Assembly: GCF_013927005.1 (NCBI RefSeq)
Contig: NZ_CP055930.1
Location: 3,968,001 to 4,032,000, forward strand
Reading direction: 5' to 3'
DNA length: 64,000 bases
DNA from: Enterobacter sp. RHBSTW-00175
Lineage (GTDB): Bacteria > Pseudomonadota > Gammaproteobacteria > Enterobacterales > Enterobacteriaceae
The position numbers were made by a program, and so were the translations under genes. Positions 1 through 64,000 of the stretch are shown here, in pieces. The notes beneath the pieces were generated by a model. It was not told where the DNA came from and did not search any database. It saw only the letters and a list, made by a program, of their open reading frames with translations. Numbering within the stretch: position 1 is the stretch's first letter; the number at the start of each line of letters is the position of its first letter.

Positions 1-237
1 GTTAAGCACAGTACCGCCTGTATTCATCAGGACGTTTTTGCTTTCCGGGTTCAGTTCGTCGACGTGTACAGCCTCGTTACCATAAGGAAAAAGCGACAGC
101 CGGGTGATTTCCCAGCAGGAGCGCGTCAGCGGAAGGGTAAAAATGAGCACGATGCTCACCAGCGTGGCAATAAGCCAGGAAAGAGTGGTGGCAAAACCGC
201 CAAGGACAAAATTAAGAATATTCAGAACGGTACGCAT
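1..237 (-). CDS. yccF: YccF inner membrane protein, N-terminal part (runs off the left edge)
   Basis: The reverse strand from the ATG at 237 to the window edge encodes 79 codons starting MRTVLNILNFVLGGFATT, which match the start of YccF, an inner membrane protein of unknown function with YccF/DUF307 domains. The first ~35 residues form a hydrophobic membrane segment. The conserved motif LTRSCWEITRLSLFPYGNEA follows. The gene is cut by the window edge and its C-terminal half is not visible. It lies divergent from helD, as in E. coli, with the promoters of both genes in the 123 bases between them. Confidence 0.9.
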   Translation of the reverse strand, partial: MRTVLNILNFVLGGFATTLSWLIATLVSIVLIFTLPLTRSCWEITRLSLFPYGNEAVHVDELNPESKNVLMNTGGTVLN

Positions 238-360
238 AAACCCTCAGTTCCTTTCGATATGATTAACGCTTAGTGATTGTAACGTTTTTTTAGGCTGGAG
301 CACCTTAAAACTGGCAGTTAAACTGTCAGGTAAATTATCTCTTCGTGGATCAGGCAGGAC

Positions 361-2415
361 ATGGAACTGAAAGCAACTTCACTGGGCAAGCGCCTGGCTC
401 AACATCCTTACGATAAGGTTGTCCTTCTGAATGCAGGGGTAAAAGTCTCTGGCGAACGCCACGAATATCTCATTCCGTTTAATCAGCTTTTAGCTATCCA
501 CTGCAAGCGCGGGCTGGTCTGGGGCGAGCTTGAGTTTGTGTTGCCTGCCGAAAAGGTGGTTCGCCTCCACGGCACTGAATGGGCGGAAACGCAACGCTTC
601 CATCATCATCTGAATAGCCTCTGGCGCCAGTGGAGCGACGAGATGAGCACCGTTGCTGCGCAGGTGTTGCAGCAGGTTCTTGATGATATTGCACAAAGCA
701 GTGCACAACAAAAGTGGCTGACGCGCCAGCAAACCGCCGGTTTGCAGCAAAAGATTAAAGTGGCGCTTTCGGCACTGCCGTTGCCGGTTTCCCGTCTGGA
801 TGAGTTTGATAATTGCCGCGATGCCTGGCGGCAGTGTCAGGCATGGCTTACCGATATTGATAAAAGTCGGCTTGCCCATAACCAGGCATGGACGGACACC
901 ATGCTCACGAAGTACGCCGATTTCTTCAGCAACATTGAATCCTCACCACTGAATCCGGCCCAGGCGCGCGCGGTGGTAAATGGTGAACACTCCCTGCTGG
1001 TGCTTGCCGGGGCAGGGAGCGGTAAAACGTCGGTGCTGGTGGCGCGGGCGGGCTGGCTCCTGACCACAGGCGAAGCGGTGGCCGACCAGATTTTGCTGCT
1101 GGCGTTTGGTCGTAAAGCCGCGCAGGAGATGGACGAGCGCATTCAGGAACGCCTGCGCACACAGGATATTACCGCCAGAACCTTCCATGCCCTTGCGTTA
1201 CACATTATCCAGCAGGGGAGCAAAAAGGTTCCTTCGATCAGCAAGCTTGAGAACGACACGCAGGCCCGCCAGTCGCTATTTATTAAGACCTGGCAGCAGC
1301 AATGCAGCGAGAAAAAAGCCCAGGCAAAAGGCTGGCGCCAGTGGCTGGAAGAAGAACTTAACTGGGACGTGCCGGAAGGCAGTTTCTGGCAGGATGAAAA
1401 ACTGGCGTGTCGCCTGGGCTCTCGCCTCGACCGCTGGGTAAGCCTTTTGCGGATGCACGGCGGGTCTCAGGCAGAAATGATTGAAAGTGCCCCGGAAGAG
1501 ATCCGCGCGCTCTTTACGAAACGGGTCAAACTGATGGCCCCGCTGCTGAAAGCCTGGAAAACGGCGCTGAAAGACGAAAATGCGGTCGATTTTTCAGGGC
1601 TTATCCATCAGGCCATTATCATTCTGGAAAAAGGCCGCTTTGTGAGTCCGTGGAAACATATCCTTGTGGATGAGTTCCAGGACATCTCACCCCAGCGTGC
1701 CGCGCTTCTTTCAGCGCTTCGGGCGCAAAATAAACACACGTCACTGTTTGCCGTTGGCGATGACTGGCAGGCAATCTATCGCTTCAGCGGTGCACAGTTG
1801 TCACTGACCACCGCGTTCCATCACTATTTTGGTGAGGGAGATCGCAGCGATCTGGACACCACCTATCGTTTCAACTCGCGAATCGGCGAAATCGCCAATC
1901 GATTCATCCAGCAAAACCCACATCAACTGGCCAAACCGCTTAACAGCCTGACACCGGGGGATAAAAAAGCCGTCACCTTGCTGGCGGAAGAACAGCTGGA
2001 GCCTCTGCTGGATAAACTGAGCGGCTATGCGAAACCTGAAGAGCGCATTCTGGTGCTGGCGCGTTATCACCACCTCAAACCGGCCGCGCTGGAAAAAGCG
2101 GCTACCCGCTGGCCCAAGCTACAGCTCGATTTTATGACCATCCATGCCAGTAAAGGGCAGCAGGCCGATTACGTGATTGTGGTGGGGTTAAAAGACGGCA
2201 ATGATGGCTTCCCGGCCCCGGCGCGCGAATCAGTGATGGAGCAAGCCCTGTTGCCAGTACCGGAAGATTTCCCGGATGCTGAAGAGCGCCGTCTGCTGTA
2301 TGTCGCGTTAACCCGCGCCCGCCACCGTGTATGGCTGCTGTTCAATAAAAATGAACCCTCAACGTTTGTCGATATTCTGAAGAGTATTGATGTACCGGTT
2401 GCGAAGAAGCCGTAA
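361..2415 (+). CDS. helD: DNA helicase IV
   Basis: This 684-residue superfamily-1 (UvrD/Rep-like) helicase unwinds DNA 3' to 5' using ATP. An N-terminal HelD-specific domain (about residues 1-190) is followed by a Q-motif region (NPAQARAV), Walker A GAGSGKT at about 217-223, Walker B VDEFQDISPQ and motif VI YVALTRAR near the C terminus. Length equals the E. coli enzyme. The ATG at 361 follows the upstream sequence caggac and gives the expected N terminus MELKATSLGKRLAQHPY. It is divergent from yccF and converges with mgsA, with a REP element between them. Nothing is unusual in the sequence. Confidence 0.96.
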   Translation: MELKATSLGKRLAQHPYDKVVLLNAGVKVSGERHEYLIPFNQLLAIHCKRGLVWGELEFVLPAEKVVRLHGTEWAETQRFHHHLNSLWRQWSDEMSTVAAQVLQQVLDDIAQSSAQQKWLTRQQTAGLQQKIKVALSALPLPVSRLDEFDNCRDAWRQCQAWLTDIDKSRLAHNQAWTDTMLTKYADFFSNIESSPLNPAQARAVVNGEHSLLVLAGAGSGKTSVLVARAGWLLTTGEAVADQILLLAFGRKAAQEMDERIQERLRTQDITARTFHALALHIIQQGSKKVPSISKLENDTQARQSLFIKTWQQQCSEKKAQAKGWRQWLEEELNWDVPEGSFWQDEKLACRLGSRLDRWVSLLRMHGGSQAEMIESAPEEIRALFTKRVKLMAPLLKAWKTALKDENAVDFSGLIHQAIIILEKGRFVSPWKHILVDEFQDISPQRAALLSALRAQNKHTSLFAVGDDWQAIYRFSGAQLSLTTAFHHYFGEGDRSDLDTTYRFNSRIGEIANRFIQQNPHQLAKPLNSLTPGDKKAVTLLAEEQLEPLLDKLSGYAKPEERILVLARYHHLKPAALEKAATRWPKLQLDFMTIHASKGQQADYVIVVGLKDGNDGFPAPARESVMEQALLPVPEDFPDAEERRLLYVALTRARHRVWLLFNKNEPSTFVDILKSIDVPVAKKP

Positions 2416-2435
2416 CGGGAGGCAGGGTTTTGCAG

Positions 2436-2463
2436 GCCGGGTAAGGCGTAGTCGCCACCCGGC
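2436..2463. repeat. REP (palindromic unit) between helD and mgsA
   Basis: An imperfect palindrome has GCCGGGT and ACCCGGC arms around GGCG/CGCC. This is the classic enterobacterial repetitive extragenic palindrome and it sits between two convergent genes. Similar units occur at 20789, 31404, 49690 and 61197 in this window. Confidence 0.8.
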
Positions 2464-2470
2464 ATAACAT

Positions 2471-2929
2471 TCACTTCAGTCTTTCGGCAAGATAGCGCTG
2501 ATAATCCGGGATCAGAATATCGACAGGGGAGCTGAACTGCGGCGATTCAATAATAAAGTCTGCTGTGGACAGGTTAGTCGCAACCGGAATATTCCATACT
2601 GTTGCAAGACGCAGCAGCGCTTTAACATCCGGGTCGTGCGGGACGGCATTCAGCGGATCCCAGAAGAAAATCAGTACGTCAATTTTACCTTCCGAAATTT
2701 GTGCCCCAACCTGCTGGTCGCCGCCCATTGGGCCACTCAGCATGGCTTGAACCTCTAACCCGGTTTCACGGTGGATAAGGTTGCCGGTCGTACCCGTTGC
2801 TGAGAGGGTGTGGTTTTCCAGCATTGGCTGATGGCGGCGTACCCAGTTCAGCAGCATTTGTTTGCAGTGATCGTGCGCCACCAACGCAATGTGTTTGCGG
2901 GCAGGAAGCGTGCGTGTTGTCAGTTCCAT
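2471..2929 (-). CDS. mgsA: Methylglyoxal synthase
   Basis: This 152-residue cytoplasmic enzyme converts dihydroxyacetone phosphate to methylglyoxal and phosphate, the glycolytic bypass used under phosphate stress. Family signatures are ALVAHDHCK near the N terminus, the phosphate-binding SATGTTG stretch, and GGDQQVGA followed by DVLIFFWDP, which contain the catalytic Asp and anion-binding residues. Length matches the E. coli protein. It converges on helD, and csgI lies upstream on the same strand. Confidence 0.96.
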
Positions 2930-3010
2930 AATCTTTTCCGTCAGGGTTAACTGGCTACAAGATGACGGGAAGCGCCTGATGCTGCAAGAGAAAGGGCAAA
3001 AAAATGTGGG

Positions 3011-3673
3011 TTACGACGAAGGTTGTTGTTTTGCCCATTGCAGAAACCGGGCCCGCGTATCGGGATCGGCCTGCTGGAACCAGAATTTAAGGCGTTGTTC
3101 GGTGAGCGTCTGCGACTGAGGTGGGATCACGTCCAGTTCGGATACGCCCGACAAAAGCGTGCTGTCATCCGCCATCATGGTAGCAAACTGAGGCAGCGAC
3201 GCGCGTTTGCCCGCTTTATTATAGATTTCCGTATCCGCCTCATAATCAATGCCTTTCGGTGTTTTGGTGAGTGCCAGAATATCCAGCTTCACGGGGATAG
3301 GCATGGCATCGCCATCCAGCAGCTCAAGGCGCGGCCCCGATTCAAAAGCCTGGGCCTCTTTTTCGGTCTCCAGACGGGGTAAGTTAAAGTTGACCTGGCT
3401 AATCCGCTGGGTGTTAAAACTGACAATCAGCGGCGGTGAGATATACATACGCTGTTCATGATTCGCCACGCGGATCGTCTTTTCTACCCGGAAAACAAGC
3501 TGGTGTTGCCCGTTATCCAGTTCAATACTGTCAGCACCGCGAAGAAGCGAGCTGGAGACTTTTTTGCCGTCAAGCACCAGCAGGTCAATGTCGGTGGAGA
3601 GCCGTAGCGTTGTTGCAAAGACGCAAACCGGCATAACTAATGCAATCAGAGCAGAGGCAATGCCGGTTTTCAT
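3011..3673 (-). CDS. csgI: Periplasmic curli-assembly inhibitor CsgI (YccT, DUF2057)
   Basis: The 220-residue protein starts with a signal peptide ([20 protein letters not shown], cleavage near residue 20), so it is periplasmic. Its body matches the DUF2057 family (YccT). In E. coli and Salmonella YccT has been described as an inhibitor of extracellular CsgA polymerisation and was renamed CsgI. Motifs seen are [15 protein letters not shown] and the downstream PPLIVSFNT. The function comes from family knowledge; no curli genes are in this window. It is divergent from yccU. Confidence 0.88.
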
Positions 3674-3845
3674 AGGGTGCTCCTGTGGAAAATGCTATTT
3701 CTTAATAATGTATCTAAATTTTTCGAGAATCATGTTTACTAACATATAGACATATTCTGCGGTTTTGCCCTCATACATCTGTATGGGATAGATGGTTGCG
3801 ATGTCCCCTTTGACGTACACTTTGAAAAAAGCCAGGAGGAAGACC

Positions 3846-4259
3846 ATGAAAGAGAACGATATTGCTGACATTCTGACATCGACCCGAACCATTGCACTGG
3901 TGGGGGCGAGTGATAAACCCGACCGCCCAAGCTATCGGGTGATGAAGTATCTCCTGGACCAGGGCTACCACGTTATTCCGGTATCGCCAAAAGTCGCGGG
4001 GAAATCACTGCTGGGGCAACAGGGTTACGCTACCCTGGCCGATGTGCCGGAAAAAGTGGATATGGTGGATGTTTTCCGCAACTCAGAAGCGGCATGGGGC
4101 GTTGCTCAGGAAGCGATTGCTATCGGCGCGAAAACGCTGTGGATGCAACTTGGCGTCATCAATGAACAGGCGGCGGTGCTGGCGCGTGAAGCCGGCCTGG
4201 CGGTGGTCATGGACAGATGTCCGGCAATCGAAATTCCCCGTCTGGGGCTGGCGAAGTAA
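3846..4259 (+). CDS. yccU: CoA-binding domain protein YccU
   Basis: The 137-residue protein has a Rossmann-type CoA-binding domain, with [22 protein letters not shown] near the N terminus and VDVFRN further in. Its biochemical role is not established. The ATG at 3846 was chosen over an in-frame start at 3792 because a strong AGGAGG sits just upstream (about 3835) and the N terminus [10 protein letters not shown] matches the family. It is followed by a strong terminator and converges on hspQ. Confidence 0.93.
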
Positions 4260-4260
4260 T

Positions 4261-4289
4261 AAAAAAAGCCCGGTATCGGGCTTTTTTTT
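4261..4289. terminator. Bidirectional Rho-independent terminator between yccU and hspQ
   Basis: The hairpin AGCCCG-gtat-CGGGCT (4267-4282) has an A tract on the left and eight T on the right. It can therefore terminate yccU on the plus strand and hspQ on the minus strand. Confidence 0.93.
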
Positions 4290-4294
4290 CACGC

Positions 4295-4672
<378 letters not shown>

Positions 4673-5863
4673 TTACATGACGCGACAGGCAAACCCTTTC
4701 AGATACAGCCCTTCCGGGTAGGTAGCGATCACCGGATGATCGGCCGCCTGACGGAACTGCTCTATAAATTGTACATCACGGCCAGCATCTATAGCGGCAT
4801 CGGCGATGATTTTCTGAAATAAATCTGTCGTCATCAGGCCAGAACAGGAGAATGTCAGCAGAACGCCACCCGGGTTCAACAGCTGGATAGCCAGCATGTT
4901 GATGTCTTTATAGCCGCGGCAGGCACCCATCAGCTGGCTTTTGTTCTCGACGAATTTCGGTGGGTCCATCACGATAACGTCAAACTTCTCGCCCTGATCG
5001 CGATATTTACGCAGCAGTTTGAACACGTCATCGCGCACGAACTCCGCTTTGCTCAGATCCAGCTTATTCAGCTCGACGTTCTGTTTTGCCACATCCAGCG
5101 CTTCCTGCGATGTATCCACGCTCACCACCTGAGCACAGCCGCCCATCAGCGCAGAAACCGCGAAACCACCGGTGTAGGAGAAACAGTTCAGCACGCGTTT
5201 GTTCTCAACGTACTGGCGCGTGGCCAGGCGGCTATCGCGCTGGTCGAGGTAATACCCGGTTTTGTGCCCACCCTGGATATCAACCAGCAGCTTCATACCG
5301 TGTTCTTCAATAGGTAGCAGGGCAGGTGGCAGTTCACCCGTTACCGGGCCTTGCGTCAGCTCCAGACCTTCTTTCTTACGTACGGCAACATCGCTGCGGT
5401 CGTAAATGGCGCATTCAGGGAACAGGTTTTGCAGCGCGCTAATTAGGGCTGCACGCTGATACTCAGCGCCCGCGCTCAGCAATTGCAGCACCAGGAAATC
5501 ACCAAAACGGTCGATAGTGATGCCCGGCAGTCCGTCAGATTCCCCGGCAATCAGACGATAGCTGTCCAGCCCGTCGCGTTTTGCCAGCCACTCGCGCCAC
5601 TGCTGTGCCTGTTGCAGGCGGCGGGTAAAGAACGCAATGTCGATGGTTTCGTCTTTATCAAAGGTCCAGACGCGCGCGCGGATCTGTGATGCAGGCGAGT
5701 ATGCGCCACGCGCTAACCATTTCCCCTGATGATCAACGATATCGATGGTTTCACCGAGGCTGGCTTTGCCTTCCATGCGGGTTACTGCGCCAGAAAAGAC
5801 CCAGGGATGGCGGCGCAGTAATGACTTCTCGCGCCCTTTGGCTAACACTAAACGTACACTCAT
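4673..5863 (-). CDS. rlmI: 23S rRNA m5C1962 methyltransferase RlmI
   Basis: This 396-residue class I SAM-dependent methyltransferase methylates C1962 of 23S rRNA. It has an N-terminal PUA domain (about residues 1-80, [20 protein letters not shown]), a central [27 protein letters not shown] region, a SAM-binding loop [16 protein letters not shown], and the catalytic motif [11 protein letters not shown]. Length matches E. coli YccW. The next gene, yccX, is divergent and the start regions are about 90 bases apart. Confidence 0.96.
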
Positions 5864-5956
5864 AATTTGCTATTCTGTCGATTCCAATGAAATGGCCGCC
5901 ATTTTCCCGAGTTCAGTGAGGAAATGCAACGCGCCAGACGGATAAGGGGAAGGAAG

Positions 5957-6238
5957 ATGTCAAAAGTCTGCACTATTGCCTGGGTTCACGGCACCGTTCA
6001 GGGCGTGGGCTTCCGCTACAGCACCCAGCGAGAGGCCGTCCAGCTAGGGCTTACCGGATACGCGCGTAATATGGATGACGGCAGCGTCGAAGTGGTAGCT
6101 TGCGGTGAAGCGGAACAGGTAGAGCGGCTGGTGGCGTGGTTAAAAGCGGGCGGGCCGCGCAGCGCACGGGTTGATAAGGTGTTGACGGAGCCGCATCAAC
6201 CCGGCCGGGAATACGTTAACTTTGGTATTCGCTATTAA
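5957..6238 (+). CDS. yccX: Acylphosphatase
   Basis: The 93-residue enzyme hydrolyses acylphosphates. The signature [13 protein letters not shown] contains the phosphate-binding loop and catalytic Arg, and the second conserved stretch with the catalytic Asn is [17 protein letters not shown]. The ATG at 5957 (MSKVCTIAW) has GGGGAAGGAAG just upstream; an in-frame start 33 bases earlier adds residues not found in the family. Its stop overlaps the tusE stop by 4 bases, so the two convergent genes share their last codons (TTAA). Confidence 0.95.
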
Positions 6239-6564
6239 ATACACTTCACAGGCTTGGGCAGACCGGCGATTTTTGTCGCCTGTTTTGCCGGGCCTTTCGG
6301 GAAGAGACGATACAGGTAACGGCTGTTGCCTTTCTCTTCGCCGAATTTGTTCGCCATCGCCTTAACCAGCATCCGGATAGCCGGAGAGGTGTTGAATTCC
6401 AGGTAGAATTCACGCACAAAACGCACCACTTCCCAGTGTTCTGGCGACAGGGTGATGGCCTCTTTCTGCGCAATCACTTCTGCCAGCGCTTCGCTCCACT
6501 GGCTGCTCTCTTTCAGATAACCGTCGGCGTCGGTTTCTATCTCTTTACCTTCAAAGCTCAACAT
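6235..6564 (-). CDS. tusE: Sulfur-relay protein TusE
   Basis: TusE (DsrC family, 109 residues) is the last sulfur carrier in the TusABCDE relay that feeds MnmA for 2-thiolation of tRNA wobble uridine. The sequence contains [19 protein letters not shown] and the invariant C-terminal KPVKCI, whose Cys carries the persulfide. The start at 6564 gives the E. coli N terminus ([10 protein letters not shown]); an ATG two codons upstream (6570) is possible and neither has a clear ribosome-binding site. It is convergent and overlapping with yccX, and downstream of yccA on the same strand but separated from it by a terminator. Confidence 0.94.
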
Positions 6565-6603
6565 AATCATTCACACGTCAGTCAAAAACCTGCGCAGTGT
6601 ACC

Positions 6604-6633
6604 AAAAAAAACAAAGCCCCGCATAAGCGGGGC
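6604..6633 (-). terminator. Rho-independent terminator of yccA
   Basis: On the minus strand GCCCCGC-ttat-GCGGGGC is followed by ttTG and a run of T. It lies 20 bases after the yccA stop and before tusE, so the two genes are separate transcription units. Confidence 0.9.
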
Positions 6634-6653
6634 CCGGTTCAACGCACCGTTGG

Positions 6654-7313
6654 TTAATCGCGGCTGGCGAAGCCCAGGATGCTCAACAGGCTGACGAAGA
6701 TGTTGTACAGCGACACATACAGGCTCACGGTCGCGCGGATGTAGTTCGTCTCACCACCGCGAATAATGTTGCTGGTTTCCATCAGGATCGCGCCAGAGGA
6801 AATCAGGATAAACACCGCGCTGATTGCCAGGTGCAGGGCAGGCAGTTGCAGGAAGATGTTTGCCACCATACCTACCAGTACCACCACGATACCCGCCATC
6901 AGCATCCCGCCGAGGAAGGACATGTCCTTGCGCGTGGTCAGAACGTAAGCCGAGCAGCAGAAGAACACCAGTGCAGTACCGCCCAGCGCCAGACCGATAA
7001 GGTCACCCATGCCTGCAGACAGATAGGCATTCAGCATTGGCCCCAGGATGTAGCCCAGGAAGCCGGTAAAGGCGAACGCAGACAGGATACCTACTGGCTT
7101 ATCCGCGGTTTTGTAGGTCAGGAACATCAGACCATACATTCCCACCAGCGTCAGGATCAGGCCCGGTGACGGCAGCATCAGAAGGGTGCTGGCGGTTGCG
7201 GTGATCGCAGAAAACGCCAGCGTCAGGCTGAGCATGAAATAAGTATTGCGCAGCACCTTGTGGGTGCTGAGTAGCGATGTGCGGTCGCGTGAAGAACTAA
7301 TAATACGATCCAT
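6654..7313 (-). CDS. yccA: FtsH modulator YccA (Bax inhibitor-1 family membrane protein)
   Basis: The 219-residue protein has seven hydrophobic segments and belongs to the BI1/TMBIM family. E. coli YccA is an inner-membrane protein that is both substrate and modulator of the FtsH-HflKC protease, protecting SecY when translocons jam. The N-terminal [25 protein letters not shown] and the C-terminal [19 protein letters not shown] match the family. It stands alone with its own terminator. A 269-base gap to the next gene holds its promoter and nothing else recognised. Confidence 0.95.
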
Positions 7314-7582
7314 GAGTCACTCTCTTATGACAGATGTAATTAACGGCAAGAATAGAAAACAGGACGCCAGTTACAAAGCGGTTTTACCCATCTTTACTCA
7401 ACGCGTTAGCGCCAGTGTTGGTTGTTTATACCGCAAAAATTCGTTTCTTCAGCATGAAGAGTGGTATGGCGAATTTATTCAGATCAACCTCTTATAGGTT
7501 ACTGAAAAATATTGCGTTATTACAGCCTGAACGCTAAGAGTAATTCCCGGATCGTCATAAAACAGACAATAAGGCGAAGGAC

Positions 7583-9211
7583 ATGAAATCACAATCACGC
7601 ACTAACTTTACACTTTCTTTGTTAACCGCAGGCATCCTGTGCGCAAGCACGGCAAGCCAGGCGGCTAACGTGCCAGCAGGAACACAGCTGGCAGAGAAAC
7701 AGGAACTGGTCAGGAATAATGGTAACGAACCGGCATCACTCGATCCGCACAAAGTCGAAAGCGATGTCGAATTCAATATTCTCAGCGATTTATTCGAAGG
7801 GCTGGTGAGTGTCTCCCCTACGGGTGAAATCCAGCCGCGGCTGGCAGATAAGTGGGAGAACAAAGACAACACCGTCTGGACATTCCATCTGCGCCCGGGC
7901 ATTACGTGGAGCGATGGAACTGCCATTACCGCGCAGGATGTCGTGTGGAGCTGGCAGCGTCTGGTTGATCCGAAGACCGCCTCACCCTACGCCAGTTACC
8001 CGGGCAATATGCATATTGTGAATGCTGCCGCCATCGCTCAGGGCAAACAGGCACCCGACACACTTGGGGTGAAAGCCGTTAACGATACCACCCTGGAAGT
8101 GACGCTCACCCAGCCAAACGCCGCCTTCCTTGCCATGCTGGCGCACCCGTCGATGGTACCGGTTGATAAGGTGCTGATTAATCGCTTTGGCGAGAAGTGG
8201 ACCAAGCCAGAGCACCTCGTCACCAGTGGGGCCTACAAGCTGTCACAGTGGGTGGTCAATGAGCGGATTGTCGCTGAGCGTAACCCGCGCTACTGGGATA
8301 ACGCGCATACCGTTATCAACAAGGTCACCTATCTGCCAATCACCTCTGAAGCCGCTGATGTGAACCGCTATAAAGCCGGAGAGATCGACATCGTTTATAC
8401 GGTGCCAATCAACCAGTTTGCCCAGCTGAAAAAAACCATGGGTACAGAGCTGGATGTCTCTCCGCAGCTGGCAACTTATTACTACGAATTCAACACCACC
8501 CGGCCACCGTTTAACGATGTGCGCGTGCGTAAAGCGCTAAACATGGCGCTGGATAAAGACATCATTGCCGACAAAGTGTTAGGGCAGGGGCAACGCCCGG
8601 CGTGGCTTATCAGCCAGCCAGATATCGGTGGTGTTACACTGAAAACCCCGGATTACGCCAGCTGGCCGATGGACAAACGTATTGCTGAGGCGAAAAAACT
8701 GCTGGAAGAGGCCGGGTTCAACGCCAGCCACCCGCTGAGCTTTAACCTGCTCTATAACACCTCTGAATCGCACCAGCGTATTGCGATTGCTGCCAGCTCC
8801 ATGTGGAAGAAAAACCTCGGCGTGGAAGCGAAGCTGCAAAACCAGGAGTGGAAAACCATGCTGGACACCATGCACACCCACAACTTTGATGCGGTGCGCT
8901 ATGCGTGGATTGCCGATTACGACGATGCCGCAACCTTCCTGAACAACTTCCGTACCGGCGACAGTGAAAACACCAGCCAGTACAGCAACCCGGATTACGA
9001 TCAGGCGCTGGTGAACGCAGCGAAAGCGAAAACCACGCAAGAGCGCGGGCAATTCTACCAGCAGGCGGAAGATCTGTTAGGGCGTGATGTGCCGGCGATC
9101 CCGGTCTATCACTATGTCCGTACGCACCTGGTCAAGCCGTGGGTGGGTGGTTTTACGCCAGACAAGTTGGGCTACTACTACACCAAAGATATGTACATCA
9201 AAAAACACTAG
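7583..9211 (+). CDS. Oligopeptide-type (OppA/MppA-like) ABC substrate-binding protein, orphan
   Basis: The 542-residue secreted protein has a signal peptide (cleavage after ASTASQA, about residue 27) and belongs to solute-binding family 5. Typical motifs are NEPASLDPHKVESDVEFNIL, LFEGLVSVSPTGEIQPRLA, TWSDGTAITAQDVVWSWQRL and the late VPAIPVYHYVRTHLV. These resemble OppA and MppA (peptide or murein tripeptide binding). No permease or ATPase genes are adjacent, so it probably works with an Opp/Dpp transporter encoded elsewhere. AAGGAC precedes the ATG. It lies between yccA and serT, a position where E. coli K-12 has no gene, so it may be part of the accessory region. Ligand unknown. Confidence 0.85.
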   Translation: MKSQSRTNFTLSLLTAGILCASTASQAANVPAGTQLAEKQELVRNNGNEPASLDPHKVESDVEFNILSDLFEGLVSVSPTGEIQPRLADKWENKDNTVWTFHLRPGITWSDGTAITAQDVVWSWQRLVDPKTASPYASYPGNMHIVNAAAIAQGKQAPDTLGVKAVNDTTLEVTLTQPNAAFLAMLAHPSMVPVDKVLINRFGEKWTKPEHLVTSGAYKLSQWVVNERIVAERNPRYWDNAHTVINKVTYLPITSEAADVNRYKAGEIDIVYTVPINQFAQLKKTMGTELDVSPQLATYYYEFNTTRPPFNDVRVRKALNMALDKDIIADKVLGQGQRPAWLISQPDIGGVTLKTPDYASWPMDKRIAEAKKLLEEAGFNASHPLSFNLLYNTSESHQRIAIAASSMWKKNLGVEAKLQNQEWKTMLDTMHTHNFDAVRYAWIADYDDAATFLNNFRTGDSENTSQYSNPDYDQALVNAAKAKTTQERGQFYQQAEDLLGRDVPAIPVYHYVRTHLVKPWVGGFTPDKLGYYYTKDMYIKKH

Positions 9212-9313
9212 GCGTGAGCGGGTACGTTGTGCTGATAAAATGGCCAATGCGTTGTCTATTCAACCGATTAAACACGTTTTGGCTATTTTTGAAGCGAACG
9301 GAAGCAATCACAC

Positions 9314-9342
9314 TTTACAGAGCGCAGTGAGGTGTTTATAGT
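9314..9342 (+). promoter_or_regulatory. Promoter of serT copy 1
   Basis: -35 TTTACA (9314-9319) and -10 TATAGT (9337-9342) are separated by 17 bases. A GC-containing discriminator precedes the tRNA, as expected for a stringently controlled stable-RNA promoter. Confidence 0.8.
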
Positions 9343-9354
9343 TCGCCTCACTTA

Positions 9355-9442
9355 GGAAGCGTGGCCGAGCGGTTGAAGGCACCGGTCTTGAAAACCGGCG
9401 ACCCGAAAGGGTTCTAGAGTTCGAATCTCTACGCTTCCGCCA
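9355..9442 (+). tRNA. serT: tRNA-Ser (anticodon UGA), copy 1
   Basis: The 88-nt class II tRNA starts GGAAGCGTGG and has encoded CCA at 9440-9442. The anticodon loop CTTGAAA gives anticodon TGA, and the variable arm CGACCCGAAAGGGTTC is the long one typical of tRNA-Ser. It lies downstream of yccA, as serT does in E. coli (with one gene in between here), so this copy is probably the ancestral one. Confidence 0.97.
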
Positions 9443-9448
9443 AATTCG

Positions 9449-9482
9449 AAAACCCTGCGATAGCAATATCGCAGGGTTTTTT
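9449..9482 (+). terminator. Rho-independent terminator of serT copy 1
   Basis: A 12-bp perfect stem AACCCTGCGATA / TATCGCAGGGTT with loop GCAA is followed by a T tract. Confidence 0.93.
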
Positions 9483-9523
9483 CGTTTCTGACGCAAAACC
9501 CTGCCCGCAGTGGGCTGGGCGGG

Positions 9524-10546
9524 CTAACCCGCCGAACCGAGCGTCTTCCGCTTCACCAGACGTGCAGTAAACAATCGGCTGGCCGGTTTACTGTCCTCCG
9601 GGGCCAGCAGCAATTCACAGACTGCCTGCGCCATCTCTGCCAGCGGCTGCGAGAACGTCGTCAACTGATAGCCCAGCCAGCTGGCCTGCTCGATATCATC
9701 AAAACCTATGACGCTGATGTCTTCAGGAACTCGCAGGCCAAACTCATGGCGCGCGGCATCAATAAATCCGCAGGCGATAAGATCCGTCACGCAGAATACC
9801 CCATCCGGGCGCGCCATCTGGCCGAGCAATTCACGTGCAGCAAGGACGCCCGTCTGATAACAGGTGCTGCCAGGCCGGATGACAGTCACATCCGTTCCGG
9901 TTTCAGCCGCCGCCTCCAGAAAACGCGTTTCACGGGTCACCATGCTCGGGGAGCGGGACGAAGACGACACAATCGCCAGATGCTGACATTTTGCAGCAAT
10001 CAGGTGGTCAAATGCCTCTTTCATCGTCGAACTGTAATCGATGTCTATATTGTCTGCGCTGGGAAACTGGCCCATACGGTTGATCAAAATTACCTGCTGC
10101 CCGCTTTGCAGACACAGTTCAATCAGCGAACCCGGCGGCTTACCAGACAACACAATGGTGGCTGTTGAACGGTAATTCAGCGTTTGCTGCACGGCTTCTC
10201 TGGCGCTCGCCTCGTCGTCGTCGGTGTTAATCACCATTACCGCGCGTCCGGCCTGATGCAGACGGCGGGTCAGATGTTCAAGCAGACTGGACTGCCAGGG
10301 AAACGCAAGATTACCGCCAAGAATACAGACCGGGCGGCTCTCCTCCCGGGAAAGCCCCCGCGCCAGATGGTTGACGTGATAATTCAGCGCCCCGGCAGCC
10401 GCCAGCACCTTACGCCGGGTATCTTCAGACACGCTACGACCTGGCGTAAAAGTACGGGACACCGCAGAGCGGGACACGCCGGCAAGACGCGCCACCTCAG
10501 TGGCGCTGGCAAAACCGGGATTTTTTTTCTGGCTGCTACTGCTCAT
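9524..10546 (-). CDS. LacI-family transcriptional regulator of the serT-flanked cassette
   Basis: The 340-residue regulator has an N-terminal helix-turn-helix (ATEVARLAGVSRSAVSRTFTPGRSVSEDTR, about residues 14-45) and a periplasmic-binding-protein-like effector domain ending with the conserved DDIEQASWLGYQLTTFSQP. The ATG at 10546 (MSSSSQKKNPGF) was chosen over one 15 codons upstream because the longer form runs further into the preceding gene. With this start it overlaps the phosphatase gene by 11 bases, suggesting translational coupling as the last gene of the operon. It probably controls this operon. The effector is unknown; a phosphorylated or free sugar or polyol is an inference from the neighbours. 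Confidence 0.88.
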   Translation of the reverse strand: MSSSSQKKNPGFASATEVARLAGVSRSAVSRTFTPGRSVSEDTRRKVLAAAGALNYHVNHLARGLSREESRPVCILGGNLAFPWQSSLLEHLTRRLHQAGRAVMVINTDDDEASAREAVQQTLNYRSTATIVLSGKPPGSLIELCLQSGQQVILINRMGQFPSADNIDIDYSSTMKEAFDHLIAAKCQHLAIVSSSSRSPSMVTRETRFLEAAAETGTDVTVIRPGSTCYQTGVLAARELLGQMARPDGVFCVTDLIACGFIDAARHEFGLRVPEDISVIGFDDIEQASWLGYQLTTFSQPLAEMAQAVCELLLAPEDSKPASRLFTARLVKRKTLGSAG

Positions 10547-11960
10547 GACAGGTTTCCACTGCGGCAATTGCCCGTTCACGGATAATGGCATGTTCAGCCA
10601 GGCGGATCAGCGACGGCTTCGGCGTTTCAAACCACTCATCCGGGTGAAGTTCACGCCGGTCGCGGATCAGGGCGATCGCGTCATCGAGAGTGGGGAAGCG
10701 CTCAGGGCATTCCAGATGCATAAACAACGCCACCAGCGCCACAGAGCGGCTGCGCCCGCCGCGACAGTTGACGAGGATGTTGCCGCGCTTGCGATTGCGG
10801 TAAGACGCTTTATCCGGGATCTGCTGTAACAGTGCCGAGCGCATCAGCTGATACCCGGCGTGCAGCATCTCCGGGGCATTACCTTCCCCGTCAATCAGCC
10901 CCAGTTTGTAATAGCGAACCGGGCCAGCGCCATGAGACAGCAGATGCGGCGCAGCGCCTTTTTCAGACGTGGATACCCAGTCGATATCCAGGTTGACCGC
11001 ACAATTAATGACCACGCCGATATCATGTTCCGCCAGCAGGGCAACGTCGCTCACCCCACCAGAACCACCGATGTAAATATCCATTCCCCAGCCGGGGAAA
11101 TCTTCCACAATCAGGCTCATTGGCGGGCGCGGGTAGCGCACTGTCTCTGGTATCACTGGTAGTGACCCTGCCAGCGGAATACCGGTGGCGCGGGCAAGCT
11201 CATCCGCAATACCCGGCGCAACGGCCAGCACCGGCAGGCCATTGAAGATCCCCTCGGCACTGTCAGGAATGCTCCCCGTCTGGCCGCCTGCCTCACGTAC
11301 CAGCAGCAGTCCCGCCAGGCAGTCCCAGGCATTCATATGGATTTCGATATACCCGTCGGTACGTCCTTCCGCCACCCAGGCCAGCGCCAGCGCGCCGGAG
11401 CCGCCCCGACGCACGCTGGCGCCCAGACCGAGCAGGGACGCCATTACCTGGAGATAGTGATTCTGGCTGTGACGTGAAGACCAGCCCAGCTCCACGGCCG
11501 CCCGCCGGGTGTCGGTAATGGCGGTACAGCGCAGGGGCTGATCGTTTTTCAGCGCATAATGGCCACGGCGTGCCAGATAAAGCTCCTGGCTGACCGGGTT
11601 ATAAATCGCCCCCAGTTCGGTGATGCCGTGGCAAACCCAGGCCATGCACACACAAAAATGGGGAATTCCACGGGCGAAGTTGGCGGTGCCATCAATCGGA
11701 TCCACCACCCACAGTCTCTGCGCACTGGCGGGCTGACTGGCGGTTTCCTCACCGAGGATCAGATCGTCAGGGAAGGCGGCAGAAATAGCCTCTGACACCA
11801 GCTTCTCGACGAAGGTATCGGCCTCGGTCAGAATATCCTGATGCCCCTTGAGTTCATATTCGCCTGCTTTACGCGAGCGGAAGAAGCGCAGGGCGGTATC
11901 GCCTGCGTCGACGATAATGCGCCTGAGCGCCGCTTCACGTTGTTCAATATCGTGAGTCAT
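10536..11960 (-). CDS. Inositol-monophosphatase-like / dual-specificity phosphatase fusion protein
   Basis: This 474-residue cytoplasmic protein joins two phosphatase modules. Residues 1-~265 are an inositol monophosphatase fold with the metal-site motifs GEE (70-72), DPIDGTANF (87-95) and WDCLAG (212-217). Residues ~285-460 look like a dual-specificity/tyrosine phosphatase, with a CX5R loop CRGGRSR (Cys399, Arg405) and a candidate general acid at Asp357 (LIDGEG). The residue before the Cys is Asn where the family usually has His. It follows the transporter genes and overlaps the regulator, so it likely acts on the imported compound or its product. The ATG at 11960 is used; an upstream TTG is less likely. 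I know of no characterised protein with this domain order, and the substrate is unknown. Confidence 0.82.
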   Translation of the reverse strand: MTHDIEQREAALRRIIVDAGDTALRFFRSRKAGEYELKGHQDILTEADTFVEKLVSEAISAAFPDDLILGEETASQPASAQRLWVVDPIDGTANFARGIPHFCVCMAWVCHGITELGAIYNPVSQELYLARRGHYALKNDQPLRCTAITDTRRAAVELGWSSRHSQNHYLQVMASLLGLGASVRRGGSGALALAWVAEGRTDGYIEIHMNAWDCLAGLLLVREAGGQTGSIPDSAEGIFNGLPVLAVAPGIADELARATGIPLAGSLPVIPETVRYPRPPMSLIVEDFPGWGMDIYIGGSGGVSDVALLAEHDIGVVINCAVNLDIDWVSTSEKGAAPHLLSHGAGPVRYYKLGLIDGEGNAPEMLHAGYQLMRSALLQQIPDKASYRNRKRGNILVNCRGGRSRSVALVALFMHLECPERFPTLDDAIALIRDRRELHPDEWFETPKPSLIRLAEHAIIRERAIAAVETCHEQ

Positions 11961-12004
11961 CAAAGTTGTGCTGCCTGTTCAGATTTAACAAATTTCGCTG
12001 AAAA

Positions 12005-13108
12005 CTACTTTTTGTAGTTCAGGCTCCAGATATCCTGCCAGTCCTGGCGGCTTGCCCAGTCGCCCCGTACGGTGGCGGTCAAGTATTCCATCAGTTCGCT
12101 GCGATGCGGTTCAATGCCGGAGGCTTCATCGGCGGGCAGCTTCACCGTCTGGTTGGTGGACATTTTGCCGTCCACACCCTGTGGTGCAATACCTTCGGCG
12201 CTCAGCAGATAGTGAATAAACAGCTTCGCGGTGTTAGGGCTTTTACTCCCCGTAGCCACCACGCCCAGGCTCGGGTAATTCCAGCCAATAAACGGCTTCA
12301 GTCCGCTGCACAGGCCCAGCTTCATCCCCTGCTTGTTGTCGCGGAATTTTGCGGTAGACACCAGACCCACAAAGTCAGTTTTGCTGTCCGGCGCGCCGAT
12401 GGCAGACGCGGCATCATTATCGGAATGGGTCAGCAGCACGCCGTTGCCCGCCAGCGCCTTCACAAAGGCTGCGGTGGCGGATTTCTCGTCGGTTTGCAGC
12501 GGTTTGCCAAATTCCTGCTGATAGGCATCCCGCACCTGCTGGTCGTAGTGCGTTTCCATCTGGCTGAACCAGTCGGTATAGGCCGGTTTGCTGGTGGGAT
12601 CCTGCATCGCGACGCGGCCACGCCATTTTGGCTCGGTCAACTGCCAGAGATTCGTCACCGGGCAGGTGGTGTGATGATCGGTATTGTAGGCAAACACGTT
12701 CGGCGCCAGCACGACGGTTAACGGGGTCTGATAGCGGGCGGCAATATTGCCTTTCAGATCGTCCGGGACCCAGCTCTGCACATAACCTTTATCCAGCAGC
12801 TGCGTCATCCCGGCAGGGGCGTCCTCAACAATCGCCACATCGGCACGCACATTTTTGGCCTGAGCTTCACGGCTCATGATTTCAATAATCTGCGGTGCAT
12901 CGGCCTTCACACCCACCGCCTGCAAACCGTACTGCTCACTGAAGGCTTTCGCCTGCTGCACGATTTTCCCGGTAGAGGCGTAAACGGTGATCGGCTGCTC
13001 CTGCTTTGCAGCCGCAATCAATTTTTGCAGGTCGAACGTCTCAGCCTGCGCGACGGTGCTGCTCAGCAGGGCACTGGCGATAAGTACGGCGGACAAATTG
13101 CGCTTCAT
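12005..13108 (-). CDS. ABC transporter periplasmic substrate-binding protein (ferric/sugar-phosphate AfuA-like family)
   Basis: The 367-residue protein carries a signal peptide (MKRNLSAVLIASALLSSTVAQA) and an extracellular solute-binding fold of the Fe3+/thiamine/phosphonate type (ITVYASTGKIVQQAKAF; LTVVLAPNVFAYNTD; WRGRVAMQDPTSKPAY). I do not see the paired tyrosines near the C terminus (YY) that ligate iron in FbpA proteins. Members of this group such as AfuA bind hexose phosphates, so iron is not the default assumption. AAGGAACCACA precedes the ATG. Order in the operon: permease, ATPase, this gene, phosphatase fusion, regulator. Confidence 0.83.
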   Translation of the reverse strand: MKRNLSAVLIASALLSSTVAQAETFDLQKLIAAAKQEQPITVYASTGKIVQQAKAFSEQYGLQAVGVKADAPQIIEIMSREAQAKNVRADVAIVEDAPAGMTQLLDKGYVQSWVPDDLKGNIAARYQTPLTVVLAPNVFAYNTDHHTTCPVTNLWQLTEPKWRGRVAMQDPTSKPAYTDWFSQMETHYDQQVRDAYQQEFGKPLQTDEKSATAAFVKALAGNGVLLTHSDNDAASAIGAPDSKTDFVGLVSTAKFRDNKQGMKLGLCSGLKPFIGWNYPSLGVVATGSKSPNTAKLFIHYLLSAEGIAPQGVDGKMSTNQTVKLPADEASGIEPHRSELMEYLTATVRGDWASRQDWQDIWSLNYKK

Positions 13109-13134
13109 TGTGGTTCCTTAAGAGTCAATGGGAG

Positions 13135-14214
13135 TTAATTCGCGGTAATGTCGTGACGCAGTCCGTTGCTGTTGAAAAAGTGCAGGGAGGATGTCGGAAG
13201 CTGACAATGCACCTGCTGGCGCGCCTGCCAGCGCGGCCTTAACTGTGTTGAATGGAACAGCCTGTCTTCTCCGGCAACCAGTTCAATCACCCAGCTTCCG
13301 CCGGTGGGCATAATGTTATCGATGGTCATCGGAATGGCGTTGAGACTCGACTCGTCGCTCAGTACGATCTCCTCCGGGCGGATGCCGCAGAGCCGGGTCT
13401 GGTCGTGCAGGGTGAAACGTTGTTGCAGATGTTGTGCAAGGCGGCTCAAAGGCTGATGCAGCGTGATCATGTTCAGGCGTGGCGTGCCAATAAATTCCGC
13501 CACAAAGCGATTGGCCGGGGTCGCGTAAATCTCATCCGGCGTGCCCACCTGCTGCATATGTCCGGCGCTCATCACGGCAATGGTGGTGGCTAAGGTCATG
13601 GCTTCCCACTGATCGTGGCTGACGAAAACAATCGTGGTGCCAAAGGTTTCATGCAGGCGGCGCAGTTCGGCGCGCATTTCCAGACGCAGTGTGGCGTCGA
13701 GGTTAGAAAGCGGTTCATCCAGCAGCAGTACGCCGGGATTCACCGCCAGCATTCGCGCCAGGGCCACGCGCTGCTGCTGGCCACCGGAAAGCTGTGCCGG
13801 ATAGCGACTGGCGTAATCAGCAATGCGCAGTTTTTCCATTACGTCCTGGCAGCGGGCGATACGCTCTTTGGTCGGCACTTTCTGTAAGCGCAGGCCAAAA
13901 TCCACGTTCTGTTCCACGGTCATGTGCGGCCACAGCGCGTAGCTCTGGAACACCAGGCCAATCCCGCGTTTTTCCGGTGGAACGTACGTACCCCGTACCA
14001 CGGAATCGACCACCTTGTCGCCGATACGGATCTCGCCACCGCTGGCGTGCTCAATGCCGGCAATCATCCGCAGGATTGTGGTTTTCCCACAGCCGGACGG
14101 CCCCAGCAGGCACATAAACTCACCGTCTTTCACCGTCAGGTTGATACTGTTTACCGCCGGGGTATCGCTGCCGGGGTAAGTTTTGGTGAGATTCGTTAAT
14201 TGGATATCAGGCAT
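13135..14214 (-). CDS. ABC transporter ATP-binding protein
   Basis: The 359-residue ATPase has Walker A GPSGCGKTT, Q-loop FQSYALWPHMT, signature LSGGQQQRVALARML, Walker B VLLLDEPLSNLD and H-loop VFVSHDQWEAM. A C-terminal TOBE-type domain follows (about residues 235-359). It is in the FbpC/PotA/AfuC group of importers. The ATG at 14214 has GGAGAAATAAG before it and begins 1 base after the permease stop. It energises the fused permease at 14216-16039. Confidence 0.9.
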   Translation of the reverse strand: MPDIQLTNLTKTYPGSDTPAVNSINLTVKDGEFMCLLGPSGCGKTTILRMIAGIEHASGGEIRIGDKVVDSVVRGTYVPPEKRGIGLVFQSYALWPHMTVEQNVDFGLRLQKVPTKERIARCQDVMEKLRIADYASRYPAQLSGGQQQRVALARMLAVNPGVLLLDEPLSNLDATLRLEMRAELRRLHETFGTTIVFVSHDQWEAMTLATTIAVMSAGHMQQVGTPDEIYATPANRFVAEFIGTPRLNMITLHQPLSRLAQHLQQRFTLHDQTRLCGIRPEEIVLSDESSLNAIPMTIDNIMPTGGSWVIELVAGEDRLFHSTQLRPRWQARQQVHCQLPTSSLHFFNSNGLRHDITAN

Positions 14215-14215
14215 C

Positions 14216-16039
14216 TTATTTCTCCAGGCCATCAGCCAGACCGGTACCGGTGATTTTCTGAATAATCACCGTGCCAGCCCATGAAATCAGCGCAATCATC
14301 AGCACCACGGCGTTGGCCGCTTGCTGGTAGTTGTAGTCAATCAGTCGCAGGGACCAGGTGGTCATCACATCCGTTGCCGGCGTGGCAAGGATCACAAACA
14401 GGCTGACTCCTTTAATTCCTGAGATAAACGGCAGCAGGATCCCGGTGGCCAGTGGCGCCGCCTGAATCGGGATAACGATGCGGCGGATACGGGCGAACCA
14501 GCCAGCCCCGGCGATCCGCGCCGCCTCTTCGGCCTCTTTCCCGAGCTGGGTCATCGCCGCGATCCCCGAGCGGCTGGCGTAGGGCATTTTTTCGGCAATC
14601 AGCGCCAGGATCAGGATAAACGGCGTACCGTACAGCGCCGGAACCGGCCCACGGGCCACGGCAAACAGCGAAAGAAAGGCGGTGGCAAAGGCAATGCCGG
14701 GCACCAGATATGGCAGGAAGGTCAGCTGGCGCAGGAAGGCGGCAACCCAGCGGAAGTGACAGCGCATCACCGCATAACCCACCAGCAGGCCCAGCACGCC
14801 GCAGGCGATGGAGGCCGAGCCGACAATCACCAGCGTGTTCCACACCGTGTGCCAGAACTCCGGCGTCAGCAGAATGCCGTTGTGCAGGGCCACGGTATCG
14901 AGGTCGTGACCAATCCAGTAATCGAAGGTAAAGTTTTCGGCAGTAAAGCGGCCTGGCAGGATCATCACCGTCGACAGGAACAGAGTCAGCAGGGGGATTG
15001 CCACACCCAGCAGCACGAACAGCAGCGGCAGCACGGCAGCGGCGGTACGCCAGCGACCCAGAGTGCGGCGGCGTTCCATCACGCCTTTACCACCCAGGGT
15101 CACAAAGCGTTTTGCTTCGCGCAGCATTTTCATGTCCAGCATCAGGGTCAGCATCCCCATCAGCATAATGACCGTTGCAATCACCGCCGCCACGCCAGAC
15201 TGACGCGTACTTATCGCCCGGTACAGCCCGGTGGAGAGGGTATCGAAATGCACCGGCAGGCCAAGAATGTAGGGCAGGGCGAATTCGCCGATGCAGTCCG
15301 CGAAAATCAGCAGCGCGCTTGAAAGCAGCGCCGGGCGTACCAGCGGGATAATAATTTTAAAGGCGATAACCCCGCGAGAGGCACCAAGTACCCGGGCGCA
15401 CTCTTCCATCTGGCTGTCCATGCGCTTCAGGGCGTTACCGACAATCAGGATCACCAGCGGCGCGTAGTGCAGCACCATAATAGTGACTATCGGGAAGTAG
15501 CCGTAGGCCATCCAGTTCGGGGTCTGGATGCCCATAGCCTCCAGCCAGCCGGGCTGGCCGCCGATGGCGTGGTTTTTGAAAATGGTGCTCCACGCTAGCG
15601 CAAAGGTCCACGAAGGGAGCATAAACGGCACGATAAGCAGGGTGGCAAACCATTTTCGGCCCGCGATATCGGTTCGATTGATCAGCCACGCCAGCGCGAC
15701 ACCGACGATTAACGCAATGGCGACAGTGCTCAGCGCCACCGCCAGGGTATTGAGAAGTGGCGTCCAGAGCAGCAGCTCTGACATACGTGATGTTAACGTA
15801 CGCAGCAGATACCAGGCGGTAAATGTTCCTTCTGTTGCCCCGGTGCGGCCTTCATCACCGCTCTGTACCAGAACAGCATTCAGCAACACCGACATCACCG
15901 GTGCGAGGATTATCCAGCTGAACAGCATCAGCAGCAGCGCGCCCAGAAGATTGGCGGGCTCATGGCTGACAATTGACAGCGTATGGCGGACCTTGCGCCA
16001 CGCGCTGTGGCGTGGGTTGATATCGGATTGGTAAGACAC
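14216..16039 (-). CDS. ABC transporter permease, two fused membrane domains (FbpB/AfuB type)
   Basis: The 607-residue inner membrane protein contains two BPD-type permease modules in one chain. Each has an EAA loop (EECARVLGASRGVIAFKIIIP and EEAARIAGAGWFARIRRIVIP) that contacts the ATPase. About twelve hydrophobic segments are visible, with a linker near MKMLREAKRFVTLGGKGVMERRR. Fused permeases are typical of FbpB/SfuB/AfuB systems. The start is a GTG at 16039 with GGGG about 8 bases upstream. It is the first gene of the operon, 130 bases from the second serT, and reads away from it. Confidence 0.9.
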   Translation of the reverse strand: MSYQSDINPRHSAWRKVRHTLSIVSHEPANLLGALLLMLFSWIILAPVMSVLLNAVLVQSGDEGRTGATEGTFTAWYLLRTLTSRMSELLLWTPLLNTLAVALSTVAIALIVGVALAWLINRTDIAGRKWFATLLIVPFMLPSWTFALAWSTIFKNHAIGGQPGWLEAMGIQTPNWMAYGYFPIVTIMVLHYAPLVILIVGNALKRMDSQMEECARVLGASRGVIAFKIIIPLVRPALLSSALLIFADCIGEFALPYILGLPVHFDTLSTGLYRAISTRQSGVAAVIATVIMLMGMLTLMLDMKMLREAKRFVTLGGKGVMERRRTLGRWRTAAAVLPLLFVLLGVAIPLLTLFLSTVMILPGRFTAENFTFDYWIGHDLDTVALHNGILLTPEFWHTVWNTLVIVGSASIACGVLGLLVGYAVMRCHFRWVAAFLRQLTFLPYLVPGIAFATAFLSLFAVARGPVPALYGTPFILILALIAEKMPYASRSGIAAMTQLGKEAEEAARIAGAGWFARIRRIVIPIQAAPLATGILLPFISGIKGVSLFVILATPATDVMTTWSLRLIDYNYQQAANAVVLMIALISWAGTVIIQKITGTGLADGLEK

Positions 16040-16175
16040 GCGTTTACCCCTGACTGTGAAAGACAGTCGGGAATATATCGAGGCAATGTTACAGTTTTGC
16101 TAATTTTTTGCACATATGTGCAAAAATGTCCGGGACAGGAAAAACAGGAACACTTTCAAAATCTTCAATTCCCGC

Positions 16176-16204
16176 TTTACATAGCGCGCAGAGATGTTTA
16201 TAGT
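16176..16204 (+). promoter_or_regulatory. Promoter of serT copy 2
   Basis: -35 TTTACA (16176-16181), 17-base spacer, -10 TATAGT (16199-16204). The hexamers are identical to copy 1 while the spacer has diverged, so both copies look functional. Confidence 0.8.
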
Positions 16205-16216
16205 GCGCCTCACTTT

Positions 16217-16304
16217 GGAAGCGTGGCCGAGCGGTTGAAGGCACCGGTCTTGAAAACCGGCGACCCGAAAGGGTTCTAGAGTTCGAATCTCTACGCTTCC
16301 GCCA
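16217..16304 (+). tRNA. serT: tRNA-Ser (anticodon UGA), copy 2
   Basis: Identical in all 88 nt to the gene at 9355-9442, including the encoded CCA. It is a second intact serT copy, 6862 bases downstream of the first. Confidence 0.97.
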
Positions 16305-16310
16305 AATTTG

Positions 16311-16344
16311 AAAACCCTGCGATAGCAATATCGCAGGGTTTTTT
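16311..16344 (+). terminator. Rho-independent terminator of serT copy 2
   Basis: Same 12-bp stem with GCAA loop and T tract as at copy 1. Confidence 0.93.
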
Positions 16345-16349
16345 CGTTT

Positions 16350-16656
16350 TTGTTGTTTAACCCTTAAGCTGACGTGGTCCGCGCCTTGTCGCAAAGCGGT
16401 AGACCGGGATCTCTCAGGCCTCGTACTACAACTGGAAAGCGGCTGGATTTTCAATTTGACCATTCAGGCTGCTTAGTTCTGTCCCGGCTAATAAATGGCG
16501 CGCGTTGGGCCTGGATTTGGTGCTGATCGCGCTGAATGCGGAGATCGTGACGTCGATAATTAATGTCGTCTTTGATTAGTGAATTAACCCCGTTCGCGGC
16601 GGGACTTGCGGATTAAGGTTATTCTAAACAAATCGTCACCAAAGCGAGATTTTAAC
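16350..16656. other. Gene-free stretch between serT copy 2 and the mgtC promoter; possible coding debris
   Basis: No intact gene is seen. Two short open stretches on the plus strand look codon-like (one ending ...VLQLESGWIFNLTIQAA, stop near 16475; one ending ...LNAEIVTSIINVVFD, stop near 16579) but have no start or matching family I recognise. They may be decayed C-terminal fragments left by past insertions next to the tRNA. Confidence 0.3.
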
Positions 16657-16684
16657 TTTACTCGAATAATTGAATGACTATAAT
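16657..16684 (+). promoter_or_regulatory. Predicted promoter of the mgtCBRU operon
   Basis: -10 TATAAT (16679-16684) is preceded 16 bases upstream by TTTACT (16657-16662). Transcription would start near 16691, giving a leader of about 280 nt before mgtC, close to the long leader known in Salmonella. PhoP control is expected from the family. I could not find a convincing direct-repeat PhoP box; TGTTTA occurs in reverse orientation around 16625-16631. Confidence 0.6.
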
Positions 16685-16709
16685 GAGCACAAATTCACAC
16701 AGGAGAAAT

Positions 16710-16751
16710 ATGTTGGACAGTCACCCTTACTTAAACATCAAGGCAAGCTGA
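16710..16751 (+). CDS. mgtM: mgtC leader peptide 1 (MgtM-like)
   Basis: A 13-codon ORF (MLDSHPYLNIKAS) sits directly behind AGGAGA, just inside the predicted transcript. In Salmonella the mgtC leader has a first short ORF, mgtM, whose translation couples ATP level to transcription into mgtC. Position, ribosome-binding site and following hairpin (TGCT-GCC / GGCAGCA, about 16769-16790) fit that role. Assignment is by position, not sequence match. Confidence 0.62.
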   Translation: MLDSHPYLNIKAS

Positions 16752-16856
16752 CGCTATTTTTTCTGCGCTGCTTGCCAACCGGCGGGCAGCAATCTCCTCA
16801 TCCAGACGATTGCATCCCATAAAGAATAACGCAGCATGGCTGCGAGGATAATCGTC

Positions 16857-16907
16857 ATGTTCATGTTTAAAAATACATTATTCCCTCCACCATCAACGCG
16901 ACGTTAA
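16857..16907 (+). CDS. mgtP: mgtC leader peptide 2 (MgtP, proline-sensing)
   Basis: A 16-codon ORF, MFMFKNTLFPPPSTRR, has three consecutive proline codons at 10-12 and GAGG about 10 bases upstream. In Salmonella MgtP, slow translation of proline codons changes the leader fold and lets transcription enter mgtC. The Pro-Pro-Pro run here is strong evidence for the same attenuator. The ORF ends 65 bases before mgtC. Confidence 0.75.
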   Translation: MFMFKNTLFPPPSTRR

Positions 16908-16972
16908 TCGCCTTTCCGGCGACAATTGGTCGTGTGCTTTAATAAAGCACATAGTTAATTCTTCCAGCATAA

Positions 16973-17668
16973 ATGGAGGAAGCTATGTTGATGTTTCCTT
17001 ATATCGCAAATTTACTCGCTGCGATGCTATTGGGCGCGCTGATTGGCGCTGAAAGACAGTGGCGTCAGCGTATGGCCGGCCTACGCACCAACGCGTTGGT
17101 CGCCACCGGCGCGGCAGTTTTTATTCTGAGCTCCATTTCTACATCACCGGACAGCCCGGGACGTATTGCTGCGCAGGTAGTTTCTGGCATTGGTTTTCTC
17201 GGCGCCGGCGTCATCATGCGTGAAGGTATGAACGTGCGCGGCCTGAATACCGCCGCAACCTTGTGGTGCTCTGCGGCGATTGGCGTGCTGTGCGGATTGG
17301 GCCAGTTCTGGCAAGCGGCGGCGGCAACACTGATAATCCTCTGCGCCAATATTCTACTGCGCGAAGCGGCGCAGAGAATTAATCAGATCCCCGGCGCGAC
17401 AGAAGAAGAGAAATGCTACGTTCTGAATATTGTCTGTCAAAGCGAATATGAAAACGCGATTCGTCAGCTATTGCTTAATATCAGTAAAGAGATGACGCTC
17501 AGCCTTCAGGGACTGGTGTCGACAGCAGCAAAAGAACAAGGGCATAAAGAAATCCGCATCGAACTGGTGGGTAATACCGACTGCCGCAAAGCGCGAGATC
17601 TTATTATGTCGAGAATTGGCGGGAACGAAAACATTACGTCAGTCCGCTGGTGTGTCGAGGGGAGTTAA
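16973..17668 (+). CDS. mgtC: Virulence factor / F1Fo ATP synthase inhibitor MgtC
   Basis: The 231-residue inner membrane protein has the same length and nearly the same N-terminal two thirds as Salmonella MgtC, including RQWRQRMAGLRTNALVATGA and REGMNVRGLNTAATLW. There are about five membrane segments, followed by a soluble ACT-like C-terminal domain (from about residue 145) that is more diverged. In Salmonella MgtC supports survival in macrophages and low Mg2+ and inhibits the ATP synthase. GGAGGAAGCTATG lies near the start; the ATG at 16973 keeps the family's N terminus (MEE-MLMFPYI). It is the first structural gene of mgtCBRU. Confidence 0.95.
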   Translation: MEEAMLMFPYIANLLAAMLLGALIGAERQWRQRMAGLRTNALVATGAAVFILSSISTSPDSPGRIAAQVVSGIGFLGAGVIMREGMNVRGLNTAATLWCSAAIGVLCGLGQFWQAAAATLIILCANILLREAAQRINQIPGATEEEKCYVLNIVCQSEYENAIRQLLLNISKEMTLSLQGLVSTAAKEQGHKEIRIELVGNTDCRKARDLIMSRIGGNENITSVRWCVEGS

Positions 17669-17823
17669 TCTCACGGCTATTCTACTTTGACATTCATTTA
17701 TCTAAGGAGGGAATAATGGATATTCCCAGGAAATTAAAGTAATAAGCGTTTAATAACGTAAAAATGAATTATGCATAAGTCATTTATGCAGGGATAACGA
17801 CGTCTTAAATTTGAGGATTAATC

Positions 17824-20556
17824 ATGACTGACATGAAAATAGAAAACCGGAAAATAAACCGGTCTGCGTCAGAAAATGATAAGCAGCATAAAAAAAGCTT
17901 TGCCATTGAAACCGAGGCATTTAACAGCCCGGATCATACGCTGGCGCGGTTAAACAGCAGTCGCCACGGGCTCACCACCGAAGATGCCCTGGAACGACTG
18001 GATGAATATGGCCGCAATGAAGTGGCGCATGAGCAGGCACCGCTGGCGTTGATCCAGCTTTTGCAGGCATTCAATAACCCGTTTATCTATGTCCTGATGG
18101 CGCTGGCCGCCGTCAGTTTCGTGACCGATTACTGGCTACCGCTGCGTAACGGTGAAGAGACCGATCTGACCGGGATCATTATTATCGTCACGATGGTTAG
18201 CCTGAGCGGGTTATTGCGTTTCTGGCAGGAGTTTCGTACCAACAAAGCGGCACAGGCGCTGAAATCCATGGTCCGCACCACGGCGACGGTGCTGCGTCGC
18301 GGTCCCGGGAATATGGGGCCGGTGCAGGAGGAGATTGCCATTGAGGAGCTGGTGCCCGGTGACATCATCTTCCTGGCGGCGGGGGATCTGGTTCCGGCGG
18401 ACGTCCGTTTGCTGGAGTCCCGGGACCTGTTTGTCAGTCAGTCGATACTCAGCGGCGAGTCGCTACCGGTTGAGAAGTATGATGTTCTGGCCAGCGTTTC
18501 CGGCAAAGGGTGTGACAGGCTTCCTGAGCCGAACAAAGATAAAAGCCTGCTGGAGATGGGCAATATCTGTCTGATGGGCACTAACGTGACCAGCGGCAGG
18601 GCTCAGGCGGTGGTAGTGGCCACTGGAAACCGTACCTGGTTTGGTTCGCTGGCGAAATCTATCGTCGGCACGCGTACCCAGACGGCGTTCGACCGCGGGG
18701 TAAACAGCGTCAGCTGGCTGCTGATCTGCTTTATGCTGGTGATGGTACCGATTGTGCTGCTGATTAACGGCTTCAGCAAAGGTGACTGGGTTGAGGCCTC
18801 GCTGTTTGCCCTGGCGGTAGCGGTTGGCCTGACGCCGGAAATGCTGCCGATGATCGTCAGCTCCAACCTGGCGAAAGGCGCTATCGCCATGTCGCGGCGC
18901 AAAGTGATTGTCAAACGGCTGAACGCCATTCAGAACTTTGGCGCTATGGACGTGCTGTGTACCGATAAAACTGGCACGCTGACTCAGGATAATATCATCC
19001 TTGAGCATCACCTGGATGTTAGCGGTCATGAGAGCGACCGGGTGCTGACGCTGGCCTGGCTGAACAGCAGCAGCCAGAGCGGGGCGCGCAACCTGATGGA
19101 CTGGGCGGTGCTGCGCTTTGGCGAGGGCAGGATTGCGCCAGCGACCAAAGAGCGTTTTGTCAAACTTGATGAACTGCCGTTTGATTTTGTACGCCGTCGG
19201 GTATCGGTTTCGGTGGACGATGTTCGCCACGGTGACAAAAGCCTGATCTGCAAAGGCGCTGTCGAAGAGATGCTGATGGTCGCCACGCATCTTCGTGAAG
19301 GCGATAACGTTGTGCCGCTGGATGAAACCCGACGCGATCTGCTGTTAGCCAAAACGAAGGACTATAACGCCCAGGGCTTCCGCGTGCTGCTGGTCGCAAC
19401 CCGCAAGCTGGATGACTCCGCTCTGACCACGCCGCTGTGCAACGCCGATGAGCAGGGGCTGACGGTTGAAGGGATGCTGACTTTCCTCGATCCGCCGAAA
19501 GAGAGCGCGGGAAAAGCCATTACCGCGCTGCGCGATAATGGCGTGGCGGTGAAAGTGCTGACCGGCGATAATCCGGTGGTTACGGCGCGTATTTGCCTGG
19601 AAGTGGGCATCGATGCCCATGGCATCCTGACCGGCGCCCAGATTGAAGCGATGACGGATCGCGAACTGGAGCGCGAAGTGGAAACGCGCTCGGTATTTGC
19701 GAAGCTAACGCCGCTGCAGAAGTCGCGCATCCTGAAAACGCTGCAGAAAAACGGCCACACCGTCGGCTTTCTCGGCGACGGCATCAACGATGCGCCGGCC
19801 CTGCGCGATGCTGACGTAGGCATTTCGGTCGACAGCGCGGCGGATATCGCTAAAGAGGCATCGGATATTATCCTGCTGGAAAAGGATCTGATGGTGCTGG
19901 AAGAAGGGGTGATCAAAGGACGTGAGACCTTCGGCAATATCATTAAGTACCTGAATATGACCGCCAGCTCTAACTTCGGCAATGTCTTCTCAGTACTGGT
20001 GGCCAGCGCGTTTATTCCGTTCCTGCCGATGCTGGCGATTCATCTGCTAATCCAGAACCTGATGTACGATCTCTCCCAGCTCTCGCTGCCGTGGGACAAA
20101 ATGGACAAAGAGTTTCTGCGTAAGCCGCGCAAGTGGGATGCGAAGAATATCGGCCGTTTTATGCTGTGGATTGGCCCAACGTCGTCCATTTTTGATATCA
20201 CCACCTTCGCGCTGATGTGGTACGTGTTTGCGGCAAATAACGTTGAGGCCCAGGCGCTGTTCCAGTCCGGGTGGTTTATTGAAGGGCTGCTGTCGCAAAC
20301 GCTGGTGGTGCATATGTTGAGAACGCAGAAAATTCCGTTTATCCAGAGCCGGGCGACGTTGCCGGTGCTGCTCACCACCGCAGTGATTATGGCGATCGGG
20401 ATCTACATTCCATTCTCGCCGCTGGGAGCGATGGTGGGACTGGAGCCGCTGCCGCTGAGCTACTTCCCATGGCTGGTCGCGACGCTGCTCAGCTATTGTC
20501 TGGTGGCGCAGGGTATGAAGAGTTTCTATATCAAACGTTTCGGTCAGTGGTTCTGA
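17824..20556 (+). CDS. mgtB: P-type Mg2+-importing ATPase MgtB
   Basis: The 910-residue P3B-type ATPase is very close to Salmonella MgtB (908 residues), from MTDMKIENRKINR to the C-terminal MKSFYIKRFGQWF. Seen are the actuator-domain loop LSGESLPVEK, phosphorylation motif DKTGTLTQ (Asp at about residue 381), nucleotide-binding CKGAVEEM, hinge TGDNPVVTA and GDGINDAPAL, plus about ten membrane helices. It imports Mg2+ into the cytoplasm with the gradient. The gap to mgtC is 155 bases. The encoded small proteins MgtR and MgtU follow. Confidence 0.97.
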   Translation: MTDMKIENRKINRSASENDKQHKKSFAIETEAFNSPDHTLARLNSSRHGLTTEDALERLDEYGRNEVAHEQAPLALIQLLQAFNNPFIYVLMALAAVSFVTDYWLPLRNGEETDLTGIIIIVTMVSLSGLLRFWQEFRTNKAAQALKSMVRTTATVLRRGPGNMGPVQEEIAIEELVPGDIIFLAAGDLVPADVRLLESRDLFVSQSILSGESLPVEKYDVLASVSGKGCDRLPEPNKDKSLLEMGNICLMGTNVTSGRAQAVVVATGNRTWFGSLAKSIVGTRTQTAFDRGVNSVSWLLICFMLVMVPIVLLINGFSKGDWVEASLFALAVAVGLTPEMLPMIVSSNLAKGAIAMSRRKVIVKRLNAIQNFGAMDVLCTDKTGTLTQDNIILEHHLDVSGHESDRVLTLAWLNSSSQSGARNLMDWAVLRFGEGRIAPATKERFVKLDELPFDFVRRRVSVSVDDVRHGDKSLICKGAVEEMLMVATHLREGDNVVPLDETRRDLLLAKTKDYNAQGFRVLLVATRKLDDSALTTPLCNADEQGLTVEGMLTFLDPPKESAGKAITALRDNGVAVKVLTGDNPVVTARICLEVGIDAHGILTGAQIEAMTDRELEREVETRSVFAKLTPLQKSRILKTLQKNGHTVGFLGDGINDAPALRDADVGISVDSAADIAKEASDIILLEKDLMVLEEGVIKGRETFGNIIKYLNMTASSNFGNVFSVLVASAFIPFLPMLAIHLLIQNLMYDLSQLSLPWDKMDKEFLRKPRKWDAKNIGRFMLWIGPTSSIFDITTFALMWYVFAANNVEAQALFQSGWFIEGLLSQTLVVHMLRTQKIPFIQSRATLPVLLTTAVIMAIGIYIPFSPLGAMVGLEPLPLSYFPWLVATLLSYCLVAQGMKSFYIKRFGQWF

Positions 20557-20574
20557 TGATAAGGAGTCGCAGAG

Positions 20575-20667
20575 ATGAATCGTTCTCCGGACACCATCAT
20601 TGCGCTGATCTTTTTCCTGATGGGTTTGCTGGTGCTGCTGCTGGCAATCTGGCAAATCCCGTTCTGA
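20575..20667 (+). CDS. mgtR: Small membrane regulator MgtR
   Basis: The 30-residue single-span peptide MNRSPDTIIALIFFLMGLL... closely resembles Salmonella MgtR (MNRSPDKIIALIF...). MgtR binds MgtC and promotes its FtsH-dependent degradation. AAGGAG lies about 10 bases upstream of the ATG and the gene starts 18 bases after mgtB. Confidence 0.93.
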   Translation: MNRSPDTIIALIFFLMGLLVLLLAIWQIPF

Positions 20668-20678
20668 AAGGGGGCGCG

Positions 20679-20765
20679 ATGCGTAGAGGATCGCTGGATA
20701 AAGTCTTTATTCAGGTGGCGATTATTGCGGCCATCATTATTCTGCTGACAATCTGGATTAGATAA
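20679..20765 (+). CDS. mgtU: Small membrane protein MgtU
   Basis: The 28-residue peptide starts MRRGSLDKVFIQV and ends IWIR. It has one membrane span, a basic N terminus, and lies 11 bases after mgtR. This is the position and size of Salmonella MgtU, which protects MgtB from FtsH degradation. AAGGGGG precedes the ATG. Recognised by position, size and start. Confidence 0.85.
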   Translation: MRRGSLDKVFIQVAIIAAIIILLTIWIR

Positions 20766-20788
20766 GAGGATTTTTGTCTCGTCTGTTT

Positions 20789-20817
20789 GCCGGGCGGCGG
20801 CTGACGTCTTGCCCGGC
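20789..20817. repeat. REP element after mgtU
   Basis: GCCGGGC and GCCCGGC arms flank a central GGCGGCTGACG region, a palindromic unit like the other REPs in this window. It probably forms the 3' boundary of the mgtCBRU transcript. Confidence 0.75.
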
Positions 20818-21230
20818 ATACTGTTCACGTTAGGAAATTGAAATTCTTTCAGCCCTGCAACGTGGGCGTGCGTCGCTACTGCTGTGCCTCGCTGGACTGC
20901 ATCAATGTCCGCTTCTGTTCAGTTGCATCTTCCAATACTTTTCTTATTCGGGGTCAGGGTCACAATGAAGACATTACTAACATCGGGGTGTATTAATCAA
21001 CGGGGGGCAGGTCAAAGTAGTTGTAAAAGCAATTGAATTGAGTTCTCTGCACCTTAAGCCAAATATGTTGTGAAAAATTATAGAGTTACATATTTTTACA
21101 TGTATTCACTTGTCACACACTTTTGGTGCGTGCAATAGTCATCTCGCACGAAATGATAAAAGAGGGATTTTGTGTATGGTTGGCGAGTGTCATTGGCCGC
21201 TGTTTAAATCATTTCAATCGGAGTCTGGTA
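20818..21230. other. AT-rich stretch without a recognised gene
   Basis: No supportable ORF, RNA gene or repeat is seen. Composition becomes AT-rich from about 20930 onward, unlike both neighbours. An in-frame extension of the small protein at 21231 could start as early as 21123 but has no ribosome-binding site. Confidence 0.4.
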
Positions 21231-21428
21231 ATGATAATTCCAAAGAATAAAAATTACATTTCATTATTGTTGTCAATTGTTATCTCAGCAATACTAATAA
21301 AGAATTCATCATTGAATGTCCTTTCTGAAGGGAAAAATATCATGGACGGTATCATATCCGTTCTATGTTTTATTGGTGTATTTTTTGTTGCTAAGAAAGC
21401 GCTGTCATTGCGCGATATTGGTAACTAG
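21231..21428 (+). CDS. Small putative membrane protein, AT-rich, unknown function
   Basis: The 65-residue ORF begins MIIPKNKNYISLLLSIVISA. It has two hydrophobic segments (about residues 9-22 and 40-53) separated by a polar stretch (KNSSLNVLSEGKN) and ends KKALSLRDIGN. CGGAG lies 8-12 bases before the ATG. The topology would place both ends on the same side of the inner membrane. I recognise no family. The AT-rich sequence differs sharply from the hpx and mgt genes and suggests foreign origin. A second frame is open downstream to 21600, so this could also be the front half of a frameshifted gene. Confidence 0.45.
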   Translation: MIIPKNKNYISLLLSIVISAILIKNSSLNVLSEGKNIMDGIISVLCFIGVFFVAKKALSLRDIGN

Positions 21429-21619
21429 TGTGATATGTTGTGGTCGCTTCTGCCTTTCCAGCCTTCATAAAATTTCAAATCTACTGGATAGGGCGATTTT
21501 GTCTTTATTTATCACATATGGATCAGTCTCGTTATCAAATATTATTTATAGAAAAGCTGAAAGTTTATTTAAATGGCTTTTTGTGACAAGTCATATCTAA
21601 CTACCACGACGATATGACA

Positions 21620-21645
21620 TCCTGGCCAGCCGTAACTGGCCAGGA
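21620..21645. terminator. Strong hairpin downstream of hpxE
   Basis: A perfect 10-bp stem TCCTGGCCAG / CTGGCCAGGA has a 6-base loop and lies about 40 bases past the hpxE stop on the minus strand. No T tract follows, so it may protect or pause the hpxODE transcript and not act as a simple intrinsic terminator. Confidence 0.5.
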
Positions 21646-21683
21646 GCAGGCCATTTATATCAACCTATGCTCCCGCCAGCACT

Positions 21684-22649
21684 TCACAACCCAATCACCA
21701 GCTCCCCCGAATGGCTCCGCGAGCAGCACAGCGCCACCTGCTGGTCACGGGCGCCTTTTTCTTCTGCCGATTGCACGGTATCCCGATGATCCACCACGCC
21801 GTCGATAACCGGCGTCAGACATGCACCGCAAATCCCCATCTCGCAGGACAGCGGGACCGCCACGCCATTTTCCAGCAGTACCTGAGCAATCGTTTTATCC
21901 GCAGGCACGGGCCAGCGTTCTCCGGTTGATGCCAGGGTGACGGTAAACACATCGCCTGTGTCTGCGTTAGCGGCGGGAACGACGGGCTGGAATGCCTCAC
22001 TGTGGATATGCGTTTCGGCCCAGCCTTTCCCGGCCGCTACGTCACGGACTTTGGTCATAAATTCGACCGGGCCGCAGGTGTATACATGTAACCCGTCATG
22101 CGCTGCTGGCAGATCCTGGCTAAGCCGTGCGCGTGGGCTTTCTCCCTCGCAGGAGGCGTGAATGATACACTCGCCGTTACGCCATCCACCCGACACTTCG
22201 CGGACAAACGCCGCGTTTTCACGTTTTTTAACGTAATAGTGCAGGGTAAATGGCGTACCAGAGGCCTCAAGCTGAAGGGCCATTGCGTACAGCGGCGTAA
22301 TGCCAATCCCTGCCGCCAGCAACACAACCCGTTCCGCCTGATTAAGCGGAAACAGATTGCGCGGGGAGGAGATAGACAGCTTCTGCCCCGGGCGCAGCGT
22401 CTCGTGGATATAGCGCGAACCGCCGCGTGACGCCGTTTCTCGCCCGACGCAGATAAGATAGCTTTCGTCCCCACACGCCCCGGTCAGGGAGTACTGGCGA
22501 ATAATCCCGCAGGGCAGATGCACGTCAATGTGCGCCCCGGGCTGCCAGCCAGGCAGGGTTTCGCCGTTTTCTGCCACCAGCCTGACGGCCAGGCTCTTGT
22601 CGCCCTGGCGCCACAGCCCGTCAACAATAACGCTCAGCATCTCGCTCAT
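21684..22649 (-). CDS. hpxE: HpxE, reductase of the hypoxanthine/xanthine oxygenase
   Basis: The 321-residue protein is a class IA-type oxygenase reductase. It has an N-terminal flavin-binding domain (about 1-100, GAHIDVHLPCGIIRQYSL), an NAD domain (GIGITPLYAMAL, about 105-225), and a C-terminal plant-type 2Fe-2S ferredoxin with CEMGICGAC and a later CC. It would pass electrons from NAD(P)H to the Rieske oxygenase HpxD. GGAGGGGCAAG precedes the ATG at 22649, 12 bases after hpxD. In Klebsiella HpxDE convert hypoxanthine to xanthine and urate without xanthine dehydrogenase. Confidence 0.88.
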   Translation of the reverse strand: MSEMLSVIVDGLWRQGDKSLAVRLVAENGETLPGWQPGAHIDVHLPCGIIRQYSLTGACGDESYLICVGRETASRGGSRYIHETLRPGQKLSISSPRNLFPLNQAERVVLLAAGIGITPLYAMALQLEASGTPFTLHYYVKKRENAAFVREVSGGWRNGECIIHASCEGESPRARLSQDLPAAHDGLHVYTCGPVEFMTKVRDVAAGKGWAETHIHSEAFQPVVPAANADTGDVFTVTLASTGERWPVPADKTIAQVLLENGVAVPLSCEMGICGACLTPVIDGVVDHRDTVQSAEEKGARDQQVALCCSRSHSGELVIGL

Positions 22650-22661
22650 CTTGCCCCTCCG

Positions 22662-23696
22662 TCATACCAGGAAAAATTCGCCAAAGCCCATCTTTTTCAA
22701 CCCACGGCGGTAGGCAATAGAGCTTCTGTCCGCAGGTATATGGGCTTCCAGGGTCAAATCCAGCGGCAGGCTTTCCGGGCGCTGGGTTTCCACCATCAGG
22801 CGATCTTCCTCAAAGATGCGCAGATTAAAGGCGTGAACATCCTCCACCGGAATATGCAGGTCAACGTTGCGCGCAATAGGAGCGAACATCCGCGTTACGC
22901 GTGCTGACACGGGCGATGCAGCATTCATGATAACCAGCCGGGAATCGCCCGGAAAATGGATGGTTAGCGTGGCGGTAAACGGCAGATGCATTTCAAAATG
23001 ACGCAGCCATTCGAAACCTTCTGGTGCCTGTACATCCGAACTGGCGGGGTAGTTACTCACCGAGCTCCAGTAATCGGCGACAAAGCCAAAGGCGGTCTCC
23101 TGCGGCTGATAGGCGGGCACCTGCTGGTTATCCGGGTCGGCAAAGGTGGATGTGTGGATCCACGCGAAATGGGCGACATCGAGAAACCCCTCGACCTGGC
23201 GACCGGCAAAACCGTTCACCTCAAACGCCGGGCAGTTGATCTGCTGAAAACCGTCGTCATCCCAGTGCGGCATGGTGGGTAGCGGCACCGGGTTTTCCGG
23301 GTCAAACGCCAGACAGGTCCAGATCAGGCCAAAGCGCTCTTCCACGGCGTAGTTAATCAGATTTAGTTTCGCCGGTACGGGCTGGTCAGGGCTGGAGGGA
23401 ATACGGTTGCAGCGGCCATCTTCCCCAAAGCGTAAGCCATGATAGGGGCAAATAATCCCGTGTTCATCGTGAAAGCCCAGCGTCAGCGGCACGCCGCGAT
23501 GGGGACAAACGTCCCGGGCGACCACCACCTGATCGTTAATCCGGTAGATAACCAGCTGTTCATCCAGCAGGGTGGCTTTTACCGGTGCCGGGCCGATGTC
23601 GCACGCCCGGGCAACCGGGTGCCAGCATTTTGCCAGGCGCAGCCAGTCCTCTGGCTCAAACGTGCAATGGGCAGGTGGTGTTGGGTGTTTTATCAT
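22662..23696 (-). CDS. hpxD: HpxD, Rieske non-haem iron oxygenase component
   Basis: The 344-residue oxygenase has a Rieske cluster CPH-X16-CPYH (Cys64, His66, Cys83, His86) and a mononuclear iron site DVAHFAWIH at about residues 170-180. Together with HpxE it oxidises hypoxanthine and xanthine to urate. The ATG at 23696 (MIKHPTPPAH) has a textbook AGGAGGG before it and replaces a longer in-frame start that would overlap hpxO. It is the middle gene of the hpxO-hpxD-hpxE operon. Confidence 0.88.
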   Translation of the reverse strand: MIKHPTPPAHCTFEPEDWLRLAKCWHPVARACDIGPAPVKATLLDEQLVIYRINDQVVVARDVCPHRGVPLTLGFHDEHGIICPYHGLRFGEDGRCNRIPSSPDQPVPAKLNLINYAVEERFGLIWTCLAFDPENPVPLPTMPHWDDDGFQQINCPAFEVNGFAGRQVEGFLDVAHFAWIHTSTFADPDNQQVPAYQPQETAFGFVADYWSSVSNYPASSDVQAPEGFEWLRHFEMHLPFTATLTIHFPGDSRLVIMNAASPVSARVTRMFAPIARNVDLHIPVEDVHAFNLRIFEEDRLMVETQRPESLPLDLTLEAHIPADRSSIAYRRGLKKMGFGEFFLV

Positions 23697-23713
23697 GGTT
23701 GTCCCTCCTGTGT

Positions 23714-24868
23714 TCAGCCTAATGGGCCACCCTGAATGGTGTCGCACAGACCGTTAATAATGCGCTCGCCGGTCTCTTCGCTGAGCTCCTGATACCAGGC
23801 CCGGGTCAGCGCCATATCTTTACCGTGCGTGATATCGCAACGTTTGCGGGCTTTCAGCACCAGGTCGCGAACCCGGTCACAGCGCAGCGCTTCGTACTGG
23901 CGCAGTGCCAGCGTAATGTTGTGGTTGTCGCGCACGCAGTCGCCCAGCACCACGGCATCCTCCATGGCGGCACAACCGCCCTGGCCGATATCCGGTGTGG
24001 TGCTGTGTCCCGCATCACCCAGCAGCGCCACTTTGCCGCGTACCAGGCTGTCGAACGGCTCAATATCGTGGATTTCGATGCGGTTGGTCGTCTCAGGATC
24101 CAGCGCGGCGATAAGCTTCTGCACCGGCGGTGCCCAGCCGCGGAAATAGCCGCTGAGATCGGCTTTAAGGGTAAGACGATCTTCCGCCAGACCGGCCGGG
24201 AGCGGGACATCGAAAAAGAAGTAGAAGCGCCCGCCGGAAACCGGCATCAGCGAGACGCGCTTACCTTCTCCGACAAACGTGGTCCACTGGTGGGCAGGGG
24301 CAATGTCCTCGTCGATCTTCACCAGACCATTCCAGTTGACGTATCCGGCGTAGCGGCGTTCTGGGGTATAACCCAGCACGTACGGGCGCACCGCCGAGTG
24401 GCTACCGTCAGCGGCAATCAGAAAATCACCGGTTGCCGTGGTGCCATCGGTAAAGGTGACGGTCACGCCCGCGTCATCTTCACGGACGCGTTCAACGCGC
24501 TTGCCGAACTGCACTGCGTCTCGCCCCCAGAAATTGAGCATTTCGCGCTGCAATTCGGCTCGCGAGACAGGGCAGGGACGACCGCCGGTGCGCGCCACCA
24601 GCGGAGCAAGGCTAAAGCGGGTCAGGGTATCGCCGCGCAGGTGATCCTTATACGCCATAAAACGCATTGGCCCGCCGTAGGTTTCCATCATGTCGCCCAT
24701 GCCAAGATGCTGCATACATTTCACCCCGTTGGGCCAGATGGAGATGGCCGCGCCAACGGGTTTGATCTCTTTCACGGCCTCAAAGACGGTACAGTCGATC
24801 CCGGCTTTCTTTAACGCCACGGCCGCGCTCAGACCACCAATTCCCGCTCCAATGACAATCGCTTTCAT
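23714..24868 (-). CDS. hpxO: HpxO, FAD-dependent urate hydroxylase
   Basis: The 384-residue flavoprotein monooxygenase has an N-terminal FAD motif GAGIGGLSAAVALKKAG, an RPCPVSRAEL region, the DG-type motif LIAADGSHSAVRPYVLGY, and GDAGHSTTPDIGQGGCAAMEDA. Klebsiella HpxO uses NADH and FAD to oxidise urate to 5-hydroxyisourate, replacing the cofactor-free uricase. GGAGAGAAGC precedes the ATG. It is the first gene of the operon, behind a -24/-12 promoter candidate, and divergent from hpxQT, which process its product. Confidence 0.93.
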   Translation of the reverse strand: MKAIVIGAGIGGLSAAVALKKAGIDCTVFEAVKEIKPVGAAISIWPNGVKCMQHLGMGDMMETYGGPMRFMAYKDHLRGDTLTRFSLAPLVARTGGRPCPVSRAELQREMLNFWGRDAVQFGKRVERVREDDAGVTVTFTDGTTATGDFLIAADGSHSAVRPYVLGYTPERRYAGYVNWNGLVKIDEDIAPAHQWTTFVGEGKRVSLMPVSGGRFYFFFDVPLPAGLAEDRLTLKADLSGYFRGWAPPVQKLIAALDPETTNRIEIHDIEPFDSLVRGKVALLGDAGHSTTPDIGQGGCAAMEDAVVLGDCVRDNHNITLALRQYEALRCDRVRDLVLKARKRCDITHGKDMALTRAWYQELSEETGERIINGLCDTIQGGPLG

Positions 24869-24901
24869 GCTTCTCTCCTTTTGCAGGGTGTAATGAGAGT
24901 G

Positions 24902-24917
24902 AGCAATTTGCGTACCA
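24902..24917 (-). promoter_or_regulatory. Sigma-54 (-24/-12) promoter of hpxODE
   Basis: On the minus strand TGGTACGCAAATTGCT matches TGGYAC-N5-TTGCW fully, with GG and GC at the required spacing. Transcription would begin about 22 bases before the hpxO start. Confidence 0.72.
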
Positions 24918-24957
24918 GGATGCAGAGTGAAGAAAAGGGCGTTGTGATGGGTCGTTA

Positions 24958-24974
24958 TGCACTGCTAAGGTGCG
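24958..24974. promoter_or_regulatory. NtrC-type enhancer site between hpxO and hpxQ
   Basis: TGCACT-GCTAA-GGTGCG matches the NtrC consensus TGCACY-N5-GGTGCA at all but the last base. It lies about 40 bases upstream of the hpxO -24 element and about 85 bases upstream of the hpxQ -24 element, so one site could serve both promoters. Confidence 0.65.
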
Positions 24975-25059
24975 TTATTACGGTGAGAGTGCCTGTTTAT
25001 GAATCAATAATTTCCAGTTTTGCTCTGCGGAATCGACTGTTTCATGTCCGGCATAAGAG

Positions 25060-25075
25060 TGGCGTGTTTTGTGCA
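25060..25075 (+). promoter_or_regulatory. Sigma-54 promoter of hpxQT
   Basis: TGGCGTGTTTTGTGCA has the invariant GG and GC ten bases apart, with three deviations from TGGCAC-N5-TTGCA. The predicted start is about 35 bases upstream of hpxQ. The decamer TTTTGTGCAA around the -12 is repeated 12 bases downstream. Confidence 0.55.
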
Positions 25076-25120
25076 ATGTTTTGTGCAACAGGGCCGAAGG
25101 ATGATTTCAACGGAGCGACC

Positions 25121-25621
25121 ATGACAGCACTGCATGACTTTAATCAACAGCGATACGAAGACGCGCTGGCACGCTTACTGCCCTGCGTGGCGATCCCCGC
25201 CTGGGCCGAGGCACTGGTGCGCGGGCGTCCTTATCCTGGCCGGGATGCACTGTTTGACGCCGCCAGCTCGCTGGCACAGCGCTGGGATGAAGATGCCCTG
25301 ACGCTTGCCCTGAGCGCGCACCCGCGTATCGGTGAGAAACCCGCGGGCACGCAGGCCGAGGCGGTGCTTTCGCGTCAGGAGCAGGGAGCCGTTAACGAAA
25401 GCGACGCGGCGCTCGCCCGGGCATTGCGGGAAGGCAACGCCCGCTACGAGGCGCGCTTCGGGCGCGTGTTTCTGATCCGTGCGAAAGGCCGCAGCGGAGA
25501 AGACATTTTACAGGCGCTGGAACGGCGGCTGAAAAACACCGACGCGCAGGAAGTGCAGGCCGCACTGGAACAACTGCGGGAAATTACCTTATTACGGCTG
25601 GAAGGAGTGATTGGCGAATGA
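25121..25621 (+). CDS. hpxQ: HpxQ, OHCU decarboxylase
   Basis: The 166-residue enzyme decarboxylates 2-oxo-4-hydroxy-4-carboxy-5-ureidoimidazoline to S-allantoin. Family features are the all-helical sequence with the catalytic His in LSAHPRIGEKPAG and the following EQGAV, and the late FLIRAKGRSGEDIL. The ATG at 25121 (MTALHDFNQQRYEDAL) has CGGAG upstream; a longer in-frame start from 24881 would run through the divergent promoter region and adds nothing conserved. It overlaps hpxT by ATGA. Confidence 0.93.
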   Translation: MTALHDFNQQRYEDALARLLPCVAIPAWAEALVRGRPYPGRDALFDAASSLAQRWDEDALTLALSAHPRIGEKPAGTQAEAVLSRQEQGAVNESDAALARALREGNARYEARFGRVFLIRAKGRSGEDILQALERRLKNTDAQEVQAALEQLREITLLRLEGVIGE

Positions 25622-25941
25622 GCACCCTAAGCACCCATATTCTGGATATTTCGACAGGAAAACCCGCCCAGGGCGTAACCGTTCGTCTGGAACGGGACGG
25701 GCTGGTGATTGCCACCGGGACGACCAACAGCGCCGGGCGTATTACGGAATTCGTGGCGCACCTGCCGGCAGGCCGTTACCGGCTGGTGGCCGACATTGGT
25801 GCATGGTTTTTCCAGACCGGGCGCGAAACGATTTACCCCTGTGCGCAGATTGATTTTGTCACTAAAGAGGCGGCAGACGAGCACTATCATCTGCCGTTTG
25901 TGATTGCGCCAGGCGGGTGGTCAACCTACCGCGGCAGTTGA
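25618..25941 (+). CDS. hpxT: HpxT, 5-hydroxyisourate hydrolase
   Basis: The 107-residue transthyretin-like protein hydrolyses 5-hydroxyisourate to OHCU. Signature elements are the N-terminal LSTHILDISTGKPAQGV (catalytic His), the central RYRLVADIGAWF, and the C-terminal tetrapeptide YRGS that defines the enzyme against true transthyretins. It starts inside the hpxQ stop (ATGA, translational coupling). Its last 21 bases overlap the convergent guaD gene. Confidence 0.95.
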   Translation: MSTLSTHILDISTGKPAQGVTVRLERDGLVIATGTTNSAGRITEFVAHLPAGRYRLVADIGAWFFQTGRETIYPCAQIDFVTKEAADEHYHLPFVIAPGGWSTYRGS

Positions 25942-27240
25942 CCACACCTGCTCGCCGTTGACCCAGGTTTCACTGATATTACGCTCGTCGCCGAGCGTCA
26001 TCAGCACAAACAGCTGCTCGTAAATATCTTTGCAGCGCCCGTTACGCAGGCGCTGCAGCGGCGTAACGGCCGGGTCGATAACGATAAAGTCGGCCTCTTT
26101 GCCAGGCGCAAAATTGCCAATCTTATCGTCCAGCCGCAGGGCGTGTGCGCCACCCAGGGTGGCATGATAAAACGCTTCGCAGGCTTGCAGGCGGTAGCTC
26201 TGCAACTGGCCCACTTTGTAGGCCTCACCCAGCGTACGCAACATGCTGAAGGTGGTACCGGCCCCGACGTCGGTGCCTATACCCATTCGCACCTTGTGCT
26301 GCCAGCAGGCGGGTAAACGAAACAGCCCGCTGCCAAGAAACAGGTTGGAGGTTGGGCAAAATGCCACGGCGGAACCGGTGTCGTGCAGGCACTGCCACTC
26401 GCTGTGGTGCAGGTGAATGCCGTGAGCAAATACGCTGCGCTCGCCGGTCAGGCCGTAGTGGTGATACACATCCAGATAACGCTCGTGCTCCGGCCACAGA
26501 TCGCTCACCCACGCCACTTCGTTGGGGTTTTCGCTCAGATGGGTCTGCATCCAGGTGTCGGGAAACTCCTCTCTGAGCAGGCTTACCGCCGCGAGCAGTT
26601 CCGGGGAAGAGGTTGGCGCAAAACGCGGCGTAATGGCATAGCCTAAGCGCCCGCGGTGGTGCCAGCGCTGAATAAGCTCCCGCGTTTGCCGGTAGCTCTG
26701 TTTGGCGGTTTCAGTCAGGTAATCCGGCGTGTGCCTGTCCATCATTACTTTCCCGGCAATCAGCCGCATGTTGAGGCGTAATGCTTCGGTAAACAGCGCA
26801 TCGACAGATTCGGGGTGCAGTGTGCAAAACACCAGCGCCGTGGTTGTGCCGTGGCTGACCAGCTGATTAATGAAAAACTCCGCGATCTCTTTCGCGTAGG
26901 TCTCATCGGCAAACTGGCTCTCCACCGGGAAGGTGTAGGTGGTCAGCCACTCCAGCAGTTGCTCGCCAAAGGCGCCAATCATCTCCGTCTGGGGATAGTG
27001 GACGTGGGTATCGATAAAACCGGGCAGCAGTAGCTTGCTGCGCAGGTCGGTGTAACCTTTGTGAGGGTCAAGGTATTGCTCGCCCTCCTGCCAGCTCATC
27101 TGCGCCAGAATTTTGCCGTTGTGAATAAACAACAGCCCATCGTCAAGGTAGCGGGTGTGGCGGGGGATAGCCTCTGCGCTGTCGCAGACCTGGGCAATAT
27201 CGAAAAATGCACCGCGGATCGCTGTCTGGTAATCCATCAT
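25921..27240 (-). CDS. guaD: Guanine deaminase
   Basis: The 439-residue amidohydrolase converts guanine to xanthine and ammonia, feeding guanine into the hpx route. Metal and catalytic motifs are PGFIDTHVHYPQTEMIG (HxH), HLSENPNEV, FAHGIHLHHSEW and GIGTDVGAGTTFSML (Asp). CAGGAACC precedes two in-frame ATGs (27240 and 27237); either may start the protein. It has its own -24/-12 promoter candidate and is convergent with hpxT, sharing 21 bases. Confidence 0.95.
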   Translation of the reverse strand: MMDYQTAIRGAFFDIAQVCDSAEAIPRHTRYLDDGLLFIHNGKILAQMSWQEGEQYLDPHKGYTDLRSKLLLPGFIDTHVHYPQTEMIGAFGEQLLEWLTTYTFPVESQFADETYAKEIAEFFINQLVSHGTTTALVFCTLHPESVDALFTEALRLNMRLIAGKVMMDRHTPDYLTETAKQSYRQTRELIQRWHHRGRLGYAITPRFAPTSSPELLAAVSLLREEFPDTWMQTHLSENPNEVAWVSDLWPEHERYLDVYHHYGLTGERSVFAHGIHLHHSEWQCLHDTGSAVAFCPTSNLFLGSGLFRLPACWQHKVRMGIGTDVGAGTTFSMLRTLGEAYKVGQLQSYRLQACEAFYHATLGGAHALRLDDKIGNFAPGKEADFIVIDPAVTPLQRLRNGRCKDIYEQLFVLMTLGDERNISETWVNGEQVWSTAAVG

Positions 27241-27281
27241 GGTTCCTGCCTTATTGTTTGCGTAGCGGGGTCAGGAGAATG

Positions 27282-27297
27282 AGCAAAAAGGATGCCA
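27282..27297 (-). promoter_or_regulatory. Sigma-54 promoter of guaD
   Basis: On the minus strand TGGCATCCTTTTTGCT matches TGGCAY-N5-TTGCW completely. The predicted start lies about 30 bases upstream of guaD. Confidence 0.7.
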
Positions 27298-27307
27298 GCT
27301 TGAGAAA

Positions 27308-27328
27308 GGCCGCAGAAGGTCTGCGGCC
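27308..27328 (-). terminator. Hairpin terminator of the NCS1 permease gene
   Basis: The perfect 9-bp stem GGCCGCAGA / TCTGCGGCC with a 3-base loop lies 12 bases after the permease stop on the minus strand. The following T's are interrupted (TTTCTC), so efficiency is uncertain. Confidence 0.65.
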
Positions 27329-27339
27329 AGGTGAAAGGA

Positions 27340-28836
27340 TTACTCTTTTTGCGTCGCCACGCGGGAGTTGAATTGCGGGGCGGCAGCCGCTTCGCGGTCT
27401 TCCCGTGCCAGCCAGCGGTAAGTCACACCGCCCAGGAAGACGCCGATAAACCAGCTAAAGTTCGCCACTTCATGCAGGGCCGGGATAAAGCTAATCACCA
27501 GGCCTACGGCAACGGACGGGAGCAGTGCGCCGATGGCTTTCGGGTTAAAGCCGTTGCGATACCAGTATTTCCCTTTTGGCGTGTCGTCGAACAGGTCATC
27601 TACAGAGATTTTCCCGCGCTTAATCAGGTAGAAGTCGGCAATCAGGATGCCGAACAGCGGGCCGATAAAGGCGCCGAGCACGTCCAGGGTGTAGTGGATA
27701 AGCTCCGGAGAGTTGAACAGGTTCCACGGGGTTAACAGGATCGAGCCGACAGCGGCAATCATCCCTCCGGTGCGGAAGCTGATTTTCTGCGGCGAGCAGT
27801 TAGAAAAGTCGAACGCCGGGGAGACAAAGTTCGCCACAATGTTGATCCCGATGGTGGCGGTGATCATGGTCAGCAGGCCAATCGCCACGGCCAGATCGTT
27901 GCCCACGCGGCTAACGGTTTCAATCGGGTCGGTTATCATGCGGCCAAACAGCGACTGCGTGCCGGAGACAATCACCACGGTGACGATGGAAAACAGCAGG
28001 AAGTTAAACGGCAAGCCCCAGCGGTTTCCACGGCGAATTTCGCCCATGCTTTTGCCGTAGCGCGAGAAGTCACCAAAGTTGAGCAACGGTCCGGAGAAAT
28101 AGGACACCACCAGTGCCGTAGCAGTGATCATCTGCCAGGTTTGCTCGCCTGCGCTCAGGGATTTGCTGGCGAGGGTAAAGGAGATCCCGTCAAAACCCGT
28201 CTTGTATACAATCCAGCCCGCAAGCGCCAGCATCACCACATAGACCGCCGGGCCGGCAATATCGATAAAACGCTTAATGGCGCTCATACCGTGCCAGAAG
28301 ACCATCGCCTGCAATACCCACATAATGGAAAAGCAGATCCAGCCCAGATGCGACAGGCCAAGGAACGCACCGGTAGTGAGCGCCGACAGTGACGGCCAGA
28401 ACTTCAGCGCCACCAGCATCAGGGCGTTGGCGGCCAGGTAGGTCTGAATACCGTACCACGCAAAGGCGATAAGCCCGCGGATCACCGCCGGAATATTCGC
28501 GCCAAAAACACCAAATGCCTGACGGCTGATCACCGCATAAGGCACGCCCGCCATCTGGCTCGGTTTTGCCACCAGGTTGGCGCACAGCTGCACAATACAA
28601 ATCCCTATCAGCAGGCAAAGCAACACCTGCCAGCTGGCCAGCCCGAGCGTAAAGAAGCTCGCGGCAACCACATAACCCCCCATGCTATGCACGTCGGACA
28701 TCCAGAAAGAAAAGATGTTGTACCAGCTCCAGTTCTGGTCACGCGTTGGTGCCAGATCCTCATTGCAAAGCCGTGGGCTGTAAACCGCACCGGAATCAGC
28801 GGCCGAACCTTGCTGCGCGTTTTGTGTATTTGGCAT
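27340..28836 (-). CDS. NCS1-family nucleobase/allantoin:cation symporter
   Basis: The 498-residue inner membrane protein has about twelve hydrophobic segments. The NCS1 signatures are NWSWYNIFSFWMSDVHSMGGYV near the N terminus and IADFYLIKRGKI near the C terminus. Relatives include allantoin permease PucI/AllW and hydantoin permeases. It lies between guaD and the allantoin genes hpxSAB, so allantoin or a purine is the likely substrate. In Klebsiella the purine permease HpxP of this pathway belongs to another family, so I give no symbol. AGGAGCAGG precedes the ATG, and a -24/-12 element lies about 50 bases upstream. Confidence 0.85.
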   Translation of the reverse strand: MPNTQNAQQGSAADSGAVYSPRLCNEDLAPTRDQNWSWYNIFSFWMSDVHSMGGYVVAASFFTLGLASWQVLLCLLIGICIVQLCANLVAKPSQMAGVPYAVISRQAFGVFGANIPAVIRGLIAFAWYGIQTYLAANALMLVALKFWPSLSALTTGAFLGLSHLGWICFSIMWVLQAMVFWHGMSAIKRFIDIAGPAVYVVMLALAGWIVYKTGFDGISFTLASKSLSAGEQTWQMITATALVVSYFSGPLLNFGDFSRYGKSMGEIRRGNRWGLPFNFLLFSIVTVVIVSGTQSLFGRMITDPIETVSRVGNDLAVAIGLLTMITATIGINIVANFVSPAFDFSNCSPQKISFRTGGMIAAVGSILLTPWNLFNSPELIHYTLDVLGAFIGPLFGILIADFYLIKRGKISVDDLFDDTPKGKYWYRNGFNPKAIGALLPSVAVGLVISFIPALHEVANFSWFIGVFLGGVTYRWLAREDREAAAAPQFNSRVATQKE

Positions 28837-28887
28837 GAAACCTGCTCCTGTGAATGAAAACCCGTTAAGTGGGAGTACAAGCGGTGT

Positions 28888-28903
28888 TGCAGGATCCAGG
28901 CCA
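28888..28903 (-). promoter_or_regulatory. Possible sigma-54 promoter of the NCS1 permease
   Basis: On the minus strand TGGCCTGGATCCTGCA has the invariant GG and GC at correct spacing but three mismatches elsewhere. It is the weakest of the six candidates in the hpx region. Confidence 0.45.
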
Positions 28904-28915
28904 AAATAATAAATC

Positions 28916-28948
28916 TTGTATGCAATATTTTATTTTTATGTATACGAT
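28916..28948 (+). promoter_or_regulatory. hpxSAB promoter with two candidate HpxS (GntR) operators
   Basis: TTGTATGCAA (28916-28925) and ATGTATACGAT (28938-28948) are near-palindromes around GTAT-AC/GC. FadR-subfamily GntR proteins often bind such sequences. Their centres are 22 bases apart, about two DNA turns. TTGTAT also works as a -35 with TGTATA 17 bases on, so bound HpxS would cover the promoter of its own operon and sit between the divergent permease and hpxS genes. Confidence 0.5.
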
Positions 28949-28980
28949 CCGATAGCGAAAAGTAAAAAATGGAGTGGGTA

Positions 28981-29697
28981 ATGAACAACGTAAACAGTCT
29001 GCACGCCGCGCCAGACCTGCAAGACAAAGACGAATCCATCTTTCAGGCGCTGATGACCGCGATTGTCGAACATCAGTTGCTGCCGGGGAGTAAATTGCCG
29101 GAAGAGGCGCTGGCCGAAGTCTTCGGCGTGAGCCGCACGGGCATCCGCAAGGTGCTGCAACGACTCGCGGCTGTGCAAATGGTCACGTTAACGCCCAAAC
29201 GTGGTGCACATGTTGCCAGCCCGACGGTAGAAGAGGCACAGCACATCTTTCGCACGCGCGCCCTGCTGGAGGTCGCCAACCTGCCGGACGTGCTGGCCCA
29301 CTGCCAGTCGCCACATCTTGCTGCACTAGAAGCCATTATTGCTCAGGAGCAGCAGGCGCACGAGGCGTACGACGGCCCGGCGGCAATCCGACACTCTGCC
29401 AATTTCCATATCCAGCTTCAGGCCATTTCCGGCAACCAGGTGCTGACGGAGATGGTGACAAGCCTTAGCCAGCGTTCATCGCTGGTGATTGCCGCGTGGG
29501 GCGCGCCGTGGCGTCAGGGTTGCCGCTGCAACGATCACGAACAGCTTGTGGATCTGCTGCGCCAGAAAGCGCTCCGGCCACTCAGCGATGCCTTAATGCA
29601 CCATTTTGAACATATCGTCGCCAGCCTCTGTTTTGAACGGGCGGGCGAGTGCCTTCCTGATTTTGCCCGGCTGTTTGCCGGCCACAAGGAGTCGTAA
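28981..29697 (+). CDS. hpxS: HpxS, GntR/FadR-family regulator of allantoin genes
   Basis: The 238-residue regulator has a winged helix (LPEEALAEVFGVSRTGIRKVLQRLAAVQMV, about residues 36-70) and a helical FCD-type ligand domain (EEAQHIFRTRALLEVANL onward, with conserved His in the late helices). The ATG at 28981 was chosen because GGAGTGGG lies just before it; an in-frame ATG 12 bases upstream lacks such a site. The stop overlaps the hpxA start by 1 base (TAATG), so hpxS, hpxA and hpxB form one operon as in Klebsiella. It likely senses an allantoin-pathway compound. Confidence 0.85.
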   Translation: MNNVNSLHAAPDLQDKDESIFQALMTAIVEHQLLPGSKLPEEALAEVFGVSRTGIRKVLQRLAAVQMVTLTPKRGAHVASPTVEEAQHIFRTRALLEVANLPDVLAHCQSPHLAALEAIIAQEQQAHEAYDGPAAIRHSANFHIQLQAISGNQVLTEMVTSLSQRSSLVIAAWGAPWRQGCRCNDHEQLVDLLRQKALRPLSDALMHHFEHIVASLCFERAGECLPDFARLFAGHKES

Positions 29698-30440
29698 TGT
29701 CGTCTGTCTGTATACAAGTGATCAATCCCAATACCAGCCGTGGAATGACGGAAACCATCGGCGCGGCAGCGCGCGCGGTGGCAGCGCCGGGCACGGAGAT
29801 CCTCGCGGTCTGCCCGGATGAAGGTGTGCCCTCGATTGAAGGCCATTTTGATGAAGCCATTGCGGCCGTAGGGGTGCTCGAACAAATCAAGAAAGGCAGG
29901 CAGCAGGGCGTGGATGGCCACGTTATCGCCTGCTTTGGCGATCCGGGTTTGCTGGCGGCGCGCGAGCTGGCGCAGGGGCCGGTGATTGGTATCGCAGAAG
30001 CCGCCATGCATATGGCGACGCTGGTGGCGACACGCTTTTCCATCGTCACCACGCTGCCGCGTACGCTGATCATCGCCCGGCACCTGCTGCACCAGTATGG
30101 CTTTCATGATCACTGCGCGGCCCTGCACGCGATCGATCTCCCGGTGCTGGCGCTGGAAGACGGCAGTGGTCTGGCGCAGGAAAAAGTACGCGCACGCTGT
30201 ATCCAGGCACTGAAAGAGGACGGTTGCGGCGCCATTGTGCTGGGGTGTGGCGGTATGGCAACGCTTGCGCAGGAGCTGACGCGCGAGCTGCATGTCCCGG
30301 TGATCGACGGCGTTAGCGCGGCGGTGAAAATGGTCGAATCGCTGGTGGCACTTGGGCTATCCACCAGCAAGCACGGCGACCTGGCATTCCCGGAAAACAA
30401 AGCGTTAAGCGGTAAATTTCAGGCACTGAATCTATTTTAA
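29697..30440 (+). CDS. hpxA: HpxA, allantoin racemase
   Basis: The 247-residue enzyme of the Asp/Glu/hydantoin racemase family interconverts the S and R forms of allantoin. The two catalytic cysteines sit in IACFGDPG (Cys79) and VLGCGGMA (Cys184), and the N terminus INPNTSRGMTETI is typical. It begins on the last base of hpxS (TAATG), so translation is coupled. A racemase is needed here because HpxQ yields S-allantoin while the next enzyme may prefer the other isomer. Confidence 0.92.
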   Translation: MSSVCIQVINPNTSRGMTETIGAAARAVAAPGTEILAVCPDEGVPSIEGHFDEAIAAVGVLEQIKKGRQQGVDGHVIACFGDPGLLAARELAQGPVIGIAEAAMHMATLVATRFSIVTTLPRTLIIARHLLHQYGFHDHCAALHAIDLPVLALEDGSGLAQEKVRARCIQALKEDGCGAIVLGCGGMATLAQELTRELHVPVIDGVSAAVKMVESLVALGLSTSKHGDLAFPENKALSGKFQALNLF

Positions 30441-30456
30441 TTATGAGGGGGCCACA

Positions 30457-31389
30457 ATGGCGCTTTTTGAACAGGATTACCCGCGGGATCTGCGTGGCTA
30501 CGCAGGCAACCCGCCGCACGCGCAGTGGCCGCAGCAGGCGCGTATTGCCGTGCAGTTTGTGCTTAATTACGAAGAAGGGGCCGAAAACCACGTACTACAC
30601 GGTGACGCCGGATCGGAACAGTTCCTGTCAGACATCATCGGCGCGGCCAGCTACCCGGACAAACATATGTCGATGGACTCTCTCTACGAATACGGCAGTC
30701 GCGCCGGGTTCTGGCGGATCCACAACGCTTTCAGCCAGCGCGGCCTGCCGCTGACGGTCTTTGGCGTGGCGATGGCGCTGGCGCGTCATCCCGATATTGT
30801 CGACGCCATTAAAGCGGCAAATTACGATGTGGTCAGCCACGGCTGGCGCTGGATCCACTATCAGAATATGGATATCGACCAGGAGCGTGAGCATCTGCAA
30901 AAGGCGGTGCATGTGATGACCGATCTGTTCGGCAAACCGCCGACGGGCTGGTATACCGGGCGCGACAGCCCCAACACTCGTCAACTGGTGGCGGAACACG
31001 GCGGTTTTGACTACGACAGCGACTACTACGGCGACGATTTACCGTTCTGGACCGAAGTGGCGTGCAGCGACGGTACCCGCAAACCGCACCTGATTGTGCC
31101 TTATACGCTGGATACCAACGACATGCGCTTTGCGACCGCACAAGGATTTAATACCGCCGAGCAGTTTTATACCTACCTGAAAGACAGTTTTGATGTGCTG
31201 TATGAAGAGGGGGCAAGTTCGCCGAAGATGATGTCTATCGGGATGCACTGCCGCCTGCTGGGGCGTCCGGGGCGTTTTCGCGGCCTGCAACGGTTTCTCG
31301 ATTATATCCAGCAGCACGACAAGGTATGGGTCTGCACCCGCCAGCAAATTGCCGACCACTGGCGGGAAGTGCATCCGTTTCAAAAATAG
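30457..31389 (+). CDS. hpxB: HpxB, metal-independent allantoinase (PuuE type)
   Basis: The 310-residue protein of the polysaccharide-deacetylase-like fold hydrolyses allantoin to allantoate. Family motifs are FVLNYEEGAENHVLHGD, the MDSLYEYGSRAGFWRIH stretch, SHGWRWIHYQ and GWYTGRDSPNTRQL, with SIGMHCRLLGRPGR near the end. It is unrelated to the AllB amidohydrolase type. GAGGGGG is 7-10 bases before the ATG. It is the last gene of hpxSAB, and a REP element follows. Confidence 0.92.
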   Translation: MALFEQDYPRDLRGYAGNPPHAQWPQQARIAVQFVLNYEEGAENHVLHGDAGSEQFLSDIIGAASYPDKHMSMDSLYEYGSRAGFWRIHNAFSQRGLPLTVFGVAMALARHPDIVDAIKAANYDVVSHGWRWIHYQNMDIDQEREHLQKAVHVMTDLFGKPPTGWYTGRDSPNTRQLVAEHGGFDYDSDYYGDDLPFWTEVACSDGTRKPHLIVPYTLDTNDMRFATAQGFNTAEQFYTYLKDSFDVLYEEGASSPKMMSIGMHCRLLGRPGRFRGLQRFLDYIQQHDKVWVCTRQQIADHWREVHPFQK

Positions 31390-31403
31390 CGGTGTCGTAT
31401 TGT

Positions 31404-31431
31404 GCCGGGTGGCGGCTGCGCCTTACCCGGC
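31404..31431. repeat. REP element between convergent hpxB and hpxZ
   Basis: GCCGGGT and ACCCGGC arms surround GGCGGCTGCGCC. It lies between the tails of two convergent operons and is likely a transcript 3' boundary. Confidence 0.78.
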
Positions 31432-31446
31432 CTACGACTCTCCACA

Positions 31447-31833
31447 TTACGCCATCAAACTCACCTGCGCCGCCACAATCCGCCAGCCGTACGGGAAACG
31501 CACCCACGTTTGCTGCTGGCGGCCAATTTTCTCCGTCCCCTCGCGGGTAAATTCGGTGCTGCACACCGCATAATCAGCCCCGAAGGTGGTGATGACCGTA
31601 TGACGCAGGGTTCGCTGCAACCCGGCGGAAGGGCGCGCCGCACGAAAGGCGCGGATTTCATCAATCCCGTACAGGTTTTCACCTGCGCCCAGCCGCACCG
31701 TATTTTTGTCGTGCCAGAACAGTTCATCCAGCACCGCAGTGTTGTTACTTACCAGCGCATCTTCGTAGCGGTAAAACGCAGCCGTGACCTCAGCAACCAC
31801 CCACGGGAGGTTTACGTCATCATGATTCATCAT
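31447..31833 (-). CDS. hpxZ: HpxZ, SnoaL/NTF2-like protein (AtzH-like)
   Basis: The 128-residue protein has an NTF2/SnoaL-type fold (VAEVTAAFYRYEDALVSNNTAVLDELFW; WRIVAAQVSLM). It resembles the DUF3225/AtzH group that accompanies AtzE-type amidases. It is the last gene of hpxWXYZ and overlaps hpxY by 4 bases. AtzH in Pseudomonas has been assigned to cyanuric-acid breakdown. The exact role of HpxZ after oxalurate is not established. Two adjacent ATGs (31833, 31830) are possible starts. Confidence 0.85.
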   Translation of the reverse strand: MMNHDDVNLPWVVAEVTAAFYRYEDALVSNNTAVLDELFWHDKNTVRLGAGENLYGIDEIRAFRAARPSAGLQRTLRHTVITTFGADYAVCSTEFTREGTEKIGRQQQTWVRFPYGWRIVAAQVSLMA

Positions 31834-33227
31834 TGTGCTATCTCCGCAGGGCGGGCATCGGTTATCCCGCTTGCTTCCAGTACTCGCGCCACGCGCAGGC
31901 AGGCCTGTTCATTAAACGGCGCGGCAATCAGTTGCAGGCCAATGGGGGCACCGTCTGCCGTGCGCAGGGGCACCGTGGTGACGGGCAAGCCCAAAAACGA
32001 AATCGGCTGAGTCAGCATTCCCATGCTGGCGCGGACCGGCAGTGGCTGGCCGTTAATCTCCATGGTCTGCTCACCAATCAGCGTGGCGCTGCGGGGTGTC
32101 GCCGGAGCAATCAGCACATCGGCGTAGGAGAATAACGTTTTAAACGCCTGCCGGGCGTGGGCGCGGAAACGCTGGGCCTGAATGTACCAGGCGGATGGGA
32201 TCATCGCCCCTGCCAGTAGCCGCTCGCGGGAGTGAGGCTCAAATCGTGCGGGCTCGCTTCGCAGCGCAGGCAGGTACTGATTTCCCCCTTCGGACGCGCT
32301 GATGATAAACGCCGCTGAGCGGGCAAGCTCTGCGTCGGGGAACAGCAGTTCATCGTGCGCCTCGAGCGCTTTCGCCACCCGTGCAACGGCAGCCCGGGCG
32401 TCGGCGTCACACCATGTGCTGAAATAGCCGCCCAGAACAGCGCAGCGCAGGCCATCCAGCCCGCGATCCAGCAGCGGGCGGGTTTGCTCTCGTGAGCTGT
32501 CGGCCTGAAAACTGTCGCTGGTGTCGCGGCCTTGCAGCGCATCGTATACCGATGCCAGGTCGCTCACGCGGCGGGCAAACGGCCCGATATGATCCAGGCT
32601 TGCAACGAACGGATGGCTGCCCGAACGTGACAGGCGGCCAAAGGTCGGTTTCAGGCCATATATCCCGCACAGGGAGGCCGGTACGCGAATCGAGCCGTTA
32701 GTGTCAGTGCCGAGCGAAAAATGGACCAGCCCGGCGGCGACGGCCGCAGCCGATCCCCCGGACGATCCTCCCGCAATGCGCTTCAGATCGTGCGGGTTAT
32801 GCGTTGCGCCGTAGTGGCTGTTTTCGGTGGTAAACCCGTAGGCGTAAGCATCCATGTTGACCATCCCGGAAAGCAGCCCGCCCGCACTGCGCAGCTGGCG
32901 TACCGCAAAGCTGTCGGCGGCAGCAGCAGGGCGCTGGCTGAACAGTTCAGCCCCGGCGAGGGTGGTGTGCCCGGCGACATCAAACAGGTTTTTGACCGCA
33001 TAAGGAATGCCCGCCAGCGGCGGCAGGGGGCGCTTTTCCCGACGCAGGGTGTCGATATTCTCGGCTTCTGCCAGCATTCGTTCGGCGGTGATCGTCGTCC
33101 ACGCGTTGAGCTGTGGGTTGATGCGGGTAATGGCATCCAGCGTCTGACGGGCGATGTCACCGGCGCTCAGCTCGCCGTTGCCAAGCGCCTTCTGGATAGC
33201 GCTGATACTCATCTCGTGTAGCGTCAT
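31830..33227 (-). CDS. hpxY: HpxY, amidase-signature hydrolase (AtzE/GatA-like)
   Basis: The 465-residue amidase has the Ser-cisSer-Lys triad: Lys79 in IPYAVKNLFD, Ser155 in AGGSSGGSAA, and Ser178 in TDTNGSIR. It probably hydrolyses an amide or ureido bond downstream of oxalurate. In K. pneumoniae hpxWXYZ is linked to conversion of oxalurate to oxalate, and HpxW is oxamate amidohydrolase, which leaves oxalurate hydrolysis to HpxY. It overlaps hpxX at its start and hpxZ at its end by 4 bases each, typical of a coupled complex. Confidence 0.87.
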   Translation of the reverse strand: MTLHEMSISAIQKALGNGELSAGDIARQTLDAITRINPQLNAWTTITAERMLAEAENIDTLRREKRPLPPLAGIPYAVKNLFDVAGHTTLAGAELFSQRPAAAADSFAVRQLRSAGGLLSGMVNMDAYAYGFTTENSHYGATHNPHDLKRIAGGSSGGSAAAVAAGLVHFSLGTDTNGSIRVPASLCGIYGLKPTFGRLSRSGSHPFVASLDHIGPFARRVSDLASVYDALQGRDTSDSFQADSSREQTRPLLDRGLDGLRCAVLGGYFSTWCDADARAAVARVAKALEAHDELLFPDAELARSAAFIISASEGGNQYLPALRSEPARFEPHSRERLLAGAMIPSAWYIQAQRFRAHARQAFKTLFSYADVLIAPATPRSATLIGEQTMEINGQPLPVRASMGMLTQPISFLGLPVTTVPLRTADGAPIGLQLIAAPFNEQACLRVARVLEASGITDARPAEIAQ

Positions 33228-33412
33228 GCTTTGTATACTCCTGCAATCTCCTGGCGGTCATCGAGCGGTAACGCCATCAGCGGTGCGGCCATGCTGGCTA
33301 TGCGGCTGAACTGCAACTGAAGCTCCGCCCGACGGGCGTCATCCAGTTCAACGCCCAGCACGGATTCCATCTGCGCAAGGTATGCGCTCCAGTCGGGTGG
33401 TGTGGTGTTCAT
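33224..33412 (-). CDS. hpxX: HpxX, small AtzG/GatC-like partner of HpxY
   Basis: The 62-residue helical protein (MNTTPPDWSAYLAQMESVLG...) resembles AtzG, the GatC-like subunit that wraps the AtzE amidase. The ATG at 33412 has AGGAG 6-10 bases upstream, just after the hpxW stop; a longer in-frame start would run into hpxW coding sequence. It overlaps hpxY by 4 bases. A stable HpxX-HpxY complex is inferred from the family. Confidence 0.85.
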   Translation of the reverse strand: MNTTPPDWSAYLAQMESVLGVELDDARRAELQLQFSRIASMAAPLMALPLDDRQEIAGVYKA

Positions 33413-33422
33413 GGTTTTCTCC

Positions 33423-35006
33423 TCAGTATCCGGCGGCAGAGCCGTTGCTGCGTGGGTCGAATGCCCCTTCAAGCAGGCCGTTGGGATGGCGAACAATCGC
33501 CCCCGCGTGCCCCATGGCTTCGCTAAAGTCCGGGAACACTTCTGTTTCGTGGCCCAGCGCCTGCAAGCGCGCGAGCGTCTGCGATGAGACGCGTCCTTCC
33601 AGTTTTAAGGTGTCGGAAGTTTGTCCCCAGGTGCGTCCCAGCAGCCAGCGCGGCAGGCTGATGCTCTCCTGAAGCGGCACGCCCTGCACCACATAGCGGG
33701 TGAACAGCGCCGCCTGGGTTTGCGGCTGTCCGTCTCCTCCCATCGAGCCATAGACCATCACGCGCCCGTCGTGCAGGCGTGCGGCTGCCGGGTTCAGAGT
33801 ATGGAAAGGCTGCTTACCCGGAGCCAGCGCCAGAAGATGAGCCGGGTTGAGGCTGAAAGAGGCTCCCCGGTTTTGCCAGACGATCCCGGTATCCGGCAGA
33901 ACCACGCCGCTGCCGAACTCGTGATAAATACTCTGGATAAACGAGACGGCAAGCCCGCTGTTATCCATTACCCCCATCCATACCGTGTCACCAGGGCCTT
34001 TGCCGGTGCCCCATTGGGCGGCCTGGCTGTCGTTGACCCGCGCAGCGAGCGCATCCAGCTCGGCGGGGGCCAGCAGGCTCTGGGTATCGGTTTTCAGTTC
34101 TCGTGGATCGGTAATATGGCTATCGCGCAGGCCGAAGGCCAGCTTGGTGGCTTCGACGATGCGGTGAATGGTGGTGGCCTCGTCGGCATCGGCCATCCCC
34201 AGCCGGTCGGTTATCCCGAGTATCGCCAGCGATACCAGCCCCTGCGTCGGCGGGGCAAGATTCCAGACGTCACCCTGCTGATGCTGCAATTTCAGCGGCG
34301 TGGTGCGCCGGGCGACGTGCGCATTCAGGTCTGCAAGGGTCACGGGCAGACCGAGCTCCTCCATTCCACGGGCCAGACATTCCGCCAGCGGGCCACGATA
34401 AAAGCTGTCCAGACCTTCGTCCGCCAGGCGTTTCAGGGTGGTGGCCATCGCCGGTTGGTAAAAACGGCTCCCGGCCTGAGGTGGTTTACCGTCGATAAGC
34501 CAGGTTTCTGCAAAACCAGGCAGGTCTTTCAGTTCGTCAAATTTACTCGCCGTGGCGCTGGCCTGCGATGCGGTGACCGGCGTGCCGTTTTGCGCGTAGT
34601 CAATGGCATCTGCCAGCAGGCGTGCCAGCGGCAGCGCGGTGCCATGCATTTCCTGCGACACCTTAAGGGCTTCGTCCCAGCCGCTGACCGTTCCGGCCAC
34701 GGTCAGCGCCGCGCGCGGGCCGCGATGGGGGATCTGCGTCAGGCCATCATAGGCCGCAAGCGTCGCCAGCGAGCCTGCCGCGCCGCTGGCGTCAATGGCA
34801 ATGGGTTCACCGCCGGGCGGGACGATAAGCCAGAAGCCATCGCCACCCAGGCCATTCATATGGGGATAAACCACTGCGATGGTGGCTGCGGCGGCCACCA
34901 TGGCTTCAATGGCGCTGCCGCCTTCGCGCAGAATTGCCAGCGCGCTCTGGCTGGCAAGATGGTGGGGCGCTACGGCCATTCCGTGTGTGGAGACATTACT
35001 GTGCAT
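33423..35006 (-). CDS. hpxW: HpxW, oxamate amidohydrolase (gamma-glutamyltransferase-like)
   Basis: The 527-residue Ntn-hydrolase proenzyme should cleave itself before Thr341 (KGPGD/TVWMGVMD) to create the N-terminal nucleophile. The K. pneumoniae homologue converts oxamate to oxalate and ammonia. Other family landmarks are GGDGFWLIVPPGGEPIAIDA and the late VYGSMGGDGQPQTQAALF. No signal peptide is seen, unlike periplasmic Ggt, which supports a cytoplasmic role. It is the first gene of hpxWXYZ and divergent from hpxU. Confidence 0.9.
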   Translation of the reverse strand: MHSNVSTHGMAVAPHHLASQSALAILREGGSAIEAMVAAAATIAVVYPHMNGLGGDGFWLIVPPGGEPIAIDASGAAGSLATLAAYDGLTQIPHRGPRAALTVAGTVSGWDEALKVSQEMHGTALPLARLLADAIDYAQNGTPVTASQASATASKFDELKDLPGFAETWLIDGKPPQAGSRFYQPAMATTLKRLADEGLDSFYRGPLAECLARGMEELGLPVTLADLNAHVARRTTPLKLQHQQGDVWNLAPPTQGLVSLAILGITDRLGMADADEATTIHRIVEATKLAFGLRDSHITDPRELKTDTQSLLAPAELDALAARVNDSQAAQWGTGKGPGDTVWMGVMDNSGLAVSFIQSIYHEFGSGVVLPDTGIVWQNRGASFSLNPAHLLALAPGKQPFHTLNPAAARLHDGRVMVYGSMGGDGQPQTQAALFTRYVVQGVPLQESISLPRWLLGRTWGQTSDTLKLEGRVSSQTLARLQALGHETEVFPDFSEAMGHAGAIVRHPNGLLEGAFDPRSNGSAAGY

Positions 35007-35041
35007 GGGGAGTCCTCATGACCCTGAAAGTCACAAGGTGC

Positions 35042-35057
35042 TGCAAAAGCTGTTCCA
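35042..35057 (-). promoter_or_regulatory. Sigma-54 promoter of hpxWXYZ
   Basis: On the minus strand TGGAACAGCTTTTGCA differs from TGGCAC-N5-TTGCA at one base. The predicted transcript start is about 25 bases before hpxW. Confidence 0.68.
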
Positions 35058-35060
35058 GTT

Positions 35061-35135
35061 CTGAAAGAAAAGTTTCAGTAAACTGGCACGGATAATGAAA
35101 CGTATAATAAAAGGCAAAATGTGATGAAACAAAAG
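35061..35135. promoter_or_regulatory. Candidate HpxU operators between hpxW and hpxU
   Basis: Three related elements are present: the palindrome CTGAAA-gaaaag-TTTCAG (35061-35078), ATGAAAC (35095-35101) and ATGAAACAAAAG (35124-35135). A TATAAT at 35103-35108 between them could be the -10 of hpxU, allowing autoregulation. The 12-mer recurs exactly, inverted, before hpxF. Confidence 0.5.
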
Positions 35136-35148
35136 TTACAGAGGCGCT

Positions 35149-35988
35149 ATGGAACAGTTAGATGAACGTCTGAAAGGGCAGTACGCGTCATTGTCGCCGC
35201 AGGAGCAGCGCGTGGCCGATTTTATCTTCGATCACTTTGACGACCTTATAAGCTATAACAGCGCCGAGCTGGCGCAGCTTAGCGGGGTGTCGAAAGCCAC
35301 GGTGAGCCGTCTGTTTAAGCGCCTGGGCTATGAGAAATATAAAGACATGCGCGACGAACTGCGCACGCTGCGCCAGAGCGGGATGCCGTTAACCGACAAC
35401 CGTGATGCGGTGCAGGGCAACACGCTGCTGGCGCGTCACTATAAGCAGGAGATGGCGAACCTGACACAGTGGGTGAATGCGCTTGATGCACATCAGTTTG
35501 CCGAGGCCATGGCCTGCATGGTGAAGGCACGGCGGGTGGTGATTATCGGGATGCGCAATGCGTATCCGGCGGCGCTGCACCTGCGCCAGCAGCTGTTACA
35601 GGCCCGCGGGCAGGTGCTGGTGCTACCCCAGCCAGGGCAGAGCCTGAGTGAAGAGCTGGTGGATTTAACCGCCGACGATCTGGTGGTGATGATGGCGTTT
35701 CGCCGCCGCCCGCGCATTATCCGCCCGCTGATGCAGCAGCTTCAGAGCCGTGGGGTTCCGGTGCTGCTGATGTGCGAGCCGCAGGCCCACAGCCTGTTCC
35801 CGCTGGCGAGCTGGCAGCTCTGTGCCCCGCTGGACAGCGTATCGGCCTATGACAGCTACTCTTCGGTGAACAGCCTGATTAACCTGCTGGCGAACGCCTT
35901 CCTGCATGAGATCCTCGATAAAGGCCGCCCGCGTATTCACGAGATAGCCTCCCTTTATCAGCAGCTGGATGAGCTGGAGCAACGATAA
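35149..35988 (+). CDS. hpxU: HpxU, RpiR-family transcriptional regulator
   Basis: The 279-residue protein has an N-terminal RpiR helix-turn-helix (LSPQEQRVADFIFDHF; SAELAQLSGVSKATVSRLFKRLGYEKYKDM) and a C-terminal SIS domain (about 125-260, RVVIIGMRNAYPAALHLRQQL), which usually binds phosphosugars but here likely senses a pathway compound. GAGGCGCTATG gives the start. It sits between hpxW (divergent) and hpxF (same strand) with its own terminator, the right place to control both operons. The symbol follows Klebsiella usage and is less certain than the family. Confidence 0.78.
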   Translation: MEQLDERLKGQYASLSPQEQRVADFIFDHFDDLISYNSAELAQLSGVSKATVSRLFKRLGYEKYKDMRDELRTLRQSGMPLTDNRDAVQGNTLLARHYKQEMANLTQWVNALDAHQFAEAMACMVKARRVVIIGMRNAYPAALHLRQQLLQARGQVLVLPQPGQSLSEELVDLTADDLVVMMAFRRRPRIIRPLMQQLQSRGVPVLLMCEPQAHSLFPLASWQLCAPLDSVSAYDSYSSVNSLINLLANAFLHEILDKGRPRIHEIASLYQQLDELEQR

Positions 35989-36009
35989 TGGGGCGCCAGG
36001 CTGGTGCTT

Positions 36010-36026
36010 TGCATTAAATTGGTGCA
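36010..36026 (+). promoter_or_regulatory. NtrC-type enhancer site upstream of hpxF
   Basis: TGCATT-AAATT-GGTGCA has both conserved half-sites (TGCA...GGTGCA) of the 17-bp NtrC consensus. It lies about 100 bases upstream of the hpxF -24 element, a usual enhancer distance. Confidence 0.62.
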
Positions 36027-36030
36027 ATAA

Positions 36031-36065
36031 AACGGGGTGAAAAGGCCAGTTCTTTTCGCCCCGTT
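36031..36065 (+). terminator. Terminator of hpxU
   Basis: A 14-bp stem AACGGGGTGAAAAG / CTTTTCGCCCCGTT (one G-U pair) with a 7-base loop and T-rich sequence after it lies about 40 bases past the hpxU stop. It separates hpxU from the hpxF operon. Confidence 0.8.
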
Positions 36066-36122
36066 GTCATTTATTCCTCGTGATATCTGCCTTTCAAACA
36101 AAATTTGCCGTTTTGCTTCGCC

Positions 36123-36138
36123 TGGCACATTAGTTGCA
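36123..36138 (+). promoter_or_regulatory. Sigma-54 promoter of hpxFGHIJK
   Basis: TGGCACATTAGTTGCA is a perfect match to TGGCAC-N5-TTGCA, the best of the six in the window. The predicted transcript start near 36150 is about 40 bases before hpxF. Confidence 0.82.
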
Positions 36139-36156
36139 AAAGTTAATTCAAAGAAT

Positions 36157-36168
36157 CTTTTGTTTCAT
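36157..36168 (-). promoter_or_regulatory. Candidate HpxU operator before hpxF
   Basis: CTTTTGTTTCAT is the exact reverse complement of ATGAAACAAAAG at 35124-35135. It overlaps the first transcribed bases of the hpxF operon, a position suited to repression. Confidence 0.5.
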
Positions 36169-36190
36169 GCTAACGTAACGGGTAAACACC

Positions 36191-36973
36191 ATGAAAAAAC
36201 TGTTGATTGCACTGGCCGGGGCCGCTTGTCTGTTCACACAACTGCCAGCAAAAGCTGACCAGCTTCAGGATATTGAAAAGCGCGGTACGCTGCGCATCGC
36301 CGTCCCGCAGGACTTCCCGCCGTTCGGCTCGGTGGGGACCGACCTCCAGCCGCAGGGTTACGACATCGATATGGCGCGCTATCTGGCAAAACAGATGAAG
36401 CTCAAGCTGCAACTGGTGCCGGTGACCAGCGCTAACCGCGTACCGTATCTGCAAACCGATAAGGTGGATCTGGTTATCTCAAGCCTGGGTAAAAACGCCG
36501 AGCGTGAAAAGGTGATCGACTTTAGCCGCGCCTATGCGCCTTTCTTCCTCGGCGTATTTGGCCCGAAAGGGGCTGAGCTGAAAGATGCTGCCGCACTGAG
36601 CGGAAAAACCATCGGCGTGACGCGCGGTGCGGTGGAAGACATGGTGCTGACCAGCCTGGCGCCGAAAGATGCCGACGTAAAACGCTATGAGGACAACAAC
36701 ACCACGCTGTCGGCCTACCTTTCCGGTCAGGTGCAGTATGTGGCGACCGGCAACCTTGTGGTGGCGGCGATTTCACGTCAGAACGCGGATAAAGCGCCGG
36801 TGCCGAGCTTTATGCTGAAAGACTCACCGTGCTTTATCGGCCTGAAGAAAAACGAACCGGCCCTGAAAGCGAAAGTCGACGCCCTGATTGAGCAAGGGAT
36901 CAAAGACGGCACGCTGAATGGGCTGTCTGAGCAATGGCTGAAAGCGCCGCTGCCGGCAAACCTTGGCGTATAA
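36191..36973 (+). CDS. hpxF: HpxF, ABC transporter substrate-binding protein (amino-acid-type family 3)
   Basis: The 260-residue periplasmic protein has a signal peptide MKKLLIALAGAACLFTQLPAKA and a family-3 solute-binding fold (RGTLRIAVPQDFPPFGSVGTD; GYDIDMARYLAKQMKL; GKTIGVTRGAVEDMVL). It is the first gene of a six-gene operon whose last two genes degrade allantoate, so allantoate, allantoin or ureidoglycine-like ligands are likely. This is inferred from context. Gene letters follow the Klebsiella hpxFGHIJK order. Confidence 0.82.
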   Translation: MKKLLIALAGAACLFTQLPAKADQLQDIEKRGTLRIAVPQDFPPFGSVGTDLQPQGYDIDMARYLAKQMKLKLQLVPVTSANRVPYLQTDKVDLVISSLGKNAEREKVIDFSRAYAPFFLGVFGPKGAELKDAAALSGKTIGVTRGAVEDMVLTSLAPKDADVKRYEDNNTTLSAYLSGQVQYVATGNLVVAAISRQNADKAPVPSFMLKDSPCFIGLKKNEPALKAKVDALIEQGIKDGTLNGLSEQWLKAPLPANLGV

Positions 36974-36976
36974 GGT

Positions 36977-37642
36977 ATGTCTGAGCAACTGCATTTTTCT
37001 GAGCTCTGGCCGCACTGGCCGGAGCTGCTGGCAGGGCTGTGGGTCACCATTCAACTGACCGTACTCGCGACCCTCGGCGGCCTGGCTATCGGTATTTTCG
37101 GGGCGGCCATTCGCAGCGGGCGGGCAACATGGTTTAGCCGGATCTGGGGCGGTTACGTGGAAATTATCCGTAATACGCCGTTTGTGGTGCAGCTGTTTTT
37201 TATTGTTTTTGGCCTGCCCAATATGGGGCTGAAAATGACCGCCGGGGAAGCGGCGCTGCTGGCCATGGTGGTCAATCTGGGGGCGTACAGCACCGAGATT
37301 ATCCGCGCGGGTATTCAGGTAACGCCAAAAGGGCAGTGGGAAGCCGGGCGGGTGCTGGGGTTAACGCGTTTGCAGACCTTTATCCGGGTGGTGTTACCGC
37401 CCTCGCTGCAACGCATTTATCCGGCGCTGGTGAGCCAGTGCATCATCGTGATGCTGGGTTCGTCGGTGGTGTCGCAGGTTTCCTATGAAGAGCTAACCTT
37501 TGCCGCCAACCTGATCCAGTCCAGAACCTTTCTGAGCTTTGAGGTCTATCTGGTGACAACCGGGATTTACTTAGTGCTGTCGATTACCCTGCGCCAGTTG
37601 ATGATGGCGGCAGGACGCAAATGGCTGGGGGTGCAGGCATGA
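36977..37642 (+). CDS. hpxG: HpxG, ABC transporter permease
   Basis: The 221-residue inner membrane permease is of the HisM/HisQ type. It has about five hydrophobic segments, the N-terminal LLAGLWVTIQLTVLATLGG, ..EIIRNTPFVVQLFFIVFGLP, and the EAA loop GQWEAGRVLGLTRLQTFIRVVLPPSLQ that contacts the ATPase. It starts 4 bases after hpxF, and its stop overlaps the next permease start (ATGA). Confidence 0.85.
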   Translation: MSEQLHFSELWPHWPELLAGLWVTIQLTVLATLGGLAIGIFGAAIRSGRATWFSRIWGGYVEIIRNTPFVVQLFFIVFGLPNMGLKMTAGEAALLAMVVNLGAYSTEIIRAGIQVTPKGQWEAGRVLGLTRLQTFIRVVLPPSLQRIYPALVSQCIIVMLGSSVVSQVSYEELTFAANLIQSRTFLSFEVYLVTTGIYLVLSITLRQLMMAAGRKWLGVQA

Positions 37643-38278
37643 TGACCACCTTTACGGACTGGGACATTATTCGCAATCTGCTGCTCGCCGGGCGCTGGAC
37701 GGTACTGCTGTCGCTGGTGGCGTTTGTCGGCGGAGCGGTAGTGACGCTGCCGCTGTTGCTGCTGCGCATGACGGGCGGACGTACGGTAAAACACCTGATC
37801 CGCGGCTATATTGAGCTGTTTCAGGGCACGCCGCTGCTGATGCAGCTGTTCCTGGCCTTTTTCGGCGTGGCGCTGTTTGGCATCGATGTTTCAGCCTGGA
37901 CCGCCGCGTCGCTGGCGCTGACGTTTTACACCAGCGCCTTTTTGCTCGATATCTGGTTTGGCAGTATTCGTGCGCTACCAAAAGGGCAGTGGGAAGCCTC
38001 GCGCTGCCTGGGGTTGAGCTTTGGGCAAACCCTGTTTCGCGTGGTGGCGCCGCAGGCGTTACGCATCGCTATCGCCCCCACGGTGGGGTTTGCCGTGCAG
38101 GTGATTAAGGGCACTGCGCTGGCGTCGATTATCGGTTTTATCGAGCTGACAAAGGCCGGGACGATGCTGACCAACGTGACCTACCAGCCATTTAAAGTCT
38201 TTGCGCTGGTAGCGCTGGGCTATTTCATTCTGTGTTACCCGCTGTCGCGCTACAGCCGTTATCTGGAGACTAAATTCA

Positions 38279-38298
<20 letters not shown>
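37639..38298 (+). CDS. hpxH: HpxH, ABC transporter permease
   Basis: The 219-residue second permease subunit has the same topology as HpxG. Landmarks are IELFQGTPLLMQLFLAFFG and the EAA loop GQWEASRCLGLSFGQTLFRVVAPQAL. The ATG at 37639 overlaps the hpxG stop (ATGATG); an ATG one codon later is equally possible. Its 3' end overlaps hpxI by 20 bases, including a His-rich tail (NASHHH). Confidence 0.85.
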
Positions 38299-39016
<718 letters not shown>

Positions 39017-39031
39017 CCTAAGGACACAAAG

Positions 39032-40273
39032 ATGGACATCGCTCAATTTCCGCAAATCAATCCACCGCAGCGCCTGCTGATGGGGCCGGGGCCGATCAAC
39101 GCCGATCCGCGCGTGCTGCGTGCCATGTCGAGCCAGCTGATTGGCCAGTACGATCCGGCCATGACCCACTACATGAATGAGGTGATGGCGCTTTATCGCG
39201 GGGTGTTCCGCACCGAAAACCGCTGGACAATGCTGGTGGATGGCACCTCCCGCGCGGGGATTGAAGCAATTCTGGTGTCGGCCATTCGTCCGGGGGACAA
39301 AGTGCTGGTGCCAGTGTTTGGTCGCTTTGGCCATCTGCTGTGCGAAATTGCCCGTCGTTGTCGCGCCGAAGTGCACACCATTGAAGTGCCGTGGGGAGAA
39401 GTGTTCACCCCGGATCAGGTTGAAGATGCCATCAAACGCGTGCGCCCGCGCCTGCTGCTGACCGTGCAGGGCGATACCTCGACCACCATGCTGCAACCGC
39501 TTGCCGAACTGGGCGCCATTTGCCGCCGTTACGACGTACTGTTTTACACCGATGCCACCGCATCACTGGGCGGGAACCCGCTGGAAACCGATGCCTGGGA
39601 ACTGGATGCGGTGTCGGCCGGGATGCAGAAATGCCTCGGCGGCCCGTCCGGTACCTCACCCATTACCCTCAGCGCGCGAATGGAAGAGGCGATCCGCCGC
39701 CGTAAATGCGTGGAAGAGGGTATCCGTACCGATGCTCATCAACACGGCGTGGATGAGATGGTCTACTCCAACTATTTCGACCTCGGCATGGTGATGGACT
39801 ACTGGGGCCCCGAGCGTCTGAACCATCACACCGAAGCCACCACCGCGCTGTTCGGCGCACGCGAATGCGCCCGGCTTATCCTCCAGGAAGGGCTGGATAA
39901 CGGCATTGCCCGCCACAAGCTGCACGGCGATGCGCTGCTGAAAGGCATTCAGGCGATGGGGCTGGAAACCTTCGGCGACCTGAAGCACAAAATGAACAAC
40001 GTGCTGGGCGTGGTTATTCCGCAGGGTGTGAACGGCGATCAGGTGCGTAAGCTGATGCTGGAAGATTTCGGTATCGAAATTGGCACCTCGTTTGGCCCGC
40101 TGCACGGCAAAGTGTGGCGCATTGGCACCATGGGCTATAACGCCCGCAAAGACTGCGTGATGACTACCCTGAGCGCGCTGGAGTCGGTGCTGAACTACCT
40201 GAAATTTACCACCACGCAGGGCGCTGCAATGCAGGCCGCGTGGGATCACTACCGCAGCGAGACGGCGCTATGA
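39032..40273 (+). CDS. hpxJ: HpxJ, ureidoglycine-glyoxylate aminotransferase
   Basis: The 413-residue class V PLP aminotransferase has GPGPINADPRVLRAM at the N terminus, LVDGTSRAGIEAIL, the PLP-contacting Asp in FYTDATASLGG, and the Schiff-base Lys200 in SAGMQKCLGGPSGTSP. The K. pneumoniae enzyme transfers the amino group of ureidoglycine to a 2-oxo acid, giving oxalurate. AAGGACACAAAG precedes the ATG. The stop overlaps the hpxK start (ATGA). Confidence 0.9.
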   Translation: MDIAQFPQINPPQRLLMGPGPINADPRVLRAMSSQLIGQYDPAMTHYMNEVMALYRGVFRTENRWTMLVDGTSRAGIEAILVSAIRPGDKVLVPVFGRFGHLLCEIARRCRAEVHTIEVPWGEVFTPDQVEDAIKRVRPRLLLTVQGDTSTTMLQPLAELGAICRRYDVLFYTDATASLGGNPLETDAWELDAVSAGMQKCLGGPSGTSPITLSARMEEAIRRRKCVEEGIRTDAHQHGVDEMVYSNYFDLGMVMDYWGPERLNHHTEATTALFGARECARLILQEGLDNGIARHKLHGDALLKGIQAMGLETFGDLKHKMNNVLGVVIPQGVNGDQVRKLMLEDFGIEIGTSFGPLHGKVWRIGTMGYNARKDCVMTTLSALESVLNYLKFTTTQGAAMQAAWDHYRSETAL

Positions 40274-41511
40274 GTCAAGCGACACGCCAGCAGGCGGCAG
40301 ACCGTGTGATGGCGCGCGCCGATGCGCTGGCCACGATTAGCGAAACCCCGGATGCCCTGACACGGGTGTATCTCTCCACGCAGCATTTACAGGCCAACCA
40401 GCTGGTCGGGCAGTGGATGAGCCAGGCGGGCATGACCGTCTGGCAGGACAGCGTGGGCAATATTTGCGGGCGCTATGAGGGGGCGCAGGAAGGCGCACCG
40501 GCGGTATTACTCGGCTCGCATCTGGATACCGTGCGTAATGCCGGGCGATATGACGGGATGCTCGGCGTGCTCACCGCCATTGAAGTGGTGGACAGCCTGC
40601 ATCAGCAGGGGCGGCATCTGGCGCAGGCCATCGAGATTGTCGGTTTTTGCGATGAAGAAGGCACCCGCTTCGGCATTACCCTGCTGGGCAGCCGTGGCCT
40701 GACGGGTACCTGGCCTGAGAGCTGGCTCGATAAATGCGATGCCAGCGGTGTCAGCGTGGCGCAGGCGATGGTGCAGGCGGGGCTTGATCCCGCCCGCGTG
40801 TTACTTGCCGCCAGAAACAAAGACGATTTCAGCGCCTATCTGGAGCTGCATATTGAGCAGGGGCCGTGCCTGGAGCAGGAACAGCTGGCGCTGGGCGTGG
40901 TGGAAGCCATTAACGGCGCACGCCGCCTGAACTGCCGCTTTACCGGTGAGGCCGGGCACGCCGGTACCGTGCCGATGGCCCATCGCAAGGACGCCCTGGC
41001 CGCCGCCGCCGAATGGATGGTGATGACCGAAAGCACCACGCAGCGCCACGGCGGCAATCTGGTGGCGACGGTAGGGGAGCTGCGCTGCCTGCCCGGCGCG
41101 GTGAATGTGATCCCAGGCGAAGTGACGCTGTCTCTGGATATTCGCGGCCCGCAGGATGCCCCGCTGGATGTGCTGCTCAACGAATTACTGACGCAGGCGC
41201 AGGCCATCGCCGCCCGTCGTGGGCTGGATTTCAGCGCCGAGGAGTTTTACCGGATCGCCGCTACCCCGTGCGATGCCCGTTTACAGGCATTGCTGGGCGA
41301 GGCCGTTGAATCGGTACAGGGGCGCACGCTGTCACTGCCCAGCGGTGCCGGGCACGACGCCATCGCCATGGCAGAGCGCTGGCCAGTGGGTATGTTGTTT
41401 GTGCGCTGTAAAGGCGGTGTCAGCCACCATCCGGCGGAGTCGGTGATGGCTGAAGATGTCGCCCTGGCGATTGAGGCGTTTAAGGGTGCGGTTGAGAGGC
41501 TGGCGAGTTAG
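40270..41511 (+). CDS. hpxK: HpxK, allantoate amidohydrolase
   Basis: The 413-residue M20-family metalloenzyme releases ammonia and CO2 from allantoate to give ureidoglycine. The metal ligands lie in LGSHLDTVRNAGRYDG, VGFCDEEGTRFG, ELHIEQGPCLE and the late GAGHDAIAMA and SHHPAESV. The ATG at 40270 (MSQATRQQAAD) overlaps the hpxJ stop; an in-frame start 30 bases upstream lies within hpxJ and is less likely. The stop overlaps that of ganK by 4 bases, joining the purine and galactan clusters tail to tail. Confidence 0.92.
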   Translation: MSQATRQQAADRVMARADALATISETPDALTRVYLSTQHLQANQLVGQWMSQAGMTVWQDSVGNICGRYEGAQEGAPAVLLGSHLDTVRNAGRYDGMLGVLTAIEVVDSLHQQGRHLAQAIEIVGFCDEEGTRFGITLLGSRGLTGTWPESWLDKCDASGVSVAQAMVQAGLDPARVLLAARNKDDFSAYLELHIEQGPCLEQEQLALGVVEAINGARRLNCRFTGEAGHAGTVPMAHRKDALAAAAEWMVMTESTTQRHGGNLVATVGELRCLPGAVNVIPGEVTLSLDIRGPQDAPLDVLLNELLTQAQAIAARRGLDFSAEEFYRIAATPCDARLQALLGEAVESVQGRTLSLPSGAGHDAIAMAERWPVGMLFVRCKGGVSHHPAESVMAEDVALAIEAFKGAVERLAS

Positions 41512-42623
41512 GCCACTGAACGCACCGCATCTTCGATATCTGCACTGACGCGGACATCCTGTTCGTCAAAGACCATGCAGTGGCGATCGTCGAAGGCCAC
41601 ATCAATCTTCTGCCATGGGGCGAACTTCACGTCTCCTGGCAGCAAGATTTTAACGTTGTCGTGGCCGTAGCACTGACCAAACAGATAGGTGTTATTCCCG
41701 AGGCGTTCCACCACTTCACAGTTAAATTCCAGCCCCGTACCCTGGCGAATGTCGGTGGTCAAATGTTCCGGGCGAATGCCCAGCGTCACCTTGCTCCCCG
41801 GCGTCAGCGGCGTGGTGGTCAGGGCAAGCGTCAGCGACTTCTGCTGCGACAGCCGCACGGTCAGCTCGCCCGGTTGCCAGGCCTCTACCGTGGCCGGCAG
41901 GAAGTTCATCTTCGGTGAGCCAATAAACCCGGCCACAAACTTGTTAACCGGCTTGTAGTAGAGATCCATCGGCGCACCCATCTGCTCAACCTTGCCGTAG
42001 TTCATCACCACGATTTTATCGGCCAGGGTCATGGCCTCAATCTGATCGTGGGTGACATACACCATGGTGGTTTTTAGCTCCTGGTGCAGACGGGCCAGGT
42101 GTAGGCGCATCTCGACGCGCAGTTCAGCATCCAGGTTTGAGAGCGGTTCATCGAACATAAACACACGCGGGTTGCGCACGATGGCACGGCCAATCGCCAC
42201 GCGCTGTCGCTGGCCGCCGGAGAGTTGCTTTGGTTTACGGTCCAGCAGATGGGAAAGTTGCAGCGTTTTAGCCACCATCTCCACCTGATGGCGGATCTGA
42301 TCCTTCGGCACCCTATTCACTTTTAGCCCATAGCCCATGTTTTCCGCCACCGTCATGTGCGGATAGAGCGCGTAGGACTGAAACACCATCGCCACGCCGC
42401 GGTGTGACGGGGCGACATCATTCATCACTTCGTTACCAATTAATACTTCCCCGTCGCTGATCTCTTCCAGACCGGCAATCATGCGCAGCATGGTTGATTT
42501 ACCGCAGCCGGAAGGGCCAACAAAAACGGCGAACTCGCCGTCCTCAATGTCAAGATTCACGTTGTGCAAGGTAACGGTGTCGCCAAAGCGTTTGGTGACA
42601 TTCCTCAATTGTATGTTCGACAT
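41508..42623 (-). CDS. ganK: GanK, ATPase of the oligogalactan ABC importer (MalK-like)
   Basis: The 371-residue MalK/UgpC-family ATPase has Walker A GPSGCGKST, Q-loop FQSYALYPHMT, signature LSGGQRQRVAIGRAI, Walker B FMFDEPLSNLDAELR and H-loop YVTHDQIEAM. A TOBE-type regulatory domain follows (about 235-371). The ATG at 42623 (MSNIQLRNVTKRF) has GGGGAA upstream and replaces a longer start. It is divergent from ganE and expected to work with GanF and GanG. Confidence 0.9.
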   Translation of the reverse strand: MSNIQLRNVTKRFGDTVTLHNVNLDIEDGEFAVFVGPSGCGKSTMLRMIAGLEEISDGEVLIGNEVMNDVAPSHRGVAMVFQSYALYPHMTVAENMGYGLKVNRVPKDQIRHQVEMVAKTLQLSHLLDRKPKQLSGGQRQRVAIGRAIVRNPRVFMFDEPLSNLDAELRVEMRLHLARLHQELKTTMVYVTHDQIEAMTLADKIVVMNYGKVEQMGAPMDLYYKPVNKFVAGFIGSPKMNFLPATVEAWQPGELTVRLSQQKSLTLALTTTPLTPGSKVTLGIRPEHLTTDIRQGTGLEFNCEVVERLGNNTYLFGQCYGHDNVKILLPGDVKFAPWQKIDVAFDDRHCMVFDEQDVRVSADIEDAVRSVA

Positions 42624-42943
42624 CAGTGTTCCCCGAGTAAGTCGCCAGTTATGTTTTACGTATAACAATTGTGCTTAACATGGCTGGACGGCGCAATTTG
42701 TCTGTACTGACTATAACTTCCAGTATTCACGCGCCCTATACAGATATTCCATTAATGTTATGACGATCACACAACTTACAGTTTTTTGTAGAGTTATCAT
42801 GATGTGAAGGGTAGCGTATAACAAACCAAATGCATTTGACGTCATACGTATACCGCCAGTTATTACAGGCTATTCGGTGGAAGTGAATGAAGTCTGAATG
42901 CGATAAAAACCATAAATTGTTATACCTTCACATGAGGTTGATA
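42624..42943. promoter_or_regulatory. Divergent ganK / ganE control region
   Basis: This 320-base AT-rich gap holds the promoters of both gan operons. The clearest element is a CRP-like site at 42756-42771. No GanR operator is certain; several ACG/CGT-centred short palindromes are present but none clearly recurs. Confidence 0.6.
42756..42771. promoter_or_regulatory. CRP-like site between ganK and ganE
   Basis: TGTTA-TGACGA-TCACA matches TGTGA-N6-TCACA at nine of the ten consensus positions. Catabolite control is expected for a galactan system. Confidence 0.6.
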
Positions 42944-44158
42944 ATGAAAAAGAACATACTCGCTGCTCTGATCCTCTCTACGCTCGCGGTGCAGGTACAC
43001 GCCACCACGCAGCTTAACGTCTGGGAAGACATCAAGAAGTCGTCCGGCATTAAAGATGCGGTCGCCGATTTTGAAAAACAGTACGACGTGAAGGTCAACG
43101 TCCAGGAAACACCTTACGCTCAGCAGCTGGAAAAGTTGCGTCTGGACGGCCCGGCAGGGATTGGTCCGGATGTGCTGGTCATCCCTAACGATCAGCTAGG
43201 CGGCGCCGTTGTGCAAGGGTTATTGACCCCCCTGAATCTGGAGGCTAAGCAGACCGAACAGTACACCCCGGCCTCGATCAACGCCTTCAAAATGGATAAC
43301 ACCCTGTACGGTGTGCCAAAAGCGGTCGAAACGCTGGTGCTTATCTACAACAAAGATCTCATCGACAAACCCCTGAACTCGCTTCAGGACTGGTATGACT
43401 TTTCTAAACAGCAGCGCGCCAAAAACCAGTACGGGTTGCTCGCCAAATTTGACCAGATCTATTACAGCTGGGGGGCTATTTCCCCGATGGGCGGCTACAT
43501 CTTTGGTCAAAACGGCAAAGGTGGCTATAACGCCAGCGACGTGGGTCTGAACAAGCCGGGCGCGGTAGAGGCCGTCACGTATCTGAAAAAATTCTATGCG
43601 GACGATGTCTTCCCGGCGGGGATCGTCGGCGATAACGGGCTGAATGCCATCGACTCCCTGTTCACCGAGAAAAAAGCGGCTGCCGTGATCAACGGCCCGT
43701 GGGCGTTCCAGCCGTATGAGGCAGCGGGGATCAACTACGGCGTTGCGCCGCTGCCTACGCTTCCGGACGGTAAGCCAATGAGCTCCTTCCTCGGGGTGAA
43801 AGGTTATGTTGTCTCCACCTGGAGCAAAGACAAAGCGCTGGCGCAGAAATTCATCGAATTCATCAATCAGCCTCAGTACGTGAAAACGCGCTACATCGCG
43901 ACGCGTGAGATCCCGCCGCTGACGGCGATGATTGACGATCCGGTTATCAAGAATGACGAGAAAGCCAGCGCCGTAGCGGTGCAGGCTGCACGCGCCACCG
44001 CCATGCCGGGTATTCCTGAAATGGGTGAAGTCTGGGGGCCGGCCAACGCCGCGCTGGAGCTGAGCCTGACCGGTAAACAAGATCCAAAAGCCGCGCTGGA
44101 TAGCGCAGAAAAACAGGTTCAGATGCAGATCGAAGCCATGCAGGCCAGCAACCAGTAA
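42944..44158 (+). CDS. ganE: GanE, periplasmic oligogalactan-binding protein (MalE-like)
   Basis: The 404-residue secreted protein has a signal peptide MKKNILAALILSTLAVQVHA and a family-1 solute-binding fold close to MalE (QLNVWEDIKKSSGIKDAVADFEKQYDVKV; LVLIYNKDLIDKPL; INGPWAFQPYEAAGINYGVAPLP). The ATG at 42944 was chosen because a signal peptide follows directly and GAGG lies 7-10 bases upstream. In Dickeya GanE delivers galacto-oligosaccharides to GanFGK. A hairpin follows the gene, so it is probably made in excess of the permeases. Confidence 0.88.
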   Translation: MKKNILAALILSTLAVQVHATTQLNVWEDIKKSSGIKDAVADFEKQYDVKVNVQETPYAQQLEKLRLDGPAGIGPDVLVIPNDQLGGAVVQGLLTPLNLEAKQTEQYTPASINAFKMDNTLYGVPKAVETLVLIYNKDLIDKPLNSLQDWYDFSKQQRAKNQYGLLAKFDQIYYSWGAISPMGGYIFGQNGKGGYNASDVGLNKPGAVEAVTYLKKFYADDVFPAGIVGDNGLNAIDSLFTEKKAAAVINGPWAFQPYEAAGINYGVAPLPTLPDGKPMSSFLGVKGYVVSTWSKDKALAQKFIEFINQPQYVKTRYIATREIPPLTAMIDDPVIKNDEKASAVAVQAARATAMPGIPEMGEVWGPANAALELSLTGKQDPKAALDSAEKQVQMQIEAMQASNQ

Positions 44159-44173
44159 TTTTCTGTTGTCGCA

Positions 44174-44202
44174 GAACGGGAGTACAGGCTCCCGTTCTTT
44201 TT
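44174..44202 (+). terminator. Hairpin with T tract between ganE and ganF
   Basis: The perfect 9-bp stem GAACGGGAG / CTCCCGTTC has a 6-base loop and is followed by five T. It is placed inside the operon, so it likely acts as a partial terminator or 3' stabiliser that keeps the binding protein mRNA more abundant than the permease mRNA, as between malE and malF. Confidence 0.8.
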
Positions 44203-44216
44203 GAAAGGAGTTGTCT

Positions 44217-45521
44217 GTGAGTATCATCCCGGAAAATTTTGCCAAACCGCGCGCTGGCGGGCGTCACGCCTGGACCGGCCTGCTGATGGCTGTCGTACCC
44301 GGCTTCGGTCAGTTCTATCATCGCCAGTGGCTGAAAGGGATTATCTTCCTGGTGCTGCTTGCCAGCTTTATCGGCGTATTTGCTGATTTTCTGCGTGAAG
44401 GGTTGTGGGGGCTGGTGACGCTGGGCGAAGAAGTGCCACGTGACAACTCCATCTTCCTGCTGGCCGAAGGGATCATCAGCGTCTTAATCGCCGCGTTTGG
44501 CGTGATGGTCTGGTATCTGTCGATGCGTGATGCGTGGGTTAACGGCCGTAAACGCGATGAAGGCCTGCCGCTAAATAGCGTGCGCAAACAGTACCAGATG
44601 CTGCTGAGCGACGGCTTCCCGTATCTGATGATCACCCCGGGTTTTATCCTGCTGGTGTTTGTGGTGGTTTTCCCCATTCTGTTTGGCTTTGCTATCGCCT
44701 TTACCAACTACAACCTCTACCACACGCCACCGGCTAAGCTGGTGGACTGGGTTGGCTTTAAGAACTTTATCAATATTTTCACGCTCTCCATCTGGCGTTC
44801 GACCTTCTTCGACGTACTCCAGTGGACGGTGGTCTGGACGCTGCTGGCTACCACGCTGCAATGTTCCGTGGGCGTGCTGCTGGCCATCCTGGTGAACCAG
44901 AAAGATCTGCGCTTTAAGCCGCTTATCCGCACCATCTTTATTCTGCCGTGGGCGGTGCCGGGATTTGTCACCATTCTGGTATTCGCCGGGATGTTTAACG
45001 ACTCCTTCGGGGTGATTAACAATGCGATTCTGGCCTTCTTTGGCATTGCGCCAAAAGCCTGGATGACCGACCCGTTCTGGACCAAAACGGCGCTGATTAT
45101 GATGCAGACCTGGCTCGGCTTCCCGTTTGTGTTCGCCATGACCACCGGCGTGTTGCAGGCGATCCCGGAAGATTTGTATGAAGCGGCCACCATGGACGGC
45201 GCCAGCAGCGCGACCAAGCTGCGCACCATTACGCTGCCGCTGGTGCTGTACTCGATTGCGCCGATCCTTATCACGCAATACACCTTCAACTTCAATAACT
45301 TCAACATTATCTATCTGTTTAACAACGGCGGGCCGGCGGTGGTCGGGTCGAATGCGGGCGGGACCGACATTCTGGTGTCGTGGATCTACAAACTGACGAT
45401 GTCCTCTTCGCAGTACGCGATAGCGGCGACCATCACCATCCTGCTGTCGATTTTCGTCGTCGGCCTGGCGCTGTGGCAGTTCCGCGCCACCAAATCTTTC
45501 AAAAATGACGACATGGCGTAA
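44217..45521 (+). CDS. ganF: GanF, oligogalactan ABC permease (MalF-like)
   Basis: The 434-residue inner membrane protein has MalF-like topology. An N-terminal TM region with GFGQFYHRQWLKGIIFLVLL is followed by a periplasmic insertion and a BPD permease module with EAA loop EDLYEAATMDGASSATKLRTITLPLV. The start is taken as the GTG at 44217 (MSIIPENFAK), with AAAGGAG 7 bases upstream. A TTG at 44211 directly touches that ribosome-binding site and is less likely. It is translated with ganG 11 bases downstream. Confidence 0.88.
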   Translation: MSIIPENFAKPRAGGRHAWTGLLMAVVPGFGQFYHRQWLKGIIFLVLLASFIGVFADFLREGLWGLVTLGEEVPRDNSIFLLAEGIISVLIAAFGVMVWYLSMRDAWVNGRKRDEGLPLNSVRKQYQMLLSDGFPYLMITPGFILLVFVVVFPILFGFAIAFTNYNLYHTPPAKLVDWVGFKNFINIFTLSIWRSTFFDVLQWTVVWTLLATTLQCSVGVLLAILVNQKDLRFKPLIRTIFILPWAVPGFVTILVFAGMFNDSFGVINNAILAFFGIAPKAWMTDPFWTKTALIMMQTWLGFPFVFAMTTGVLQAIPEDLYEAATMDGASSATKLRTITLPLVLYSIAPILITQYTFNFNNFNIIYLFNNGGPAVVGSNAGGTDILVSWIYKLTMSSSQYAIAATITILLSIFVVGLALWQFRATKSFKNDDMA

Positions 45522-45532
45522 GGGACGTAACA

Positions 45533-46384
45533 ATGGCTCAATCACCAAGTATTAAACGTGAGAAGTGGGTACGCCTCTCGCTCTCCTGGCTGGTTATCGT
45601 GCTGGTGTCGACGATTATCATTTATCCGCTGGTGTGGACGGTCGGGGCGTCATTCAACGCCGGTAACAGCCTGCTCAGCTCGTCGATTATCCCGGAGAAC
45701 TTCTCGGTGCAGCATTACGCCGACCTGTTCAACGGCCAGGTGAACTACATGACTTGGTACTGGAACTCGATGAAAATTAGCTTCCTGACCATGGTGCTGA
45801 CCTTAATCAGCGTCAGCTTTACGGCCTATGCCTTCTCGCGCTTTCGCTTTAAGGGGCGTCAGAATGGTTTGATGCTGTTCCTGCTGCTACAGATGATCCC
45901 GCAGTTTTCGGCGCTGATTGCCATCTTCGTGCTGTCGCAGCTTCTGGGGTTAATCAACAGCCATCTGGCGCTGGTGTTGATCTACGTCGGCGGCATGATC
46001 CCGATGAACACTTATCTGATGAAAGGCTATCTCGATGCCATTCCGAAAGATCTGGATGAATCCGCGCGCATGGACGGGGCCAGCAACTTCCGTATTTTCA
46101 TCGAAATCATCATGCCGCTTTCTAAACCGATTGTGGCCGTGGTGGCGCTGTTTTCCTTCACCGGGCCGCTGGGGGATTTCATCCTCTCCAGCACCATTTT
46201 GCGCACCCCAGACAAATACACCTTACCCATCGGGCTTTATAACCTGGTGGCGCAAAAAATGGGTGCCAGTTACACCACCTACGCGGCAGGCGCGGTACTG
46301 ATTGCTGTGCCGGTCGCTGTCCTCTACCTGGCGTTGCAAAAATACTTCGTCTCCGGTCTTACCTCCGGGAGTACTAAAGGATAA
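45533..46384 (+). CDS. ganG: GanG, oligogalactan ABC permease (MalG-like)
   Basis: The 283-residue inner membrane protein has about six hydrophobic segments, beginning SLSWLVIVLVSTIIIYPLVWTVG. Its EAA loop is PKDLDESARMDGASNFRIFIEIIMPLSKP, and it ends FVSGLTSGSTKG like MalG. It forms the transmembrane pore with GanF. It is followed 2 bases later by ganA. Confidence 0.9.
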   Translation: MAQSPSIKREKWVRLSLSWLVIVLVSTIIIYPLVWTVGASFNAGNSLLSSSIIPENFSVQHYADLFNGQVNYMTWYWNSMKISFLTMVLTLISVSFTAYAFSRFRFKGRQNGLMLFLLLQMIPQFSALIAIFVLSQLLGLINSHLALVLIYVGGMIPMNTYLMKGYLDAIPKDLDESARMDGASNFRIFIEIIMPLSKPIVAVVALFSFTGPLGDFILSSTILRTPDKYTLPIGLYNLVAQKMGASYTTYAAGAVLIAVPVAVLYLALQKYFVSGLTSGSTKG

Positions 46385-46386
46385 TC

Positions 46387-47589
46387 ATGAAAAGACTCAA
46401 ACCCGCCTTGCTTGCTGTTTGCCTCTCATGTGGCCTTGCCGCGAGTGCTTTTGCTGCGGATGCGGTGAAAACGCGTCCGTTTAACGCCATGCCTGCGGAT
46501 TTTATTAAGGGCGCGGATATTTCGACCCTGCTGGAAGCAGAACAGCACGGCGCGAAGTTCTATAACCAGAACGGTCAGCAGCAGGATGCAATTGCTGTCC
46601 TCAAAGCGAACGACGTGAACTATGTGCGCCTGCGTTTATGGGTTGACCCGCAGGATGCCGAAGGCAATACCTACGGCGGCGGCAGTAACAATCTGGAAAA
46701 CACCATTACGCTTGCGAAGCGCGTGAAAGCGCAGGGCATGAAACTGCTGCTTGATTTCCATTACAGCGATTTCTGGACCGATCCGGGCAAACAGTTCAAA
46801 CCGAAAGCCTGGGAAAAGATGGATTACCCGCAGCTCAAAACGGCGATCCATGACTACACCCGCGACACCATTGCCCGCTTTAAGAAAGAGGGCGTGCTGC
46901 CGGACATGGTGCAGATCGGTAACGAAATCAACGGCGGAATGCTGTGGCCAGAAGGGAAAAGCTGGGGGCAGGGCGGCGGTGAGTTTGATCGCTTAGCCGG
47001 GCTACTCAACGCTGCCATTGGCGGGATGAAAGAGAATCTGACCGGTGGCGAGCAGGTGAAAATCATGCTGCACCTGGCGGAAGGCACCAAAAATGACACC
47101 TTCCGCTGGTGGTTTGATGAAATCACCAAACGCGACGTCCCGTTCGATATTATCGGCCTGTCGATGTACACCTACTGGAACGGCCCGCTCAGCGCGCTCA
47201 AAAGCAATATGGATGACATCAGCAAGCGCTATAACAAAGACGTGATCGTGGTGGAAGCGGCCTACGGCTATACGCTGGAAAATTGTGATAACGCCGAAAA
47301 CAGCTTCCAGGCCAAAGAAGAGAAGGACGGCGGCTATCCGGGCACCGTTCAGGGCCAGTACGATTATATTCACGATTTAATGCAGTCCGTCATCGACGTG
47401 CCTGACCATCGCGGTAAAGGTATTTTCTATTGGGAGCCGACCTGGATTGCTGTTCCCGGTACCACCTGGGCGACCAAAACCGGCATGAAATATATCCATG
47501 ATGAATGGAAAGAGGGAAATGCCCGCGAGAATCAGGCGTTATTTGATTGCAAAGGAAAAGTGCTGCCGTCAATAACGGTATTTAAATAG
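46387..47589 (+). CDS. ganA: GanA, periplasmic endo-beta-1,4-galactanase (GH53)
   Basis: The 400-residue protein has a signal peptide (cleavage after SAFA, about residue 23) and a GH53 catalytic domain. The acid/base Glu180 is in QIGNEINGG and the nucleophile Glu290 in VVEAAYGY. VNYVRLRLWVDPQDAEGN and LLLDFHYSDFWTDPG are typical of the family. It cuts beta-1,4-galactan side chains of pectin into oligomers in the periplasm. Its location inside the transporter operon fits import of products by GanEFGK. Note that Bacillus uses ganB for this enzyme; the name here follows Dickeya. Confidence 0.93.
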   Translation: MKRLKPALLAVCLSCGLAASAFAADAVKTRPFNAMPADFIKGADISTLLEAEQHGAKFYNQNGQQQDAIAVLKANDVNYVRLRLWVDPQDAEGNTYGGGSNNLENTITLAKRVKAQGMKLLLDFHYSDFWTDPGKQFKPKAWEKMDYPQLKTAIHDYTRDTIARFKKEGVLPDMVQIGNEINGGMLWPEGKSWGQGGGEFDRLAGLLNAAIGGMKENLTGGEQVKIMLHLAEGTKNDTFRWWFDEITKRDVPFDIIGLSMYTYWNGPLSALKSNMDDISKRYNKDVIVVEAAYGYTLENCDNAENSFQAKEEKDGGYPGTVQGQYDYIHDLMQSVIDVPDHRGKGIFYWEPTWIAVPGTTWATKTGMKYIHDEWKEGNARENQALFDCKGKVLPSITVFK

Positions 47590-47616
47590 TTTTTAATCTT
47601 CATTCAGGATGTATTT

Positions 47617-49677
47617 ATGATGAATAAATTTGCGCCTTTAAGTTCAAAGGTCGCTGCGTTATTGCATGGTGCCGACTATAACCCGGAGCAATGGGAGAAT
47701 TACCCCGGTATTATTGAAAAAGATATCGCCATGATGAAGCAGGCGAAATGCAATGTTATGTCGGTCGGGATATTTAGCTGGGCGAAACTTGAACCACGTG
47801 AGGGGGAATATGATTTCGCCTGGCTGGACACTATTATTGAAAAGCTTTATGCGGCAGGTATTCATATTTTCCTGGCGACGCCAACCGGCGCACGCCCGGC
47901 ATGGATGTCGCAAAAATACCCCGAAGTGCTGCGCGTGGGGCGTAACCGCGTGCCCGCACTGCATGGCGGGCGTCATAACCACTGTATGACGTCTCCGGTG
48001 TATCGCGAGAAGACGCTGAAAATCAACAGCCTGCTGGCGGAACGCTATTCGCAACACCCGGCGGTGCTGGGCTGGCATATTTCGAATGAGTATGGCGGGG
48101 AATGCCACTGTAACCTGTGTCAGGAACGTTTCCGCGACTGGCTGAAGGCGCGCTATAAAACCCTGGATGCGCTGAACCATGCGTGGTGGAGCACCTTCTG
48201 GAGTCATACCTACACCGACTGGTCGCAGATTGAGTCGCCTGCACCGCAGGGAGAAGTGTCGATCCACGGCCTGAACCTCGACTGGCGACGCTTTAATACT
48301 GCGCAGGTGACCGATTTCTGCCGCCATGAAGTGGTGCCGTTGAAAGCCGCGAATGCGGAACTGCCGGTGACCACCAACTTCATGGAGTATTTCTACGATT
48401 ACGACTACTGGCAGCTTGCCGGGGCGATCGACTTTATCTCCTGGGACAGCTACCCGATGTGGCACAGGGAAAAAGACGAAACACAGCTTGCCTGCTACAC
48501 CGCCATGTATCACGACATGATGCGCAGCCTGAAGGGCGGCAAACCCTTTGTGCTGATGGAGTCCACACCGAGCACCACCAACTGGCAGCCGACCAGCAAG
48601 CTGAAAAAACCGGGGATGCATATTCTCTCCTCGATGCAGGCGGTGGCTCACGGTGCGGACGCGGTGCAGTACTTCCAGTGGCGCAAGAGCCGCGGGTCGG
48701 TGGAGAAATTCCACGGGGCGATTATCGACCACGTGGGTCATCTTGATACCCGCGTCGGGCGGGAAGTGACGCGCCTTGGCGAAATGCTTGAACGTTTGCC
48801 GGATGTCGTGGGCTGTCGTACTGAAGCCCGGGTGGCGATTATCTTCGACCAGCAAAACCGCTGGGCGCTGGACGATGCCGAAGGGCCGCGCAACAAGGGA
48901 ATGGAATACGAGAAAACCGTAAACGAGCACTATCGTCCGTTCTGGGAGCAGGGCATCGCGGTGGACATCATTGACGCTGATTGCGATCTCAGCCCGTACG
49001 CGCTGGTCATCGCGCCAATGCTCTACATGGTACGTGAAGGCTTTGCCGAACGTGCAGAGGCGTTTGTCGCTGCGGGCGGGCATCTGGTGACGACCTACTG
49101 GAGCGGAGTGGTGGATGAAACGGATCTTTGTCATCTGGGTGGATTCCCGGGGCCGCTGCGTAAGCTTGTGGGAGTCTGGGCTGAGGAGATTGACTGCCTG
49201 GATGACGGTGAACGTAACCTGGTTCAGGGGCTGGCGGGCAATGCGTCAGGGTTGCAGGGGCCGTATCAGGTTCGTCATCTGTGCGAGCTGATCCACGCTG
49301 AGTCCGCACAGGTGCTGGCGACCTACCGTGACGACTTTTACGCTGGCCGGCCTGCCGTCACGGTGAACCGCGTTGGTAAAGGTAAAGCATGGCACGTGGC
49401 GTCGCGCAACGATCTGCCGTTCCAGCGTGATTTCTTCGCCGCCATTATCAACGAGCTGGCGCTGCCGCGGGCCATCGAGGGCGATTTCCCGCCGGGTGTG
49501 GTCGCAACAGCGCGCACGGACGGCGAAACCACCTGGGTGTTTGTGCAGAACTTTACCGCCCAGCAACAGCTCGTCACGCTGCCGCAGGGGTATACCGACT
49601 GCATGACAGATGCCGCTGCGGTAGGCGATACCGTGCTGCTGGCGTGGGACTGCCGGGTGCTGAAGCGTAAAGCGTAG
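47617..49677 (+). CDS. ganB: GanB, cytoplasmic beta-galactosidase / exo-galactanase (GH42)
   Basis: The 686-residue GH42 enzyme has acid/base Glu158 in HISNEYGGECHC and nucleophile Glu315 in VLMESTPSTTNW. A Cys cluster (ECHCNLC) marks the zinc-binding GH42 type. Domains are a TIM barrel (1-~390), a trimerisation domain (~395-600, IIFDQQNRWALDD...) and a C-terminal beta domain. No signal peptide, so it acts on imported oligogalactans. AGGA lies 7 bases before the ATG at 47617; an ATG one codon later is also possible. It is the last gene before a REP pair and a strong terminator. Confidence 0.93.
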   Translation: MMNKFAPLSSKVAALLHGADYNPEQWENYPGIIEKDIAMMKQAKCNVMSVGIFSWAKLEPREGEYDFAWLDTIIEKLYAAGIHIFLATPTGARPAWMSQKYPEVLRVGRNRVPALHGGRHNHCMTSPVYREKTLKINSLLAERYSQHPAVLGWHISNEYGGECHCNLCQERFRDWLKARYKTLDALNHAWWSTFWSHTYTDWSQIESPAPQGEVSIHGLNLDWRRFNTAQVTDFCRHEVVPLKAANAELPVTTNFMEYFYDYDYWQLAGAIDFISWDSYPMWHREKDETQLACYTAMYHDMMRSLKGGKPFVLMESTPSTTNWQPTSKLKKPGMHILSSMQAVAHGADAVQYFQWRKSRGSVEKFHGAIIDHVGHLDTRVGREVTRLGEMLERLPDVVGCRTEARVAIIFDQQNRWALDDAEGPRNKGMEYEKTVNEHYRPFWEQGIAVDIIDADCDLSPYALVIAPMLYMVREGFAERAEAFVAAGGHLVTTYWSGVVDETDLCHLGGFPGPLRKLVGVWAEEIDCLDDGERNLVQGLAGNASGLQGPYQVRHLCELIHAESAQVLATYRDDFYAGRPAVTVNRVGKGKAWHVASRNDLPFQRDFFAAIINELALPRAIEGDFPPGVVATARTDGETTWVFVQNFTAQQQLVTLPQGYTDCMTDAAAVGDTVLLAWDCRVLKRKA

Positions 49678-49689
49678 AGCGGTTTTATT

Positions 49690-49757
49690 GCCGGGTGGCG
49701 CTGCGCTTACCCGGCCTACCAAACCCGTAGGCCCGTGCAAGCGAAGCGCCGCCGGGC
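49690..49757. repeat. BIME: two REP units after ganB
   Basis: The first unit has GCCGGGT / ACCCGGC arms (49690-49715). The second, inverted unit has GCCCG / GCCGGGC arms (49731-49757). They are separated by CTACCAAACCCGTAG. Confidence 0.8.
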
Positions 49758-49773
49758 AAAAAAGGCACAAAAC

Positions 49774-49800
49774 GCCTGCTCCCCGAGCAGGCATTTTTTT
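49774..49800 (+). terminator. Rho-independent terminator after ganB
   Basis: The stem GCCTGCTC / GAGCAGGC with a 3-base loop is followed by ATTTTTTT. It lies between ganB and the EIIB gene, so the latter is either a separate transcript or made by read-through. Confidence 0.9.
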
Positions 49801-49823
49801 ATCCGTAAAAAGAGAGGCGTATT

Positions 49824-50066
49824 ATGGACAGTCAAATTACTCAGCGTTTAATTCCAGCGTTTGGCGGTGACGATAATATCGAGCACATTGAAGCCTGTAT
49901 TACCCGCCTGCGCGTCACGGTAAAAGATTTAAACAAGGTTAATTCAAAGGCGTTACAGGAGGAGGGGGCGCTTGGCGTAATTATTATCGGTCAGCAGGTT
50001 CATGCGATATTTGGCAGGCAGTCTGATACCTTGCGTCAGTTATTAGAAAAGCATTTTAATCATTAA
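49824..50066 (+). CDS. Orphan PTS EIIB domain (glucose family)
   Basis: The 80-residue protein is a stand-alone PTS EIIB domain of the glucose/sucrose superfamily. The phosphorylated Cys25 is in the signature HIEACITRLRVTV, followed by GALGVIIIGQQVHAIFG, which is the end of the domain. AGAGAGG lies 8-14 bases before the ATG. No EIIC or EIIA gene is nearby. It may donate to or accept from another EII complex, or serve a regulatory role for the gan genes. The catalytic Cys is intact, so decay is not evident. Function unknown. Confidence 0.8.
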   Translation: MDSQITQRLIPAFGGDDNIEHIEACITRLRVTVKDLNKVNSKALQEEGALGVIIIGQQVHAIFGRQSDTLRQLLEKHFNH

Positions 50067-50167
50067 ATATAAAAAAGGGATAGCCAAAATAATGGCTATC
50101 CCGAAACAGGAGAATAGACTGCCAGTTGTTGGAGATACAATAACGATTAACGCATTTTAAAAATTAA

Positions 50168-51433
50168 TTACCACCAGGCTTCGACCTGCACGCCAAAGTT
50201 CCAGGTATTATTTGCGGTACCATCTTCGAAGGATTGCCCTTTTTCAGAATCATTCAGGTAAGAAGCAAACACGCGCAGCTCAGGACGCGACATAAAGTCG
50301 GGACCATCGGCCAGGCCCAGGGCAATGGTGTACTTCTCGCCGCTCTGCTTGTATTTCGAACCGTCGGTATAGGTATCTTCCTGGTAGAAGCCACCCACCT
50401 CGCCAATCAGGCGGACATATTCCGTAAACTGATACTGGGCGCGACCCACCAGCGAGACGAGGCGTGACTTGTCGGTGTACTGGGTGGTGTCATCTGCCGA
50501 GCCCCAGGTCAACACGTGGTTGAAGGAGAACTTGTCGGTGATCGGAATCAAGCCGGTATTGATCACGCGGTAGCCAGTCGCATCGTTCACGTAGTTCCAC
50601 ATGTCATACCAGCCGCCACCCTGTGACACCATGTTCTGCGCCAGACCTTTGTTAGCGTACTGCAGCACCAGCTTGTTATAGCCGCCAAACATATCCTGGC
50701 TGATCTCGCCGGTGACCATCACGCCATTATCGGCTTCATACAGCCCGCCATAATCCTTCTGCTTGTTGGTGGGATTTGGCATGGCGTAATCAATACCCAC
50801 TTCTGTCCATGCCCCTGCCCACGGTTTCCAGCCTGCGTAGCGAAGGTCGATATAGTTGATATTCACGTCGTTGTCGCCATCTACGCGGTAGTCTACATCG
50901 TTGGCATCGCCACGGATCCACGCCACGGAGACAGCGCCCGGGCCGAGGGTATAGTTCTCAATACCCGCACCGGAGCCGGAGATATTCCAGTATTTGGTGT
51001 CGATAATGTGCAGGTCATGGCGCTGGTAGTAACGCTTACCGCCCCAAATTACCGCATTCGGATCGCCCGGGATCAGCCCTTTTATCTGGAGATTTAACTG
51101 GCGCAGCCCAAACTGCGCATCGTCACCAAACGTGGTTTCGTTATCGTTTGAACCGTCAGAGACCATGCTCACCATGCTGTCGAGGTAGAAGCTGACGTCG
51201 TTCTTTTTGTACACCTCAGAACCCAGCTCCAGCTCGCCGTAGGTATCGGCTTCGTTACCCAGACGGCCAATTTTATTTTTTTGCCACTCCTCCATCCCAC
51301 CATCCCGTGAGACGCCCACACCAGAGCGAAGATATCCATGAAAATCAATCGGTACAGAAGACGCTGCAAACAGCGAAGGAGACGCTAACGCGGCAGCCAA
51401 CGCAACGGATACAGATCGGATCGTCGTGTTCAT
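50168..51433 (-). CDS. ganL: GanL, maltoporin-like oligogalactan porin
   Basis: The 421-residue outer membrane protein has a signal peptide (MNTTIRSVSVALAAALASPSLFAA) and LamB-family features: VPIDFHGYLRSGVGVSRDG at the N terminus, WGGKRYYQRHDLHIIDTKYW in the middle, and the C-terminal NTWNFGVQVEAWW ending in an aromatic residue as needed for barrel assembly. The ATG at 51433 is used; a start 33 bases earlier precedes no better signal. It is transcribed towards the EIIB gene and is divergent from ganR. Confidence 0.9.
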   Translation of the reverse strand: MNTTIRSVSVALAAALASPSLFAASSVPIDFHGYLRSGVGVSRDGGMEEWQKNKIGRLGNEADTYGELELGSEVYKKNDVSFYLDSMVSMVSDGSNDNETTFGDDAQFGLRQLNLQIKGLIPGDPNAVIWGGKRYYQRHDLHIIDTKYWNISGSGAGIENYTLGPGAVSVAWIRGDANDVDYRVDGDNDVNINYIDLRYAGWKPWAGAWTEVGIDYAMPNPTNKQKDYGGLYEADNGVMVTGEISQDMFGGYNKLVLQYANKGLAQNMVSQGGGWYDMWNYVNDATGYRVINTGLIPITDKFSFNHVLTWGSADDTTQYTDKSRLVSLVGRAQYQFTEYVRLIGEVGGFYQEDTYTDGSKYKQSGEKYTIALGLADGPDFMSRPELRVFASYLNDSEKGQSFEDGTANNTWNFGVQVEAWW

Positions 51434-51510
51434 TGTTACCCTCTTATTGTTTTGTAATACGTTCACAAATCCGCAGTCATAAAATGCCTAAACCTGTTAT
51501 CTGGCAATTA

Positions 51511-51540
51511 CACGATCGTGAATGTGTGATTAAGTGCAAA
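51511..51540. promoter_or_regulatory. Palindrome and weak CRP-like site upstream of ganL
   Basis: CACGATCGTG (51511-51520) is a perfect 10-bp palindrome next to TGTGA-TTAAGT-GCAAA (51525-51540), a partial CRP match. The palindrome is a candidate GanR operator, but an AT-centred core is unusual for LacI-family sites. Confidence 0.35.
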
Positions 51541-51702
51541 TAAAATAGACAATTTTGTTACGAATGATGAGATGAACCATGAAATGTGGCATTGTGAGCG
51601 TCATACTTTTTGATGGTGTTAGGTGCGTGAAAAGAGAGCGGTGTGCGTTTTTTTACATCACCCCTGTTACAATCAGCGCATAACAACATAAGGAACCGGA
51701 CC

Positions 51703-52779
51703 ATGAAGTCGAAAAGCGCGACGTTAGAGGATGTGGCACGCCATGCGGGCGTCTCCTATCAGACCGTGTCCAGGGTACTGAATAAATCTGCCAACGTATC
51801 CGAAGCCACGCGTCACAAGGTGGAGAAATCCATAGAGTTATTGCGGTATGTTCCAAACCGACTGGCTCAGCAGCTGGTAGGCAAGCAGAGCCAGACGGTC
51901 GGGCTGGTGACTATTTCGCTGGCCTTACACGCCCCCTCACAGGTGGCGGCTGCGGTAAAACGCTACGCCAATGTGGAAGGATACCAGGTGCTGATCTCAA
52001 TGATTGATGAGAACGTCAACCATAGTATTCAGGATTCCATCAACGAGCTGAAGTCTCAACTGGTCAGCAAAGTGATCATCAACGTCCCGCTGGAGGCCGA
52101 GCAGGCGCAGAAAATCGCGACAGACAATGACGATATTGTCTGTCTGTTTCTCGATGTGGACCCGTACAGTTCCGTGTTTAACGTTTCGTTTAACCCGGCA
52201 GATGGCACGCGCGCCAGCGTCAAATATCTCTATGAACTGGGCCATCGGGAGATTGCCCTGCTGGCCGGGCCGGAGTCCTCCGTGTCGGCACAGCTGAGGC
52301 TGAAAAGCTGGATCGAAACGCTGAAGGGCTATGGGCTGGAGCCGGCATCGGTCATTCGCGGTAACTGGGATGCGCAAAGCGGCTATTCCGGTGCCCTGCA
52401 AATGCTGCGCGAAACGGCACAATTTTCCGCCGTGCTGGTCGCCAACGACCAGATGGCGCTTGGCGTATTGAGCGCTTTCCATCAGCAGCAAATCTCCATT
52501 CCGGCGGAGAAGTCGGTGATTGGTTACGATGACACCTACGAAAGCTCGTTCTTCTACCCGGCGTTAACCACGGTATCGCTCGATCTGGATTTGCAGGGCA
52601 AAGAGGCCGTGCGGCGTATTCTGGACAGCGGCGACGACAATGCGCTGCGCATGTCGTCAATTCTGCCTGCCCGGCTGGTGGTGCGCCAGTCCACCGGGCA
52701 GAAAGGGGAGAAGGGGAAAAACCTGCAAGCGCTGGCTCAGCAGCTGCGCGAGATAGCGCATCAGCTTGGGGATATGTAA
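51703..52779 (+). CDS. ganR: GanR, LacI-family regulator of galactan genes
   Basis: The 358-residue regulator has a helix-turn-helix and hinge (ATLEDVARHAGVSYQTVSRVLNKSANVSEATRHKVEKSIELLRYVPNRLAQQL, residues 6-60) and a LacI-type sugar-binding domain with VIGYDDTYESSFFYPALTTV. The late region LQALAQQLREIAHQLGDM resembles the tetramerisation tail of LacI. The ATG at 51703 has AAGGA 8-12 bases upstream. It is divergent from ganL and likely induced by galactose or galacto-oligosaccharides. Confidence 0.88.
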   Translation: MKSKSATLEDVARHAGVSYQTVSRVLNKSANVSEATRHKVEKSIELLRYVPNRLAQQLVGKQSQTVGLVTISLALHAPSQVAAAVKRYANVEGYQVLISMIDENVNHSIQDSINELKSQLVSKVIINVPLEAEQAQKIATDNDDIVCLFLDVDPYSSVFNVSFNPADGTRASVKYLYELGHREIALLAGPESSVSAQLRLKSWIETLKGYGLEPASVIRGNWDAQSGYSGALQMLRETAQFSAVLVANDQMALGVLSAFHQQQISIPAEKSVIGYDDTYESSFFYPALTTVSLDLDLQGKEAVRRILDSGDDNALRMSSILPARLVVRQSTGQKGEKGKNLQALAQQLREIAHQLGDM

Positions 52780-52785
52780 CGGCGT

Positions 52786-52808
52786 GGGCACCTCAGCCAG
52801 AGGTGCCC
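52786..52808. terminator. Hairpin between convergent ganR and mgtE
   Basis: The 9-bp stem GGGCACCTC / GAGGTGCCC with a 5-base loop lies just past the ganR stop and before the mgtE stop. No clear T tract in either direction. Confidence 0.65.
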
Positions 52809-52814
52809 GTTGCA

Positions 52815-53816
52815 TTACTCCAGCCCCAGCGTGTACTGGGCAATCTTGAAGTAGATAATCAGCCCGGTACCGTCGATAAGCGTGGCGATAAACGGGGCCG
52901 ACACCACGGCAGGATCGATACCGCAGCGCTTAAGCACCATCGGGATCACGGACGAGACAATCGCACTCCACAGCGTAATGCAGACCAGCGTCAGGCTGAC
53001 AATAAGGGTGATTTCCATACCGATGCCCATCATCCAGGCGCGAACGCAGCCCGCCAGCCCCAGGGTGACAGCAATCATTAACGAGGTGGTCATCTCTTTT
53101 CGCAGCACCCGCCCGACGTCGCGTAAATGCACTTCGCCCAGCGCCATCGCACGCACCAGCGTGGAGGTGATCTGCGTGCCGCTGTTGCCGCCGGTACCAA
53201 TCAGCAGAGGAATAAAGAACGCCAGGGCAATGGCGGATTCCAGCGCTTCTTCAAAATGCTGAATTACGGAGCTGGTGTAAGCTTCGGCAATAAACAACAA
53301 CAGCAGCCAGACGGCGCGCTTTTTCCACAGGCTGAATGGACTGGTTTCCAGATAGGGTTTTTCCAGCGGCAGCGTGGCACCCTGACGCTGAGCATCTTCG
53401 GTTACGTCATCTTCCAGCAGATGCGCGATTTCACGCTCGGTGAGGCACCCGACCAGTTTGCCGTGCGTGACCACCGGTATCACATCCGCTCCGCCATGAG
53501 CCAGCAGCCCGGTAACATCTGAGCGTTCATCTTCCGGTTTCAGCTGAATAAATTCCGCTATCATCAGCGCCCGGACCGGCTGCACCGTATCGACAGCCTG
53601 CAATAATTTGCGTACGGCAACCATGCCCGCCAGACGTCCCTGGTCTTCGATAAAAATATGCGACGGAATATCATCGTCTTTTAATTTTTCGAAAAACTGT
53701 ACACGTGCCAGCGCCACGCATAACGAAATATCGAGAACGATAAAATCGGTATTCATATATTGCGCGACTGCGCTTTCAGTGAATGCTGGAGTATTGTTGT
53801 GGATGGAGTAAGACAT
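52815..53816 (-). CDS. mgtE: Short MgtE-family Mg2+ transporter (lacks the N domain)
   Basis: The 333-residue protein has two CBS domains (about 18-130) followed by the five-helix MgtE membrane domain (about 165-330) with the pore signature GTGGNSGTQITSTL and DPAVVSAPFIATLIDGTG. Typical MgtE is about 450 residues with an N-terminal superhelical domain, which is absent here. The ATG at 53816 (MSYSIHNNTPAF) is preceded by AAAGGGAA. An upstream in-frame extension lies inside the M-box leader and is not coding. It is controlled by the Mg2+ riboswitch ahead of it, which supports Mg2+ as substrate. The symbol reflects the family. Confidence 0.88.
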   Translation of the reverse strand: MSYSIHNNTPAFTESAVAQYMNTDFIVLDISLCVALARVQFFEKLKDDDIPSHIFIEDQGRLAGMVAVRKLLQAVDTVQPVRALMIAEFIQLKPEDERSDVTGLLAHGGADVIPVVTHGKLVGCLTEREIAHLLEDDVTEDAQRQGATLPLEKPYLETSPFSLWKKRAVWLLLLFIAEAYTSSVIQHFEEALESAIALAFFIPLLIGTGGNSGTQITSTLVRAMALGEVHLRDVGRVLRKEMTTSLMIAVTLGLAGCVRAWMMGIGMEITLIVSLTLVCITLWSAIVSSVIPMVLKRCGIDPAVVSAPFIATLIDGTGLIIYFKIAQYTLGLE

Positions 53817-53875
53817 AGTAAATTCCCTTTGAAGAATAAAATCTCTCAGGGGCGAGCAAGACAGGGCATGTCGAA

Positions 53876-54050
53876 GAAGAGATCCCCACGTCCTGGGTTC
53901 AGCACTGTACACCGTATCCCGTAAGGGAAGTTATACTGACAAAGCCTTGATTCGACAGTGCCTGTTTTACCCTGTGCCGGTTCTCTCGAACCCACCAGAG
54001 CGATAACGTGTATTTGTACAGGAGCCTCGCCATAACGAGATCGTTGTAAA
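53876..54050 (-). ncRNA. M-box (ykoK leader) magnesium riboswitch upstream of mgtE
   Basis: On the minus strand the leader contains the M-box core: GGCGAGGCTCCTGTACAAA (starting at 54031), then ACAC, the small hairpin GGTTCGAGAGAACC, CAGGGTAAAACAGGC, and near the 3' end ACAGTGCTGAACCCAGGACG. Their order and spacing match the Mg2+-sensing M-box. In known cases high Mg2+ folds the RNA and shuts off the transporter. A downstream AUCUCU / AGAGAU pairing followed by UUUAUU (about 53890 down to 53840) could be the off-state stem. Boundaries are approximate. Confidence 0.88.
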
Positions 54051-54204
54051 CGAGAGGGATAATACGCTTATTCTGTCGCGCTGCTGGAGAATCTAAATAA
54101 TGTTTATGAAATGTTTAGAAGCATATCTTATCAACAGTGTTGAGGCATTATTTAAGGTCAGTCCCTTTAAATAGAAAAAATAATAATCAGACGGGGGATG
54201 AAGT

Positions 54205-54708
54205 ATGGAGTGGTTAAACAATTTACTCAGCCACTTTGCCGTTCATCCCGTGCATCTGTTTGCCCTGCTTTTTGTGATGGCGCTGAGCAAATCAACGGTG
54301 CTTGTCTCGTCGGTACTGCCACCCGCATCGGTGATGCTGATTGCGGGCATTAGCGTCAGCCAGTCGGCGCTGCATCCGGGCCTGACATGGCTTGCGGTGG
54401 TGATGGGGGCGACGCTTGGCTCAGTGGTGAATTACCATATTGGTCAGCTGATGGGGCAGTCGCGGCTGGTCACGCGTTTTACGACCAAACATGCGGATAA
54501 ATTTTTACGCGTGCAACACCAGCTGCAAAAAAATAGCGTGGTTGTACTGTTCACCGCCCGCTTCCTGGCGGTATTGCGCTACATCGTGCCGCTGGCGGCG
54601 GGGACGCTGCGGGTAAGCGCCGTGAAGGTTTACGTCGTCAGCCTGCTTTCTGCCGCCGTGTGGGCTGCGCTGTATGTCGGTGCCGTGACCGGCATCAGCG
54701 CCTTCTGA
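54205..54708 (+). CDS. DedA/VTT-family inner membrane protein
   Basis: The 167-residue membrane protein is of the DedA (SNARE-associated, VTT) family, with hydrophobic segments and the family motif region VVNYHIGQLMG followed by FTARFLAVLRYIVPLAAG. Members are flippases or transporters affecting membrane lipid balance. It is shorter than E. coli DedA (about 219) but looks complete, from MEWLNNLLSHF to ISAF. GGGGGATGAAGT precedes the ATG. It is divergent from mgtE across the M-box and ends 1 base before the stop of the convergent dehydrogenase. Confidence 0.82.
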   Translation: MEWLNNLLSHFAVHPVHLFALLFVMALSKSTVLVSSVLPPASVMLIAGISVSQSALHPGLTWLAVVMGATLGSVVNYHIGQLMGQSRLVTRFTTKHADKFLRVQHQLQKNSVVVLFTARFLAVLRYIVPLAAGTLRVSAVKVYVVSLLSAAVWAALYVGAVTGISAF

Positions 54709-54709
54709 A

Positions 54710-55459
54710 TTACAGACTTCCCGTGCCGCCATCCACCAGCAGTTCCGTGCCTACGGTATAGCTCGATTCATCCGATGCCAGATACAGCGCGGCTTTTGCC
54801 AGCTCCGTCGGCGTGCCCATGCGCCCCAGCGGCACCAGATTTGCGATATCGCCCTGCAAGGCTTTTTGCGCCGCTTCGCTTAACCCCAGTTTATGCAACG
54901 CCGGAGTTTCTACCGGGCCAGGGCTAAGGCCGTTAACACGAACCCCACGGGATAAAAGCTCTGCTGACAGGGTTCGCGCCAGAGAGAGCAAACCGGCTTT
55001 GCTTGCCGCATACACGCTGTTGGTGGGCAGGCCGATACGGGCGCTGACCGAGCCGCACAAAATCACCGATGAGGGGTTATTCAGCAGCGGCAGCAACGCC
55101 TGAATCAAAAAGAACGGGCCTTTAAGGTTGATGCGCATCAGCCGGTCCCAGGCTTCTTCCTGCCACTCTTCCAGCAGGCCGTGGGTGACATCTCCGGCGT
55201 TGATAAACACCGCGTCCAGCTGTGGCCAGCGGGATGCGAGCGTCTCCGCCAGCGCTTTTTGTGCCGTGATATCACCGGCATCGGCAGGAATAACCCATGC
55301 GCTATCCCCGAGAATGCGTTGGGCTTCGGCCAGGGTTTCCGGGTTGCGCCCGGTGACGGCCACCTGCGCCCCTTCGGCAATAAATTCCTGTGCGGTAGCC
55401 AGCCCAATGCCGCTGGTTCCGCCTGTAATCAAGGTGTATTTACCTGCTAAACGTCCCAT
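54710..55459 (-). CDS. Short-chain dehydrogenase/reductase, paired with a divergent HxlR regulator
   Basis: The 249-residue classical SDR oxidoreductase has the NAD(P)-binding TGGTSGIG (residues 12-19), the catalytic Ser in ILCGSVSAR, YAASK (Tyr-X3-Lys) and a GPVET C-terminal loop. It ends LLVDGGTGSL. The ATG at 55459 (MGRLAGKYTLITGG) has AGGAGGCATTC close by. It is divergent from the HxlR regulator at 55560, a common pairing in which the regulator senses a toxic aldehyde or electrophile. Substrate unknown. Confidence 0.85.
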   Translation of the reverse strand: MGRLAGKYTLITGGTSGIGLATAQEFIAEGAQVAVTGRNPETLAEAQRILGDSAWVIPADAGDITAQKALAETLASRWPQLDAVFINAGDVTHGLLEEWQEEAWDRLMRINLKGPFFLIQALLPLLNNPSSVILCGSVSARIGLPTNSVYAASKAGLLSLARTLSAELLSRGVRVNGLSPGPVETPALHKLGLSEAAQKALQGDIANLVPLGRMGTPTELAKAALYLASDESSYTVGTELLVDGGTGSL

Positions 55460-55559
55460 GAATGCCTCCTGAATTCGCTCTGGAGAAAGCACTATAGAAA
55501 CGTTAGTATCGAAAGGAAACCAGGTACCATTTGGATACTAAAGAGGCAAGAGGTGTGCT

Positions 55560-55919
55560 ATGGCGGAAATACTCACTGAACCCTGCGAAAAAAAATCTGC
55601 GGTCCACGCCTGCCCGATGACGCGGTTTGTGAATCTGATTGCGGGCAAATGGGCAATCCCGATCCTGTACCGGCTGATTGTGCTTAACACCCCGGTGCGC
55701 TTTGGTGATCTGCTGCGTGCCGTTGCGCCCATTACGCAAAAAGAGCTGACTAAACAGCTGCGTTTGTTCGAACAGCGCGGGCTGGTGTCACGCACCGTCT
55801 ACCCGGAAATCCCGCCGCGCGTGGAGTATCAGATAACCGAACTGGGGCTGACGCTTCAGAATGCGCTTTCCCCGCTGGCCGCCTGGATGAACGAGTATGG
55901 CGACCAGCTGGAGCGCTAA
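55560..55919 (+). CDS. HxlR-family transcriptional regulator 1
   Basis: The 119-residue winged-helix regulator of the HxlR/MarR-like group has the motifs CPMTRFVNLIAGKWAIPILYRL, PVRFGDLLRAVAPITQKELTKQLRLFEQRGLV and a C-terminal dimer helix. The conserved Cys (about residue 19) near the N terminus is often redox-sensing in this family. It is divergent from the SDR at 54710-55459 with 100 bases between starts and is likely its repressor. It ends 1 base before the stop of the convergent second SDR. Confidence 0.85.
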   Translation: MAEILTEPCEKKSAVHACPMTRFVNLIAGKWAIPILYRLIVLNTPVRFGDLLRAVAPITQKELTKQLRLFEQRGLVSRTVYPEIPPRVEYQITELGLTLQNALSPLAAWMNEYGDQLER

Positions 55920-55920
55920 A

Positions 55921-56715
55921 TCAGTGGCTTAAATAGCGCGGGGCCGGTTCACCAGTACGCGCACTGGCAAACAGCTCCAGACGCGCGGCCTCGAAACGTT
56001 CCCATAACCGGGTATCGTGCATGGGCGGGATGGTGATCAGCTCGCCCTGATCCAGCCCGGCAAGTGCGGCATCCACCAGGTTGTCGGTGGTCATGACCGA
56101 GCCTTCAGGCAGGTCGGTAATGGAGACGCCGGACAGATCCCAAATCTCCGTTGCCGTGGCGGCAGGCAATACCGCCTGAATGCGCACGCCACTCTCTGCA
56201 AACTCTTCCTGCAACCCGCGGGTGAAATTGAACACCCAGGCTTTGGTGGCGCTGTAAAGTGCGCTACCGGCGCGGGCGTGAAGGGAAAGCACAGAGGCAA
56301 TGTTGATCACCGTACCGCTGTTGTTCTGCGCCAGACGCGGAAGAATGGCGTAGGTTAAGCGCATCAGCGCGGTGGTATTCAGGGTGTTAATGGCCTGATG
56401 CTGGTCAACGTCGCCGGATAAAAAGGGGGCCATCTGCGCCGTTCCGGCATTGTTCACCAGCGTATCAATACGGGTGTCGTTTCTCAGCGTCTCTTCAACA
56501 GCGCGAATGCCGTTTTCATCGCTCAGATCGGCGGTCAGGATCTGCACATCGACCCCGTAGCGTCCAGAAAGGTCTGCCGCCAGCGCCTGAAGGCGGGCTT
56601 CACGACGGGCAACCAGTACCAGGTTGTAGCCGCGTGCGGCAAGACGATCGGCATAAACGGCACCGATCCCCGAAGAAGCTCCCGTGATTAAAGCGGTTGA
56701 ATGTTGCGTGGTCAT
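55921..56715 (-). CDS. Short-chain dehydrogenase/reductase 2
   Basis: The 264-residue SDR has TGASSGIGAVYADRLA (cofactor loop), NNAGTAQM, the catalytic SVLSLHARAGSALYSATKAW (Ser, Tyr, Lys) and a long C-terminal region ending APRYLSH. Its substrate is not evident from sequence. Downstream on the same strand is nothing; upstream, 150 bases away, is the second HxlR regulator reading the same way. Confidence 0.85.
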   Translation of the reverse strand: MTTQHSTALITGASSGIGAVYADRLAARGYNLVLVARREARLQALAADLSGRYGVDVQILTADLSDENGIRAVEETLRNDTRIDTLVNNAGTAQMAPFLSGDVDQHQAINTLNTTALMRLTYAILPRLAQNNSGTVINIASVLSLHARAGSALYSATKAWVFNFTRGLQEEFAESGVRIQAVLPAATATEIWDLSGVSITDLPEGSVMTTDNLVDAALAGLDQGELITIPPMHDTRLWERFEAARLELFASARTGEPAPRYLSH

Positions 56716-56866
56716 GGCGTGTTACCTCAAAGCAAAGTGGTTAATTGGTTTCATGTTGAAACTGAATTCACTGTGAGATATTTGGTTTTATAATGCAACC
56801 ATTTTGCGCGGTATTTTTTATTCCTGCCGTCAGAAACGGGGCTAATCTGACTTTAATGAACTGAAA

Positions 56867-57307
56867 TTACGGGAGTTTAAGCGCAATATCTTCGGGCGCT
56901 AATTCACGGCCATCGTTGGCAACCAGCGCCAGTTTACGCAGCGGCTGTTGGTTTTTGACATCGACCAACACGCTGCCCGGCTGGTTCTGGCTAAACAGGA
57001 ATTCATTCCCCCATTGCGACAGCGCAACCAGCACCGTTTGCAGGGCGCGACCTTTGTCGGTGAGCACATATTCCTGCCAGGCGCTGCCGTCAGAGGCGGG
57101 CTGGAGTGTCAGAATGCCTTCCTCGACCAGCAGTTTAAGGCGCGTGGTCAGCATGTTTTTGGCGATGCCGAGGCTTTTCTGGAACTCGCCGAAGCGTTTC
57201 ACGCCGCGCAGCGCATCACGAACAATCAGTAACGACCACCAGTCGCCGATGATGTCCAGCGAACGGGCGACAGGGCAGGTGCTCTCTTCAAGGCGGGTAC
57301 GTTTCAC
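56867..57307 (-). CDS. HxlR-family transcriptional regulator 2
   Basis: The 146-residue HxlR regulator has CPVARSLDIIGDWWSLLIVRDALRGVKRFGEFQKSLGIAKNMLTTRLKLLVEEGIL, with the conserved N-terminal Cys at about residue 11. It has a C-terminal extension beyond the minimal domain. It lies upstream of and codirectional with the SDR at 55921-56715, which it may control. Two HxlR-SDR pairs in 2.6 kb suggest a duplicated detoxification module. Confidence 0.85.
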   Translation of the reverse strand: MKRTRLEESTCPVARSLDIIGDWWSLLIVRDALRGVKRFGEFQKSLGIAKNMLTTRLKLLVEEGILTLQPASDGSAWQEYVLTDKGRALQTVLVALSQWGNEFLFSQNQPGSVLVDVKNQQPLRKLALVANDGRELAPEDIALKLP

Positions 57308-57456
57308 AGCGGATCCTCCGGGTAGTATGGTTTTATTATAAAACTAATCTGCGGCGCGGTTAAGAGCGTTATTTATCAGTTTGAGAAATGCTTCCCGGAA
57401 AAATGTCATAAATCTGTCACACTTAAGCGACATTAAAACCGAGTGAGGAATTAGGG

Positions 57457-58698
57457 ATGAGAAAAGCACTACTCGCTGTTGCAGTGGCAGGTTCCATATC
57501 AATGACGTTCGGCGCTCAGGCGCAGGACGCGCCGGAAGGATACCAGTTAGAGCAAGTTTTAATCATGAGCCGCCATAATCTGCGCGCGCCGCTGGCCAAT
57601 AACGGCAGCGTGCTGGAACAATCCACGCCGAATAAGTGGCCGGAATGGGAAGTGCCCGGCGGACAGCTCACCACCAAAGGTGGCGTTCTTGAAGTGTATA
57701 TGGGGCACTATATGCGCGAATGGCTGGCCGGGCAGGGGCTGGTCACTACCGGGGAATGCCCGCCTGCAAACACTGTTTATGCCTACGCCAATAGCCTGCA
57801 ACGCACCGTGGCGACCGCGCAATTCTTTATCACCGGGGCTTTCCCGGGGTGTGACGTGCCGGTGCATCACCAGCCAGAAATGGGAACGATGGACCCTACC
57901 TTTAACCCGGTCATCACCAACAACTCACCGGAATTCCGCGATAAAGCGCTGAGCGCAATGGCGTCAGAGCGGCAGAAAATGCGGCTTGATGAAAGCTACA
58001 AACTGCTGGAACAGATGACGAACTACGCCGAATCCCCGTCCTGCAAAGAGAAAAAAGTCTGCTCGCTGACCGAGGCCAAAGACACCTTCAGTGCCGATTA
58101 CGAAAAAGAGCCGGGCGTATCCGGGCCGCTGAAGGTGGGGAACTCCTTAGTGGATGCGTTCACCTTGCAGTATTACGAAGGTTTCCCCGCCGATCAGGTG
58201 GCGTGGGGCGAGATCAAAACCGATCAGCAGTGGCGGGTGCTGTCGAAGCTGAAAAATGGCTATCAGGATTCGTTATTCACCTCGGGTGAAGTGGCGCGCA
58301 ATGTGGCGAAACCGCTGGTGAAATACATCGATAACGCCCTGGTGACTGAGCAGGGGAAAGCCGCAAAGATAACGCTGCTGGTGGGACACGATTCCAACAT
58401 CGCCTCGCTGCTGACAGCGCTCGACTTCAAACCTTATCAGCTGCACGACCAGTACGAACGCACCCCGATTGGCGGCAAAATTGTCTTCCAGCGCTGGCAT
58501 GACAAGAACGCGAACCGGGAGCTGATGAAAATCGAGTATGTCTATCAAAGCACTACGCAGTTGCGTAACGCTGAGGTCCTGTCGCTGAAATCACCCGCGC
58601 AGCGTGTCACGCTGGCGCTTTCAGGGTGTCCGGTGGATGAGAACGGTTTCTGCCCGGTAGAGAAGTTTAATACGGTGTTGAACAACGCGGCGAAATAA
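57457..58698 (+). CDS. agp: Glucose-1-phosphatase (periplasmic histidine acid phosphatase)
   Basis: The 413-residue protein has a signal peptide ([22 protein letters not shown]) and the histidine acid phosphatase motif SRHNLRAP (catalytic His) with the C-terminal partner [10 protein letters not shown] (His-Asp). Length and context (agp-yccJ-wrbA) equal E. coli. It releases glucose from glucose-1-phosphate outside the cytoplasm and also has phytase activity in the family. This is the first backbone gene after the accessory region. Confidence 0.96.
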
Positions 58699-58704
58699 GA
58701 ATAA

Positions 58705-58724
58705 CCCCCCGCGATGGCGGGGGG
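58705..58724 (+). terminator. GC-rich hairpin after agp
   Basis: The 8-bp stem CCCCCCGC / GCGGGGGG with a 4-base loop lies 6 bases past the agp stop. A second small stem AAACGT-tcag-ACGTTT follows at 58725-58740, ending in T's and overlapping the yccJ stop. Confidence 0.7.
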
Positions 58725-58730
58725 AAACGT

Positions 58731-58958
58731 TCAGACGTTTTTACGTTCGATGGTTTGCTCACCCCAGAAGAGTGAGTCTTTGTCCGTTTTATCGAAGGCA
58801 CGCATCAGTACCTCATCACTGCCTTCTTCCCAAATCTGCTCGGCCAGCTTTTCGTCATATTTCGCAACTTCAAAAATGGCTTCGGCGATTTCTGGCGAGG
58901 TATTACGTAAACTTGCCCATTCGCCCACGTGGTGAGCTTTGGATTCTTGAGTTGGCAT
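58731..58958 (-). CDS. yccJ: YccJ family protein
   Basis: The 75-residue acidic protein ([32 protein letters not shown]...) matches YccJ in sequence and position. Function is unknown; in E. coli it is cotranscribed with wrbA and belongs to stationary-phase expression. GGAGGACAATC lies just before the ATG. It converges with agp and begins 18 bases after the wrbA stop. Confidence 0.92.
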
Positions 58959-58976
58959 GATTGTCCTCCTGTTGGG

Positions 58977-59963
<987 letters not shown>

Positions 59964-60137
59964 ATGGCAAACCATCGTGGTGGTTCAGGTAATTTCGCTG
60001 AAGACCGTGAAAGAGCATCAGAAGCAGGTCGTAAAGGTGGCCAACACAGTGGGGGTAACTTTAAAAATGACCCTCAGCGTGCATCTGAAGCAGGTAAAAA
60101 AGGGGGTAAAAACAGCCACGGCAGCAGCAATAAGTAA
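59964..60137 (+). CDS. ymdF: KGG-repeat stress protein YmdF
   Basis: The 57-residue glycine- and lysine-rich protein (MANHRGGSGNFAEDRERASEAGRKGG...) has two KGG motifs (GRKGGQHSGGNF and GKKGGKNSHG). It belongs to the YciG/YmdF stress-induced group. GGAGGTTAGAG precedes the ATG at 59964, so the short form is preferred over an upstream in-frame start. Monocistronic, with its own terminator. Confidence 0.93.
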   Translation: MANHRGGSGNFAEDRERASEAGRKGGQHSGGNFKNDPQRASEAGKKGGKNSHGSSNK

Positions 60138-60157
60138 TACGCCGGGTTGATCCTCTG

Positions 60158-60183
60158 CCGCCGGGGCTCCCGGCGGTTTTTTT
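60158..60183 (+). terminator. Rho-independent terminator of ymdF
   Basis: The 8-bp stem CCGCCGGG / CCCGGCGG has a 3-base loop and is followed by seven T. Confidence 0.93.
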
Positions 60184-60253
60184 ATTTCTTCAACATTGAA
60201 CTGTAACCAAAGGCAACGCACACTACAGGATTGACCTTTATTGCTGGTGCACC

Positions 60254-61174
60254 ATGTCGTCTTCTCGTTTCAAATTCTCCGTAAAACCGCAGGAAGCCAT
60301 CCTCATTCTGATCACCATGTTCTGGGGCGGGACGTTTCTTGCCGTTCAGTATGCGGTCACCCTGAGCGATCCTTTCTTCTTTGTCGGCCTGCGTTTTGCC
60401 ACCGCGGCGATTGCCGTGGCGCTGATTTCACTGAAAACCTTACGGGGGTTGACGCTTAAAGAGCTGAAGGCCGGTGTGGCGATAGGTATTGCCATTGCGA
60501 TGGGCTACAGCCTGCAAACCTGGGGCTTGCAGTCTATCTCCAGCAGTAAGTCGGCGTTTATCACCGCGATGTACGTGCCGCTGGTGCCGCTGCTGCAATG
60601 GCTGTGTCTGGGCAGAATGCCGGGGCTGATGTCCTGTATTGGCATTGTGCTGGCGTTTATCGGCCTGATCCTGCTGGCTGGGCCCGGCGATAACCTGCTG
60701 GCGTTGGGGCCGGGCGAGATGATTACCCTGGTGGGCGCGGTGGCGATTGCTGCGGAAATTATTCTGATCAGCGCCTGGGCCGGGAAGGTGGACGTGAAGC
60801 GGGTGACTGTTGTGCAACTGGCGACCGCATCGCTGGTGGCGTTTGTCGCCATGGTACCGGCGGGGGAATCTGTGCCGCCGATGTCCACCGGGCTTGTGGT
60901 GGTTGCTCTGGGGCTTGGGATCTTCAGCGCCATTATTCAGGTGACGATGAACTGGGCGCAGCGCAGCGTTTCCCCGACGCGGGCAACGGTTATCTACACC
61001 GGTGAGCCGGTCTGGGCGGGCGTGTTCGGGCGCATTGCCGGGGAGCGTTTACCGCTGCTGGCGCTGGTGGGTGCGGCCTTTATTGTTGCCGGGGTACTGG
61101 TGAGTGAGTTAAAGCTAAAAAAACGACGTAAGGCAATAGCCGGGTTGGGCGCTGAACAAGGGGCAGATAGCTAA
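60254..61174 (+). CDS. DMT-superfamily EamA-type transporter
   Basis: The 306-residue inner membrane protein has ten hydrophobic segments in two EamA repeats (about 15-145 and 155-290). Landmarks are ILILITMFWGGTFLAVQYAV near the start and TRATVIYTGEPVWAGVFGRIAGERL in the second repeat. It likely exports amino acids or other metabolites, substrate unknown. It ends in a charged tail (LKLKKRRKAIAGLG). The ATG at 60254 has no strong ribosome-binding site. It lies between ymdF and rutG, where E. coli K-12 has no gene. Confidence 0.85.
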   Translation: MSSSRFKFSVKPQEAILILITMFWGGTFLAVQYAVTLSDPFFFVGLRFATAAIAVALISLKTLRGLTLKELKAGVAIGIAIAMGYSLQTWGLQSISSSKSAFITAMYVPLVPLLQWLCLGRMPGLMSCIGIVLAFIGLILLAGPGDNLLALGPGEMITLVGAVAIAAEIILISAWAGKVDVKRVTVVQLATASLVAFVAMVPAGESVPPMSTGLVVVALGLGIFSAIIQVTMNWAQRSVSPTRATVIYTGEPVWAGVFGRIAGERLPLLALVGAAFIVAGVLVSELKLKKRRKAIAGLGAEQGADS

Positions 61175-61196
61175 CAACGCTCATGCTGCCCGTTTT

Positions 61197-61266
61197 GCCC
61201 GGCGGCGCTTCGCTTGCGCGGGCCTACATGCCCATTGTAGGCCGGGTAAGCGTAGCGTCACCCGGC
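61197..61266. repeat. BIME: two REP units between the EamA gene and rutG
   Basis: The first unit has GCCCGGC / GCGGGC arms (61197-61223) and the second GCCGGGT / ACCCGGC arms (61241-61266). They are in opposite orientation and joined by CTACAT...ATTGTAG, which can also pair. It lies between convergent genes. Confidence 0.82.
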
Positions 61267-61284
61267 AATAAAGCGGCACTTATT

Positions 61285-62613
61285 TCAGGTTGAGGGGGTG
61301 ATGGCTTCCGCTTGCGCTTCATCCACTTTCCCGCGGCTTAGCAGGGCGTTTAACAAAATAGCGCCAAACGTCGCCGTACCAATCCCGCCAATGGTAAACC
61401 CGCCCAGCGTCAGGGCAAAATCACCCGCGCCGAGCACCAGCGTTACCGCCACCATAATCAGGTTGCTGTTCAGGCTAAGATCGACCCGGTGTTGTACCCA
61501 GATACGCGCCCCGGCTACGGCTATCAACCCAAACACCACAATGGATGCCCCGCCAATCACCGGTGCCGGAATGGTGTGGATCAGCGCGCCAAATTTCGGT
61601 GAAAAACCTAACAGCATGGCAATCACGGCCGCCGCGACAAAAACCAGCGTAGAGTAGACTTTGGTTACCGCCATCACGCCGATGTTTTCGGCATAGGTTG
61701 TGACACCGCTGCCGCCAACAGAGCCAGAGAGCATGGTCGCCAGCCCGTCACCGACAAACGCACGCCCCATGTACGGGTCCATATTGCGCCCGGTCATCCC
61801 GGCAACCGCTTTCAGGTGGCCTAAGTTTTCAGCCACCAGGATCACCGCCACGGGGGCGATCAGCATCATTGCCTGTCCACTGAACACCGGAGAGGTAACC
61901 TGCGGCAGGCCGAACCAGGCGGCGTTGTGGATCAGGGTAAAATCAACCGGTTTGCCAAAGCCGAACACGTTCGCCAGCAGGGCATAAACCAGACACGCCA
62001 CAATCAGCCCGACCAGGATCAGCAGACGCTGGATCATGCCGCGCGTGAACACCGCCACCAGGCCGATGCACAGCACGGTGATCACCGCCATCCAGCTTTC
62101 AAACGGTGAACCAGAGACGCTTTTGACCGCAATCGGAGCGAGGTTCAGGCCGATGGCCATCACCACCGCGCCCGTCACTACCGGCGGCATCATTCGCTCA
62201 ATCCAGCGCGTGCCGGTTTTCATCACCACCAGGCCAATCAGGGTATAAACCAGCCCACAGGCAATAATGCCGCCGAGGGCCACGCTCAGGTTCGGGTTGA
62301 TCCCCTGGCCGTTAAACCCGGTGGTGGCAATCACCACGCCCACAAAAGCGGCGCTGGAGCCAAGATAGCTGGGCACGCGCCCGCCAGTGACAAAAAAGAA
62401 CAGCAGGGTACCAATACCCGACATCAGAATGGACAGGTTGGGATCAAGCCCCATTAGCATGGGCATCAGCACCGTGGCGCCAAACATGGCCACCGCGTGC
62501 TGCACGCCCATCACCAGGGTTTGTGCTACAGGGAGTCTCTCATCCGGCGCGACCACGCCGCGTTCTGAAGAGGTCGATTTCAACTGCCAGTGGGGAAATC
62601 CGAACATTGCCAT
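61285..62613 (-). CDS. rutG: Pyrimidine permease RutG (NCS2 family)
   Basis: The 442-residue NCS2/UraA-type symporter has about fourteen hydrophobic segments and family motifs QHAVAMFGATVLMP, TGFNGQGINPNLSVALGG and the substrate-site GSVGGSGVTTYAENIGVMAVTKVYS. It imports uracil and possibly thymine or xanthine. It is the last gene of the rutABCDEFG operon, here read right to left. GGAGACAGCTC precedes the ATG. Confidence 0.94.
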   Translation of the reverse strand: MAMFGFPHWQLKSTSSERGVVAPDERLPVAQTLVMGVQHAVAMFGATVLMPMLMGLDPNLSILMSGIGTLLFFFVTGGRVPSYLGSSAAFVGVVIATTGFNGQGINPNLSVALGGIIACGLVYTLIGLVVMKTGTRWIERMMPPVVTGAVVMAIGLNLAPIAVKSVSGSPFESWMAVITVLCIGLVAVFTRGMIQRLLILVGLIVACLVYALLANVFGFGKPVDFTLIHNAAWFGLPQVTSPVFSGQAMMLIAPVAVILVAENLGHLKAVAGMTGRNMDPYMGRAFVGDGLATMLSGSVGGSGVTTYAENIGVMAVTKVYSTLVFVAAAVIAMLLGFSPKFGALIHTIPAPVIGGASIVVFGLIAVAGARIWVQHRVDLSLNSNLIMVAVTLVLGAGDFALTLGGFTIGGIGTATFGAILLNALLSRGKVDEAQAEAITPST

Positions 62614-62634
62614 GAGCTGTCTCCTTAAGGAGGA

Positions 62635-63129
62635 TTAACAGGCGGGTCGCAGGAGCGCGTGATAGCCGCGGTCAAACCACACCAACCCCTGCGGCGCGGG
62701 GTGGCGAACTATCGAAACAATGTCGCAAAACAGGATGTCGTGCGTACCCACGCTGACCACCTGGCTGATGCGACAGTCAAACGAGGCCAGCGCATCTTCA
62801 AGACGCGGGCAGCCTGTTTCACCGGTCTGCCAGCGGGCGGCGGCGAAGCGCTCTTCCATCGGCGTTTTGCCGCCGAACAGGTTAGAGAGCGGCTCTTGCC
62901 CGGCGCTGAGCGTGTTGACGCACAGGGTGCGATTCTCGCTAAACGTCGGCCAGACGGATGCCCCGCGATTCAGGCACACCAGCAGCGTGGGCGGTGAGTC
63001 GGTGACGCTGCACACGGCGCTGGCAGTGAACCCGGCCATGCCGGCAGGGCCATCGGTGGTGATGATATTGACCGCCGCACCCACGCAGGCCATCGCATCG
63101 CGAAAGGTTTGTTTATCCGGTGTGTTCAT
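62635..63129 (-). CDS. rutF: RutF, flavin reductase of the Rut system
   Basis: The 164-residue flavin reductase supplies FMNH2 to the pyrimidine oxygenase RutA. It has the flavin-reductase-like motif [31 protein letters not shown] and ends HALLRPAC. The ATG at 63129 gives the E. coli length and follows AAGGAG; a GTG two codons upstream is the only alternative. It lies 9 bases after the rutE stop. Confidence 0.95.
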
Positions 63130-63138
63130 CCTCACTCC

Positions 63139-63729
63139 TTATGCCAGACCACAGGCATCTTCAAAGGCCAGACGCGGCAGGCGCCCGTACAGTTTGCTGC
63201 TGTCGCCATAGCCGATGTTGATCAGCAGATTGCTTTTCAGGGCGGTGCCGGTGAAAAAGGCATCGTCCACTTTTTGCCGGTCGAAGCCGGACATCGGCCC
63301 GGTATCCAGCCCCAGCGCACGACAGGCAAAAATCAGGTACGCCGCCTGCATGGCGCTATTGCGAAAGGCCGTCTCTTCGGCAAGGGCCGGGCTTGAGGTA
63401 AACCAGCTCCGGGCATCGCCGTGCGGGAACAGGGTGGGCAGGCGCTCGTAAAATTCTCCGTCCCAGGCCACGATGGCGGTGACCGGTGCGGTAAGGGTTT
63501 TCTCCAGATTGCCGCTGGAGAGCGCCGGGCGAAGCTTCTCTTTTCCTTCGGCGCTTCTGACAAACACAATCCGGGCTGGTGAACAGTTGGCGGAGGTGGG
63601 ACCCCATTTCATCAGGTCGTACACTTCCCGCAGCAGCGCATCGCTGACCGGAAGATCCTGCCAGCCGTTATGGGTGCGCGCCCCGGTGAATAACGTATCC
63701 AGCGCAGTGGGGGTAATGGCTTCGCTCAT
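63139..63729 (-). CDS. rutE: RutE, malonic semialdehyde reductase
   Basis: The 196-residue nitroreductase-fold enzyme reduces malonic semialdehyde to 3-hydroxypropionate at the end of uracil breakdown. Motifs are [21 protein letters not shown] (FMN site), [29 protein letters not shown] and the C-terminal [24 protein letters not shown] precedes the ATG. Confidence 0.95.
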
Positions 63730-63738
63730 TGTGGCTCC

Positions 63739-64000
63739 TTACAAAGCGGGTTCAGGGCTGTGCAACAGGCTGGCAAGCCCGTTCAGCAACAGGGTGTTAA
63801 AGGTGTCGGGTTCGGTCACGTTGCAGGCGTGCCCGCCCTGGCGCATCACCACCTTCTGGCTGCCGGGAAGTGCCGCCTGCAATTCTGATGAACAGACCGA
63901 GGGAACCAGCAGGTCGTCCGCAGAACAGATGATGTGCACCGGGCAGCGAATGCGCGCCGCGTGGCGGCTAAAGTTGGCCTGTTTCAGCGCGGTTAAGCGG
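63739..64000 (-). CDS. rutD: RutD, C-terminal part (runs off the right edge)
   Basis: The reverse strand from the window edge to the stop at 63739 encodes the last ~86 codons of an alpha/beta hydrolase ([24 protein letters not shown]...), including the catalytic Asp region (SADDLLVPS) and His in [10 protein letters not shown]. RutD speeds hydrolysis of a carbamate-type intermediate in the Rut pathway. The N-terminal two thirds lie outside the window. Confidence 0.92.

Follow-up and report, generated by a model that had tools for sequence, protein, structure and literature searches.

In Enterobacter sp. RHBSTW-00175, six purine-pathway transcription units are predicted to start at sigma-54 promoters. 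In the scheme that we consider highly probable, these promoters would answer to NtrC bound at local or farther sites, HpxU and HpxS would supply a further layer of control, and hpxDE would have been rewired. Motif matches are thus turned into a promoter map for a whole catabolic pathway, checked across genera. The window referred to below is the whole stretch of DNA analysed (64 kb).

Sigma-54 elements and their conservation

The initial annotation had placed six -24/-12 elements and two NtrC-like 17-mers (24958-24974 and 36010-36026) in the hpx cluster, and on re-reading the coordinates of all eight were correct (Table 1). The intergenic place, orientation and distance claimed for the six elements were also borne out, with 33-52 nt separating the end of the element from the start codon (45 nt for hpxQ, which starts at 25121). 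Our scoring matrix was trained on 17 E. coli promoters, which themselves score 11.5-19.2 when left out one at a time. Five of the six elements lie within this range of known E. coli sites, but the hpxQ element (3.35) lies outside it, which counts against a six-promoter model. A further match facing hpxU (35084, plus strand, score 11.9) was rejected for its absent -12 GC.

Table 1. Predicted regulatory elements and associated genes in the window
Feature	Position	Strand	Sequence	Score	Remarks
Sigma-54 element, hpxO-hpxD-hpxE	24902..24917	-	TGGTACGCAAATTGCT	14.3	
Sigma-54 element, hpxQT	25060..25075	+	TGGCGTGTTTTGTGCA	3.35	low score
Sigma-54 element, guaD	27282..27297	-	TGGCATCCTTTTTGCT	16.0	
Sigma-54-like element, NCS1 permease hpxC	28888..28903	-	TGGCCTGGATCCTGCA	11.6	
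Sigma-54 element, hpxWXYZ	35042..35057	-	TGGAACAGCTTTTGCA	13.2	
Sigma-54 element, hpxFGHIJK	36123..36138	+	TGGCACATTAGTTGCA	15.3	
Sigma-54-like match facing hpxSAB	28831..28846	+		19.5	window maximum; present in 26/26 loci
NtrC-like site common to hpxO and hpxQ	24958..24974	.		10.9	site scoring at least 9 in 33/36 loci
NtrC-like pair upstream of hpxF	35992..36026	.		11.0 and 18.1	36010-36026 lies within the pair
Candidate NtrC-like site inside hpxS	29192..29208	.			at least 9 in 23/26 loci
HpxU-like palindrome copy 1, hpxO-hpxQ gap	25000..25015	+			weak
HpxU-like palindrome copy 2, hpxO-hpxQ gap	25029..25044	+			
HpxU-like operator at hpxW	35062..35077	.			
HpxU-like operator before hpxU	35125..35140	.			
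HpxU-like operator, hpxF	36152..36167	+			just downstream of sigma-54 element
hpxO-hpxD-hpxE	21684..24868	-			17-nt hpxO-hpxD gap; no hpxR
hpxU, RpiR-type regulator	35149..35988	+			HTH_6 and SIS domains; 92% to K. pneumoniae protein

The elements recur at orthologous places. At hpxO, TGG..GC is the best match in 79 of 81 loci (it is absent in L054 and L089), and its core ranks first in an alignment of 36 loci. An orthologous copy of the hpxQT element precedes hpxP or hpxQ in 36/36 loci, and the guaD element scores at least 11.5 in 41 of the 44 loci scored, being absent in L016 and L019. TGG..GC is present at hpxC in 26/26 loci (at least 11.5 in 24) and at hpxW in 11/11 (at least 11.5 in nine), and the hpxF element is found in 11 of 12. 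In four of the five upstream regions aligned, the core columns outrank those of every other 16-mer; in the fifth, that of hpxF, the whole 16-mer ranks first. Judged by sequence, all except the permease (hpxC) site are almost certainly conserved sigma-54 elements, and six sigma-54-type promoters in the orientations given are supported as predictions.

It is extremely improbable that all of these matches are due to chance. Counts over the whole window would allow such a reading, as 33 sites score at least 8 against 32.9 in first-order Markov sequence, but the place, orientation and cross-genus conservation of the elements contradict it. The initial annotation was to stand or fall with matrix scores above random expectation; the window-wide excess is small (6 sites scoring at least 13 versus 3.7 in first-order Markov sequence), and it is by upstream place that five of the six elements exceed background. 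For this comparison we took the best match in 200 upstream nt and a cut-off of 11.6, the score of the weakest of the five in-range elements. Of 1,995 simulated 200-nt stretches, 0.95% reached the cut-off, as did 1 of 22 control upstream regions that we chose from the same window. Among the hpx units the figure was 7 of 8, five of these by way of an element from the initial annotation (5/8 versus controls, Fisher p 0.002). Conservation across genera is a stronger test than chance counts, and the predicted elements withstand it.

The hpxC element requires more caution. Its sequence has C where A is usual, none of the other four in-range elements scores lower, and its conservation is weaker evidence because the entire hpxC-hpxS gap is well conserved (83%). 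The match at 28831, opposite in strand, was set aside as a seventh sigma-54 promoter, since the ribosome site and start codon of hpxC are its complement; it overlaps the start of hpxC. These features would agree with the hpxC and 28831 matches both being conserved for other reasons (an HpxS operator, the ribosome site) and not as sigma-54 promoters. We regard this as unlikely, though still a serious contender: where the putative hpxC element varies, it does so at columns in which sigma-54 tolerates change, and the hpxP element shares its TGGCCTG.

NtrC-like sites and the extent of nitrogen control

RpoN, NtrC and NAC are all encoded in the genome, and phosphorylated NtrC acts in nitrogen shortage. 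Since the window holds 6 NtrC-like matches of at least 10/12 against 4.2 expected, such sites are above chance only by place and conservation: 2 lie in 840 nt of intergenic DNA, where 0.055 would be expected, and a site scoring at least 9 occurs near hpxF in 10 of 12 loci. Five of the six codons of the element inside hpxS are invariant, but this element is only suggestive because codons 207-211 rank higher in conservation.

The proposal of a single NtrC regulon thus holds at hpxO/hpxQ and hpxF, where NtrC-like sites are present, but not in the same form at guaD, hpxC and hpxW. No NtrC-like site scoring at least 9 was found within 300 nt of guaD in 31 loci (the window and L011-L045), of hpxC in 26 or of hpxW in 11; once Pantoea-type and other genomes are included, the count for guaD at this distance is 7 of 44. 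Within 1500 nt of guaD there was likewise none among L011-L042 except for weak single matches in L018 and L031. Because six further proteins encoded in the genome match the NtrC model over more than the receiver domain, these three sigma-54 promoters might be driven by another enhancer-binding protein. We consider this quite improbable: NtrC-like sites are present in Pantoea- and Pectobacterium-type guaD regions, no such regulator gene was identified in the hpx cluster, and guaD of K. pneumoniae is reportedly under NtrC control. Our preferred scheme is that NtrC would act from the site common to hpxO and hpxQ and from the pair upstream of hpxF, and that guaD, hpxC and hpxW probably respond to it from farther or weaker sites.

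The claim that nearly the whole pathway is one nitrogen-limitation regulon was too broad, as no clean sigma-54 site was found upstream of hpxSAB. This unit would be left to HpxS and NAC by analogy with Klebsiella, in which hpxSAB is an HpxS/NAC unit. The nitrogen theme did extend to the rut genes as proposed: 2.8 kb past the window end lies a sigma-54 element with a score of 15.7, which stops 28 nt short of rutA and is accompanied by two NtrC-like matches (10.7 and 8.4).

HpxU-like operators

Nitrogen is probably not the only signal, as HpxU-type operators add a candidate pathway-specific layer at several units. The HpxU operator consensus is TGAA-N8-TTCA; both halves are complete at 35062, and seven of eight letters match at the other four places. 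Pathway intermediates would be sensed separately through the operators at hpxW, hpxU and hpxF, and through weaker tandem operators between hpxO and hpxQ. Both copies of the latter are present in 29 of 35 loci (L011-L045) and at least one in 33, and these palindromes, beyond those at hpxW, hpxU and hpxF, are apparently new against the literature covered. The presence of HpxU did not predict which hpxO upstream regions carry the palindrome: an orthologue is found in 18 of 23 genomes (68-92%), including Serratia, Rahnella, Ewingella, Pectobacterium, Dickeya and Winslowiella genomes that lack the palindrome there. Induction of Klebsiella hpxPQT reportedly requires uric acid formation, and binding of an allantoate-sensing HpxU to the tandem sites would explain this requirement, making HpxU a candidate mediator of the pathway-specific signal at hpxPQT.

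Loss of hpxR and the hpxODE arrangement

Of the 16 genomes in the genus sample that carry hpxO, 15 lack the LysR gene hpxR, and in each of these 15 hpxD lies directly behind hpxO. Co-directional genes, a short gap and no intervening hpxR predict an hpxODE operon in L011-L019, L021 and the 15 genus genomes. The hpxO-hpxD junction has no sigma-70-like match on the gene strand, and in 15 hpxR-bearing loci no sigma-54 element precedes hpxD (best score 2.9). The HpxR site consensus, TCTGC-N4-GCAAA, was useless as a marker because it was found in only one of 15 hpxR-bearing loci (L039). With hpxR gone and hpxDE directly behind hpxO, hypoxanthine oxidation has probably shifted from HpxR/sigma-70 to nitrogen control in the Enterobacter lineage. 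A second, separate loss of hpxR is likely.

More tentatively, repeated small deletions may be rewiring enteric purine catabolism: hpxR would have been lost, probably twice, and L016 and L019 would have lost their guaD promoter, each such removal of a local regulator or promoter leaving neighbouring sigma-54 promoters in charge. In this reading allantoate-sensing HpxU would also bind the tandem hpxO-hpxP/Q sites. In a search that covered few subscription journals, we found no prior study of hpxR loss or of Enterobacter hpx promoters, and the loss of hpxR with hpxD placed on the predicted hpxO sigma-54 promoter is apparently new.

Comparison with known systems

The hpx elements share their sequence and start-codon distance with E. 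coli NtrC/sigma-54 promoters (glnA, glnK, rutA and others), and the E. coli rutA element is also present in the Enterobacter genome. Unlike the E. coli promoters, those of guaD, hpxC and hpxW have no local NtrC-like site. Among 5,426 E. coli genomes, only 1 contains a sequence that closely matches the hpx region itself.

Much of the nitrogen control of hpx genes has already been described in Klebsiella; hpxPQT of K. pneumoniae is reportedly under sigma-54/Ntr control. In K. oxytoca M5a1, HpxAB, HpxO and HpxWXYZ rise under nitrogen starvation, for which the authors suggest NtrC and sigma-54, with the sites given as 'data not shown' and a single nitrogen-rich replicate (PMC8381380). HpxU of K. 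pneumoniae is reported to be an RpiR repressor of the allantoate cluster (Guzman 2013). The gene sets of K. pneumoniae and Enterobacter sp. RHBSTW-00175 are alike, but the latter lacks hpxR and hpxP, its hpxDE follows hpxO and its clusters adjoin each other. The hypoxanthine-oxidising enzyme of Klebsiella answers its substrate via its own LysR regulator, whereas its Enterobacter counterpart appears, through regulatory rewiring, to answer nitrogen starvation.

Sigma-54 promoter elements in the hpx cluster

The source genome (5.57 Mb) encodes RpoN, NtrC and NAC and is Enterobacter-like, with HpxO from the window matching the Enterobacter soli protein at 98% identity. Gene identities were assigned by NCBIfam and Pfam, with hpx names given after Klebsiella usage. 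The eight sites proposed in the initial annotation, six -24/-12 elements and two NtrC-like 17-mers, were all found at the positions it had reported.

Coordinates of features in the window and sigma-54 matrix scores
Feature	Window position	Score	Context
hpxO element	24902	14.3	hpxO-hpxD-hpxE
NtrC-like 17-mer	24958		hpxO
hpxQ element	25060	3.35	hpxQT
guaD element	27282	16.0	guaD
Sigma-54 match	28831-28846	19.5 (top score of window)	facing hpxSAB
hpxC element	28888	11.6	NCS1 permease
NtrC-like element	29192-29208		within hpxS
hpxW element	35042	13.2	hpxWXYZ
NtrC-like pair	35992, 36010		hpxF
Strong terminator-like hairpin, 15 pairs	36031-36065		3' of hpxU, between NtrC-like pair and hpxF element
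hpxF element	36123	15.3	hpxFGHIJK
tRNA-Ser(TGA) genes	9355-9442, 16217-16304
mgtC leader RNA	16690-16800		5' of MgtC/MgtA-type genes
M-box magnesium riboswitch	53877-54046		5' of MgtE-type gene

The sigma-54 matrix was built from 17 sites in the upstream regions of sixteen E. coli MG1655 stretches (gltI left out), whose genes are sigma-54 dependent; leave-one-out scores of these sites ranged from 11.5 to 19.2. Against random expectation, matches were barely in excess across the window (33 vs 32.9 at scores of at least 8, 6 vs 3.7 at 13 and 5 vs 1.95 at 14), and because the excess of high scores is so small, the motif alone is little proof. By position, however, the signal is strong. The best match within 200 upstream nucleotides reached 11.6 for seven of eight hpx units vs one of 22 control genes, and for 0.95% of simulated stretches (n = 1,995). 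Five of the seven units do so through an element of the initial annotation, the remaining ones being hpxS and hpxU. A strict consensus matched the whole genome 10 times (reversed control pattern, 8), with two of the 10 inside the 11.3-kb hpx stretch (0.02 expected). The match at 28831-28846 falls on the strand complementary to the ribosome site and start of hpxC and is kept in 26 of 26 loci; it may be either a real promoter or a by-product of that ribosome site.

Upstream regions were taken from 80 HpxO loci and 14 HpxU-orthologue loci (L092-L105), not counting the window. With the window included, the hpxO element is the best match, and of TGG..GC type, in 79 of 81 upstreams (all but L054 from Dickeya and L089 from Alteromonas) and scores at least 11.5 in 59. 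Scores of at least 11.5 are likewise found for guaD in 41 of 44 loci, for hpxC in 24 of 26 (TGG..GC in all 26) and for hpxW in nine of the 11 loci, all of which have the element; the hpxF element is found in 11 of 12. Core columns ranked first among all aligned 16-mers for hpxO (n = 36), guaD (n = 31), hpxC (n = 25) and hpxW (n = 11), and for hpxF (n = 10) the whole 16-mer ranked first and its core fifth. The hpxQ element fails the matrix chiefly because GTGC replaces TTGC. It is kept in 36 of 36 loci, 5' of hpxP or, if hpxP is missing, of hpxQ. The 2008 work of de la Riva is said to have found K. pneumoniae hpxPQT dependent on sigma-54 and the Ntr system.

NtrC-like enhancer sites

With a matrix from seven E. 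coli NtrC sites (cut-off of at least 9), 33 of 36 loci (the window and L011-L045) proved to have a site 5' of hpxO. Measured from the -24 box, the centre of the site is at 47-50 bp in 13 of the 36 loci, at 59-61 bp in 21 and at 71 bp in two, classes that mostly differ by one helical turn. For hpxF, a site is nearby in 10 of 12 loci, and the window has a pair. Within 300 nt, no such site was found for guaD (31 loci; 7 of 44 once more distant loci were added), hpxC (0/26) or hpxW (0/11). At up to 1500 nt, hpxC has the element within hpxS, which reaches the cut-off in 23 of 26 loci and underlies codons that are unusually, though not uniquely, fixed; the hpxF pair lies roughly 1 kb from hpxW. Distal NtrC-like elements may act on guaD, hpxC and hpxW.

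Gene losses and probable rewiring of hpxDE

In L011-L042, hpxR, the LysR regulator gene, is retained between hpxO and hpxD in 22 of 32 loci, and sigma-54 scores 5' of hpxD did not exceed 2.9 in the 15 of these 22 examined. L021 and the Enterobacter and Lelliottia loci L011-L019 lack hpxR and have hpxD directly behind hpxO; the hpxO-hpxD gap in the window is 17 nt. HpxO occurs in 16 of 30 genomes of the genus sample, 15 of which lack HpxR at E ≤ 1e-40 and have hpxD directly behind hpxO, and one genome of this sample (G082) retains hpxR and hpxP. A Klebsiella-like hpxD ribosome site is kept at the junction in L021 but not in the Enterobacter loci, and in a tree of HpxO, HpxD and HpxE, L021 does not belong to the Enterobacter clade (support of 100 for the split and 71 for the position of L021 itself). 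Because of these two differences, hpxR was likely lost twice, separately.

Genes for hpxP are missing in L011-L019, L030, L034, L035, L037, L041 and L042. The last six retain hpxR, yet have no hpxP between hpxO and hpxQ, and the sigma-54 element still lies 5' of hpxQ. The source genome has just a 41% relative. Only 17 nt separate guaD and hpxC in L016 and L019, vs roughly 100 in L014 and in the window, and the guaD element is gone in these two loci (L073 also falls below 11.5), so guaD, lying behind hpxC, is probably transcribed from the hpxC promoter. Among 5,426 E. coli genomes, one (strain H1, NZ_CP010160.1:3402360-3405620) has a region nearly matching guaD, the NCS1 permease gene and the GntR gene (79.9% identity, 71% of query).

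Elsewhere in the window, the surroundings of the two tRNA-Ser(TGA) genes are 94% identical over 201 columns including the terminator. The ~6.8-kb segment between them, a possible insertion or duplication, carries an ABC transporter resembling phosphonate permeases.

HpxU-like palindromes

Further conserved blocks emerged when the hpxO-hpxQ/P gap was aligned, namely GAATC-N5-TTTCA in two copies 29 bp apart. At nine of 10 letters, at least one copy is present in 33 of 35 loci (L011-L045) and both in 29, and palindromes resembling them are seen at hpxW, hpxU and hpxF. TGAAWC-N4-GTTTCA with up to one mismatch has 62 distinct places in the source genome (84 matches when both strands are counted; reversed control, 34), four of them in the hpx stretch vs 0.13 expected, a count that is partly circular because the pattern derives from these sites. 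The K. pneumoniae repressor HpxU, in Guzman's 2013 work, reportedly recognises TGAA-N8-TTCA and answers to allantoate. In a sample of 60 genomes of the family, HpxU orthologues (E below 1e-100) are encoded by 15, including all 10 with HpxO. We hypothesize only that HpxU may bind upstream of hpxO, because it is also present in genomes without the palindrome there.

Relation to known nitrogen control

Our literature search found no cross-genus map of hpx promoter sites, nothing on hpxDE coming to follow hpxO once hpxR is lost, and no mention of HpxU sites between hpxO and hpxP. The K. pneumoniae hpx papers reportedly treat hpxPQT, guaD, hpxSAB and the allantoate cluster. What the initial annotation says of the rut genes holds in substance, except that rutA and its element (window coordinate 66817) lie beyond the window. 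Nitrogen control of hpx genes is already known: in K. oxytoca M5a1, HpxAB-HpxO-HpxWXYZ transcripts are up under nitrogen starvation, and NtrC and sigma-54 were suggested by the authors from promoter sequences that they do not display (PMC8381380).
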